Assembly: GCF_009389715.1 (NCBI RefSeq)
Contig: NC_052392.1
Span: 29,586,592 to 29,650,591 of the forward strand
DNA length: 64,000 nt
From: Phoenix dactylifera
Lineage: Eukaryota > Streptophyta > Magnoliopsida > Arecales > Arecaceae
Direction: 5' to 3'
The notes under the pieces were generated by a model. That model was not told the DNA's origin, did no database searches, and saw nothing but the letters and a program-made list of their open reading frames with translations. Shown in pieces: positions 1 to 64,000 of this stretch (its first letter is position 1; each line of letters opens with the position of its first letter). The position numbers and the translations under genes are program-made.

Positions 1-458
1 ATTTTGACAGACCTTTAAAGAAATCACTGACTTCTTCTCATTAAGTTTGTGTAGTGATTAAATATGAATAAAGCACACCTGATCCATTTACATCATCTAT
101 GGCTAATCAATTCTCACCGAGCAAACATTCAGCTCGGTGGCGGTGAGAGAAGACAAATCTGAATATATAATTCAAGACAGGAGAAAGAAGAAGATGCAGC
201 AATACTAAGCATTCGACAAGGTCGCTAAAATGTCTGTTCTAATATGGTTGGGCCTGAAATCTGAGAACACAACCCTGCTATGTCATCTAGATGAAGTATG
301 TTCCCATGATATGCACCGGATGTGGAATTATACTGCTTGACCTTTAGACCCAGCAAGCATCAATGGGCGCTGCTACAATGCCTTCACCCGAATCAAAAGA
401 ATTAGTCAAAAACTCTGACGGGTCTGAATTGTTCTGATTTCTTTCGCAATCTTCTGAT

Positions 459-3400
459 TCACAAATATGTTTCTGCAGAATACCCTCGCTGGCTAATGTC
501 AACTGTGACTCCCTCAGCCAAGGAATCCGAGTAAGAGAACTCTGCTTGATCGGAAGACAATAAACAATTTGTACTAGCATCTGCCTCTTGTGTTCCACCA
601 TCAAGTCCAACTATAGCATTTGATCCTGAAGTTTGATTGGTCCCACTTGGATGAAATCTGGAATCCTGTCCAAGAGTAGCATGAAAAACAAATTCTAGAT
701 GTAACAAAATTTGTCTGTCTCTGACGCAAGCATACAATTATGGGCCGTATGATATGTGAGATTTCAACAAAACAAAGGGCTTAACATAGAGATAAAGCAA
801 GCGCGCGGTTCACCTGAAGAGATTGCCATATAGCTTCGATCACCATGATTTCCTCAAGATCCATATCCAATTCTTCATGCCTGGACCACATGCTCTGAGT
901 AAAATTACAAGCTTTGAAACATTTAAATATCTACTTCGTTCAATTTAAGTAAAAATTTAGGATAGAAAGAATAGCACAGAACTGCTGAATGTCTCATCCA
1001 GCTTGAAATTTCTTTTCATTTTCATTATTCGACAACTTTTAATGGCAAATATAACATGCTTCAATAAACCAAGAAATGATTGTTTTGTGTTCCCCCCTTA
1101 GAAGACTGACAGAAACACAGAACTGCAAGGTACACACTTGCAGAATCATAAAACATAAAGTCACTGCTATTAAATTAGTAAATGACCATAGAATATAAAC
1201 AAACGTAGATAGTACAATCAGTAGAATCCTAATAATTATCAAGGTGATGATGGCATTTATTAGGACAAGAATCCTGGTGCTGTACAAGCCATACCTAACA
1301 TAGCCTGCATGTCATTCTCTAAATACAATACTAGCAAAAAAATCATGACAATCATGCAAACAGATGAATAATGTGGATCTAAAGAATTGACACCTTTCTT
1401 TTTGGACACAAAGAATGCCTCCATTTGTCACCAGGACTTCCCATATACTGCAATTATATATGGTACTAACAATCTCTCTTGATTCCTTGTTTCTCAGTGA
1501 CATAACAAAGTTCCTGCTGCTGCACATAACGAGAGCTTTAACATTTTGACATCAATATTCTCGATTTGAGCATCAACAAATTCTGCAGTGTACACACCCT
1601 GTCGTGTGGGAATGGACATGCCACTTGTTAGCAGATAGACACTCCTTTTCTTGAAATAGACTGGCGGATAGATACTTCAAATTCAAGAGAGATGAATATT
1701 GAGCATTATGTTTAACCCGGAGATGTTTAGAGTCTCGTCTTGGTTTTTTATCACCTTTGTATGTATTCTGATTTGATTTTGTAAATCCTAAATTCTAATG
1801 ACTTATGACTACTTTAGATACTCATGCAAACTGAAGACTCAATAATTTCGAGATTGGCTATTTAATTGCTGTAGCCTTGCTAATCTGGTTAATGTTTATT
1901 TTACAGCCTACAAAATGAAGTAACAAATACCAACAGAAATGGGGATTAGGAAAAGCTATAAAAAGAGAATAAGATCTTTCATGGAATACTCCAGATAAAA
2001 CCTCAGAGATTATGACAGAAGTCGATGCTGAAACAAGATCAAAGTAGTTGTCATTGATAAATTCTTTGTTTCATGGACCCAATTGCCTTAGTAACATATA
2101 AGAACATCCCTTGACAGCATGAGAAGTATCAACCCAAGATAAAACTTATATGGTATCTGCATATGAACAAAGGCAGGAATGGACGTTTATACCACTTGAT
2201 CATGAAGAGCAGCATTGGTAATTGCAAGGGCCAAGGTGAGAGACATTAAGCAGAGTAAATTCACTATTACAGAAAAATAGCTCTATAAGAAGACCTATAA
2301 GTCACCAATACGTGCACACAGTCATACATATATATGTATATGTATATATATGGGCCGAGATCAAGTTGCATCAAGTGTAACTTTGAATTAAACAATGGGG
2401 TCCCCATGTCAACAATCTAAACTATTATATATGATTTACTATCTCTAAATTGCTTACACGCTAAAAATCATGTGATTTGAAAACCCGTAGCCCATGTATC
2501 AAGTGGTCATTTATTTCATGTTATAAATTGTCCAATTTTTTACCACTTGATGCATAGGCTAGAGATTTCTAAATCATATAATTTTGTGTGAAAACAGTTT
2601 AGCAGTAAATCACATCCAATGGCTCAAAATACTGATGTCAACCTCCATCATCTAACTCCAAAAAAGGTGTAACTCTATAAAGTTACACATGAACTATATA
2701 AAAGTTACACTAGGTGTAACTTGAACCTAATGCTATATACGCATACACACATAAGTATGTACAATTACACCATGCTTGAAGCAAATGAACACCAAAGAGA
2801 AATACATAAGAAACAATCCAGCATTTAAAGCCCAAGGATCCTGAAATTAGTTTCTAGAAGCATAATATTGACGAGTGTGACATCTCAAAAAATAATTATG
2901 TACCTGGTCATATTTTAATTGTCTAAAAAATGAATTTGCAAAATGAAATATGTGACACTTATATCCAAAGCATAAGCCCCAAAAGGCTTTGGGGCTATGA
3001 CATTAAGACCCAGAGATGATAAATCAGGCGTGCTCAAATTTCTGGCATGCAAATTCACATGTTACTACGTTCCACAGAAAAGTTCGAAGTAACAGAACAC
3101 ATTCTGAATCAGTTTCTTATCTTGCATGATTTTAGTTAACAACAGCATAACTTAAACAGTATGCAATCCTAATTGATTTCTCAACCTGACAGAGTTTCAA
3201 GATATGTTGTCCATAATGTTAAGGGACAGCTGTCTCCATGCACCTTTTTTTGTAGATGTCAATAGTGAAAGTCGCAGAAAATAAATCAATACTATGTAGA
3301 TTCTTTAAACCTGCTGCAAGTATTTGGAGCGGAGGAACCATCCACATCAAAACTTTCATGCGTTAAGGAGCTGCATCCTAGATCTGATGTAACTCTACCA

Positions 3401-5560
3401 TAATCTGGTCCTACATCCAGAAAAATATAAAATTACAAGAAAACATGAAACAACCATGCAATAATCAACCCAGACAGGAGAATAATCACCACTAGATGGT
3501 CCCCCCACTTCCAAGAGTGAACATGTTTGATCCGCAGGCATGACTTGAACCGCATTTTGAGATTCACACTGCATCCTTATTTTTGCCTCAATGATCTTCT
3601 GCTCTTCCTGCATGACCACAAAAAGAGTCACAGGGCTGTAGCAAGAAACAACTCATCTGCTACACCAAGAAAATGAATTATACATGTCAACTCCAAATGA
3701 TCAAAGAACCAAGCATAGTTAAGAACCATACAGCTTGTTCAAGGGCTTTCTCTTCCATGGTTCTGGCACCACGATACTCAACTCCATAATAGGGAGTTTT
3801 GCAGAATGGGCAGCTTTGACAGTCAAGTACTTAAACCATATGTAAGTTCAATACATTATCAATAAAGCATATATATAATTCTGAAAACCAGTACTTTGTG
3901 TATTGAGATTACCACTTCCTAAAGAGGCACCATTGTTGCCCTCTAAAACATCATCGACTAAAAGGTTTTAACACAGGTCTGAGAGCATAAAAAAGAAAAA
4001 AAAAGTGGGATAAGCAGATGCTCCAATCAAGAAGGGGAGTTATCCTACCTACCAGAGTCCTTTCAAGTTCACAACAGGACCCTCTCTTGTCAAGAGATGC
4101 CTTAGTCAGGAACTAATACTAATTTAAAAGCTCAACACAAGGTTGATAACCAGATGTGAATCTCAAAATTAACATAACATGATCTACAAAGCCAACTGAA
4201 AAGTGATAGAATAAGACCTGTTGGTATATTGATACTCCAAACACAATGTCACTGACCAAAACTAGCATGCTCAATTTGGCTATTTCAGTACAGTTATGTA
4301 GTTTTTAGTTTAAACTTGATTTCAACCAGCAAGCTTTGTCATATCATATAAGTCTGCTTTCAACTACCACAACTGCCTCAATATATATTACAGGCACTGT
4401 CACAAACTGCCAAAGAGAGCTCGCCAGCTGGATACATTGTCTTTGTTTTTTTTCTTTTTCTTTCTTTCTTTCTTCTTTTTTTTTTGACAGCCTGGACAGA
4501 ACTTGCAAAACTCCACCTGCAACTTGGGCTTCATTGCTTATATCTACTTATCTATTATCAGTTGCTCTCGACCAGAGTATCCGTCTTGCAATGGTTTCCA
4601 ACCAGATGACTTCCATCAGAAAATATGTTATAATGATAAGTTCTCAGAAATATGCACTCTTCCAATATGCAGTGGTACGATAAAACAGACAAAAGAACAG
4701 AAATCATTTATACAAAAATGAAAGAAAAGAAACATAATTGACAACCAATGAAACAGTAGCCCACATATCAACTTCTACATTAGCAGCGACACCACTACTG
4801 GAATCAAAAAGAATACAAAATTATCATCAGTTTCATCACATCCTTCAAAAAGAAATTAGCTGCAGAAGTGTAAGTACATTGTAATCACCACCCCAAACAA
4901 CAGAATAGAACTAAATATCGATTTCCTTTAACAATTCTATTTCTGCTTGAAAAATCTAAAAATTCAAATAAACAGCAGTAAGTCAAGAAGGATAGTATAA
5001 TGTAAAGCAATCAGAAAGAACAAAACAAATATTAGGAAAAAAAAATTGAGGATACTGCACTGGACGGGTGATATCAGACGGCTTCATCTGCAAAAAACAC
5101 TCTGCAAATTACAGAAAAACTTCAAAATTCTTATCAAAGTGGAAAAAAGAAAGACAAACAAAAACATATAATGCATATTTTTAAACAAAATCAAATGAAC
5201 CCACCAGTGCAAATTCCTTTCGAGCAACACCTGGACCGATTTAAACTTGGAAAGTACTATGGAGGAAAACAAGAAAATTTCTAGTCATAATTGAGAAAAT
5301 TAGACAAAAATGAGTAAAATTTGAAGAAAAGTCCCGTTTTTTTCTAGGTGGAAACTTACAAAGAAGCAGATGGGGCACTCCTCGAGGTCGCCGAGGTCAG
5401 GATCATCGAGGGCGTCGAAGCAGGGAGCAAGCTTCTGGGAGAGAATGAGCTTGCGGAGCTTCTTGTAGTCCACGTCGGAGGGCTGCCGGACCAGCCGCTG
5501 CGGCCGCGTGAGCCGCTCCTCCACCGGCCTTCGACGGCTGCGGCACATCCGGTTCCCCAT
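459..5560 (-). CDS. DA2/GW2-like RING-type E3 ubiquitin ligase (split gene, one exon unplaced)
   Basis: Exons read on the minus strand: 5360-5560, 5205-5256, 5056-5101, 3732-3813, 3493-3607, 3311-3410, then 814-894 and 459-665 (stop at 459). Phases join cleanly through 3311; at least one exon of length 3n+1 between 3310 and 895 could not be placed. The start MGNRMC matches the MGN start of the plant DA2/GW2/DA2L family, followed by the conserved [10 protein letters not shown]. The RING is spread over four exons: C62-P-I-C65, R-C-C (77-78), C83-T-E-C86-F-L-Q-M-K, C101-P-F-C104. Downstream come [28 protein letters not shown] and, in exon 814-894, [14 protein letters not shown], all family signatures. 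Known members ubiquitinate substrates that limit seed and organ size. Assignment to this family is firm; which paralogue, and its substrates, are not known. 1-458 would be 3' UTR and downstream sequence. Confidence 0.85.
2361..2724. mobile_element. MITE-like element with inverted ends inside a DA2-like gene intron
   Basis: The left end TCAAGTTGCATCAAGTGTAA and the inverted right end TCAAGTTACACCTAGTGTAA form an imperfect terminal inverted repeat of about 24 bp around a non-coding, AT-rich core. No target-site duplication was identified, so the superfamily is open. It lies in the long unresolved stretch between the exons at 3311 and 894. Confidence 0.5.
3814..5055 (-). other. Likely U12-type (minor spliceosome) intron of the DA2-like gene
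   Basis: The intron between the exon ending TRPV and the exon starting CPFCKTP begins GTATCCTC, close to the U12 donor consensus RTATCCTTT. It ends with TACTTGACTGTCAAAG, where TACTTGAC resembles the U12 branch site TTCCTTRAY and sits about ten bases from the AG, as minor introns require. There is no long polypyrimidine tract. The phase (2) joins the RING in frame. This is inferred from motifs only. Confidence 0.6.
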
Positions 5561-5801
5561 CTCCGATCGCTCCTCCTTCTCATCTAGGGTTAGGGTTCGG
5601 CTTTGGCTCGCGAAGAAGAGAGCGGGGAAGGGGGAGAGGATTAAAGTTGGCGCCTTTTTAAGTCGAGGAGGGAAAGAAAAAGGAGGAAAGAAGAAGCAGA
5701 GCTCGCAAGCAAGGATGAACAGAACAGTGAGCGGTCAAGAAAAATGCCATTGGCGTGATATAGAATAACGATAATGCCCACAAGCCTTGATTTATATTGT
5801 C

Positions 5802-5860
<59 letters not shown>

Positions 5861-5861
5861 G
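5802..5861. repeat. (AAT)n microsatellite in the DA2-like upstream region
   Basis: About twenty uninterrupted AAT/ATA units followed by a short (GCA)/(ACA) run. It lies about 240 bp upstream of the DA2-like start codon, so it could be length-polymorphic promoter DNA. The Leu- or Ile-only reading frames across it are artefacts. Confidence 0.95.
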
Positions 5862-6211
5862 CAGCAGCAACAACAACAACAAAAAATATTTCATATAATA
5901 AAAAAATATTATTTTGATCCAAAAAAACTTAAGTTTCATTAAGTAGACTTATATATAAGTACGCAAATACGAGTTTGAAATTGGCCCTCAGTTTCTAAAT
6001 AGATCTCAAGTTGAGCTTTACAAAATTTAGGACTTGTTTGGCATTGTCTCCTACATTTAAAAACAGAGTTACAGTAACCAAAATAAAAAAACTTATTTAG
6101 TATTATTTTTCTTATTTTCTATTTTGTAAAAATTACTTTTAGTATTTCTAAAAATTAAAAATAAGAAATCTTTACTTTTAGAATTTTCAAAAATAAAAAA
6201 TTTATATTTTT

Positions 6212-6445
6212 ACCACCACCATGAATACCCCTTCCATCACCAACATCGCCATAATTGTTGCTATTGCTAACATTACCATCACCATACCATAGTTGCCATC
6301 ATCACTACATTTGCCACAACATCGATGCCTCCACCACCACCTCCACCACACCACTATCACCACATCCACCACTACCAAACCTACCACCAACGCCAGCGCC
6401 ACCTCCACTACCTCTGCCACAATTACTATCATCTTCATCGCCATC
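6212..6445. repeat. CAY-rich (ACC/CAT) low-complexity tract
   Basis: An irregular run of CAC, CAT, ACC and CCA triplets, open in several frames on both strands because of composition. I see no gene in it. The flanks (5862-6211 and 6446-6714) are AT-rich with nothing recognisable. Confidence 0.8.
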
Positions 6446-6719
6446 GATATTTTTAATTTTTATAAAATAATTAACTATACCAAATATATTTATATTTTAA
6501 AAATTTAAAAAATATAAATATAACTTTTATTGTTTGTTTGTCGGAATGAAAAAATAAAAATGATACCAAACAACATCTCAAATGATAAAAGTTTGGTTCA
6601 AAGGTTTTAAATTACATTACAACAAAGAATTCTATTGTGGCATTTTAGAAACGTCAAAAATAAATTTTAAAAATAGCACAATAGATTTTAAGTGATATCT
6701 CGTCGATGCTTATCAAAAG

Positions 6720-6856
6720 TGTGAGCACCCGTGCGGGCGTGTGTTTAGTCCTACATTGGTTATTCGCTGGGTAGATCTTGGGTACTTATACAGAATCAAA
6801 GAACCCAAATAATACCTTCCGGTTAGCCATTTTCGATGAGGTTCTGGGTTGTTACA
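6720..6856 (+). mobile_element. TRIM-C solo LTR with intact target-site duplication
   Basis: A 137-bp LTR running TGTGAGCACC...GGTTGTTACA (TG...CA ends), flanked by the perfect 5-bp duplication aaaag (6715-6719 and 6857-6861). The same LTR with internal DNA recurs at 7949-8337 and 59833-60203. It carries the TCCtACATyGG-type motif common in plant TRIMs. A solo LTR with a TSD is the usual trace of LTR-LTR recombination. Confidence 0.85.
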
Positions 6857-6861
6857 AAAAG

Positions 6862-7948
6862 TGTCACAAAAAGTACCATCACTTTAACCTTAGGCAATGT
6901 ACCTAACAAACATTGGAATATGTTATAGGCGACTTCGACAATGTTTGTCATAAACATCGTTATTTAACTTTATGCAATATTTATAAAGACCTTATAAAAA
7001 ACGTAACCTTTTAAATTTTTCATGTTTGGCAACAATTTTAAATGTTACTTTAGAATTTTAGTACAAGAGAGGGTAACTGATGATCTATAAAACAGGGGTT
7101 ATGATGACTATTTGCATCAGGAACCTAGCATATTAAAAAAGTCAATTAAAAAAATAGGTTATGTAATCCTCAAAAATGAATATAGGTTATAATAGTAAAA
7201 ACTTGGACAAAGCTAATATATAAAATGGATGAAAAGGATGCCTTTGCATTCCAAATCACATACTCATCGAACGATACATGTTTATAGTGCCAAAAAATTT
7301 GGAGACCAACTCCTTCAACCTGTCTATCTAAGAGCTTATGCTTAAAACTTAGATTGCAAGTTCCGAGACTTCACCCTCATGGGATTGCTCCTTCTCCTGC
7401 ATCTTCATAATATCTTTGTTCTGGAACATCTTTGGAGTTGGAACAAGCATATATATATATATGTGGTCATATTTCTCAAGCATCCTTAAGAGAGCATATC
7501 CCCCTCCTAAGAAGCATCTCCACCTTCAGCCTAATAGGACTCGCTCCTTCCATCTTGTGTGGCTCGTAGTATCTCAATCTTTGCCATATAAATTGTTAAA
7601 GTATAAAGTAAACTTGAAATAATAATTTGGTTGTTTATTTAGTATTTGAAAACATGTAGAGTGGGGAGGAAGAAATTATTATACCCACAGCTGCCTCGGG
7701 AGCCACCGACTCCCCATTTTTGCACTACAGTCTAAAAACTACTCTACCCTATTTGGGCATTTTCCAATCTATGTAAACTGTAATTTTATCACAACTAAAT
7801 TAGAGAAAGTAAACGTTTGTATAGGGTTCCGACAAAATTAGTATTATGAAAAATATAAAAAGAAAGAAAATACCTCTATTTCTGCTCTTTGTGTAAGAGA
7901 TATTGTGCCAAAATTATATGACATATTTATCTTCTTTTAATTTTGTTA
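6862..7948. other. Intergenic, no recognisable gene
   Basis: AT-rich sequence with only short chance reading frames. I see no coding, RNA or repeat structure beyond a short (AT)n at about 7450. Confidence 0.6.
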
Positions 7949-8337
7949 TGTGAGGTCCCATGCAGATATGTATTTAATTCTACATCAATCATGCAGTGGA
8001 TTGATCTTGCATACTTATATAGAACCAAGGAATCCAATGATACCTTCTGCCTAGTCTTTTTATGTGGAGTGGGAAGCACTACAACATGGGCCTATTTGGA
8101 TTGATCATAAGTTAAATCATCGTACTTGTAATTATGATTCAATTTGAATAGATTTAGATCATTAACCTGCCAAGAATGCCAAGGCTTCTTAATGGGGGGA
8201 GCATATAAAGATACATACAGGTAAATGTTTATTCTCATATTGGCTATGCACTAGATTGATCCGTCTTATACAAGACTAAAAAAAATTAAATAATAATTTC
8301 TGGCTAGCTTTTTTTTATGAGATCCTTGGTTGTTACA
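7949..8337 (+). mobile_element. Decayed full-length TRIM-C (LTR - internal - LTR)
   Basis: A diverged LTR begins TGTGAGGTCC at 7949 and a second diverged LTR ends TGTTACA at 8337. The internal part shares a stretch (TTTGAATAGATTTAGATC, AACCTGCC, AAGGCTTCTTAA) with the internal part of the copy at 59973-60135, so both LTR and core belong to one family. The primer-binding site is eroded and no TSD remains, so this is an old insertion. Confidence 0.65.
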
Positions 8338-9610
8338 ATTTTTATGAAGTTTTATCCTGAAGACATAAGTTACCAATTGGGAAAAAAAATGCAGTCCTGT
8401 TGATCAAGATTTATATAGTTGACCCAAGTCGTACCTACCACTTTTGATAAATCCAGTTTTTTTTTCTCGATAAATCCAGTTATCCACAAGCTCCTGTGAC
8501 TGGTCATTAAGGCATATGGGATCCTTATTTGCCCTTATTCGTGCATCTATTTGCTCTGCATAGAAATGAGTGCAATATAATTTATGCTTGCATTTCTTAA
8601 ATGCACATCCAACTTTTGATAGAACCCAACCCTTTCTCTCTGGTCCCAAGCCAACTTTTGACTAAAACCAAAGAAAGGAATCAATCAAAGCCAAAGAAAA
8701 TGGCATACTTGTATAGTAGATGCTACAATGATGTGGTAAGTGGATTAAGTCAAGAAGGAGACAATCCTGTAGCATAGTCCAGTTATAATTCAATATATCA
8801 AATGTACAAATTCTTTACTTACTTGCAAGGTTCAACAGGATGAGCACAAACCGAACATTGGAATATATAATAGAAGTCAACTTAAAATAGTCTACAATGA
8901 ACAAGTTTCTATATGTTGTTCTTCACTTCAGTTGGCACCTTCCACTTGCTATCATACTCAAGTGGCAAGAGGTCTCCTTTCCTCGCCGCTGTGCCCAAAA
9001 AATGTTTGAGCTGACCATCATCAATTTAACGAAAACTACTGGCATATCAAATTAACATTAACTTTAGTATAACTTCACACAAATCATCCAAAAGCTATAT
9101 CTTCTTATAGCTTACAAACTAAAATAAAAGCACTATGTATCCTCATCCAATATAGGATCATCTATGACCATTTTCTAAAACGACAGTCATATATACCGTC
9201 AATATCATTCCTATCCAATTTACTTCTTCTTCTGAAGCTTGTATGCTTTTGTCCTCCAACCCATCACTATTGTGCAAATGCCCATGTTTGTCTCGATCAA
9301 CAGCTCATCACCCATAAAATGTAAGTCATGAGGCTTTGTTTTAATAGCACACAATTCAGGATATAATATGTCACAAATGACCTGCAGGACTTGTGATGCT
9401 AAAACAAAAAGCTTATCGACCAACTTTGCACTTGTATTCACCAATTAAAGATATTTTTTCAACATGAGAATTCCATCTATTATCCTTACGAAGTCAGGAG
9501 GAAGCTTGTGACTTAAAGACACAAGTAATTCGAAGTTCAATTAGAACTTAAACTAGATAATTGCAAATACGAGTAGCAGCAAGCTTTCAACTAGGTGTCA
9601 TAAATGATCT
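8338..9610. other. Intergenic, no recognisable gene
   Basis: Small open frames at 8404-8649 and 9220-9444 (minus) have no recognisable domain, no sequence relatives that I know and no splice context, and are not called as genes. The rest is AT-rich non-coding DNA. Confidence 0.6.
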
Positions 9611-10194
9611 AGTTCACCAGAGGAGAGTAAGAATTGATCTGGTTCACCATACAGCAACCCTGTTGACGTCCGCTCTTCAACAAATATAACCCCAAGACTT
9701 ATTAGATCTTGCTAGTGCACTGATTTCCTTCATATATCTACATCCTTATTCTTAGCATATCTTAAGCAACAATAGCACGAGAAAAACAATTATGCTAGGG
9801 CTTAATTCTACCACTTATGTCAAGGACCAAGAGTTCATATAACTATGATGTCCAATGCAAATATATATGGGTATTTTGGTTCGGTCTGAAAGATCAGGTA
9901 TTAGTTCACCAGAGGAGGAGAGTGGAATTGATAGGGTTCACCATACAACAACCCTGTTCATGTTTGCCCTTCAACAAATATAACCCCAAGACTTATTAGA
10001 TTTTTCTAGTGCACTGATTTCCTTCATATATCTACATCCTTATACTTAGCATATCTTGAGCAACAATAGCAGGAGAAAAACTATTATGCTAGGGCATTAA
10101 TTCTACCACTTATGTCAAGGTTCGAGAGTTCATAGAAGTATGATGTCCAATGCAAATATATATGGGTATTTTGGTTCGGTTTGAAAGATCAAGT
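9611..10194. repeat. 292-bp tandem duplication
   Basis: Copy 1 (9611-9902) and copy 2 (9903-about 10194) both start AGTTCACCAGAGGAG and share long runs such as CACTGATTTCCTTCATATAT and TGATGTCCAATGCAAATATA. Scattered substitutions show that the duplication is not recent. No coding potential. Confidence 0.9.
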
Positions 10195-11429
10195 GTGCTA
10201 GAAAGTTCTTTGTTTTGAAAGTAACCTAAGAAGAAACTTCCTACCACCTTGCCACTAAAAAATAAACTATTTGTGGCCCAATATGTCAATGGTGTAATGA
10301 AGGTCTAGAAACCATAAATTGTATCTTCTTCCCCGACCTAATGTCATGGCCACTTTGGGATACCAATGATAGCCCACACCTACAATAGATATCTTATTCG
10401 AAAGGGATGCTCTGTGCAACTAGATTGTATCTCTGATTCTCCAACAATTGCAAACCAAAGGGATGCTTTGCAAGATAAGCTTGTCTTACAAGCTTTCTCT
10501 TTCTCCTATTATGACTCTTAGAGAAGGAAAAAACCCTAGATCTATGCCTATCCTCTCTTTATATATCTTAATTGCTGTGAATTGCCTAGGATGCTAGAAC
10601 CCCTAAAATGCCTCCCTTATATATAAAGGAGGAGAGGTGCTAGTGTTTATATACTAGTCGCCCCTGACTCCTAACTAGCTCTCAAGAAAAAAGAAAAGGA
10701 TGGGACTTTGACAACAATTAGTTACTAACTATTATAATCTATAAAGTAATTATTTTTAAAATCTTTTAGTTACTAGCAGACTACATCTAATATATCTGAC
10801 CGCATCTCTTTTCAAAAATGCATATGATGCTAATATGATGTTTCCATGTTGGATATATAGTCCGTTCTTCACTCATATCTAAATCCAATACACCAATGTG
10901 CTTTCTAGTTTCTATCAAAGATAAAGTTCATGAAATCATGGTCCATATACGAGTTTGGCTGCAAATTTGCTGACCTTGAGTGTACAACAAGGTGCCATAT
11001 TTTTTAAGTCAAGAGACCGCATACAAGTTTATGCACCTGCTTTCCACCTTTATCCCTAACAATGCTTTGTAAGATGAATTGCTAGTGTTGATTGTTTACT
11101 ATGATAGCACACCCGACTGTCGGTGCATGGTTTCACCTCAATGAATGAGGGATTCCATTAAATCACTGTCTACCCGAGCAGTCTTATAAATGCAATCCTA
11201 TCCTCACCCATAATTGTGAACAAATTTTGAATACTTAGAAATGTTTACTTCTCTCTATAGAAAATACTCAAATCCACTAGATAAACCTCTGAGTATTTAT
11301 GAACATCCACATCTCAATGCACCAAACCCTAGCTACTACACCTCATAACCGTGGCCTAGATAGAGTTAGCGTATAGCTCGGAGTGTTTCCAAAAGTTGAT
11401 GCATGAAATCTTGCTCTTAGAACCGGATT
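10195..11429. other. Intergenic, no recognisable gene
   Basis: AT-rich sequence that could be a remnant of an old retrotransposon. I could not identify ends, a coding domain or an RNA. Confidence 0.5.
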
Positions 11430-11504
11430 TCATTTTATAAATCTCGAGTCACAGCTGGCTTCAGCTTCGTCGTACAGCTTCCTGAGTTCTATCTCTCTGG
11501 ACAT
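11430..11504 (-). pseudogene. Exon-like C-terminal fragment, unidentified
   Basis: On the minus strand this reads MSREIELRKLYDEAEASCDS followed by RFIK and a stop. The charged helical composition and good codons look like a real protein C-terminus, but no upstream exon was found and the frame continues only into low-quality sequence. It may be a gene fragment captured by a mobile element, or chance. Confidence 0.3.
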
Positions 11505-11956
11505 TAGTGGAGATGATCTAGACTTGCACCCCCCCACCAGAAAGCTTGGGATCAACCAGTAATTGCTATTTGATGGCACTTGTGGAAGGAAAGGAATCAG
11601 AGAGAATTTAACAAAGCCAACCCTTCTGCTGCGATCTTTAATTTCCTCCATTCTAGACTCCTTTCATGGTTCGGATGCTCTATGTGCACCTCAGAATAAG
11701 TTGGCTCATAGACACCATGTATTAGCCCTTAAGGTCCCAGCTGTAGTCTTTCTTTCTTTCTCTCTCTCTTGTATTCTTTCTTCTTTCTTGTTTATTAATA
11801 ATATCTGGTGAGGGACCATCCCAATCCATTTCATTCAAACAAGAAAAAAAATCTCATTTATATGTCTTACAGTAGATTTCTTTTCTTATTATTATTATTA
11901 TTTTGGTAGAAGCGGATATGATTAATTATATCGTTGATAAATTATGTGTCCTGCAG

Positions 11957-12073
11957 CTGTGGCAGATGGAAAACCAGCATGCGGTACGGTTGCAGAGATA
12001 CCATGCAATGGCCGTGGGGAACCCAGGGAATGTGGCGAGCAATGCCAACTTCAGGTGGATCCTTCGACAGTAG
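11957..12073 (+). pseudogene. Exon-like fragment after a consensus acceptor, unidentified
   Basis: A splice-acceptor-like TCCTGCAG is followed by 38 codons starting LWQMENQHAVRLQRYHAMAV, continuing GNPGNVASNANFRW and ending ILRQ-stop. The composition is protein-like, unlike the surrounding DNA, which suggests a terminal coding exon or a stranded fragment of one. No partner exons were recognised upstream, and the family is not recognised. Confidence 0.35.
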
Positions 12074-13271
12074 GAAACTGCAATAGCTCCACTCACCACT
12101 GCGACTGCCTTTTAGATGTGGCCCCTCCCTTTGAACACCAGGTTGACCAATAAGTTGTTTGAATAAGTTGAGCCACAACAACGTACAATATCTTGTTGGA
12201 ATTAATATATAATTGAAAGTTTTTTTTTTTTTATGAGGTGCACCGGCTCCTCATACTACATGCACGCGAGTGAAACCAACAAAATTAGAAAAAAAAAAAG
12301 TTGGCAAAGAGAATAAGAAACATTCGCTTGATTTTTTCAACCCATCAGAATGATGTGCCGCAACTTTCTAATATATTTCTTTAGCATGACAAGTTTTCTC
12401 CTTTTCCTTTTTTTTTTTATACAAGAAAATGAGGTGTCCTCTTTGTAATCTTTTTATTTTCCCTTTGTTGAAGGCATGTTATACTGAAATAGGATAGCAC
12501 ATTATTTTCTTTTTGGTAAATAATAACACATTATTCGATGATAAGTTATTACTAGATGGCATTTTTAGATGGGTCGTTTCCAACTTCGGCTTTCGCATAG
12601 GCACATTTCTTTTTATTCATCAATTTAGGCTTTCTCATCGAGTTGCTTATAGAGAATTCACCTAGACTTCTCCCAAGTGCGGTTACATTAATTGTTGGTT
12701 CTGTAAATTAAGAGAGCTGCATGGGAACCAAGTGTGCTGCTACAGCTCAGGGTAGGCTACGCAATAGGCTGGTTTTGATGGGCTTGACGAAATGGTGCAA
12801 GCTTAAACACCATGGACTCCAAGAAATTGAATAGGGACTTGGCTTGGCTTAATACTACACTGGTCTTAAGCTAAGCCGAGCAAAGCATAGACAAAACTTC
12901 CAAGCTCAAGCTTAATAACTTTTAGCTCCAAACCAGGCCTCTGCTTATCTCGTATGGACTTGTTTGTACTCGTAAAACCAACTAAACACCTTTACAACAA
13001 AATCAAATGTATTAAAGATGGGAAATGTGCTGCCTTGACATCCCCTATGCCAATTAGCCACTTGAGAACAAAATCTATTCTGAACTTTTCTAGATCGATA
13101 AGCCTCTCTGGAGCTTTGCTAGAGATTCAGAAACAATTTTCAAGATACAGTGAATGATTCTTTGCCTTGTAATTCAGAAACAATTCAGATCAAGGCAAAA
13201 AAAATTAGTTAAATTATATTTGAAAAAAGATATTTGAAAGAAAAAAACAATTTTCACAAAAATAGAAAATA
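12074..13271. other. Intergenic, no recognisable gene
   Basis: AT-rich sequence with several T-runs. The stretch around 12750-12950 (GGCTTGACGAAATGG, CCAAGCTCAAGCTT) has the feel of a degraded repeat, but no ends were found. Confidence 0.5.
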
Positions 13272-13344
13272 TTCCGTTGCCGGGACTCGAACCCGGGTCT
13301 CTCGGGTGAGAGCCGAGTATCCTAACCAGCTAGACTACAACGGA
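13272..13344 (-). tRNA. tRNA-Glu(CTC)
   Basis: The minus strand folds as a full 73-nt tRNA: a 7-bp acceptor stem TCCGTTG/CAACGGA with discriminator A, a D-arm with TAGCTGGTTAGGATA, an anticodon stem CTCGG/CCGAG with loop CTCTCAC (anticodon CTC, decoding GAG), and a T-arm CCGGG-TTCGAGT-CCCGG. A T-rich Pol III terminator (ATTTTC) follows within ten bases of the 3' end. It is transcribed away from the PPR gene, whose start codon lies 96 bp to the right. Confidence 0.97.
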
Positions 13345-13440
13345 TGTGATAAGGTTCTGAAATATATATAATTATGGCAAGACGCCTAACCACTTCCCAG
13401 CCTTCAACCACCGCTGCCGCTTGGAGACACCAATGATTCA

Positions 13441-15255
13441 ATGAACCGACCCACGAGCTGCCTTGCCACGGCTTTGGGCAAAAAGATCGTAGAAGCAGTT
13501 TCCGGTGGAGCAATCCAAGAAGCGCTTTTTCTCTACAAACAACTCCATTCCTCCGGAATCCATGGAAGCCCATCCTTCCTCCCATCCCTTCTCAAAGCTT
13601 GCTCTTCCCCACAATCCCTCGGCTTCGCCCTCCAGCTCCATTGCACCTTCCTCAAGACCGGCCTCATCTCGGACACCGTAACCATGAACTCCCTCCTTTC
13701 CATGTACTCAAAGCACTCCATGATTGAGTACGCACGCCTACTGTTTGATACAGCGCCGCTGAGAGACACCGTCACTTGGAATTCGATGATGCATTGCTAT
13801 GTTAGAAATGGGTATGCCTCCGAATCCATGGAAATGGTCCGGGAGATGCACTCGGTGGGATGCATGCTCAAGCCCGAGCTGCTTGCTGCCGTCCTTTCGG
13901 TCTGCGGTCGTGCACGGAATTTGGGCCTTGGAAGAGCCATTCATGCTCACTCAATTCAGAATGGAGCATCTGAGTCATGTGTTCTCTTGCCTACCGCCTT
14001 GGTCGACATGTACTCGAGATGCCAAGATTTGCATGCAGCTATAAAGGTGTTTAGTTTGATGCCCGAGAGAAATGTTGTTTCTTGGACAGCAATGATCACA
14101 GGCTGCATAACAAATGGAATTCATGATGTGTCCCTCGAGATGTTTCGAGGGATGGGAGCCGAAGGAATTAAACCAAACAGGGCAACAATAGTTACCATCT
14201 TACCGGCTTGCGGTGCATTGCGTGCTTTGAAGCATGGGAAAGAGATCCACGGCTATGTTCATCGACATGCGTTTGAATTGGAACCTCAAATAGTTGGAGC
14301 CTTGATAGACATGTACAGTAGATGCAAGGGAGCATCAAATCTGGCTTCTCTTGTTTTTGAGAGAGCCGAGGAAAGAGATGTTGTCATATGGAGCTCGATC
14401 TTGAAAAACTCTTCTAGGAATAGCGACTACGTTGGAACGTTGAAACTTCTGCATGAGATGAGGAAAGATGGCATCAAACCAAACCCAGTCGCAATGCTGG
14501 GAGTGATTGCCGCCTGCATCGGCCTCTCATCCATGGGTCACGGGCAAGGAATACATGGCTACATTCTAAAATCTGGCCTCATTTCAGATACTTTCGTTAG
14601 GAATTATCTCGTAGACATGTATGCTAAAAGTGGATGCCTGGATTCTTCCATCCGAATCTTTTCTGAGATGCCTGTGAGGGATTCCATCTCATATACTAGT
14701 ATGATTGCAGGCTATGGTCTGCATGGTCGTGGCGACGATGCCTTGAGGCTTTTTAACGAGATGTCGGAGATGGGAGTCGAACCTGATGGGATCACGATTC
14801 TTGCAGTTTTATCAGCATGTAGCCACTCGGGTCTCGTAGGCGAGGCAAAGAAGCTGTTTGATAACTTGGGCAGAAGTTGCGACATTCTTTTGAGTTCAGA
14901 GCATTATGCTTGCTATATTGATCTTTTGGGGAAATCTGGAAAGCTTGAATATGCCTGCGACGTCATGAGAAATATGCGCATGAAGCCAAGCCCCAAAGTT
15001 TTGAGTTCATTGGTATCGGCTTGCAGGGGGCATGGCAGATTTGAGGTGGCAGAGAAGTTGGCCTTTTGGCTGATCAATACCGAACCAGAGAATGCAGCAA
15101 ACTTTACGTTATTGTCAACGATATACGCTGAGGCTGGTGATTGGTTTAAGGCAGAGGAGATCAGGAGGGCAATGAGGGAGAGGGGATTGAAGAAGAGCTC
15201 TGGGAGCAGCCAAATACAAATGGGAGCAGAGATTTGTTGCTCGTCTGTCATGTGA
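13441..15255 (+). CDS. Pentatricopeptide repeat (PPR) protein, PLS/E subgroup
   Basis: A 604-codon uninterrupted single-exon frame, the usual structure of plant PPR genes. Tandem 31-36-residue repeats include NSLLSMYSKHSMIEYARLLF, ALVDMYSRCQDLHAAIKVF, ALIDMYSRCKGASNLA, YLVDMYAKSGCLDSSIRIF and SMIAGYGLHGRGDDALRLF, followed by YIDLLGKSGKLEYACDVM and a C-terminal E-type region ending RERGLKKSSGSSQIQMG. No DYW domain follows. Such proteins bind single organellar transcripts and act in RNA editing, splicing or stability in mitochondria or plastids; the target cannot be read from this sequence without computing the repeat code. The first ATG at 13441 is taken as the start because repeats begin soon after it; a targeting peptide there is short and not obvious. 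It is the only clearly intact host gene in the middle of the window. Confidence 0.93.
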   Translation: MNRPTSCLATALGKKIVEAVSGGAIQEALFLYKQLHSSGIHGSPSFLPSLLKACSSPQSLGFALQLHCTFLKTGLISDTVTMNSLLSMYSKHSMIEYARLLFDTAPLRDTVTWNSMMHCYVRNGYASESMEMVREMHSVGCMLKPELLAAVLSVCGRARNLGLGRAIHAHSIQNGASESCVLLPTALVDMYSRCQDLHAAIKVFSLMPERNVVSWTAMITGCITNGIHDVSLEMFRGMGAEGIKPNRATIVTILPACGALRALKHGKEIHGYVHRHAFELEPQIVGALIDMYSRCKGASNLASLVFERAEERDVVIWSSILKNSSRNSDYVGTLKLLHEMRKDGIKPNPVAMLGVIAACIGLSSMGHGQGIHGYILKSGLISDTFVRNYLVDMYAKSGCLDSSIRIFSEMPVRDSISYTSMIAGYGLHGRGDDALRLFNEMSEMGVEPDGITILAVLSACSHSGLVGEAKKLFDNLGRSCDILLSSEHYACYIDLLGKSGKLEYACDVMRNMRMKPSPKVLSSLVSACRGHGRFEVAEKLAFWLINTEPENAANFTLLSTIYAEAGDWFKAEEIRRAMRERGLKKSSGSSQIQMGAEICCSSVM

Positions 15256-15534
15256 AACAGATATATAACTGAGATGGCAAGACATCCAGGAGTATGTATT
15301 CGCTTAGTCGAAGGAGAGGATATATGCGAGCATTATATGCGACAGATAATCGTTAAAATAAATACCCTCGCTCTATCCTCTATCCCTTTTCTGTCTTTGC
15401 ATACTTAGTGAGTTAAAAGCTATAGATAGTTCTACAGTTTTACAACTCAAGAACTCATCCAAAATGACTTGCATATCCGCGATGATAACATCTGTCACAA
15501 TTTAGGACCTCATTCAAAATGGCTAGCCATAAGA

Positions 15535-15543
15535 TATTAAATA
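15535..15543. repeat. Left target-site duplication of the Mutator-like pair
   Basis: TATTAAATA, repeated exactly at 55072-55080, 39.5 kb away. A 9-bp duplication is typical of Mutator-like transposons. Confidence 0.75.
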
Positions 15544-15578
15544 GGGGTAATTAATTCCCCACCCTTCAAAAGACCCCG

Positions 15579-16162
15579 TGTCACGCCCCCGCCTCTGCGA
15601 GGCACGTGAGGCACCTAGTGCCCATGTGGGGGCCACATGAGGGGGGGAACACGGGGCTCCCCTGCCAGATATTGTCCAGTTCTGGGGCTTCACGCAAGCG
15701 TCCTTCACCCCTCCCCGGTTTTGTTTTCCACCCAAAATGCGTCTACAGGATTAGGAGACACCCGCCTCATATGCCCAGGCTCTGGAACGAGTCTTTCCGA
15801 TGTGGGACTATTGGGCCTCACATCCTTCCCACCATCAGACAAGAGCCGTCCTCGGCTCTGATACCAAATGTCACGCCCCCGCCTCTGCGAGGCACGTGAG
15901 GCACCCAGTGCCCACGTGGGGGCCACATGAGGGGGGAACACGGGGCTCCCCTGCCAGATATTGTCCGGTTCTGGGGCTTCACGCAAGCGTCCTTCACCCC
16001 TCCCCGGTTTTGTTTTCCACCCAAAACGCGTCTGCAGGATTTGGAGTCACCCGCCTCATATGCCCAGGCTCTGGAACGAGTCTTTCCGATGTGGGACTAT
16101 TGGGCCTCACACCGTTCCCACCATCGGACAAGAGCCGTCCTCGGCTCTGATACCACCAAATC
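15579..16162 (-). mobile_element. SMART-A tandem array, left part (two LTR copies)
   Basis: LTR copies at 15579-15822 (244 bp) and 15869-16111 (243 bp). On the minus strand each runs TGTGAGGCCCAATAGTCCCA ... GGGGGCGTGACA. Between copies lie about 46 bp holding only a primer-binding site (TGGTATCAGAGC, initiator tRNA-Met) and a purine tract (GATGGTGGGAAGGG). That is the minimal LTR-PBS-PPT-LTR layout of SMART/TRIM elements. The left TSD ccccg is at 15574-15578. The last spacer (16112-16162) switches at the PBS from SMART-A to gypsy-type leader sequence. Confidence 0.85.
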
Positions 16163-17280
16163 TGTCACGCCCCGAGCCCGAGGCGCGGCAGACGCCGCAC
16201 GCCCGCACGGCGGACCGCACAGGCGTGCAAGGCATCGGATTACATCAAAGCAAATACAGATGTTCAATACTTTATTTAAGGATTAATAGCAGATGCTTAA
16301 AATTGACAAAATACTTAAAATCATTCAAAAGCAGTCTTACAAAACTCCAAAATAACATATGCCAACATAATTCAAATGTCCAAACTAAACTAACTAAAAT
16401 GTCAAAAACTGAAGAATCATCGGAATTCTAACGCACTCCCCAATCCCGTGCGATCAAGCCTCTGGATCTGAAAAACGAAGAAAACAGAATAATGAGCTAC
16501 ACTAGCCCAGTAAGCAACAAAATACCCCAGAGTGGGGTCAGAGCATATCAGATCAAAATACAGGATAATGTTTGAAACAAATCACAAATAATATCATTTT
16601 TGTTTTTATAAAACTCTGATATCATAATCTCAACATGATAGGCTACGGCCACGTAACCCAGTGGCATGGGTTGCACAGAGTGCCAGAAACCACTATTGTT
16701 AGTCACCGGTGGAAACGGTGTCCAGAAACCACTATTCTAATCACCGGTGGCGCGGTGTCGAAACCGGTTCCTCACAGAATACAAGTCGACAGGTCCAACG
16801 TATAATCCCCATTGGCGGGGCCAGAACAGAACAGACAGATCATAGCCATGCTGAGAATATATATATATATATATAAACAGATTTCATAAATTTTTCAGTC
16901 ATAGTTTACGGATTTCAGAGCATAATTTTCAAATGAAATTTAACATGCCAGACCCATTTTACTAAATACAAAACATATTTCAGAATTTAATCTATTTATC
17001 TGAAAATCACACTTGAAGTATTAAGTTACTTACCTCTTCTCGCTTAATTCCTACTTCAGATAGGCGGATCAGGTTCACCTGTTTAAATTTAATTAATTTT
17101 TTGTTAATATCAGAATTAAGCAAAAATCCAAAAATAATATTATTGGACACGGCCCAACAGGGCCCATAGTTAGCCCATAATGGGCATGGCCCGATAGGCC
17201 CATATTGGGCACGGCCCAATGGGTTCGGGTTTCGGGTTCCGGGTTTCGGATCCGGGTTCGGGTTCCGGGCTTGGATCTGA

Positions 17281-17412
17281 AAAGGGCCCAAGCTGGGCCC
17301 ACAAGGGTACTGCCCGACTGGGCCCAATCGGACTGGACTGGGCCCAAGTTGGGCCTGCAGTGGACTGGGCCCAAGTTGGGCCTGCAGTGGACTGGGCCCA
17401 ACGGGCCCAATT
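17281..17412. repeat. GGGCCC-centred minisatellite in the gypsy LTR
   Basis: Two perfect 27-bp units (CTGGGCCCAAGTTGGGCCTG...) follow several partial GGGCCC motifs. The second LTR carries the same array at 24117-24248. Neighbouring TTCGGGTTYCGGG runs are a second simple repeat. Confidence 0.85.
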
Positions 17413-17901
17413 TGGCCCGTGATGGGCTCCTCCTTCCCCAAACCCCCTCACGGGCAGAGGAAGCAGGAGAGACAGAAGAGAGAGGGAGAGGGCCAGCCCG
17501 GGTGGCCTCCGGCCTCCTCTTGGTCGACGGTCAGCCGGCCGCTGGCGGCCGGCGGTTTGCGGCGGTGACTGACGAGGAAGAGACCGAGAGTGGTCTCGGT
17601 TTGGGGCCAAAACAAAGGGAGGAAAGCATGCATCGGCTAAGATCGGAGAGCACAAACGGAAGAGGGCTTACAGGCAGTCGGCGGAAGTGGCGGATCTCGG
17701 CCGGGGGAGGCTCGGTCCGGTGTCAGACGGCGGCGGCGACGCTTGAACCCAAGGAGATGGGTCTCAGAACAGGGGGTGGCTGCGAGGGGGATCCGGGCGG
17801 CGCTTGGTCGGGAGGGTACACCGGTCGGAGAAGAGGAGGAGGGAAGGAAGAAGAGGAGGAGAAGGAGCTCGGGATGCCCTAGGGTAAGGAGTAGATGGGG
17901 C

Positions 17902-17907
17902 TTTATA
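17902..17907 (-). promoter_or_regulatory. Gypsy LTR TATA box inside a perfect-arm palindrome
   Basis: TATAAA on the minus strand lies at the centre of arms GATGGGGCT/AGCCCCATC (17894-17915; second LTR 24730-24751). It is placed about 230 bp into the LTR, as expected for U3. Confidence 0.6.
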
Positions 17908-18137
17908 GCCCCATCGCAACGGTTCTCCGCCGCGATGTCAAGCGAGATCCACGGCCGATTCACGGCCGTGGATGGACTAGGAGGGGCGCCGCGGGGATCT
18001 CGCGGCGCCCTTGCCTTGTTTGCCCCTCCGGAGGAGCCGGAGAGGATCGCCCACGCGATCCTCTGTTCCGGCTCCTTCCCCAAATGAATCGGGGCTGAAG
18101 TCGGCGAGGGCTGCCGACTTCAGCCCCGTGTCTCACA

Positions 18138-18151
18138 TTCTTCCCCCCTAA
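18138..18151 (-). promoter_or_regulatory. Gypsy polypurine tract
   Basis: Minus strand AGGGGGGAAGAA immediately before the 3' LTR start TGTGAG; primes plus-strand DNA synthesis. Confidence 0.85.
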
Positions 18152-18180
18152 AAAATTTCGTCCTCGAAATTTAACATACC

Positions 18181-21100
18181 TTAGCTTGCAAAAAGGTCCG
18201 GATATTTTTCCTTCATCTCATCCTCCAGCTCCCACGTGGCCTCTCGTTCTGAGTGATGGCTCCACTGGATCTTAACATAAGGAATCGTGCGCCTCCTCAA
18301 CACTTGCTCTCTTCTATCAACCACACGTACAGGCTGCTCAGGATATGTCAAATCTTCTCTAAGCTGCAAGGGAGCCACTTCTACCACATGGCTCATATCT
18401 GGAATATACTTTCTTAGCATGGAAACATGAAAAACATTGTGAACTCCAGACAGTGAAGGTGGAAGTGCCAATTTGTAGGCCACTGCTCCTACTCTTTCCA
18501 GAATCTCAAAGGGGCCGACATAGCGTGGACTAAGTTTTCCGCGTATTCCAAATCGCATCACCCCTTTAGTAGGAGACACTTTCAGAAACACATGATCTCC
18601 GACCTGAAATTCTAATTCCCTTCTTCTATTATCTGCATAACTTTTCTGTCTGCTCTGAGCTATCCGGAGGCGTTCCCTGATCAGCTGGATCTTCTCTACT
18701 GTTTGTTGCACAATCTCGGGGCCCATAATTCTTCTTTCACCAACATCATCCCAACAGATAGGTGATCTACACTTTCTTCCATATAGAGCCTCATAAGGTG
18801 CCATTTGAATACTTGCCTGGTAACTGTTATTATATGCAAACTCAACCAAAGGTAAGTGACGGTCCCAAGAACCTTTCATATCCATTACACAAGCTCTTAG
18901 CATATCTTCCAAGGTTTGAATGGTTCTTTCTGATTGGCCATCAGTCTGAGGGTGGAAAGCTGTGCTGAAGCTCAGAGTGGTCCCCAAGGCTTTATGCAAA
19001 CTACTCCAAAAGTGAGATACAAACCGCGAGTCCCTATCGGAAACAATGGATACGGGTACTCCATGCAACCTCACTATTTGTTCAATGTAGAGCTCTGCAA
19101 ACTTTTCCAAGGTCATTCCTACCTTGAATGCCAAAAAGTGTGCCGACTTTGTCAATCTGTCCACAATCACCCATATAGCATCATAACCTTTAAGAGTGCG
19201 AGGCAACCCGGAGACGAAGTCCATAGTGATGTGTTCCCACTTCCATTCAGAAAGTGGTAGGGGCTGCAACAACCCTGCCGGTCTTTGATGCTCTGCTTTA
19301 ACTTGCTGACATGTCAAACACCGAGCCACAAATTGTGCAATTTCTCTCTTCATATTATTCCACCAAAATGTGCCTTTCAAAGCCTTATACATCTTAGTAC
19401 CCCCAGGATGCACTGTATATCCAGTATTATGAGCTTCCTTCATAATTTCATTCTTTAAATTGGAGTCATTTGGAATACACATTCGGTTCCTGTATCTCAA
19501 TGATCCATCCTCATGAAGTCTGAATTCTGATTGAGAACTTGATTCAATATCACTTTTAAGCTTTTGCAACTGAGGGTCATCTGCTTGAGCAATCCTGATC
19601 CTCTCTATCAAGGTAGGTTGGACACGTAAATTTGCCAATTGTGCATCGGAGTCATGCCAACATACCTCAATTTCTGCTCTCCTCAGATCTTCCAGAATTT
19701 TCCTCTGAGAGGTGAGTAAGGCAGCAATACTACCAGTGGATTTTCTGCTCAGTGCATCTGCTACCACATTAGCTTTTCCCGGATGGTAATGAATAGACAA
19801 ATCATAATCCTTCAGTAACTCTAACCATCTTCTCTGTCTCATGTTTAGTTCCTTCTGGGTAAAAAGGTATTTCAAACTTTTGTGATCAGTGTACACCTTA
19901 CAAGATTCACCATATAAATAATGTCTCCAAATTTTTAATGCAAACACAACAGCAGCAAGTTCCAGATCATGAACGGGGTAGTTCTCCTCATATGACTTTA
20001 ATTGTCGGGAAGCATATGCAATAACCTTATCATTCTGCATCAGTACACAACCCAATCCTTTCTTTGAGGCATCACTGTAGATGGTATAACCTTCGCCACT
20101 ATAGGGAAGGGTAAGGATGGGAGCGGACACCAAACGTTGCTTAAGCTCCTGGAAGCTCTGTTCACATTTATCTGACCACTCAAACTTAACTCCTTTACGA
20201 GTTAGTCGAGTCAAAGATGCAGCAATAGAGGAAAAATTCTCAACAAATCGTCTATAATATCCTGCTAGGCCCAAGAAGCTGCGAATCTCAGTAACACTAT
20301 TGGGTCTGCTCCAGTTGACCACTGCCTCGATCTTCTTTGGATCCACATAGATACCCTCTTTAGATATTACATGCCCTAGGAACATCACACTGTCTAGCCA
20401 GAATTCACTTTTCTTCAACTTACCATACAACTGCTCTTGTCTTAGGGTTTCCAGTACTAACCTCAAATGTTGCTCGTGCTCGGCCTGGCTCCCAGAATAG
20501 ATCAAGATATCATCAATAAAGACTACTACAAATTTGTCCAGAAAGGGTCTGAACACCCTGTTCATCAGATCCATAAAAGCTGCAGGGGCATTTGTCAGTC
20601 CAAAAGGCATGACCAAAAATTCATAGTGCCCATAGCGAGTACGAAAAGCAGTTTTAGGCACATCTTCAGCCCTTATCTTTAATTGATGGTACCCAGAACG
20701 AAGATCAATTTTAGAGAATATCTGAGCACCCTTTAACTGATCAAATAAGTCATCAATTCTTGGTAGAGGATACTTGTTCTTTATTGTTGCTTTATTTATC
20801 TCTCGATAATCAATACATAATCTCATACTACCATCCTTCTTCTTTACAAATAAGACTGGAGCTCCCCAAGGTGAAACACTAGGTCTGATGAAACCCTTAT
20901 CAAGAAGATCCTGCAACTGCTCCTTTAATTCTTTCATTTCAGCTGGAGCCATTCTATAGGGGGTCTTAGAGATTGGTGTGGTACCAGGAATTAAATCAAT
21001 TGCAAATTCAATTTCTCTATCTGGTGGCAAGCCAGGAAGGTCTTCCGGAAAGACATCAGGGTATTCATTCACTACTCGAATATCTTCCAATCTTTGATCT

Positions 21101-22782
21101 GATTGTCTGGTGTCAACCACTGTGGCAATATACGCCATACTCCCCTTTCTAAGCAGCCGCTTAATTTGCATAGCGGAGACAACTCGAGGGGAGGTATAAG
21201 CACCACTCCCTACGAAGCTGAATTCGGTATCTCCGGGGATCTGAAAGTTTACCCGTTTCTCATGGCAATTAATGGTGGCAAATTGTGATGCTAACCAGTC
21301 CATACCGAGGATTATGTCAAAGTCATGCATATCTATAACTATTAAATCAGCAGGCAAGTCTCTACCTACAATCCGAATTGGACAAGTCTTGCAGACCTGA
21401 TTACCAATCATCCCACTCCCTGCAGGCGTGCTAACATGCAGATCATACTCTAATTGCACACAAGGCAGGTCATGTTTTTGCACAAATGTAGATGACACAA
21501 AGGAATGCGTAGCACCAGAATCAAATAGTGTATGAGCATAAATAGAAGCAACTGGCAATGTACCTGACACCACCGTGTTGGATGCCTGAGCATCCTGCTG
21601 AGTCAGTGCATAAATACGACCCTGTGTGCGCAGTCTCCCCCCTTTCTGCTGCTTAGGAGAAGAAGGCTGAGCTGACTGAGCCGGAGCAGGAGAAGCTTGC
21701 ACTTGCTGGTTTCTTGAAGTTTGAGGCCTCTGAACTGATCGAAGGTCCTGTTGAGGACACTCAGCTACCTTATGACCCTGCTGGCCGCATCTAAAACAGG
21801 CACCAGATAATCGTCTACAGTGTTCAGTCTTATGCATACCACCACATGCATCACACTTCTGCTTCTCTTGCTGAATAGTCTTTCCATCAGATCCTTGCTT
21901 CCCTGATTGCCAAGATTGGTTATGTGATTTTGCAGTTTTGCTAGAATTCTGTCCACTGCGAGCATCATAATCTCTGCTTCTCTTCTTTTGTTTCTTATCT
22001 TTGGCATCATAGGTTTCTTTCCAGACAATTTCCAGATTCTTAGCCCTGTCTACCAGATCATCATAGTTTGTCGAGTTTATTGCGGCCAAACTCCGACGTA
22101 AGTGAGGCTTCAATCCTTCTTCAAATCTCCTCATCCGAGACTCTGCATCCATGACGAGGGTGGGAGCAAACCGAGATAGCCTGTCAAACTCTGCCTCATA
22201 CTCATCCACAGTCATAGTTCCTTGATTCAGATTGAGAAATTCCCTCTCCAGCTCCCTCAGGCGACTGGAGGGAAAATACTTGGAGTAGAATGCTGTGCGG
22301 AATCTCTGCCAGGTAAGCGCCTCATGCTCGGGTGCCAATGTGCGCTCCACAGACATCCACCAATGATGAGCTCGGTCCTGAAGCATATAGGTGGCAAATC
22401 TGACCTTCTCTTCATCGGTGCACTCCATTGCCCTGAAGGCTTTCTCCATTTCATTTATCCAGGTTTCGGCCTCTTGAGGACTAGTGGTGCCTTTAAAAGC
22501 CGAAGGTGCCATCCTCTTGAATTCTGCTATACTCCTTCTTTGCTCAGGAGGAGCAACATTCTGCTGGACTGGTTGCTGAGGTTGTTGCCTCTGTTGGCGT
22601 ACTAACCCGACGACCTCCTCGATCAGTTCGAGCACCCGAGTTTGATTTCCGGCGGCAGCTTCTGGAGTTGATTGACCCTGGGTCCCTGAGTTATGCGGTG
22701 CCTCGCCCGCTTGGTTAGTAGGGGCTCTTCCCCGAGGGCCCCTGACCATCCGATTCAGGCTACAGACACGACGAGGCGGCAT
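18181..22782 (-). CDS. Ty3-gypsy Gag-Pol polyprotein with chromodomain
   Basis: An uninterrupted 1533-codon frame. Gag spans residues 85-260, with zinc knuckles near 310-342 ([14 protein letters not shown]). The protease has DSGATHSF at 421. Reverse transcriptase covers about 600-780 with FIDDILIYS at 755 (the F-I-D-D form of YXDD). RNase H follows, with [10 protein letters not shown] near 902 and [11 protein letters not shown] near 964. Integrase has an HHCC finger (H1117/H1124, CLTC 1154-1157) and catalytic D1187, D1248 (VSDRDSRF) and E1284 (DGQSERTIQ). A chromodomain-like tail at about 1485-1530 ([19 protein letters not shown]) would steer integration to marked chromatin. Gag-pro-RT-RH-IN order is the Ty3-gypsy order. 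Everything needed for autonomous transposition appears present; activity is not shown. Confidence 0.95.
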
Positions 22783-22979
22783 TCTGATTCAGTAAAAATA
22801 TATAGATATTATAAAATCATCCAAACAGAATAATACGAAATAGTTAATAAAATAAATAAACATTATCCCCTTATCTGGTTCCTACCCATCTCTCAACCTT
22901 TCTGACGGATCCTACGAATCCTAAAACTTAGGCTCAATATAATTGTTTCAGTTACAATCCCTAGTGATCTTAAACCTGA

Positions 22980-22991
22980 GCTCTGATACCA
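22980..22991 (-). promoter_or_regulatory. Gypsy primer-binding site (initiator tRNA-Met)
   Basis: TGGTATCAGAGC on the minus strand, seven bases after the 5' LTR end, complementary to the 3' end of plant initiator tRNA-Met. Confidence 0.92.
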
Positions 22992-22998
22992 CCAAATC

Positions 22999-24973
22999 TG
23001 TCACGCCCCGAGCCCGAGGCGCGGCAGACGCCGCACGCCCGCACGGCGGACCGCACAGGCGTGCAAGGCATCGGATTACATCAAAGCAAATACAGATGTT
23101 CAATACTTTATTTAAGGATTAATAGCAGATGCTTAAAATTGACAAAATACTTAAAATCATTCAAAAGCAGTCTTACAAAACTCCAAAATAACATATGCCA
23201 ACATAATTCAAATGTCCAAACTAAACTAACTAAAATGTCAAAAACTGAAGAATCATCGGAATTCTAACGCACTCCCCAATCCCGTGCGATCAAGCCTCTG
23301 GATCTGAAAAACGAAGAAAACAGAATAATGAGCTACACTAGCCCAGTAAGCAACAAAATACCCCAGAGTGGGGTCAGAGCATATCAGATCAAAATACAGG
23401 ATAATGTTTGAAACAAATCACAAATAATATCATTTTTGTTTTTATAAAACTCTGATATCATAATCTCAACATAATAGGCTACGGCCACGTAACCCAGTGG
23501 CATGGGTTGCACAGAGTGCCAGAAACCACTATTGTTAGTCACCGGTGGAAACGGTGTCCAGAAACCACTATTCTAATCACCGGTGGCGCGGTGTCGAAAC
23601 CGGTTCCTCACAGAATACAAGTCGACAGGTCCAACGTATAATCCCCATTGGCGGGGCCAGAACAGAACAGACAGATCATAGCCATGCTGAGAATATATAT
23701 ATATATATATAAACAGATTTCATAAATTTTTCAGTCATAGTTTACGGATTTCAGAGCATAATTTTCAAATGAAATTTAACATGCCAGACCCATTTTACTA
23801 AATACAAAACATATTTCAGAATTTAATCTATTTATCTGAAAATCACACTTGAAGTATTAAGTTACTTATCTCTTCTCGCTTAATTCCTACTTCAGATAGG
23901 CGGATCAGGTTCACCTGTTTAAATTTAATTAATTTTTTGTTAATATCAGAATTAAGCAAAAATCCAAAAATAATATTATTGGACACGGCCCAACAGGGCC
24001 CATAGTTAGCCCATAATGGGCATGGCCCGATAGGCCCATATTGGGCACGGCCCCAATGGGTTCGGGTTTCGGGTTCCGGGTTTCGGATCCGGGTTCGGGT
24101 TCCGGGCTTGGATCTGAAAAGGGCCCAAGCTGGGCCCACAAGGGTACTGCCCGACTGGGCCCAATCGGACTGGACTGGGCCCAAGTTGGGCCTGCAGTGG
24201 ACTGGGCCCAAGTTGGGCCTGCAGTGGACTGGGCCCAACGGGCCCAATTTGGCCCGTGATGGGCTCCTCCTTCCCCAAACCCCCTCACGGGCAGAGGAAG
24301 CAGGAGAGACAGAAGAGAGAGGGAGAGGGCCAGCCCGGGTGGCCTCCGGCCTCCTCTTGGTCGACGGTCAGCCGGCCGCTGGCGGCCGGCGGTTGCGGCG
24401 GTGACTGACGAGGAAGAGACCGAGAGTGGTCTCGGTTTGGGGCCAAAACAAAGGGAGGAAAGCATGCATCGGCTAAGATCGGAGAGCACAAACGGAAGAG
24501 GGCTTACAGGCAGTCGGCGGAAGTGGCGGATCTCGGCCGGGGGAGGCTCGGTCCGGTGTCAGGCGGCGGCGGCGACGCTTGAACCCAAGGAGATGGGTCT
24601 CAGAACAGGGGGTGGCTGCGAGGGGGATCCGGGCGGCGCTTGGTCGGGAGGGTACACCGGTCGGAGAAGAGGAGGAGGGAAGGAAGAAGAGGAGGAGGAG
24701 GAGCTCGGGATGCCCTAGGGTAAGGAGTAGATGGGGCTTTATAGCCCCATCGCAACGGTTCTCCGCCGCGATGTCAAGCGAGATCCACGGCCGATTCACG
24801 GCCGTGGATGGACTAGGAGGGGCGCCGCGGGGATCTCGCGGCGCCCTTGCCTTGTTTGCCCCTCCGGAGGAGCCGGAGAGGATCGCCCACGCGATCCTCT
24901 GTTCCGGCTCCTTCCCCAAATGAATCGGGGCTGAAGTCGGCGAGGGCTGCCGACTTCAGCCCCGTGTCTCACA
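22999..24973 (-). repeat. Gypsy 5' LTR
   Basis: Near-identical to 16163-18137 and of equal length. Differences seen include one transition near 23472, one near 23868, single-base C and T indels near 24050 and 24392, and two A/G changes near 24562 and 24696. Confidence 0.95.
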
Positions 24974-24982
24974 TTAACTCAC

Positions 24983-26091
24983 GTCACGCCCCCGCCTCTG
25001 CATGGCACGTGAGGCACCTAGTGCCCACGTGGGGGCCACATGAGGGGGGAACACGGGGCTCCCCTGCCAGATATTGTCTGGTTCTGGGGCTTCACGCAAG
25101 CGTCCTTCACCCCTCCCCGGTTTTGTTTTCCACCCAAAACGCGTCTGCAGGATTTGGAGTCACCCGCCTCATATGCCCAGGCTCTGGAACGAGTCTTTTC
25201 CGATGTGGGACTATTGGGCCTCACACCCTTCCCACCATCGGACAAGAGCCGTCCTCGGCTCTGATACCAAAAGTCACGCCCCCGCCTGCGCGAGCACGTG
25301 AGGCACCCAGTGCCCACGTGGGGGCCACATGAGGGGGGAACACGGGGCTCCCCTGCCAGATATTGTCCGGTTCTGGGGCTTCACGCAAGCGTCCTTCACC
25401 CCTCCCCGGTTTTGTTTTCCACCCAAAACGCGTCTGCAGGATTTGGAGACACCCGCCTCATATGCCCAGGCCTGGAACGAGTCTTTCCGATGTGGGACTA
25501 TTGGGCCTCACACCGTTCCCACCATCGGACAAGAGCCGTCCTCGGCTCTGATACCAAATGTCACGCCCCCGCCTCCGCGTGGTACATGAGGCACCTAGTG
25601 CCCACGTGGGGGCCACATGAGGGGGGAATACGGGGCTCCCCTGCCAGATATTGTCCGGTTCTGGTGCTTCACGCAAGCGTCCTTCACCCCTCCCCGGTTT
25701 TGTTTTCCACCCAAAACGCGTCTGCAGGATTTGGAGTCACCCGCCTCATATGCCCAGGCTCTGGAACGAGTCTTTCCGATGTGGGACTATTGGGCCTCAC
25801 ACCCTTCCCACCATCGGACAAGAGCCGTCCTCGGCTCTGATACCAAAATGTCACGCCCCCGCCTCTGCGAGGCACGTGAGGCACCTAGTGCCCACGTGGG
25901 GGCCACATGAGGGGGGAACACGGGGCTCCCCTGCCAGATATTGTCCGGTTCTGGGGCTTCACGCAAGCGTCCTTCACCCCTCCCCGGTTTTGTTTTCCAC
26001 CCAAAACGCGTCTGCAGGATTTGGAGTCACCCGCCTCATATGCCCAGGCTCTGGAACGAGTCTTTCCGATGTGGGACTATTGGGCCTCACA
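24983..26091 (-). mobile_element. SMART-A tandem array, right part (four LTR copies)
   Basis: LTR copies at 24983-25225, 25272-25512, 25559-25801 and 25849-26091 alternate with 46-47-bp spacers carrying PBS and polypurine tract. The outermost copy is followed by CCCCG (26092-26096), matching 15574-15578, so the left and right parts belong to one integration. Nine bases (24974-24982, TTAACTCAC) of unexplained filler separate it from the gypsy LTR. Open frames through the array are chance. Confidence 0.85.
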
Positions 26092-26289
26092 CCCCGCTAT
26101 AACAAAAAGTCAAAGACCAGTCAATAAATGTACCGGTGATCAATTACGCCTATTAAAGGGGTAATTAATTCCCCACCCTTCAAAAGACCCCGCTATAACA
26201 AAAAGTCCCGGTTGACTGGTCTTAAAATCTTTCGTCAAATATCTTTACCAAGTTTAACTCCCGGTCCTTGAGCCCCTTTTATTTTTTTT

Positions 26290-27480
26290 TAAAAGGCCGA
26301 AAATGCCCCTGCCCTCCTCATCTCCCATTCCCAGAAAGAAAAAGACCCCCCCTCCGCCGACCATGGCCCGCCCCTGCCCGAGCTCCCTCCTGCGACCGCC
26401 GCCGGCCCCGGCTCGCCTCCTCCCGAGCTCCCTCCCGCGACCCCGCCCTCGCCCGAGCTCCTTCCTGCGGCCGCCGCCGGCCCCGGCTCGCCCCCCCCCA
26501 GCTTCCTCCTGCGGCCCCGCCCCCTCCCAAACCCTCTCCCGCGGCCGCGCCTCTAGGATTGGCCCCGCCCCTGCCCCCTCATGAGCCCCCTTCTGCAGCC
26601 GTCGCCGGCCGCAACCCGCCCTCCTCCCACGTCCGCCACAGCACGGCCCCTTTCCGGAGCCGCCGGCCTAGCGGGAGGAGAGGTGTTCTCCGCTGCCAGC
26701 CGCGGCTGCCGCCGCCGGCAGCCCCGCCTCCCGCGGCCCCCTCCTGCGGCTGCCGCGGCTCGGCCCCCCTTCCGGCGCCACCGGCTCGCGGGAGGAGAAG
26801 AAAGAAGAAAGAAGAAGAAGGGAAGAAGAGAAGGAAAAAAAGAAAAAGAAAAAAAAAGAAGAAAAGGAAAGAAAAAGAAGAAAAGAAAAGAAAAAAAGAA
26901 AAAAAGAAAAAAAGAAAGAAAAGAAAAAGAAAAAAATAAATAAATGCATCAATATATATATGAATGAATAAATAAATAAATAAATAAATAAATAATATAT
27001 TTTAATGAAATAAAATAATTATAAATAAATAAAGCTACTGCGGCTGGAACCCCTCCCGCGGCCGCCACAGCCTGGCCCCCTTCTGGCGCCACCGACCTCA
27101 TGGGAGGAGAAAATAGAAGAGAAGAAAGAAAAAAAGAAGAAAAGGAAAAAAAAGAAGAAGAAAAGAAAAGAAAAAGAAGAAAATTAAAAAATAAAAAGAA
27201 AGAAAGAAAGAAAAGGAAAATAAATAAATAAATAAATCCATAAATAAATAAATACATATATATGTGATGAACGAATAAATAAATAAATAAATAAATAATA
27301 TATTGTAATAAAATAATAAATAAATAAATAAAGTGGCTGCGGCCGGGCCCCCTCCCACTGCCACCATGGCACAGCCCCCTTTTAGCGTTGTCGGCCTCAC
27401 GAGAGGAGAAAGTAGAAAAAAAAGAAAAAAGAAAGAAAAAAAGAAAAAAGGAAAAAACAAAAGAAAAAGAAAGAAAAAGA
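26290..27480. repeat. GC-rich arm and triplicated ~297-bp module of Mutator-like element 2
   Basis: 26290-26790 is extremely GC-rich (CCG/CCC/GCC triplets). A module of GC-rich block (CTGCGGCTG ... GGCGCCACCGRCCTC ... GGGAGGAGAA), polypurine run and (AAAT)n run then recurs three times with GC blocks near 26740, 27040 and 27340. Proline/arginine- or lysine-rich frames here follow composition and are not genes. The GC block could derive from captured host exons, but no protein is recognisable. Confidence 0.6.
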
Positions 27481-27483
27481 AGA

Positions 27484-28534
27484 TTTAAGTGTGTGTAGAG
27501 AAGACTTAATTGTGTGCAGAGAATACTTAACTGTATGATGCACATAATTTAGTATTCTCTGTATACAATTAAGTCTTTTTTGTACATACTTAAGTGTGTG
27601 ATGCAGAGAATACTTAACTCTGTGCAGAGAAGGAAAGAAAAAGAAAAGGAAAGAAAGGGAAGAGAATGAAAGAAAAAGAAAAAAAGAACAAAAAAGAAGA
27701 AAAGGGAAAAAAAGAAAAAAAGAAAAGAAAAAGAAGAAGAAAAAGGAAAGAAAAAGAAAAAGAAAGAAAAAGAAGAGAAGGAAAGAAAAAGAAAAAAAGG
27801 AACGAAAAAGAAGAAAAGGAAAAAAAGAAAAGAAAAAAGAAAAAGAAAAGGAAAGAAAAAGAAAAAGAAAGAAAAAGAAGAGAAGGAAAGAAAAAGAAAA
27901 AAAAAGGAAAGAAAAAGAAGAAAAGGAAAAAAAAATGAAAAAAAAAGAAGAAGAAAAAGGAAAGGAAAAAAATACTTAACTGTGTGATGCATAGAACAGT
28001 TAACTGTGTGCAGAGAAAATATAAGTGTGTGTGCAGAGAAGACTTAATTGTGTACAAAGAATATTTAACTTAACTGTGTGATGTATAAAACACTACTTAA
28101 CTATGTGCAGAGAAAATTTAAATATGTGTAGAGAAGATTTAATTGTGTATAGAGAATACCAAACTGTGTGATGCACACAATTAAATATTCTCTATATACA
28201 ATTAAGTCTTCTCTGCACACACTTAATTGTGTGATGCAGAGAACACTTAACTATGTACAAAGAAGATTTAAGTATGTGCAGAGAAGATTTAATTATGTAT
28301 AGAGAACACCTAACTGTGTGATGCACACAGTTAAATATTCTCTGTACATACTTAACTGTGTGATGCAAAGAACACTTAATTGTGTGCAGAAAAGATTTAA
28401 TTCTGTACAGAAAATACTTAACGGTGTGATGCACATGGTTAAGTGCTATCTGTACGCAGTTAAGTATTCTCTGTATACAATTAAGTCTGTGTGCAAAGGA
28501 GACTTAATTGTGCACATAGAATACTTAATTGCCT
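27484..28534. repeat. Degenerate CTTAACTGTGTGCAGAGAA minisatellite with polypurine insert
   Basis: Variants of ACTTAACTGTGTGCAGAGA and ACTTAACTGTGTGATGCACA alternate in both orientations, giving many small inverted repeats. A polypurine run interrupts them at about 27625-27970. Confidence 0.75.
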
Positions 28535-28912
28535 TCTTTTTTCTTTCCTTTTTTTTCTTTTTCTTTTCTTTTCTTCTTTTTCTTTCCTTCTCTTCTTTTT
28601 CTTTTCTTTTCTTCCTTTTTCTTTCCTTCTCTTCATTTTCTTTCCTTTTCTTCCTTTTTCTTTTCTTTTCTTCTTTTTCTTTCCTTTTTCTTCTTTTTCT
28701 TTCCTTTTTCTTCTTTTTTTCTTTTCTTCTTTTTCTTTTCTTTTTCTTTTTTTTTTTGTATTTTCCTCCACTGTATCTATCAATATCAAGAAAAGAAAAG
28801 AAAAAAAGAAAGAAAAGGAAAGAAAAAGAATAAAAAGAAAAGAAAAAAAAAGAGAAGAAAAGAAAAAGAAGAGAAGAAAAGAAAAAGAAAGAAAAGAAGA
28901 AAAAAAAAATAA
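28535..28912. repeat. Pyrimidine tract facing a purine tract
   Basis: About 225 bp of almost pure C/T (28535-28760) is followed, after roughly 25 bp, by about 125 bp of almost pure A/G (28786-28912). The two arms can pair as a long imperfect hairpin, and each can form triplex DNA. All Phe/Ser- or Lys/Glu-rich frames are artefacts. Confidence 0.85.
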
Positions 28913-28970
28913 TGAGTGAGCGACAGTTAGGTTAGTAAGCTTGGTATACAAATAATATAACATTGTGAAC

Positions 28971-30331
28971 TTAACTGTGTGCAGAGAAACCATACCTATG
29001 TGCAGGAAATAGTAAACTGTGTGCACAGAACAGAAAACTGTATTTCGAGGTTAATTAAGTATGTACTATCATTAGTTAAGTGTGTTTCAAGTTTAATCGA
29101 CTATGCGCCATGCTAAGGTAAGATTTGGCTCACAAGAACAACCTATATTAAGTGTCTACCACATCATTGTAATTGATTCGAAATATTCTACAAAAATCAA
29201 ATTGTTTAATTTAACTGTGTGCAGAGAAACCATACTTGTGTGCAGGAAACGGTAAACTATGTGCACAGAACAGAAAATTGTGTTTTGGGGTTAATTAAGT
29301 GTGTGTATTTCAAAAGGGAGAGGTGATTTCGGCCAGAATTTTGGATGCTTTTCTTGGGCATTTCGTGGGAACCTCTCCTCCCCTCATTCCTCCTTCCAGC
29401 CACAAGAGAAAAGGGAGAAAAAGAAAGGGTGGGGTGGCCTTCTTCTTCCTCTTTTAATTAAGTATGTTTCAAGCTTAATCGACTATGCGCTATGCTAGGA
29501 TAAGTCTTGGCTCACAAGAAAAACCTATATTAAGTGTCGATCACATCATTGCAATTGATTCGAAACATTCTACAAAAATCAAATTGTTTAACTTAACTGT
29601 GTGCAGAAAAACCATACCTGTGTGCAGGAAACGGTAAACTGTGTGCACAGAACAGAAAATTGTGTTTTGGGATTAATTAAGTGTGTGTATTAGTTAATTA
29701 AGTTTGTTTCAAGCTTAATCAACTATGCGCCATGCTAGGATAAGTCTTGGCTCACAAGAAAAACCTTTATAAAGTGTCTATTACATCATTGTAATTGATT
29801 CGAAACATTCTACAAAAATCAAATTGTTTAACTTAACTGTGTGCAAAGAAACCATACCTGTGTGCAGGAAACGGTAAACTGTGTGCACAGAACAGAAAAT
29901 TGTATTTTGGGATTAATTAAGTGTGTGTATTAGTTAATTAAGTGTGTTTCAAGCTTAATCGACCATGCGCCATGCTAGGATAAGTCTTGGCTCACAAGAA
30001 AAACCAATATAAAGTGTCTATCACATCATTGTAATTGATTCGAAATATTCTAAAAAATCAAATTGTTTAACTTAACTGTGTGCAGAGAAACCATACCTGT
30101 GTGCAGGTAACGGTAAACTATATGTACAGAACAGAAAATTGTGTTTCGGGGTTAATTAAGTGTGTGTATTAGTTAATTAAGTGTGTTTCAAGCTTAATCG
30201 ACTATGCGTCATGCTAGGATAAGTCTTGGCTCACAAGAGCAACCTATATTAAGTGCCTACCACATCGTTGTAACTGATTCGAAATATTTTACCAAAATCA
30301 GATAGCTTAACTAAACTATGTGTACAAAAAC
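28971..30331. repeat. 240-bp tandem repeat, five units, one with a 142-bp insert
   Basis: Units start TTAACTGTGTGCAGAGAAAC at 28971, 29211, 29593, 29833 and 30072. The second is longer because of a unique insert at about 29310-29452 (contains GGTGATTTCGGCCAGAATTT). The array is cut by the Sirevirus at 30331 and resumes at 53559. Confidence 0.88.
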
Positions 30332-31837
30332 TGTTGCCCAAGGTGACAAGCCAAGAGGGGGGGGGGTGAATTGGTTTCTTTTAAATTTAAACTATCTTAC
30401 TCAAGTCAAATGGATGGTTAGTAAGCTAAAGCAAATCACAACACAAACAATACAAAGTATAGTGGTTCGGTGCTCTCCTTAGCACCTACGTCCACTCCCC
30501 AAACGACCCCTTGGGAATTCACTATAATCTCGCGGATTACAGTTGGATTGTTTTCCGGGCTCACAATCCAAAAACCTTTGTTGGTTTTACGGGCTCACCA
30601 ACGAACCTTTACACTTTGGTTTTCCGGATTCACCAAAAACCTTTGTTGGTTTTACGAGCTCACCAACGAACCTTTACAATTGGTTTTCCGGGTTCACCAA
30701 TCAACCTACTCCGTTGGTTTTCCGGGCTCACCAACCAACCTTTACAAGTTGTTTAACAAATAAAGAAAGAAGATTTAAACTCCTAAATGAGCAAATGAAA
30801 CAATATAAACTACAAAAAAGAGTATAGAAAATATTTATCGCTTTGAAGTGGCTTCTCTCTTCTTTGTCAAGGATACTTCACTCTACAAGGGAGGATGGAG
30901 CTCTTGATGACTCTTTGAATCTGCTCAACCCCTTTCTTTGATTCTTGAATGAAGCACTTGGATGAAGAAGATTAGGGCACTTTTGTTTTCTTGTGTACTC
31001 TTTGATATTGCTTTCAAAAGGTTGTTCTATCTGATGAATAGTGCCACTTTAAATAGTCTCCTACATCCATTGAACAAGCCCCAATGGTTAGAATTCAAAA
31101 ACTAGCCGTTACTGACTTTGGGAAGGACAAAAAGTACATCTGCAGAACTAGCCGTTATGCTTCAGCCCGTGTTTGGGTCGGCTCAACCTGTCCTTGGGTC
31201 GACCCAACTTTCACTTGGGTCGACTCAAACATTCCTTGGGTCGACTCTCTCAGAAAACACAGAAACTTGAAATTCAGCCTTCCTTCCCTTGGGTCGACCC
31301 AACCATTCTTTGGGTCGACTCAAAGTTCACTTGGGTCGACTCAACTTCTTCTTGGGTCGACCCTCTCAGTAATTCCAGAGAACCATTTTCTGTCTTCTTT
31401 TCTGTCTTGCCTTTGGGTCGACCCTCTCAGGGTTTGGGTCGACTCAAGCTTGGGTCGACTCAACTACTTCTTGGGTCGACCCTCTCAGTGAATCCAGAGA
31501 ACCATTGTTCTGTCTTGTTTTGAGGATCTTGATGTTTGGGTCGACTCATGCTTTCCTTGGGTCGACCCAACTCACTGTTCATCTGTGCCATTTATGCAGA
31601 AGTGTGCCAAATGATTTCTTGATGTGCCGGGGTCGACCCAATCATCCTTTGGGTCGACTCAATCCACACTTTGCTGCATCTCAAGGTTAGATTCATTCAA
31701 ATAAACAATGAAATGTATTTATATCAATTTATACAAATATCCTGAGAGTAATAGTCTTATAAATGAAGTATCAATTTAACTTATAACATACTCTAGATAA
31801 TTGCTTGTTAATCATCAAAATAACACTATCATCCTCA
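30332..31837 (-). repeat. Outer Sirevirus 3' LTR
   Basis: Minus start TGAGGATGATAG, end CTTGGGCAACA. U3 holds about fifteen GGGTCGACTC/GGGTCGACCC copies (31174-31663), mostly 21 bp apart, upstream of TATTTAAA (31047-31056). U5 holds a TTTTCCGGGCTCACCAAC minisatellite (30550-30750) and a hairpin-capable TATAGTG...CACTATA pair (30458-30526). Confidence 0.92.
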
Positions 31838-32490
31838 ATCTCCCCCTTTTTGATGATTACAAAATAAAGAGTATGAGCCTATTGATACTTGTCTTTAAGA
31901 TCAGTTTTTAAAAGGGCTTAACTTGCTGAATTTCAGCTTTTCATATATAAGAGTAAAATCTCCCTCTATTTCATTTAAATGTTGCCAATTTGACTTTTTG
32001 AATTGCTCCCCCTTTCATTTATAATTCATTAACGATGAAACTTCAAAAATTAGAGATAAAATATGAGTTTCAGGTTATGTATCGGAGTGCGAGAGGTGCG
32101 TGCCAAATTCTGAAATTATATGTGCCAAATTCTGAAATTTGATAGAAATTTTTGATTTGATGATTTTCATTGTTACAAATTGCTCCCCCTTGGATGTATA
32201 AGCTTTCTTATATGATTTTCAATTTGTTTGCCCAATTATTTCTCTTTTCTTGCATAAGTTCTTATTTCTCTTTCTTTACATAACTTCTTATTTCTTTTTT
32301 TTTACTTCTCCTTTCTTTAACTTTCTTTACTTTTGCTCTTATTAATCTTTCTTTACTTACTCTAAAGATATCTTTAGTTCTCCCCTTTTTGTTACTTTAT
32401 TTACTCTAAACAATATCTTTACTTCTTCCCTAAGATCTTTACTTCTTCTAAAATAAATACTCTTTCTTTACTTCTCCCCCTTTTTGTTAT
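31838..32490 (-). promoter_or_regulatory. Multiple polypurine-tract-like motifs of the outer Sirevirus
   Basis: The tract next to the LTR reads AAAAAGGGGGAGA on the minus strand. Further AGGGGGAG-type copies occur near 31976, 32007, 32182, 32381 and 32476. Repetition of this motif near the 3' LTR is known for Sireviruses. Confidence 0.7.
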
Positions 32491-32696
32491 CATCAAAAAG
32501 ATACATGGGAAAGATGCAATAAATACCAAACTTCAAATTTCATTGATCAAAATGGGAACATTTTCATACATTCATGCCAAAAACAAAAACAGATACAATG
32601 TTCCTGAATCAAAGTTTAAAGATACATGATAAAAGCAAAATACATACGAGAACTAGATATCTAGCCTAGGCTCTAAACATAGATGCTAAGATCAGC

Positions 32697-33985
32697 CTAG
32701 GGAGACTCTAACGGCTCGGATCTAGTCCTCATCCTCCTAGTGTACGTGGCGAGGGGAGGTCGAGCCTGGTGAGACTGTGTCTGGCGTGGAGCACGACGAG
32801 CTGGATGACTCTGTGCCGAAATCTCTGACTCAGCAGCCTGTGGCACAGATGGTCCATGGGTCTCTCTCTCTCTCCGGAGTGCTCCTATCTGCTGCCTCAG
32901 ATCACTGATCTCAGCAGACATGACGTCCAATCGGGCGTCCAATCGGCTCGTCAGCCCGTCAGTGATAGTCCTCGCCTGAGCTGACATGAGCTCAGTCATC
33001 CTGCTCCAAAACTCATCCGTATCTCTCGGAGGAACGGATGATGATGGTCCAGCCTCTGAAGGTGCAGTAGGATGATCCATATGCTCCTCATCCTCATCCT
33101 CTGGTGCATCTCCCTCTGGTGCCTCACCCTGAATGCCTGCTCCAGTGTGAATCCACTGCCCGTTCACTTTCTTATATCCCATGCGTATAAGTGTCCGTGC
33201 AGTGTATGTGTCAGTATGATGCAGACTCTTGGATGCCTCCTCCTCGAGAGCTAAACCGTGCTGTCGAAAAATCAAGGTGAGTATCATACCATAAGGTAGT
33301 GATACCCTGGAGTTGCACATCACCTTCCTCATCTGTCTCAGTATCATGGCCGGAAGATTTAGGGGAATCCCCTGAATCATACACTCCATCACTGCGATCT
33401 CGCTCTGTGATGAGATCGAATCTCCCGGTCTTTGGAAATAAGATTCTATTTATTATACTGAGCAGTAATCTCATTTCAGCAGTAAGAGAACTAGCTATTA
33501 CCTTCGCGGAAAAGTCGAAGTTCTCATTTTCCATGATCAACTGTAGAGCTCTTTTCCGGAGTGGCTCCTACGCAGGGTAGATGAAGTAGCTCACTCAAGC
33601 TCTCCTCGGAAACTCGAACTCGAACCCCTCGAACTTCCGAAACAAGCCCTCCCATACCAGTTTTGAGGAAGGCATAGAACTCCTGAACCAATCCGGGGTA
33701 GATCATCACGTCTAGGGAGCAAAGATACTCCCAACCTTGCCTTTGGATCCATTCCCTCAACCGAAACCCTTCTTGATCAAAGAACTCGGAATGGATCCTT
33801 CTCCCCGTTGTAACCGGTCTCCCCGCAAATCTTGCAAGTATCACTGAGGGGGAAGGAGGAGGAGGGGCCTCCGCACGTGCCTCACGTCGTGGAGACACGG
33901 TAGATGGCTCCGTAGGTTGCCTTTCCTCCCGTTGGATCCGTGTGACTCTTCCGGATCTCTTGGCTACGGCTCTTTTGGGTCCCAT
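32697..33985 (-). pseudogene. Outer Sirevirus accessory gene (position of env-like ORF), frameshifted
   Basis: Three overlapping frames (33524-33985, 33211-33540, 32697-33392) together match the intact-looking homologue at 38912-40354. Shared signatures are TTGRRIHSEF/TTGRYIDFHF, QGWEYLCSL/QGWEHLCTL, YPGLV, AEMRLLLSI(I/V)NR, LFPKTGRFD, IPLNLP and PYGMI(L/F)TL. The N-terminus (MGPKRAVAKRSGR) is strongly basic. The C-terminus is a predicted coiled coil (MSAEISDLRQQIGALRRER). At least two frameshifts break it. The core resembles the domain of unknown role labelled a putative plant transposon protein. Function unknown. Confidence 0.75.
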
Positions 33986-34105
33986 TTCTCTAAGATCTCA
34001 AGGTAATCTACTGTTTGGAGGAGTTTGGAGGAGTTTGGAGAGTGGGGATTAGAGTATTCAGAAGAGGACAAGGGCAAACAGTGCCCTAACAATGCTCTCG
34101 GGTCC

Positions 34106-34205
34106 CCTTTTAACAGTGAGGTCCCGACGTTGGGTCGACTCAAGATTTTTCTTGGGTCGACTCAACATTGGGTCGACCCTATTCAGGGTTGGGTCGACCC
34201 AAGTG
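34106..34205 (-). promoter_or_regulatory. Putative internal promoter: four GTCGAC palindromes plus TATA-like box
   Basis: GTCGAC cores begin at 34134, 34156, 34172 and 34193 (spacing 22, 16, 21), each within GGGTCGACTC/CC as in this element's LTR. A TTAAAAGG box (34106-34114) follows on the minus strand about 20 bp downstream, and the accessory start codon lies about 125 bp beyond. Confidence 0.5.
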
Positions 34206-34394
34206 CAGAATTTTTTCTTTTCTCTTCCTTTTTGCTTCTAAGAATTTTTCTTGCTTCCAATCCTTATAAACTCTTTATGGGACAATGATACATGAGTAAG
34301 GAATCTCTAGATAACAAATTTAACTCATGTTTCATGGGATTTTAGAAATTAGAAGAATGTATCATGAGACTACTAGCTCCCTTTTTATATTTCT

Positions 34395-36426
34395 TCAATA
34401 AAAAGGATCACATATGCCTAATTCCCTCCTTAGCATGCAGAATCTATCTTTACTCAATGGTTTCGTAAATATGTCGGCTAATTGTTTTTCAGTGCATATA
34501 TGCTCAATACATATATTTCCATTTTGCACATGATCCCTAATAAAATGGTACCTTATTTCTATGTGTTTGGCTTTAGAGTGCTGAACTGGATTTTTAGTAA
34601 GATTGATGGCACTAGTATTATCACACTTAATAGGAATATTATCTAGTTTAACTCCATAGTCCTCTAGTTGTTGCTTAAGCCATAATACTTGAGCACAACA
34701 ACTACCAGCAGCTATATATTCAGCTTCAGCTGTGGACAGTGCCACTGAATCTGCTTTTTGCTAAACCATGATACTAAGTTATTTCCTAAGAATTGACATG
34801 TGCCACTTGTGCTCTTCCTATCTAATTTGCATCCGGCAAAATCAGCATCTGAATACGCAAGCAAATTTAGACAGGAGTCCCTTGAGTACCATAGCCCTAT
34901 ATTGGTAGTTCCTCTTAAATATCTAAGGATTCTCTTAACAGCACTTAAATGTGACTCCTTAGGATCCGATTGGTATCTAGCACATATTCCTACACTAAAT
35001 ACAATGTCGGGTCTACTAGCAGTAAGATAGAGCAAGGATCCAATTAGTCCTCTATAGAGCTTGATATCAATACTCTTCCCTTTTTCATCCTTGTCTAGCT
35101 TGCTAGTGGGATTCATTGGAGTGCCTACTCCCTTATGATTTTCATTCCCAAACTTCTTTAGTATTTCCTTTGTATACTTAGTTTGATGAATGAAAATGCC
35201 TTCTTTAGTTTGTTTGATTTGTAATCCTAGAAAGAAGCTTAGTTCTCCCATCAAACTCATTTCAAATTCTCCATGCATTAAATCAGCAAATTCTTTGCAA
35301 AGAGTATCATTTGTGGCACCAAAGATTATGTCATCTACATATATTTGTACCACTAATAGATTTTTGTCCTTTCTTTTGAGAAATAGAGTTTTATCTACAT
35401 TTCCTCTACTAAAGTCATTATTAAGCAGAAATTTGCTTAGTCGATCATACCAAGCCCTAGGTGCTTGCTTTAATCCATATAATGCCTTATGTAGTTTAAA
35501 GACATGATTTGGCAATTCATGATTCTCAAAACCTGGAGGTTGTTCTATATATACCTCCTCCTCAATAAAACCATTTAAGAATGCACTCTTCACATCCATT
35601 TGATATAATTTGAAATCCATGAAATATGCAAATGCTAGAAGTAATCTAATAGCCTCTAATCTAGCTACAGGAGCAAATGTCTCATCAAAATCTATTCCTT
35701 CTTCTTGATTGTATCCCTTAGCTACAAGTCTAGCCTTATTTCTTATAACTAATCCATTTTCATCTAATTTATTTCTAAATATCCATTTTGTTCCAATTAC
35801 TGAATTATGCTTTGGTCTTTCAGTTAATGTCCATACATTACTTCTTTTGAATTGATTTAATTCTTCTTGCATGGCATTTATCCAGTTAGTATCTTTTTCA
35901 GCTTCTTCATAAGTCTTAGGTTCTAATTGTGAAACGAAAGCAAGATAATCATTTAAATTCCTAAGAGATGATCGAGTTCTTACCCCTTGAGATGGATCAC
36001 CAATGATTAAGTCTTTAGGATGTCCATATGCATACCTCCATTCCTTTGGCAAGTTTTGGGATTGTGGTGGCACGCTATCATCTCCCTTATCTTGATTTGG
36101 CACGTCATCAATATTCAACTTTTCAAAGTCGATAATTCCTGTATCATCATCAACAATATTTTCTTTCCTAGCAGACTCACTATCAGACTCATCAAATATA
36201 ATATTGACTGACTCTTCCACTATTAAGGTTCTTTTATTGAATACTCTGTATGCCCTGCTAGATGTGGAGTATCCTAAGAAGATACCTTCATCTGACTTGG
36301 CATCAAATTTACTTAGATCCTCCTTGCCATTGTTTAAGATGAAACATCTACATCCAAAAACTTTAAGATATTTAGCAGTTGGTTTCTTATTCTTCCAGAG
36401 TTCATAAGGAGTTTTCTTGGTTATAG
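34395..36426 (-). pseudogene. Outer Sirevirus reverse transcriptase-RNase H (3' half of pol)
   Basis: Continues the integrase at 49864 once the nested block is removed; the first codons after the junction read [13 protein letters not shown] motifs: [31 protein letters not shown] and [13 protein letters not shown]. RNase [19 protein letters not shown] and [11 protein letters not shown] single-base deletion near 34745 shifts the frame just before TAEAEY, so the protein is split (34712-36426 and 34395-34745). Confidence 0.9.
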
Positions 36427-36431
36427 GTCGT
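36427..36431. repeat. Left TSD of the inner Sirevirus/TRIM-B block
   Basis: GTCGT, repeated at 49859-49863. The two copies flank the whole 36432-49858 block, not the Sirevirus alone. Confidence 0.85.
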
Positions 36432-38009
36432 TGTTGCCCAGAGATGGTCACCCAAGAGGGGGGGTGAATTGGGTGTTTTAAAACTTTTGTCTAATTAAAA
36501 AATAAAACACACAAATGTATGAGCTAAAGCTAAAATAAAGCTATGAAGACAAACAATCACAAACACAAGCTTTTATAGTGGTTTGGAGCCTCCACTGCTC
36601 CTACATCCACTCCCCAAAGCACCTTTGGAAATTTCCACTATAATCCACGATTACAGTACGGTAGTTTTGCGAGTTCACTACCCAACTCGTTATTTTACAC
36701 CGGGCTAACAACAAACCCTATAACCCCCAATTTCACTTAGGCTTGGGACGCCTTTTCCTTGTTCCAAGTCCCTTAACTGGAACAAGCACCACAATGAAAG
36801 GTTTTACAAAGGATTGAAAAGCTCTAAATAAGCAAATATGACAATGATAAACAATAGAACCCGGAAGAATCCTTTTGCCGTTGGAAGCGTGGAAAATGAT
36901 GATTCTTCCGATGTGGATCGCGTAAGCTTGAGTATGAGCTTTGAGTCCCGAGCGGAAGAGAGTGGTTGAGCTTGAAATCACTTGGGAAGCTTGAAAGCAC
37001 TTGATTTCTTCACTTGAATGCACTCACTCCCTTGAACTTCTCTCTCTTGCTTCTCTCTTAAATGATCTAGCTTTGGGTTGGTGAAGAGTTGTTGAGAAGC
37101 ACTTAAGAGGTCCCTTTTATAGCCCAAAAAGCAAATATAGCTGTTAGAGATAAAGCAAAAGAGATTTGAAATTCAAACCAAACCTGCAAAAGTTGTCAGT
37201 CGCGTCCCAGGCGCTCCGGAGACGTCTCAGCTTCAACGCGAGACGTCTCGGCTGTATAAATTTACTTTTCACTTTGTTTGGGGTCGACTCGGCACTTTAC
37301 GGGGACGACTCTGGAATTGTATCGTTTGAATCCTTGTTTTTCTGTTTTTCTGAGAGGGTCGTCTCTGTACTTTACGGGGACGTCTCGGCTTGTTTGCACT
37401 TTTTGCATGGGAACGACTCCGCTGCCTTGGGGACGACTCCGCTGTTATAACTCCGAAAAACATGTCTTCTGGAATTCTCTGAGAGAGTCGACTCCGCTCT
37501 TTCAGGGGACGTCTCCGCTGCCTTATCACCGAAAATGACATCCTCTGAAAAACCCTGAGAGAGCCGACTCCGCTACCTCGGGGACGACTCGGAAAGTCTG
37601 CTTTTTACTTGCGGGGACGACTCCGCGTACGGTGGGGACGTCTCGCGCATATCTCTTGAAAACTGCCTTTCTGCCGCCACTGAGAGAGTCGACTCCGCTA
37701 CTGAGAGAGTCGACTCCGCTATCGCGGGGACGACTCGGCAGGTGCCGGGGACGTCTCCAGACGTGCCAGTTCTTCCTGTTTGTGCCAGAGACGTCTCTGA
37801 GACAACCCGGAGACGTCTCGGCTATCCCTGAACTTTTTCTTTCATCTCAAAAATTCTTCAATAAGTCCTTAAAAAATCATGGGAACTTGCCTAGACATTT
37901 CTTAACAATATTCTTAATAAAATACATGAAATCCTCAATTAAATTGTTAAGATAAATGAAATTATACTCTAGTGTTTTGTATTCATCAAAATCCATTAGG
38001 GGGTCAACA
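36432..38009 (-). repeat. Inner Sirevirus 3' LTR
   Basis: Minus start TGTTGACCCCC, end TCTCTGGGCAACA. U3 (37217-37822) carries GAGACGTCTC, GGGGACGACTC and GAGAGTCGACTC units. TATAAAAG at 37114-37121 follows. The U5 region has the conserved TATAGTGG...CACTATAA pair (about 36574-36652). Confidence 0.93.
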
Positions 38010-38625
38010 ATCTCCCCCTTTTTGATGATGACAAAACACTGAGTATATGCAAAATTCGAATTTTAAACATATACACAGTATTTGATCAGATGTACAAGCA
38101 TAATGTTTTGATTAGAGCTAGATACAGTGTGCATAATTCAAAATAGTCAATTTTCAGTTCTATCATTATGCATAAGATTGATCTTTATAGCTCTTAAGCA
38201 ATTTTAGCATATCAACTGAATTTGAATTAAGTTAAAATTTGAAAGCTAAGTTCTTTTTGACTCCCCCTTTCTTTTCTAGAAGGGCAATTATCTAAAAGCC
38301 AATATTTTTCAATTTTATCTTTTCTAATTCAACTTTGGAGTATGAATTTCGTATTTTGCATTCCAATGTATCCAATATCCATATTGGTTCTACTCTTGGT
38401 TCTACTCCCCCTTCTATATATCTACTCCCCCTATTTGTCATCAACAATGAAGGGGACAAATTATCCTTCTATGAACTACTCAAGGAGATTCAAGTTGTGC
38501 TCCCCCTGTCCAAGTTATTTCTATTAAAGAATTTTAGTCATTCATATCACTCCCCCTTTGTTTTGGAATTCATTTCAGACTCCTCTTTTTGTTTAACATA
38601 GTTATCACAAGATGTGCTCCCCCTG
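38010..38625 (-). promoter_or_regulatory. Seven polypurine-tract-like motifs of the inner Sirevirus
   Basis: AGGGGGAG(T/C/A)-type motifs (minus strand) occur near 38012, 38262, 38405, 38426, 38502, 38551 and 38613. The first, AAAAAGGGGGAGA, adjoins the LTR and is the likely functional tract. Confidence 0.75.
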
Positions 38626-38911
38626 TGTCATATGCATGGATAAGTTGTGTTGAATTTGAATACTTAAGGTATGTTATGAGATTTTTATGGCACATCACAA
38701 GAAACACATACACAGTCACAGAATCACATACACAGTAGCACATACACAAGGTTTCAAAAGAAATTGTATTCATGTATCATTGTAAACCTTTGAAGTCAGT
38801 ACATAGTTAAAAGAAAAAATCATTACAAGTATTGATTTCTACTACAAAAAGTGTTTCAAAATAGCCTAGGGTATACAAAAAGAAGATCCCTAGATGTCTA
38901 CAAAAAGTCCC

Positions 38912-40354
38912 CTATCGGCGACGTTGCTCATAAGCCCTACAAGCTGCATCTATAAATGCATTGATTGAATCCATTAGGGTCTTGAACTGATCTCCCTGTG
39001 ACTTATGGAAGGCTGCCACGAGTGCTTCAAATTCTATGGTTGCCATTTCAATTCTTCCTCTAAGTTGGGCAACCAAGGTGCCCACATTTCCTCCTGGGCT
39101 TGTCAACTCTTTAAGATTCTTTGAAATGGTCTTCAAGCTGTCCTTGAGCTCAATTGATCTGATTGTTTGGGTGGCACCCACACCAACTATTTCTTGCGTT
39201 GTAGCTTCAATTTGAGCTCTAATTTCCTTCAGCTCTTGTAGAAGCCCTTCATGTGAAGCTCTGATGGGGGCCAACTCAGTAGAGATCATGGATCTCATTT
39301 CCTCCCTCATCTGCTGGCAAATGACAGATGCTAAGGTACGCATCTAGTCTTCTGATAGGAAGGAGGGCCCACTGACTGGAGGAGGTGGTGGCATAGATGT
39401 GGAAGGTCCAGCTGAGCTGGAGGGTATATCAGGAAAATCCATGTGGCTGGGTGGAGGAGAGTGGTGGTCAGACTCCTGATGTGGGATCTCAGGCTCTAGG
39501 GTTTGAGCTTTTCTTTTTGGTACCTTGACCCAAGACCCATCTACCTTTTGAAACTCCATTCTTCGCATTGTGCCCTCATTATAGTAGTCGGTGTTTCTCA
39601 AGGGTTTTGCAGGTTCATTTTCGGGAATGTGAACATTAAAGTATTTAAATACTAGGGTAAATATCATGCCATAGGGTATACTAAACCTAGAATACCTATG
39701 ACATAGAGCAATGTAGTTTAACATGAGTCTAGGGAGGTTTAGAGGAATCCCTAGTAGGATATGGTGCATGATAACTAAATCTCGCTCCAAAACAAAATCG
39801 AAGCGACCGGTTTTAGGAAACAAGACCCGGTTGACAATACTTAAAAGTAATCTCATCTCAGCATTTAGGTCTTGTGAGTTCACTACATCAAGAGGGCCGC
39901 AGTCCTCTCGTCCTAAAAGTAAGTTTAGGGCTATTTCCCTTTGGGGATGTGAGGTTGGAGCCTCACCGTCCTTAGGGATTTGCAAAACAGTGGATAAGAT
40001 GTCCTCATTAATTTCTACTAATGTCCCCCGGACATATGCAGTGTACCCTAAGTCCCCTAAAGCCATATTACTAAACATTTCTCTAACAAGGCCGGGGTAG
40101 GTCGAGGTATTGAGGGTACAAAGGTGCTCCCACCCTTGGGCTCGGAGTCTCTCTCCAATAGAGAACCCCTCATTATCTAGAAAATGAAAATCTATGTACC
40201 TCCCGGTTGTCACTGTGCGATTTGCACAGGAAATGGTTGTGGTCGGCGGAGCAACCGGAGGAGACGGCGCGGAAGGTTCTTCCCTCCGTTCCTCACCGTC
40301 GGCCGCTGCCCTAGGACGCCTCCCACCAGTCCTCCTAGCTCTTTTGGGTGCCAT
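38912..40354 (-). CDS. Inner Sirevirus accessory protein (one in-frame TAG)
   Basis: Frame 39344-40354 (336 codons) ends in TAG and continues in the same frame as 38912-39343 (143 codons), starting ATG right after the stop. The homologous outer gene has no stop there, so this is probably one protein with a recent nonsense change. N-terminus MAPKRARRTGGRRPRAA is basic and nuclear-signal-like. The core (residues 50-250) carries TTGRYIDFHFLDNEGF, QGWEHLCTL, AEMRLLLSIVNRVLFPKTG and SIPYGMIFTLVF. The C-terminal part (ICQQMREEMRSMIS, LKTISKNLKEL) is coiled-coil-like. It sits where Sireviruses may carry an env-like ORF, but I see no signal peptide or clear membrane anchor, so an envelope role is not supported. 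Function unknown. Confidence 0.75.
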
Positions 40355-40483
40355 TGAATGGAAATCCTAGGGAAATGAGGAGAAAGAGGCTAGGGTTTGT
40401 GTTGGAGAAAAATGGAGGCTAGGGTTTTTGTTTTTGTCGGGGATGAAAGGGAAAGCTCGGGTCGGCTCGAGCTGTTTCGATCT

Positions 40484-40585
40484 ATTTTAAAAACCCTCGT
40501 TCGGTCCCCGAGACGTCTCCGCGACTAAGGCGAGACGTCTCGCCTGGGGGGACGTCTCTGCGATTTGCCAGAGACGTCTCCGGCA
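40484..40585 (-). promoter_or_regulatory. Putative internal promoter: four GACGTC palindromes plus TATA-like box
   Basis: GACGTC cores begin at 40512, 40534, 40551 and 40573 (spacing 22, 17, 22), in the element's own GAGACGTCTC context. A TTTTTAAAATAG box (40484-40493) follows about 20 bp downstream on the minus strand. The accessory start codon (40354) is about 130 bp further. The layout copies that of the outer element at 34106-34205 although the core sequence differs. Confidence 0.55.
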
Positions 40586-40953
40586 CTGAAAAATTTCAGA
40601 CTGAATTCTATCTTTTTCCAATTTTTTTATTTAATCACCCTAATCAACATGATTTCTTTTGATAAACACAGAGTGAATTTGTTTGTGATCCTCCCCCTTA
40701 ATAATACATCCTATAATAATTTGATAATGATTTTTGAATTATTAATATTGAAATGAGAAATGTTTGACCAAATTTCGAATACCTATGAAATAGGCTCTGA
40801 AAATATCTCCATGAAGAGTCCAAGGGAGGGTAACCATCCTCCGGAAAGTCAAACAGTTCGTCATTTAGCTTAGATGAATTCATGCTTTCACTTATGTTTA
40901 CCTTGAGGTGGATTACTAGTTTGAGTAGCAAAGCAATGCAATACAAGTTCAAT

Positions 40954-43900
40954 TTATTTGCTAGGATCATACAAGCTCAAAGCATTCCTTAAGAAGTTGA
41001 ATCTATCTTTACAAAGGGGCTTTGTAAAGATATCGGCCAATTGATTTTCAGTACATACATATTCAATCATCACATCATTTTTCAGCACATGATCCCTAAT
41101 AAAATGATGCCTAATCTCTATATGCTTTGACTTAGAGTGTTGGACAGGATTTTTTGTTAAATTAATTGCACTTGTATTATCATATTTAATTGGTATATTA
41201 TCCATTTTGATACCGAAGTCTTCAAGTTGTTGCTTAATCCAAAGAACTTGGGCACAACAGCTTCCAGCTGCAATGTACTCAGCTTCAGCTGTGGACAAGG
41301 CAACTGAATTTTGTTTCTTGCTAAACCAGGAAACCAAATTAGCACCTAAGAATTGACATGTGCCACTTGTGCTTTTTCTGTCGAGTTTGCACCCGGCAAA
41401 ATCAGCATCGGAATAAGCAATTAAATTTATGTCAGATTGTTTAGAATACCATAAGCCTACATTAGATGTCCCTACCAGATATCTAAAAATTCTTTTAACA
41501 GCTTGCAAGTGTGATTCCTTAGGACATGCTTGGTATCTAGCACACATACAAACACTGAATAATATATCTGGTCTACTAGCAGTAAGGTAAAGTAATGAGC
41601 CTATCATACCTCTGTACAATTTGCAGTCTATATTTTTACCTTTTTCATCTTTGTCAAGCTTGCAACTTGAGCCCATGGGTGTGCTGATTTCCTTTGCATC
41701 CTTCATCTTGAATTTTTCCAACATTTCCTTGATGTATTTGGACTGACTGATGAAGATGCCTTCCTCTGATTGTTTTATTTGTAGCCCAAGGAAGAAGTTG
41801 AGCTCACCCATCATGCTCATTTCAAATTCTCCCTGCATAAGCTTGGCAAACTCTTGACAAAGACTATCGTTAGTAGCACCAAAAATTATATCATCCACAT
41901 AAATTTGCACAAGCAATAAGTCATTTCCTTTTCTTTTAATGAAGAGGGTTTTGTCTACATTTCCTCTCTTAAATTTATTTTCAATTAGAAAATTACTTAA
42001 TCTTTCATACCATGCCCTAGGAGCTTGCTTAAGTCCATACAATGCTTTATGCAATTTATAAACGTAATCTGGATGTAAGTGGTTTTCAAAGCCTGGAGGT
42101 TGTCCTACATAAACTTCCTCCATTATATAACCATTTAAAAATGCACTTTTTACATCCATTTGATAGAGTTTAAAATCCATGAAGCATGCATATGCCAAAA
42201 GTAGTCTAATAGCTTCTAATCTAGCAACAGGAGCAAAAGTTTCATCAAAGTCTATTCTTTCCTCCTGATTATAACCTTTGGCAACTAGTCTAGCTTTGTT
42301 TCTTATGACTATTCCATCTTCATCTAGTTTATTTCTATACACCCACTTGGTGCCTATAATTGTAACATTAGGGGGTCTTTTCATTAGAGTCCAAACTTCA
42401 TTTCTTTCAAATTGGTTTAATTCCTCTTGCATAGCATTCATCCAATTATCATCTTTTTCGGCTTCTTCTAGTGATTTAGGTTCTATTTGTGAAACGAAAG
42501 CAAGATAATTACTGGTATTTCTTAGAGAGGATCTTGTCCTTACCCCTTGCGAAGGATCACCAAGGATTAGATCCCTTGAATGACCATGTGCATACCTCCA
42601 TTCCTTAGGAAAATCTTGATTTCTTGATGGAGGTTGATCTTCTTCATCTTGCTGAATTGTATCTTCTTTGATCTCATCCTCATGTTGTTTGTCTTGTATG
42701 GAGAATTCCTTCATTCGGTCTTCAAGTATACCTGCATCACCATCTTCTTCTTTTCTAGAAGAATCTCCGTTAGCTTCATCAAAAACAACATGAATGGATT
42801 CTTCAACAACAAGAGTTCTCTTGTTGAAGACCCTGTATGCTCTACTAGATGAGGAATAACCTAAGAAGATCCCCTCATATGATTTAGCACTAAATTTGCT
42901 TAGATTGTCCTTTCCATTATTTAAAATAAAGCATCGACAACCGAAAACATGAAAATAGCTTATATTTGGTTTCTTACCTTTTATTAACTCATAAGGTGTT
43001 TTCTTCAAGATGGATCTAACTAATGCACGGTTTAAAATGTGACATGCAGTATTTATTGCTTCAGCCCAAAAATATTTTGGTAGATCCGATTCGCACAACA
43101 TGGTACGAGCCATATCTGCTAGTGTGCGATTCTTCCTTTCTACCACCCCATTTTGTTGGGGTGTCCTAGGTGCCGAGAAATTGTGATTGATACCATTTTC
43201 GTCACAAAACTTTTCAAAGTGCTGATTTTCAAACTCGGTACCATGATCACTCCTAATTGCTTTTAGTTTAAGATTGAGTTCATTCGAAACTCTATTATGA
43301 AACTTGATAAAAGCGGAAAAGGACTCATCTTTATGTGCAAGAAATGAAACCCATGTAAAACGTGAAAAATCATCAACAATTACAAGACCAAATTTCTTAC
43401 CCCCTAGACTAGCAGTTCTAGTGGGTCCAAACAAATCCATGTGGATTAGTTCTAAGGGTTTTGTTGTTGAGACTATGTTTTTAGACTTGAAAGAGCTTCT
43501 CGTTTGTTTCCCTAATTGACATGCAGCACAAATTTTGTTCTTTTCAAAATCTATCTTTGGTAGTCATTTGACTAGATCTTTTGTAATCAATTTAGAAATT
43601 AAATCCATGCTAGCATGTCCTAACCTACGATGCCATAACCAACTAGTCTCATTGACTTTGGGACTCATGGCTACAAGACATTGGCCATCCTTCATGGTGA
43701 GATCATCAAGATCAACCATGTAAACATTTCCATGCCTATGTCCTGTGAGTATGATCTCATTGTCAATTGGACTACTAATTATGCATAGTGATGATTCAAA
43801 TGACACTTTAAATCCCTTGTCACAAAATTGACTTATACTTAAGAGATTATGTTTTAGTCCATTAACTAACAATACATTGTCAATAAAAGAGGAGGGTGAA

Positions 43901-44088
43901 ATGGAGATTTTACCAACACCAATGATTTGACCTTTAGCATTGTCTCCAAATGTGACTACTCCTCCTTCTTTTGATTTCAAAGTGACGAAGAGACTCTTGT
44001 CACCGGTCATATGCCTTGAGCAACCACTATCAAGATACCACATTCTCCTTTTATTCCCGGCTGCAAGGCATACCTGCAAAATGATCAT
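40954..44088 (-). CDS. Inner Sirevirus protease-integrase-RT-RNase H (one in-frame TGA)
   Basis: Two same-frame pieces, 43564-44088 and 40954-43440, are separated by one TGA at 43564-43566; the 41 codons between continue the protein. Protease: [14 protein letters not shown]. Integrase zinc finger: [10 protein letters not shown] then CAACQLGK, with the TGA falling between the HH and CC halves. Integrase core: [25 protein letters not shown] and [62 protein letters not shown] and [12 protein letters not shown]. RNase [28 protein letters not shown] and [17 protein letters not shown]. The start ATG overlaps the gag stop (ATGA), but the likelier expression route is splicing (see 44074-44816). Confidence 0.92.
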
Positions 44089-44816
44089 GTGAAGCTCTTA
44101 GGTACCCAAGTTTTCTTGGGTCCTTCGTGGTTAGTGTAGTTGGTTCCCTTAGGCACCCATACTTTAGTTATGTTTTTAGCTTTCACCAATGTACTCTTGT
44201 TAGTTTGGATCTTTCTTTGAATACAAGAGTAGGCTTTATGTCCATTCTTTCCGCAATGAAAGCATGTAGGTTTTTCAGTTTTTACATCTTTTGCTTTTAC
44301 AAAGAAATTCTTTAGATACTTTTGTTGTTTGTTAGTTTTATATCCTAATCCGGCTTTATTAAAAACAGCTCTTTGATTTGAAAGAATAAGATTTAATTTT
44401 TCAGAGCTTTGTGTGAATTTTTCAACAATTGGTTTGTATTTATGTACCTCATTCTTAAGATTTAAATTTTCTTTAACTAGTTCTTCCTTATCCGTTTTAA
44501 GGGATTCAACATTTTGTGCAAGTGAGGTATTATTATCGAGTAGAGATTTTACTTTTAGATTTAATTCCTTAATTAGTGTTTTTCCCGTTTTATTTTCAAT
44601 GCTAAGTTTTAAGTTTCTATTTTCTAGGTCAATGGTGTTAATATTTTTAACGCTCTTCTTCTCAATCAATAGGTTTTCAATATCTTCTTTCAGTTTTTGA
44701 TTGGAGGCTTTTAACTCTTTATTCTTTGCTCCTAACATACTACAATCACCCATAAGTTCTTGAAAAGCTTCATACAATTCTTCTAAAGTAAAATTTATAG
44801 TTGAGTTTTGACATAC
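44074..44816 (-). other. Candidate 743-bp intron spanning the gag 3' part
   Basis: The donor is GAG|GTATGTCA and the acceptor ATTTTGCAG|GTATGCC, both good plant sites, and both at phase 0. Removal joins Gag residue 355 (DDE) to [10 protein letters not shown] of the protease frame, deleting the Gag coiled coil, second zinc knuckle and stop codon. The outer element reads NDDEVCLTADKVEKRW with no extra DNA at exactly this point. Splicing is inferred and not shown. Confidence 0.6.
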
Positions 44817-45881
44817 CTCGTCGTCTTCGAATGCCATGAAGCACAAATTGGCGGTCTCTTCCTTCTCTTCCTCGGAGGATGATGTGTCACTATCATCCCA
44901 TGTTGCCTTCAATGCCTTCTTCTTCTTCTTTCCAAAAAACTTCTTTTGTTGAGGGCATTCGGAACGAATGTGTCCCGGTCTCTTGCAATCGTAGCATATG
45001 ATTGGGTCTCTTTCTTTTTCTTTTTCTTTTTCCCAATCATTTCTCCCTCCAAACTTTTTCCTTGGAAAGGGTTTCTTTTTCCTCATGAATTTTTTAAACT
45101 TCCTAACTATCAAACCCAAGTCCTCGTCCTCACTTTCTTCCTCACTCTCACTACTTTCTTCTTCACACATACTCGAAGTAGCCTTGAGTGCAATTGTCTT
45201 CTTCTTTGGCAAATCATCTTCATGTTGCTTCATCGTGAGCTCATGCGTCATCAATGAGCCCAAAAGTTGTTCTAGCCCCAAGGTGTTGAGGTCTTTGGCT
45301 TCTACGATCGCCGTGACCTTTGCTTCCCATGCTTTCGGCAAAGACCTGAGTATTTTACTTACAAGTTCCGGATTAGTATAAGATTTACCCAAACTCTTTA
45401 GACCATTAATTATATCGGTAAAGCGTGTAAACATGCATGTGATGGTTTCATTGGGTTCCATCTTAAACAACTCATATTTGTGAACTAGAATGTTCACTTT
45501 GGACTCTTTGACTTGATTTGTACCCTCGTGGGTAACTTCAAGCCTATCCCATATTTCCTTAGCGGAACTACATGTGGAGACTCTATTAAACTCATTTACA
45601 TCTAGAGCACAAAATAATGAGTTCATGGCTCTTGAATTGAGTTGAGCCATCCTATCATCATTCTCATCCCAATCCACCTCTGGTTTGGGAACTTGAATGC
45701 CATTAACCATGTGTGATGGTTCTTGTGGTCCCTTGACTATAACCCTCCACAAGGCATAGTCTTGTGCTTGAATGAAGATTCTCATTCTAGTCTTCCAATA
45801 GGTATAATTTGTCCCATTGAAGAGTGGAGGTCTATTGGTTGCTTGCCCCTCAGCAGGAACATTGTTAAAGGGGGTTGCCAT
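44085..45881 (-). CDS. Inner Sirevirus Gag with coiled coil and two zinc knuckles
   Basis: 598 codons. N-terminal Ty1-copia Gag region (RPPLFNGTNYTYWKTRMRIF at about 18-37; WDRLEVTHEGTNQVKESKVN at 111-130). An acidic stretch at 240-255 is followed by basic KKKPFPRKKF. Zinc knuckle 1 is CYDCKRPGHIRSEC (297-309). Residues 370-520 form a long heptad-rich coiled coil (EDIENLLIEKKSVKNI, KSLLDNNTSLAQNVESLKTD). Zinc knuckle 2 is CFHCGKNGHKAYSC at about 545. It forms the particle shell and binds the genomic RNA. The coiled coil plus second knuckle correspond exactly to the candidate intron, so the spliced product would contain a shorter Gag fused to Pol. Confidence 0.92.
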   Translation of the reverse strand: MATPFNNVPAEGQATNRPPLFNGTNYTYWKTRMRIFIQAQDYALWRVIVKGPQEPSHMVNGIQVPKPEVDWDENDDRMAQLNSRAMNSLFCALDVNEFNRVSTCSSAKEIWDRLEVTHEGTNQVKESKVNILVHKYELFKMEPNETITCMFTRFTDIINGLKSLGKSYTNPELVSKILRSLPKAWEAKVTAIVEAKDLNTLGLEQLLGSLMTHELTMKQHEDDLPKKKTIALKATSSMCEEESSESEEESEDEDLGLIVRKFKKFMRKKKPFPRKKFGGRNDWEKEKEKERDPIICYDCKRPGHIRSECPQQKKFFGKKKKKALKATWDDSDTSSSEEEKEETANLCFMAFEDDEVCQNSTINFTLEELYEAFQELMGDCSMLGAKNKELKASNQKLKEDIENLLIEKKSVKNINTIDLENRNLKLSIENKTGKTLIKELNLKVKSLLDNNTSLAQNVESLKTDKEELVKENLNLKNEVHKYKPIVEKFTQSSEKLNLILSNQRAVFNKAGLGYKTNKQQKYLKNFFVKAKDVKTEKPTCFHCGKNGHKAYSCIQRKIQTNKSTLVKAKNITKVWVPKGTNYTNHEGPKKTWVPKSFT

Positions 45882-45933
45882 CTAGATCTTTGGCTAAGAC
45901 GGTTAGGTCTTTCAAGAAATACACAGAGCACCT

Positions 45934-45945
45934 GCTCTGATACCA
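45934..45945 (-). promoter_or_regulatory. Inner Sirevirus primer-binding site
   Basis: TGGTATCAGAGC (initiator tRNA-Met type), two bases after the 5' LTR. Confidence 0.92.
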
Positions 45946-45947
45946 CT

Positions 45948-47505
45948 TGTTGCCCAGAGATGGTCACCCAAGAGGGGGGTGAATTGGGTGTTTTAAAACT
46001 TTTATCTAATTAAAAAATAAAACACACAAATGTATGAGCTAAAGCTAAAATAAAGCTATGAAGACAAACAATCGCAAACACAAGCTTTTATAGTGGTTCG
46101 GAGCCTCCACTGCTCCTACATCCACTCCCCAAAGCACCTTTGGGAATTTCCACTATAATCCACGATTACAGTACGGTAGTTTTGCGAGTTCACTACCCAA
46201 CTCGTTGTTTTACACCGGGCTAACAACAAACCCTATAACCCCCAATTTCACTTAGGCTTGGGACGCCTTTCCCTTGTTCCAAGTCCCTTAACTGGAACAA
46301 GCACCACAATGAAAGGTTTTACAAAGGATTGAAAAGCTCTAAATAAGCAAATATGACAATGATAAACAATAGAACCCGGAAGAATCCTTTTGCCGTTGGA
46401 AGCGTGGGAAATGATGATTCTTCCGATGTGGATCGCGTAAGCTTGAGTATGAGCTTTGAGTCCCGAGCGGAAGAGAGTGGTTGAGCTTGAAATCACTTGG
46501 GAAGCTTGAAAGCACTTGATTTCTTCACTTGAATGCACTCACTCCCTTGAACTTCTCTCTCTTGCTTCTCTCTTAAATGATCTAGCTTTGGGTTGGTGAA
46601 GAGTTGTTGAGAAGCACTTAAGAGGTCCCTTTTATAGCCCAAAAAGCAAATATAGCCGTTAGAGATAAAGTAAAAGAGATTTGAAATTCAAACCAAACCT
46701 GCAAAAGTTGTCAGTCGCGTCCCAGGCGCTCCGGAGACGTCTCCGCTTCAACGCGAGACGTCTCGGCTGTATAAATTTACTTTTCACTTTGTTTGGGGTC
46801 GACTCGGCACTTTACGGGGACGACTCTGAAATTGTATCGTTTGAATCCTTATTTTTCTGTTTTTCTGAGAGGGTCGTCTCTGTACTTTACGGGGACGTCT
46901 CGGCTTGTTTGCACTTTTTGCATGGGGACGACTCCGCTGTTATAACTCCGAAAAACATGTCTTCTGGAATTCTCTGAGAGAGTCGACTCCGCTCTTTCAG
47001 AGGGACGTCTCCGCTGCCTTATCACCGAAAATGACATCCTCTGGAAAACCCTGAGAGAGCCGACTCCGCTACCTCGGGGACGACTCGGGAAGTCTGCTTT
47101 TTACTTGCGGGGACGACTCCGCGTACGGTGGGGACGTCTCGCGCATATCTCTTGAAAACTGCCTTTCTGCCGCCACTGAGAGAGTCGACTCCGTTACTGA
47201 GAGAGTCGACTCCGCTATCGCGGGGACGACTCGGCAGGTGCCGGGGACGTCTCCAGACGTGCCAGTTCTTCCTGTTTGTGCCAGAGACGTCTCTGAGACA
47301 ACCCGGAGACGTCTCAGCTGTCCCTGAACTTTTTCTTTCATCTCAAAAATTCTTCAATAAGTCCTTAAAAAATCATGGGAACTTGCCTAGACATTTCTTA
47401 ACAATATTCTTAATAAAATACATGAAATCCTCAATTAAATTGTTAAGATAAATGGAATTATACTCTAGTGTTTTGTATTCATCAAAATCCATTAGGGGGT
47501 CAACA
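45948..47505 (-). repeat. Inner Sirevirus 5' LTR
   Basis: 1558 bp, minus start TGTTGACCCCC. TATAAAAG at 46629-46636; palindrome array 46730-47325 upstream of it in U3. Lacks one unit of the array present in the partner LTR near 37400-37445. Confidence 0.93.
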
Positions 47506-49858
47506 GAAGACAGGGCTTCGCCAGTGGGTTTAGGGACCCCCTAGTGGTATAACCCACCCTACTCCTCCAGCGCATCCACGTTGGCAGGCGGTGGGACTGA
47601 CTCGGCCCTCCAGGCCTCCGCCAACGTTGACTCGGCCTGTTGCCCAGATAGACAACCCAAGAGGGGGGGTGAATTGGGTTTTAAAATAATTTGGGTATTT
47701 AAAACGATGTGGATAAGTAATTAAAAATAATGTAAGTTATTTAATTAATTACTATGTGCTGTGAGTGATATGAAAGGAAGAAGAATAGAGACACGCAATC
47801 ACAAACACCAAGTTTTATAGTGGTTCGGAGCTAACCCTTGCTCCTACGTCCACTCCCCAAGTCTCACTTGGGAATTCACTATAACCCCCTTGGATTACAG
47901 CCGGTTGTTTTCCAAGCTCACAACCAAACTTGTTGTTTTACGAGCTCACAACGAACTCGGTCGATTTTTCCAGGCTCACCAACTAGAACCACCCCGATTA
48001 TTTTCTCGGAATCACAATCGAACCCTTACACACGTTGGTTTTACACTCGGCTCACCAACCAACCTCAATCCCCTTGATTCAATCCCCCGATTGAACCAAG
48101 CAAATACAATGTGTAAATAAAAAGAAGAAACAGAAAAATACAGCTTCTCAAAAGCAGATAAAAGACAATATGAACAATAAATGAAGTTAAGAAGCCTCAA
48201 ACGCTTTTAGGTTGGAGAAGAGGAATGGCTTCTTAAACTTCTGGTCTCCTCTTGAGTGAGTAGTCGACTTGAATGCAGGAGGAGAAGGCTTTAATTGTTG
48301 GGAAGATGTAGGTGGATGCAGTAAATGCAGATCTTCCTCTTTTTCGTTGAAGAACACGTTGCAAAGCTTGAATGCTTGATTAGTTGGAGTGGAATGGTTC
48401 TTCCCTGCCTTGCTACAGTCTTCTGTGGCTATTTAAACCAACCCCCACGGAAACTAGCCGTTAGAGAGCTTTTTCTGCCCGTTCTGCACACTCTGCGCAG
48501 CCTGACAATGTGTCCGTTGGTGGGTTAGAGTCGACTCGCGCGATCAGGAGTCAACTCGGCTGTAGCGGGAGTCGACTCAAGCTTTTCCGGAGTCGACTCG
48601 GCAACTGTTCCAAATTTGAATTAAAGTTGCCTTCACGACTGGGAGTCGACTCGTCTTGACCTGGAGTCGACTCGCCAACTTCTGGAGCTGACTTGGCAAT
48701 TTCGGAGTCGGCTCATCCACTGAAGTCCGTGGATTCAATTTTGAATTTGATCCACTCGAGTCGACTCGACTGTCCTGGGAGTCGACTCGAATCTCAGAGC
48801 CCGAACTCCCGATTCTCTGTCTTTTGGCTCGTCCAGTCTTGGAGTCGACTCGAACTTCCTCGGAGTCGACTCGGCTCTCAGTTTCCGAAACTTGGTCTTC
48901 TGCCTTTTTGATGTGAAGCTGTCTTGGAGTCGACTCGAGCTGTCTGGGAGTCGACTTGAATCTCAGAGGCAGTAACTTGGTCTTCTATCTGTTGATGGTC
49001 GCGGAGTCTTGGAGTCGACTCGCATATTGCGGGAGTCGACTCGAATCTCAGAGTCCAAAAATTGCTCTCTGTCTTTTTCTTGTGTTCCTCTGAGAGTCGA
49101 CTCTTACTATCCTGGAGTCGACTCGGTGAACATCGGAGTCGACTCGCGCACTTTGGGAGTCGACTCGTTGACAGGTTCTGAGTTGAAGCTTTCTGTTCTT
49201 CTGTCTGTTCTCAGTCGGAGTCGACTCGTACTGATCTGGAGTCGACTCGAGCCCGTGCCAGTGAACTTGATACGCTTGGAGTCGACTCGTGATACTCTGG
49301 AGTCGACTCGAGTCTCAGACTTTGGTTCAAGCTGACTTCTTAACTTATCCAAAAATTATGAACCAAATCTTGAGACACTTAGACAAGATTTTCACTGAAA
49401 CACTTAATTGAATTCATTAGTAAACAAGAAATATACTCAATTGCTTTGATCTCATCAAAATCAAATAGGGTTTTAATCAATCACTCCACATGGCCCCTCA
49501 GGCCTCCGCCAACAATCCCCCCCCCAACGTGATGCCTGGGTTTCGAACTCGAGACCTATGGCTCTGATACCAATTGTCAGGATCAAGCGCTACCATTATA
49601 CCAAAACCCGCAGGTGTTAGTGAAGGCGCAACTTTATTTCCTTAAACTAGCGCAGGGGCCCATAGCGCCACGAGTCGACTCCGACCAAGCCTCGCCCAAC
49701 TCCGGACTCCGACAGGGCCTCGCCAGTGGGTTCAGGGACCCCCTAGTGGTATAACCCACCCTACTCCTCCAGCGCATCCACGTTGGCAGGCGGCGGGACT
49801 GACTCGGCCCTCCAGGCCTCCGCCAACGTTGACTCGGCCCCTCAGGCCTCCGCCAACA
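47506..49858 (-). mobile_element. TRIM-B, 5'-complete and truncated at the Sirevirus junction
   Basis: On the minus strand: LTR 49575-49858 (TGTTGGCGGAGGCC ... TTGATCCTGACA), then a 60-bp core 49515-49574 with PBS TGGTATCAGAGC (49561-49572) and purine tract TTGGGGGGGGGAT, then a second LTR beginning at 49514. That LTR is interrupted by the solo LTR 47638-49490, continues at 47637 and stops at 47506, where the inner Sirevirus 5' LTR begins. GTCGT follows the outer end (49859-49863). Confidence 0.82.
47638..49490 (-). mobile_element. Solo LTR of a third Sirevirus family (family C)
   Basis: 1853 bp starting TGTTGCCCAGATAGAC and ending ATCAATCACTCCACA in plus orientation. It shares the U5 landmarks of the two other Sireviruses (TATAGTGGTTCGGAGC, CTACGTCCACTCCCCAA). 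A GAGTCGACTC array lies at 48529-49312 upstream of a TTTAAATAG box near 48430. TSD CGGCC (47633-47637) versus TGGCC (49491-49495): one CpG-type transition. Confidence 0.82.
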
Positions 49859-49863
49859 GTCGT

Positions 49864-50453
49864 ATTAAAACTCGATTTAGAATATGGCAAGCAGTGTTTA
49901 TAGCTTCAGCTCAAAAGTACTTTGGAAGATTTGACTCACACAACATTGTGCGTGCCATTTCTGCCAATGTCCTATTTTTCCTTTCAACAACCCCATTTTG
50001 TTGAGGCGTTCTAGGTGCTGAAAATTGATGTGATACTCCATTTTTAGTGCAAAATTCTTCAAAGTATTGATTTTCAAATTCCGTACCATGATCACTTCGA
50101 ATTGCTACTAAGGTGAGTTTCTTTTCATTTATGATATTATTATATAGTTTCAGAAATTCTGAAAATGCTTCATTCTTATGTGCCAAAAATGAAACCCATG
50201 TATACCTTGAAAAATCATCAACAATAACTAGTCCATATTTCTTCCCTCCTAGACTTGCAGTTCTAGTAGGTCCAAATAAATCCATGTGTATGAGTTCAAA
50301 TGGTCTAGTTGTTGATACTACATTCTTCGATTTGAAAGATGATTTAGTTTGTTTTCCCAATGAACATGGTCCACATATTTTGTCCTTTTCAAAGATCAAT
50401 TTTGGCACATCTTTTATTAATTCCTTCTTAACTAGTTTTGATATTAATTCCAT
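49864..50453 (-). pseudogene. Outer Sirevirus integrase (5' half of pol)
   Basis: Contains [49 protein letters not shown] and [23 protein letters not shown]-to-TGA change at 49911 stops the frame after LPKYF. Beyond it the sequence continues ([12 protein letters not shown]) to the GTCGT junction at 49859. A long A-run near 50500 has shifted the frame relative to the protease upstream. Confidence 0.88.
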
Positions 50454-50493
50454 ACTAGCATGTCCTAATCTTCGATGCCAAAGCCAACTAGTT

Positions 50494-52003
50494 TCATTTT
50501 TTTTTTTTATTAGTAATTAAGCATAAACCATTTTTCCTGCCTAACTCATGAAGATCTACTAAGTAAATATTTCTTTGCCTTTGCCCTACAAGTACAATGC
50601 TATTATCTTTAGGATTAGTGATTATGCATACAGATGCTTCAAATGTAACTTTAAACCCTTTATCACAAAATTGACTTATACTAAGAAGGTTATGTTTCAA
50701 ACCCTTAACTAATAAGACATTTTCTATAAAAATAGATGGAGCAATGAAAATTTTACCCTTTCCAATGATATCCCCTTTACCATTGTCTCCATAGGTTACT
50801 ACTCCACCTTTCTTTGATTCCAAGGTGACAAATTGATCTACGTCACCGGTCATGTGTCTTGAACAGCCGCTATCTAGATACCATCGTTTTTCCACTTTAT
50901 CAGCTGTAAGACAGACCTCATCGTCATTGGCCATATGACACATTTGGGCCGTCTCTTGATGATCTTCCTCCTCCGAACTTGATTCCTCACTTTCACTCCA
51001 TTCAGCCATGAAATTCTTCTTTTTCAACTTTCTTGCCATCCACTTCAAATCTGGGCAATCTATCTTATAATGCCCGGGTTTGTTACACTCATAGCAAATG
51101 GGAGTTTCTTTTTCCTTTTCTTTGTCCTTACCCTTTTCTTTGCTTGAGTTACCTTTAAGGAAGGGTTTCTTTTTATGGAACCTATTCTTACCTCTCATAA
51201 ATTTTCTGAATTTTCTCCCAAGCACAGCCATCCCTTCTTCATCGATTTCTTCATCATCATCTGAATCTTCTGATTCAGTTAGTTGTTTAGGGGTGGTAGT
51301 CTTTAGGGCAATGGGCTTTCTTCTCTTGACCTCATCTTCTGAATTTTGCCTCATTGTCAACTCATGGGTCATGAGTGATCCTAGAAGCTCCTCTAACTGC
51401 AGTGTGTTGAGGTCCTTTGCTTCTTGAATAGCAGTTACCTTGGCCTCCCAATTCCTTGATAGAGACCTGAGAATTTTTCGCACCAAATCAGAGTTAGAGT
51501 AAGACTTTCCTAAACTCTTAAGCCCATTTTATAATATCAGTAAAACGAGTAAACATATCAGTTATGGACTCAGTAGATTCCATTTTAAATAATTCATACT
51601 TGTGTACTAATATGTTTATCTTTGACTCCTTAACTTGATTGGTCCCTTCATGTGTGACCTCAAGTCTGTCCCAAATTTCTTTGGCAGTAGTGCAAGTAGA
51701 TATTCTATTAAATTCATTTACATCTAATGAGCAGTAAAGTATATTTATGGCTTTTGCATTTAACTGTGCTAATCTTCTATCACTTTCATTCCAATCCATT
51801 TCTGGTTTGGGTATGATAGTGCCCTCTATGTTAAGTGTGGGTGTGTGAGGTCCTCTAGTGATGATTTGCCATAGTTCATAGTCTGAAGCTTGAATGAATA
51901 TCCTCATTCTAGCTTTCCAATATGTGTAGTTTGTGCCATTAAATAGAGGTGGTCTATTTGTGGATTGCCCCTCACTCATAGAACATCCCACTTGGGTTGT
52001 CAT
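50494..52003 (-). pseudogene. Outer Sirevirus Gag-protease, fused, frameshifted
   Basis: Gag starts at 52003 (RPPLFNGTNYTYWKARMRIF). One extra A near 51527 ends that frame at 51518; the protein resumes as 50494-51486 (KILRSLSRNWEAKVTAIQEA). A single zinc knuckle CYECNKPGHYKIDC is followed by the acidic ESSSEEEDHQ. Then NDDEVC runs directly into protease [16 protein letters not shown]. The coiled coil and second zinc knuckle found in the inner Gag are absent, with the joint at the predicted splice junction. Confidence 0.88.
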
Positions 52004-52062
52004 GATCTTTAACTCTTGATTGTGAGATCAATGAGTACTATTAGAGCACCTCGCTCTGATAC

Positions 52063-52074
52063 CACTTGTTGCCC
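52063..52074 (-). promoter_or_regulatory. Outer Sirevirus primer-binding site
   Basis: TGGTATCAGAGC, two bases after the 5' LTR end at 52077; initiator tRNA-Met type. Confidence 0.92.
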
Positions 52075-52076
52075 AA

Positions 52077-53553
52077 GGTGACAAGCCAAGAGGGAGGGTG
52101 AATTGGTTTCTTTTAAATTTAAACTATCTTACTCAAGTCAAATGGATGGTTAGTAAGCTAAAGCAAATCACAACACAAACAACACAAAGTATAGTGGTTC
52201 GGTGCTCTCCTTAGCACCTACGTCCACTCCCCAAGCGACCCCTTGGGAATTCACTATAATCTCGCGGATTACAGTTGGATTGTTTTCCGGGCTCACAATC
52301 CAAAAACCTTTGTTGGTTTTACGGGCTCACCAACGAACCTTTACACTTTGGTTTTCCGGGTTCACCAAAAACCTTTGTTGGTTTTACGGGCTCACCAACG
52401 AACCTTTACAATTGGTTTTCCGGGTTCACCAATCAACCTACTCCGTTGGTTTTCCGGGCTCACCAACCAACCTTTACAAGTTGTTTAACAAATAAAGAAA
52501 GAAGATTTAAACTCCTAAATGAGCAAATGAAACAATATAAACTACAAAGAAGAGTATAGAAAATATTTATCGCTTTGAAGTGGCTTCTCTCTTCTTTGTC
52601 AAGGATGCTTCACTCTACAAGGGAGGATGGAGCTCTTGATGACTCTTTGAATCTGCTGAACCCCTTTTTTGATTCTTGAATGAAGCACTTGGATGAAGAA
52701 GATTAGGGCACTTTTGTTTTCTTGTGTACTCTTTGATATTGCTTTCAAAAAGGTTGTTCTATCTGATGAATAGTGCCACTTTAAATAGTCTCCTACATCC
52801 ATTGAACAAGCCCCAATGCGTTAGAATTCAAAAAACTAGCTGTTACTGACTTTGGGAAGGATAAAAAGTACATCTGCAGAACTAGCCGTTATGCTTCAGC
52901 CCGTGTTTGGGGTCGGCTCAACCTGTCCTTGGGTCGACTCAAACATTCCTTGGGTCGATTCTCTCAGAAAACACAGAAACTTGAAATTCAGCCTTCCTTC
53001 CCTTGGGTCGACCCAACCATTCTTTTGGGTCGACTCAAAGTTCACTTGGGTCGACTCAACTTCTTCTTGGGTCGACCCTCTCAGTAATTCCAGAGAACCA
53101 TTTTCTGTCTTCTTTTCTGTCTTGCCTTTGGGTCGACCCTCTCAGGGTTTGGGGTCGACTCAAGCTTGGGTCGACTCAACTACTTCTTGGGTCGACCCTC
53201 TCAGTGAATCCAGAGAACCATTGTTCTGTCTTGTTTTGAGGATCTTGATGTTTGGGTCGACTCATGCTTTCCTTGGGTCGACCCAACTCACTGTTCATCT
53301 ATGCCATTTATGCAGAAGTGTGCCAAATGATTTCTTGATGTGCTGGGGTCGACCCAATCATCCTTTGGGTCGACTCAATCCACACTTTGCTGCATCTCAA
53401 GGTTAGATTCATTCAAATAAACAATGAAATGTATCTATATCAATTTATACAAATATTCTGAGAGTAATAGTCTTATAAATGAAGTATCAATTTAACTTAT
53501 AACATACTCTAGATAATTGCTTGTTAATCATCAAAATAACACTATCATCCTCA
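52077..53553 (-). repeat. Outer Sirevirus 5' LTR
   Basis: 1477 bp. Lacks one palindrome unit of about 21-28 bp present in the 3' LTR near 31200. TATTTAAA box at 52780-52789 downstream of the GTCGAC array (52912-53380). Followed by AAAAC. Confidence 0.92.
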
Positions 53554-53558
53554 AAAAC

Positions 53559-53726
53559 TATATCTATGTGCAGGGAATAGTAAACTGTGTGCACAAAATA
53601 GAAAACTGTGCCAGACTATATTAAGTGTTAAAACATTGATTAATTGTATGCCAAGCTTACTTAAATGTGTGCTATACTATATTACCTGTGTACCAAACTT
53701 TACTAACCCTAACTACCACTTACTCA
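53559..53726. repeat. Continuation of the 240-bp tandem repeat
   Basis: TATATCTATGTGCAGGGAAT and AAACTGTGTGCAC resume the repeat broken at 30331, confirming where the outer Sirevirus landed. Confidence 0.75.
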
Positions 53727-54285
53727 TTATTTTCTTTTTTTCTTCTTTCGTTTCTTCTTTTTCTTTCCTTCTCTTCTTTTTCTTTCCTTTTTCTTCTCCT
53801 TTTTTTTCTTTTCTTTTTTTCTTTTCTTTCCTTTTTCTTCTTTTTCTTTCTTTTTCTTCCTTTTTCTTCCTTTTTCTTCTTTTTTGTTCTTCTTTTTCTT
53901 TCTTTCTCTTCCTTTTCTTTCCTTTCCTTTTCTTCTTTTTCTTTCCTTCTCTTCTTTTTCTTTGCTTTTTCTTCTCCTTTTTTTTCTTTTCTTTTTTTTC
54001 TTTTTCTTCCTTTTTTCTTTTTTTTTTCCTTCCTTTTTCTTTCCTTTTTCTTTCTTTTTCTCCTTTTTCTTTCCTTTTTCTTCTTTTTTTTTCTTTTTCT
54101 TCTTTTTCTTTCCTTTTTCTTTTTTTTTCTTCTTTTTCTTTCCTTCTCTTCTTTTTCTTTCCTTTTTCTTCTTTTTCTTTCCTTTTCTTCCTTTTTCTTT
54201 CCTTTTTCTTCTTTTTTTTCTTTTCTTCTTTTTCTTCCTTCTCTTCTTTTTTCTTTCCTTCTTTCCTTTTTTTCTTCCTTTAGTT
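53727..54285. repeat. Polypyrimidine tract of about 560 bp
   Basis: Almost only C and T, mainly TTTTTCTTTCC-type units. It mirrors the polypurine tracts near 26800-27480 in inverted sense, as expected for the long inverted arms of Mutator-like element 2. Frames rich in Phe, Ser and Leu here are artefacts. Confidence 0.88.
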
Positions 54286-54289
54286 CATT

Positions 54290-54296
54290 TATATAT

Positions 54297-54329
<33 letters not shown>
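54290..54329. repeat. (AT)n microsatellite
   Basis: About 20 AT units with one interruption. Confidence 0.9.
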
Positions 54330-54464
54330 GCATGTATTTATTTATTTATTTCCCTTTCTTTCTTTTTTTTTCTTCTTTTCTATTTTCTATTTTTTTCCTT
54401 TTCTTCTTCTTTCTTTTCTTTTTCTTTTTTTTTTCTTCTCTTTTTCCCTTCTTCTTCTTTCTTC

Positions 54465-55071
54465 TCCTCCCGCAACGTTGCCGGCGTCGGAAGAGGACCG
54501 GGCCATGGCGGACATGGAGGGGGCCCACGAGAAGGGGCCAAGCCACCGCCGCCAGCCGGCCGCGGCGCCTGCAGCAGCCGCGGCAGCCGTAGATGGCCCG
54601 CGGAGAATCTTCTCCTCCCGCGAGGCCGCAGCGCCGGAAAGGGGTTGGGCCACGGCGGACACGAGAGAAGGGTAGGTCGTGGCCGGCGACAGCTGCAGAC
54701 GCCACGGCAGCCCTTCTTCCTCTTCTTCGACGCCTCCCCACCGTGGGGCAAGGGCGGGGTATTCTCGGCGCCGCAGGAAAGCGAGGGGGCTCGGAAGGCT
54801 GCTGGGGTGGGGTATTTCCGACGGCGCGGCCGCGATAGGAGGCTCGGGAGGGTCAGGCCGTGGCCGGCGCCGGCCGTGCGGGCCCAACCCTTTTTTTTCT
54901 CTTCTCCGGTGGGAATGGAAGATAAAGCAATAGGAATTAAAATATTCTTTGAGGGCATTTTTTGTCTCATAATAAAGTATTGAAATATGGCTGGACTGAT
55001 TGTTAAACAACCAGTCAACAGAGATTAAATGTTAAGACCGGTCAATAAATGTACCAGTGATCAATTACGCC
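54465..55071. repeat. Right inverted arm of Mutator-like element 2
   Basis: Read from the right end, the order is GGCGTAATTGAT, the CCGGTCTTAAC segment, AAAAATGCCCTC, CCATTCCCACCGG, a GC-rich block, then GCGGGAGGAGAAGAAAGAAG. This repeats the order of the left arm (26158-26830) imperfectly. The GC-rich block has open frames on both strands but no recognisable protein. Confidence 0.6.
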
Positions 55072-55080
55072 TATTAAATA

Positions 55081-58000
55081 AGTTCATTGATTCTATATAA
55101 GTACTCAAGATCTATCCAATGAATGAGCAATATGGAACTAAACATACGTTTGTATAGGTTCTTACAAGTTTCAGATCCAGACTTATTTCAAAAGATATTT
55201 ATTATATTTTACTCTTTATCTATGTATTAATAAACAAAGAATTTGTAAGATTTTTTTGACTATTTATTTTCTCAAAATTTTATTATATCTATTTGTTCTC
55301 CCCTCCCATGTACGTCCTCCTTCACCACTGGCAACCACCATCATCGGCACCGTCGACGCCGCCCACACCCTCTCTTTCTCTTGCTCTACTTGTTTCTCTC
55401 TCCTGAGTGGCGACCGGTTGTTGATAACCACCGGAAACCTCTCTCTCTCTTCTTCTACCCCTTTCCCCTCTCTCTCTATCCAAAACTTCTCCTCTCGGAT
55501 TTCACCAAGGACGGCAGCGTGGCTCGGATTTCACCAAGGAGGGGGTGGCAGCTTGGCCAATCACCTCCAAGCTCCATCTCTCTCCCTCTCAGCCAACACC
55601 TTGGGCTGGTTTTAGCCTGCAAAGTATTGGTCACGTCAAATTCTGCTAAAACTTACTCTATTTGTGCATGGAGGTGCTTCAGCAAGGCCCCTGTTGGTCT
55701 CCCTTGCGAAGTGAAATGGGCCTGATTTCCCCTGAGCAATATGAGATTGGATCTGAAAGTAAGGCCCAGTAAATTTTTATCCTTTGTTTTTTTTTTTAAA
55801 AAAAATCTTAGAGAAAACGTGGGAGACTCTTTCATGCTGCAATCATTTAGATTCCATTACTTAGAAATAATTTTGGTTGAATTACAAAGAACATGATATC
55901 ATAATAAAATTGGAGTCTCCATCCCCAGAGTTGAGCATGTATGTCATAGATGTTATTATCATCGTCATCGTTATTATTAGGTATGTAGGAGCTAACTGCG
56001 ACGTATTCATTTTTTTTTTAACCTCTAATATCATTCTAAAATTGTTTATGCATAAAAAAAAAATATTAATTTTAATTCCATTTTTTGCAACAAGAAATAA
56101 CTTTTGTATCTAAGATACTCAAACAAACTTATTGATATTTTGTGGATCATCTAACGCATCATATGATCATACAACTGTAGCTTTTGCTTATCTCGACCTT
56201 CTTACTTTTTTTTTTTGTTATTCAATTTAAATCCTGCCGTACATTAACACTAGTGAATTACAATGGCAGGGACTCCCACATGGGAGTACTGAAGTAGAAC
56301 AACCCTGTCTGAGAATATATAAGGCTTTATTAAATAATTTTTTTTTTTTTCCTTTCCTAATAGACCCAAGTCTAATTAAATTAGCTATATTCATAAACTC
56401 TAAATCCTAGTTTTACCTAACTGGGTAAGGTTTATTGTTAACTGCATCAAAAATTTGGGTCCAAATTCTATACCATGATTTAGGGGTTGGGCGGTTTTAG
56501 AGAAAGGATATAGCCTATTGTCTTGGGATCCTTCTCATAGATGTTGGTGCATTAATAAAGTCCACAGCTTCATTAGTGTGAACTAGGTTAAATGTTTAAT
56601 CCATTTATGCATTCATTTTATCCAGACACAATACACGTATTAATAGATGCCACAGCTTCTAATAGATGTCTTTGGAAGTGTTGTTTCAAGATGGGCCTAC
56701 GTGGAAGGCAATTCAGGCCTCTGGAGCAGGGCTTTGGACCTCTAAGTTCTATTCGGCCTAAGCTTTAGTGTTGCTTCGGCTGTTCAATTTTAACCAGGTG
56801 TTACAGTTTTAAGATCTTGGAAAATAAAATGTAAAATCTACACTCCAAAAAATCTTTAATCAAAAAAATGAAAAGAGAAGAAAAGGCCCAAAAAAAAATA
56901 AAGAAATAATATCAATAAAACAATAGGTAAAATAATAATCCACAAAATATAACCTCTTGGTTACCATTACATGTAACATGGACAGCCATAATATTAAGGT
57001 GCATATAATGGCATGTTACGCTATGCATAATATCTTTTCTCCTGACCTAAGATGTAGAAAAGCATTGTAGCTGTGTTAGATAACATATGCTCGATGTAAA
57101 CTCAAAAACACAAGGCGCTGCAATGTCGCGAACCTGAATTACTATGTGAAGAACCGCATCTCATCGTACCCAAAAAAAAGAAGAGTAAGACGAAGTAGAA
57201 GGAGAAGAATTACATCGTTGATCAGCTATGGTCAGGCACTATGATTGTCGCACCAAATATTAGCCAACAAATCAAGATTAATAAAATAGAATTAAGATTA
57301 GTATTATATTGCCATAAAATTAAGATTGTCCGCTTCAAGCATCCTTTTGGAAATTTTCAACACCGAGTCCCATTTGATTAATACATGCCAAAGCACCTCA
57401 ACATGGCAAGAGGAAAGTAGATAGTACAGATTCCACCATTCTTCTCCAATGATTTTCTAGTCACTTCATGCAGTTTGTGAATTAGGCCTTCAACTTGCCT
57501 TTAATATAATCAATAAGTGTCGATTGGCATAAACAACACTACTAACTTTATATGGGAAAGATAAAAGTTACAAACTCAAATTTACGTTTAATGAATTAAA
57601 GAAATTATGACATGCAGAACTAGCTTTTTTTTTCTGCACGAGAGGAACTACTTCAAGATGTTTTTTACTTTAAAAATTTGTTTGTTATATTCATCATCTA
57701 ATTACAGGACACTATGAAGTAATAATTTGTGATTGGCATCGTATATTTCACTTGATGGTCATTGATTTAATGTATAACAATAAGAGATACATCCATATAC
57801 CTGTACAGAATACATGCATCAAATACATTCTATTGTAGCAAAACTCTAGTCTTTTTTCAGTTCAGTACATGCTTATACATTTTTCATTATTTTTCAAACT
57901 ACAGTACTTGCAAAAGAAAATATATATTCTATCCTAAATTATACTGGTTTTAATTTCAGTTATATTCGACAATATTTTAACCGCAAAATGGTTACACTCC

Positions 58001-59832
58001 ATGACTAGGCATACTAATTCTTTCACGGGATGAATTGTCTTGCCCAAATGATCTTATAGAATCAAGTTGAGAGCTAGTAATCTTTGTTTATGATTCCGAC
58101 TAGAGAAAAATAATTTTTTTTTAAGCTACTCAACTCGAAATATCTTATTTCTAATAAGAAAATTAGCAAAGTAAGTATGTATCACCTCTTAATTTTATTA
58201 ATGATATTAAAAAAAATAAGTTACAAAAGTTCTTTATTTATACTAACGAGGTCCATTTAGGTCGAATTCTTCTTCTTCTAGTTAATAGAAATTACAATTT
58301 TTGCAAGAAAGACATGACTAATAAAAATAATTATAAAATTTAAAATTATACAAAAAGTAGGTTTTGACTTCTACTTGATTTTGTTTTGAGGCACTTTATT
58401 TAATTCTTTCTAGATCGAGATATATGTCTAGTTAACTATTTTCCTAAAAAGTTTTTTTTTTGACAACCCGTTTTAAGACATAAACGATAGAATTTATCTC
58501 TAATCGCTAAGTGCGGCGAATCTTTGGAGATTAGTATTATGTTTTATAAAGTTACTTGATTCAAAAAAATACTTCTAAATCAAATATTATGTAACTAAGT
58601 TAAAATCTTCATAAGTTTGACGCATTATTCAGCTTCAAATATAGTAGATTTGGTTTTCAAACTTTATCGAGATCCATCCATAATGATCAGAATGGTTAAT
58701 AGCAGATTGGATGATCCTTGTGGATCAATTATTCTACTTCAGATTTAAATTAGTCATTTCCCCAGTATATTTCCTAGTTGGCCTTTCTTAGTTGTACTCA
58801 AGCTGCATATTATAATCATATTCCCTGTAATTTATCTAATTGCAATATGGTTTGTATATTATAATGTTATTACATTTTATATGTTACATGTTCTGCAAGT
58901 CACGGGGTTGAACTTACAATAAGAGAGTAAATGCCAAGCCACCCACATATTTGTTCTCTTAATCAAGTGAAATCATAAGCCAATCAAAGCTAAACATACC
59001 TGTAGAATTCATAAAAGAACAAAGATTAGAAAGAAAAAAAAAAGTAGATTCCAAAGCAGTGGGTCTTTCTCTTGTTTCGTTCTCCAATCAACGCGATAAA
59101 GTAGTACTCCCAAACTACTGCCACTAAATCCAGCTTAGGTGGACGTACATTCCATTTTAACCATAAAAAATGACCATGGTGAAACACATATTACCTAAAT
59201 TCTGAACTCGCGATTAAGACTCGGACTACCAGAACAATCTGGTGCCTTCACCCTAGACTAGAACATCCAGAGAAGACGCACACTCCTCGAGGGTCCATAT
59301 AAAAGAGTCAAAATTTCTACGTCGCGGCTGGGAAATCTTAACTGATAATGCCCCAGTGGGTCCCATGGAATCAAAGCTCATGCCTTCATGGACAAAAACT
59401 CCGACGAAACTCGTGGTTCTGCAGCACGTGCAACGCAGGTGCATGTTAGGTGTGCACCTCGTCTCCGTATCCTATGGTATAACCGACATACAGTGGACAG
59501 CATTTTTAGTTTTTTTTTATCATTTAATCGCGACAAAGGCGGGGCCCACTTCTCGGGCACATCCACGATGCATACCAGGGTGAAGACCGGATTTGTTTCA
59601 TCCCAGGATGAAATATTAACTTATTTACATAAATTATAATTTGGATTCAAATTACACACGTGATTGGCACGATTATATATTTTAAATTTAGATTGGTTGA
59701 TGAGCATCAAAGTGGAAGAGGATTAGAGGATATCGAGGAATGGTATAGTTGAGAAGTCCGATTTGAACCTGTTGCCACCTATGAATATACTTTTTTATAA
59801 AAAAAAGTAGGATTTTTTTTAAGTATTCAACA
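55081..59832. other. Intergenic, no recognisable gene
   Basis: AT-rich DNA with T- and A-runs. A more GC/CT-rich patch at 55300-55720 (short frames on both strands) has no recognisable domain. No RNA gene or element ends were found. Confidence 0.6.
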
Positions 59833-60203
59833 TGTGAGGGTCCGTACTGACGTATGTTTAGTCCCACATCGGTTATTCACTGGGTTAGATCTTGGGTACT
59901 TATACAGGATCAAAAAATCCAAATAATCTCTTCTAGCTCGCCATTTTTGGATGAGGTCTTGGGATTGTTACAAATAGTATCAGAGTGGATCTAGCCATAA
60001 CCTATGTGAGCTGGGGGATACTGCAGCACGGATCTATTGGAGCTGACCATAGACCGATCGTGGTGTTTGTAATTAGATTGAATAGATTTGAACCCTTAAC
60101 CTGACGAGGACGTCAGGGCTTGAACGGTGAAAATATGTGAGGATCCGTCATGGGCGTGTGTTTAATCCCACGTTGGTTATTTGCTGGATAGATCTTGGAT
60201 ATT
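59833..60203 (+). mobile_element. TRIM-C copy with LTR, core and truncated second LTR
   Basis: LTR 59833-59972 (TGTGAGGGTCC ... GGGATTGTTACA) is followed by a diverged PBS (TAGTATCAGAGT, 59975-59986), a 150-bp core without coding capacity, and a second LTR start TGTGAGGATCCG at 60136 that fades out near 60203. Same family as 6720-6856 and 7949-8337. Confidence 0.78.
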
Positions 60204-60773
60204 AATTTTGTTTTTCTTAGCAATGCACACTCATTCTAGAAAGTAGATGTTAGAGCAATTGGATCTACGAATGGCTTAGCATGAGCCAAACACATTGGAC
60301 TTCTCCATGGGGAGGGAAGAGATAGTCCCCCATATTTTGTTTTGTGCATAAAATCTCTCACATCTGTTCGTCGTTCATAAATTTATATAATAGTATCTAA
60401 TATGTGCAAGAAAGTAATAATATATTAATCTTAATCAGTTTTAAGGTATAGTAATTTGAGTATTTGTGATAACAAATAATATAAAAGGTTGCTTTTGACT
60501 TTTTGAGTCAAGTGCATATGGTGGACTCGCATGCTCTCAACTTATACACGGGAAAAGACGATTCATGTGCTGCCCTTATCGTTCTCTTGCTCCGAACAAT
60601 TTTGATGAGTGTTCCATGATTTGTCTAATCCTGATCAATTGAGTTTTGCAAGCATGAAACCCTAAATTTTGGTATCTGGTTAACCATAATGCCAATATTG
60701 ATGATAAGATTCAGACAGCATGGTCTTCTTCTATACCATAATTTGATGAGGAAATTTTGACGGGCATTGTAGG

Positions 60774-61166
60774 TAGAGGTGCAAATAGATTGAATCGGGT
60801 CGTGTCGGGTCTATAGCTACCAATTTTTGACCTAACGGATCATTCGGATCCAGTTGAATCTGGTTCGGGTCAACCCATCCATGCCTTCAGAACTTGTGTT
60901 TTGCACCCTTACGGGCTGCAGCCCGCGGGCCTAAACAATTTTATAGAATTCAAGTCGGGTCGGGTCGGGTCACAGGATTAAAAATTTAAAATTATCCAAA
61001 TTTTAAAATGGTTTAGATCGAATTGGGTCGGGTCTTAATTCAGTAAACTCTGACCCGATAAAATGGATCTAATTTTAGAACCCAACCTAGCTCCACGAGT
61101 CCTCCAAAACGGGTCAGATTGGATCGGGTCGGGTTATGGGTTAACCTAGCCTATTTGCAACCTTTA
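60774..61166. mobile_element. hAT-type MITE, 393 bp
   Basis: Inverted ends TAGAGGTGCAAATAG and TAAAGGTTGCAAATAG, flanked by the exact 8-bp duplication ATTGTAGG (60766-60773, 61167-61174). The inside is rich in CGGGTCGGGTC-type repeats, a common plant non-autonomous repeat style. No transposase. Confidence 0.82.
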
Positions 61167-61174
61167 ATTGTAGG

Positions 61175-62600
61175 CTAATGTTGCTTAAGGAGGGGACCGT
61201 ATCTAAAATGTTGGTGTCCATCCAATGCTGCTCTGGTTTGCTTTAGATAGCATGATGAATTGTAAGCTTTTTCTGATGGTGACTTCTGTTTAAATTCTTG
61301 ATCTTATCCACTTCCTTCTTTTCTGGATGGCAATCTTAGATTGGAGCAGTCAAAAGAGCTTGGCCAAGGCATAAATTTCAAAAGCCAATTCATAATATTG
61401 ACATGTGCTCTCTTGTCCACTCATTGCTCAAGGTTGGAATTGGTTGTCATGACAAACTTTAATATTATACCAACTTTCCATATGTGTCCATGAATTGGGG
61501 CATCATAAAGTTTTTTTTTTCAACCGATTAGTGTAATAGTAAAACATACATGGTAGATATATTAACTATTCACTTTGAACCTTTATATGCTATGCTTACA
61601 TGTTTATATTGAACTGTGGTCTATTGTTTCTTTCTTATGTTTGAAAGTGTCAAATATTTAAATCGTATCAAGGTGCTTTAAGACACAATTTGTTAGATAT
61701 ATTATGAATTATACGCACATCCAAATTTCGACACAAATATTGAATTATAATTCAAGACAAAGAGAGTTGCAATAAATTATTTGATCGATTAAATTAACAT
61801 ATATGAATCTTAGGATTTTTTGAATGAAAATTATTTAATTATTAGTTTTTATTTATAATAGAAGGGGGAAATTAGTCATGCAAATTCATAGAGAACTTCC
61901 TGTTCAATGAATTTGGAACAGATTTTTCCAGTGAGCAAGAATTTCTTAATCATCATCCTGGCCCATACGGAGAACAGGATCTGGAACCCACTCTAAAATA
62001 TAGAAAGTGAGAAGCTTGGTCACTGGAATAAATGATTGAATAGTTTAACAGACAAAGGATGGCATGAGTCACAAGTCCACAAACAATTTTTTTTGAAAGA
62101 GCAACCCACAAGCATATCGGCCACACACAACAAGAGGTCCAAGGTAGGGCTCAAATCACCTCTACTTGCCTATTCCCATCAACTCCTATCGGAGGACCGT
62201 TTGGTTAGCAGAAAAATAAAAAGGCAAAATATAGTCAATAAAAAATAATTTTTTATTTAATTTGAGTTTTCAAAAGATCATAAAAATAAAATTTTATGAA
62301 AAAAAATCATAAAAATATGAAAAAACTATTTTTTCATCATTAAAAATTAAAATTTTTTAAAAAAATATTTTAAACCATCAAGATATCTTTTTTAATGAAT
62401 ATAATAAATATTTCATAATTTTTTTCAGTAAAATAGGTGCTCGTTCAAATACAAGCCACTTTGAAATATATCTATCTTTTTATGATTAATCAAGTATACT
62501 TAAACCATTTTTTTGATATTATATTTTTAAAAAGTATTTTTATAAAAAATATTTTGATCAAAAAATAAATTTCAGTGACCCAAACAGGGCCCAAATTCAT
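61175..62600. other. Intergenic, no recognisable gene
   Basis: AT-rich; the short frame at 62036-62248 has no recognisable domain. Nothing supported. Confidence 0.6.
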
Positions 62601-64000
62601 TCGCCCTCTATGGACCACCACAGATTTATCAGTATTCCGAGCCTAAAGAGCCTAAAGAGGCCTCTTTGCCTGGACCGTACTCCGAGCCAGACCCGACCCA
62701 GTCTCCGCGCAGACTATCCGACCAGAATCTCAACGAATCAAATCTCGCCACGTAATAAAACCCGGCAACGGAATTCCCACGCGCAAGGAAACCGGCCGCA
62801 CCACTAAGGCACGTATGCGTCACGCGTCGCTCGAAAGCCGCGCCAACTGGCGCGTGCAAATCCCAAAAGTTTGGGACCCCATAAAAAAAAAGAAAACTCA
62901 TTCCAACCGTATGATGGTCTCTGTGCGGCATCGCGTTCACCTCGGCCTGCGTAAACGAACGGAGCCGTAGGCGGCTCCCCCACAACCCTCGCGACGTCTA
63001 ACTGTGGGGCCCATCCCGCGCCAGGTGTAGTGCGAGGTGGCCCCCACTCCGTTCTGCTGATAAAAGGACATCCTGTTCCGGTTTTTAAGTCGGAGACGGA
63101 GAGTTGGAAGCTAAAAAAAGGAGGAAGCCAATTAATGGCGTGCCTGCGGATAAAAAGCCGGTTGCCTCCGCTGGAGTCGGAGAACTCCATTGGTGTTCTG
63201 AAAATCGTCGGCTAGAATTTAGGGTTAGGATTGGGGTGTTGCTGGTGTCTAGAATCGGTGGAGGGGGGTCGGAGGATCCTTCGATTCCGTTTGGGTTAAT
63301 TGGTGGGGTCTTTTTCGAGCCGCTGGAGATTGGTTGACTCGATTTCTCTTGATTCCGGTGGCATATTCCTCCTTTTTGTTGCTTTTATTTTGTTCAATTT
63401 AATGATCGAGAGCAACCTGACTTTTTTTTTTTTGCTTTCTTTTTGTTTTTTGGAGCTGTGTCGGAGTCTGTTAATTTCGAATATTTTGTGGGAAATTCTG
63501 AGTTTTGGATCGAATGGGCGGGATCGAGGTTATGTTGGAACCGGTGATTGTAAAACGGCTGTCTTTTTTCTTTCCTTGACTTGAATTTTATGTAAAAGTT
63601 CTGAATTTCTTGGATTTGTTTTTTGCGGGTAAAAAATTGTTTTATGATTTAATTCCGAAATTATCTGCATCTTTTCTATAATAACTTCTTAGTTTTGATG
63701 TTTTTATTCAATGCTCGCATCGGTCTTTGTATGCTTTTATCTGATCGCATCCTGGCCTTTGTCCAAAAAGGTGAAATTTTTTCTTTCTAGTTGGGTGTTT
63801 TAGGTGCTTGATTGGTAATTTTCTTACCTTTTTTTTCCTTTTGTTGGGTGTTTTAGGTAGGTTAGCTTCTGATTGATACATTTGCTGTTGGTGAAGATGA
63901 GAGCATTAGCCGCGATCTCTTCGACAAGTTCGGTATTTATCTCAGCTTCGTGGAGGAGTGCTTTCGTTGAATGGTTTGGGAGAAAATGAGAAAGTTCCGA
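62600..64000 (+). promoter_or_regulatory. Probable promoter, 5' leader and first intron of a plus-strand gene running off the window
   Basis: Base composition changes from AT-rich to GC-rich at about 62600, peaks at 62650-63330, then becomes T-rich, intron-like (63350-63855). A leader-like TTAGGGTTAGGATTGGGGTG lies at 63221-63240. After an acceptor-like TTTTAGGTAG at 63856 the sequence is exon-like, with an ATG at 63898 giving a 31-codon frame that closes before the window ends, and a second frame reading GEDESISRDLFDKFGIYLSF. Either may be a leader ORF or a coding exon. No product can be named. Confidence 0.35.

Follow-up and report, generated by a model that had tools for sequence, protein, structure and literature searches.

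What function do the short palindromic boxes serve that lie between the pol gene and the accessory, envelope-like gene of two Sireviruses at this locus, and why do their cores differ from one element to the other? We analyzed a window of 64 kb, the whole stretch of DNA examined, so that all statements on DNA refer to the three Sireviruses and two linkers that it contains. A previous sequence-only reading had seen in the boxes a protein-bound internal promoter with sites on a single face of the helix.

The window holds two nested Sireviruses with gag, RVT_2 and PF20167 domains, and their copia-type gag and RVT_2 pol agree with the Ty1/copia SIRE lineage. Both complete elements feature the Sirevirus PPT AGGGGGAG, found as AAAAAGGGGGAGATTG just before the 3′ LTR, the PBS TATCAGAGC, found as TGGTATCAGAGC after the 5′ LTR, and a C-rich stretch near the LTR ends. 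LTR pairs are 98.6% identical in the inner element (1515/1537 ungapped columns; 97.5% by blastn over a slightly longer stretch) and 99.0% in the outer one (1462/1477 ungapped columns; 97.0% by blastn, likewise over a slightly longer stretch). A third Sirevirus LTR sits between the inner 5′ LTR and the remainder of the outer element. The parts relevant to the boxes are as follows.

40954..43440, minus strand: pol part of the inner element (integrase, RVT_2)
40512..40578, minus strand: four GACGTC repeated motifs in the inner pol–accessory linker, all four also found by the LTR-trained matrix
40482..40493, minus strand: inner TATA-like box TTTTTAAAATAG (a resemblance only), 18 bp after the last core and 139 bp before the ATG
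39344..40354, minus strand: inner accessory (env-like) ORF, 336 aa, PF20167, with a predicted VANC21-like fold
34134..34198, minus strand: four GTCGAC repeated motifs in the outer pol–accessory linker, all four also found by the LTR-trained matrix
34106..34113, minus strand: outer TATA-like box TTAAAAGG (a resemblance only), 20 bp after the last core and 128 bp before the ATG
33524..33985, minus strand: N-terminal piece of the broken outer accessory gene (PF20167, E = 2.9e-06, below the curated cut-off)
32697..33392, minus strand: C-terminal piece of the outer accessory gene (weak PF20167 match, E = 0.00083)

Core positions agreed exactly with those reported before, namely GACGTC starting at 40512, 40534, 40551 and 40573 in the inner linker and GTCGAC at 34134, 34156, 34172 and 34193 in the outer one. 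The claim of a common layout around different cores was also borne out, both linkers presenting four cores, then the TATA-like box, then the accessory ATG; the earlier distances of about 130 and about 125 bp to the ATG came to 139 bp (inner) and 128 bp (outer) when measured from the start of the box. Each linker contains four G(A/T)CG(A/T)C sites versus a mean of 0.20 (inner) and 0.13 (outer) in 300 dinucleotide shuffles per linker, with maxima of 4 and 2, respectively. Read in gene direction, with both elements on the minus strand, gaps between cores are 22/17/22 bp in the inner and 21/16/22 bp in the outer linker (22/16/21 in window order). The middle gap of 16 or 17 bp corresponds to about 1.5–1.6 turns at 10.5 bp, which contradicts the proposed even phasing and rules out a single face for all four boxes; because of this gap, boxes 1 and 2 and boxes 3 and 4 instead form two in-phase pairs on different sides of the DNA. 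Only three of the eight linker motifs clearly share one orientation.

The LTRs of all three Sireviruses carry longer arrays of the same kind of motif.

37221..37817, minus strand: inner 3′ LTR array, 18 G(A/T)CG(A/T)C motifs; TATAAAAGGG lies downstream of them at 37121
46736..47313, minus strand: inner 5′ LTR array, 18 motifs
31198..31658, minus strand: outer 3′ LTR array, 15 GTCGAC motifs, including a 21/16/21 module at 31417, 31438, 31454 and 31475
52933..53374, minus strand: outer 5′ LTR array, 13 motifs, including a 22/16/21 module at 53132, 53154, 53170 and 53191
48530..49307, minus strand: third Sirevirus LTR array, 21 GTCGAC-cored motifs, mostly GAGTCGACTC

The module in the outer 5′ LTR reproduces the spacing of the outer linker in window order. 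That the linker core changes together with the LTR motif, as claimed earlier, held for the outer element, where all 15 cores of the 3′ LTR read GTCGAC, but not in this simple form for the inner one, whose 3′ LTR mixes eight GACGTC, five GTCGTC, four GTCGAC and one GACGAC. With flanks included, the 16-base motif tracks its own LTR in eight of eight linker motifs, and for every one of these the matrix of its own element scored highest, by at least 9.8 bits. We built the matrices from the 15 motifs of the outer 3′ LTR, the 18 of the inner 3′ LTR and the 21 of the third LTR. The outer matrix was scanned over the 64-kb window with a threshold 4 bits under its weakest training motif. Its 35 sites are confined to the LTRs and linker of the outer element (16 in the 3′ LTR, 15 in the 5′ LTR and four in the linker). 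With the inner matrix we obtained 66 sites, 20 and 19 in its own LTRs and four in its own linker, the others falling in the third LTR region (20), the outer 5′ LTR (one) and elsewhere (two weak ones), while 23 of the 26 sites of the third matrix lay in its own region, one in each inner LTR and one in the outer 5′ LTR. Sites in the 3′ LTRs and the third LTR are partly recovered by construction; the 5′ LTRs and linkers lie outside the training data. Judged from this match to each element's own LTR array, the boxes do look like protein-binding sites, in line with the original suggestion.

One spacing predominates within the LTR arrays. Using one LTR per element (three of the five arrays), we counted 27 exact 21-bp gaps among 51, compared to a mean of 1.4 and a maximum of 7 in 5000 random placements, for which gaps were assumed to be no shorter than 12 bp. 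The middles of the 27 spacers are only 32–37% alike, so that simple slippage of one 21-bp unit is an unlikely source. Motif flanks point in a common direction in 53 of 54 cases, to which shared ancestry of the units could contribute. For longer gaps, helical phasing is only suggestive: after removal of gaps of 20, 21 and 22 bp, a Rayleigh test on the remaining 22 gave p ~0.0013 at 10.5 bp, with a best period of 10.95, uncorrected for the 85-bp tandem units present in the third array.

Repeated motifs of this type have a literature. In 13 Sireviruses, Bousios et al. (2010) described repeated motifs of palindromic form; linker copies occurred in all nine ENV-bearing elements having the motif (77 of 79 copies upstream of ENV) and in none of the four without ENV (PMC2829016). 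Six further ENV-bearing elements lack boxes (PMC2829016), so the pairing of ENV and boxes is not universal. Our elements show the repeated motif as defined there (at least eight copies per element, located in the LTR and, where ENV is present, also upstream of it), with 15 and 18 copies in the 3′ LTRs and four per linker. They share its organization as well: the palindromes are specific to the family and form one cluster in the LTR, ahead of a TATA box, and another one upstream of the ENV-like gene. They differ in core, which is G(A/T)CG(A/T)C here (GACGTC, GTCGAC, GTCGTC or GACGAC) and CGG-CCG there; this signature is not universal, as Tnd-1 also lacks it (PMC2829016). Because linker motifs were already reported, we regard the present clusters as a further example of a feature already described, here built on another core. 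What our analysis adds is the 21-bp spacing, the orientation, the matrix-based match between LTR and linker and a candidate binder; a word search of the main text of PMC2829016 yielded nothing on helical phase or on the distance from motif to motif.

In both elements the arrangement is compatible with a second promoter, and we consider an internal promoter for the accessory gene plausible from the arrangement of its parts. This portion of the sequence-only reading stands, although the idea is not new, having been discussed by Bousios et al. (2010), who attribute it to Peterson-Burch and Voytas 2002 (PMC2829016). Its premise that plant copia elements are transcribed from the LTR only does not hold as a norm, given maize Grande, another plant LTR retrotransposon, whose accessory gene23 is transcribed from a promoter of its own; gene23 is a different gene and lies in antisense orientation (PMC7264820). 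Downstream of the TATA-like box, the accessory start is the first ATG to appear in either element: the 133-nt (inner) and 128-nt (outer) leaders have none, whereas the preceding parts of the linkers have 6 and 13. Since chance would give 0.94 and 1.55, these ATG-free leaders provide mild support only. The inner leader also contains, at 40379-40432, two telobox-like words AAACCCTAG in a 29-bp imperfect repeat. Such words occur in many plant 5′ leaders.

To the gene behind this putative promoter we could assign a family, PF20167. Its inner product (336 aa) is shorter than the closest relative, P0001 (489 aa); it has a basic N terminus, and longer relatives add a helical, coiled-coil-like C-terminal part. 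Identity is 38–44% for the accessory protein versus 73% for pol, indicating faster divergence. Structure prediction suggests a fold like that of VANC21. No sequence counterpart emerged: the VANC families DUF1985 and DUF287 are absent among the 17 Pfam families that 17 members matched with E values of 10 or less, VANC21 is absent from PDB profile matches at E up to 10, and everything gained in two alignment-guided protein searches was either a PF20167 relative or a fragment lacking any Pfam domain. We, therefore, use ‘VANC-like’ for a proposed similar way of working rather than for membership in the VANC family. An envelope identity gained no support from the Kyte–Doolittle hydropathy scale, by which seven scanned proteins showed no strong hydrophobic segment (19-residue maxima of 1.18–1.44). 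Comparison to a viral structure library peaked at a probability of 0.08. Protein-guided scans of viral contigs detected no Sirevirus, nor did exact-pattern scans for the polypurine signature, of which one gave no locus and the others seven on genome contigs and two viral ones; by tblastn, neither inner pol nor the accessory protein matched any of the nine.

In Arabidopsis, VANC21 removes methylation and binds short same-orientation motifs that lie in the noncoding regions of the transposon family encoding it; motif and protein co-diverge (PMC5735166). The parallel to our elements comprises an element-encoded protein, dense, short, family-specific motifs of one orientation in noncoding regions, co-divergence and the shared fold predicted here. 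VANDALs differ in being DNA transposons with a 9-mer motif, YAGTATTAY, and in that demethylation was demonstrated for them (PMC5735166); we detected no sequence similarity between VANC and our accessory protein. On the basis of this anatomy (noncoding arrays, a fast-changing protein and a predicted fold), we propose the accessory protein as the array binder. Our main reading, at a probability of roughly 0.47, is that the linker cluster is the accessory gene's copy of the family-specific control array of its element and may be bound by the accessory product. In the LTR promoter, oriented motifs with CG-centred cores form a long array, about half of them exactly two turns from the next, and a short four-site version lies directly upstream of the TATA-like box and accessory gene. 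The most probable binder would be the product of that gene, with PF20167, a basic N terminus and the candidate VANC21-like domain. From these features we infer binding at both arrays that might protect the promoters of the LTR and the accessory gene from silencing by the host; at the linker cluster, the same contact could raise the protein's own synthesis from an internal transcript. The wider proposal, that the Sirevirus ‘envelope-like’ gene encodes a VANC-like anti-silencing DNA-binding protein coevolving with phased arrays in the LTR and its own promoter, is more tentative. If true, a VANC-type system would exist in LTR retrotransposons, and such a role would explain the fast change of env-like genes, the family-specific LTR motifs and the clusters upstream of ENV. 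The part worth pursuing is the putative VANC-like nature of the accessory protein.

Three rival explanations stand beside this reading. A host transcription factor could bind the motifs of LTR and linker and drive both promoters, leaving the accessory protein unrelated. Motifs and spacing would be equally expected from such a factor, and Bousios et al. obtained mainly stress-related hits when comparing the motifs to known plant sites (PMC2829016). The four ENV-less elements that keep LTR motifs (PMC2829016) are compatible with action in trans and equally with a host factor. That work, however, was unable to name one shared site that a single factor would recognize (PMC2829016), one host factor would not predict a motif that differs among three Sireviruses in one window, and the predicted fold match to VANC21 would become a coincidence; we consider this account rather unlikely. 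Small-RNA targeting offers another view, in which the palindromes arose by tandem duplication and serve mainly as silencing hot spots. The 85-bp tandem units of the third array would suit it, as would the maize Sirevirus LTR palindromes that are small-RNA mapping hot spots (PMC5311732). It is very improbable here, as the centres of spacers in 21-bp pairs are only 32–37% alike while their length is exact, and as the cluster layout is kept even though, among the matches listed in a blastn comparison of the window with itself, none joined the two linkers at the cluster.

Improbable as well is that the accessory protein derives from the LTR transcript by splicing or read-through, with the cluster serving chromatin or something else. 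Splicing is reported in barley Bagy2 (PMC7264820), and SIRE1 makes ENV by stop-codon suppression (PMC2829016); simple read-through does not fit our elements because linkers of 599 bp (inner) and 726 bp (outer) part pol from the accessory gene. Splicing competes in the inner element, since an acceptor-like site (CTTTCTCCTCATTTCCCTAG followed directly by G, 13/14 pyrimidines) lies 12 nt before the ATG, but the four best-scoring acceptor candidates of the outer linker all lie away from the accessory ATG, and this route leaves the LTR-matched motifs upstream of the gene unexplained.

The main reading, with the accessory protein as array binder, touches on work in other lineages. Experimental proof of env-like gene function in plants is absent according to PMC2829016 and PMC3414828, and a 2026 paper raised, without deciding it, the question whether Tork and Athila elements modulate their own epigenetic landscape through extra ORFs (PMC12844716). 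Among the papers listed in literature searches, chiefly outside subscription journals, we found nothing that links VANC to Sirevirus accessory proteins; PMC13317346 names both VANC and Sirevirus, with no link between them in the text available. PF20167 similarity is also reported for the additional ORF of Athila, a gypsy element (PMC11728184), which argues for the same accessory family in copia and gypsy elements. That ORF, partially similar to Transposase_32 (PF20167), shares with ours the Pfam family and a 3′ position, and nuclear localization was predicted for it; it differs in belonging to Ty3/gypsy, and a motif array is not described in the text consulted (PMC11728184).

Further observations concern the surroundings. 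The 5-base flanks of the inner element at 36432 and 47505 do not match (TCTTC versus ACGAC in gene direction), so its ends may stem from recombination rather than simple insertion. The third LTR region (47506-49839) is bounded on both sides by a 129-bp direct repeat (47509-47637 and 49711-49839), contains PBS-like and PPT-like sequence near 49500-49600 and possibly reflects insertion into a small TRIM-like element; ARAGORN detected no tRNA there, and 33900-49900 gave no Rfam match. Satellite-like DNA adjoins the outer 3′ LTR at 27478-30322; its units measure 240 bp (29454-30322), 21-bp sub-repeats occur as well, and none of the LTR-array motif cores is present in its consensus units. Probable Ty3/gypsy LTRs at 16144-18139 and 22980-24975, which are 99.7% identical and accompanied by an open 1533-aa gag-pol, suggest a young insertion; next to this element, at 24983-26094, lie tandem repeats of 290 bp.
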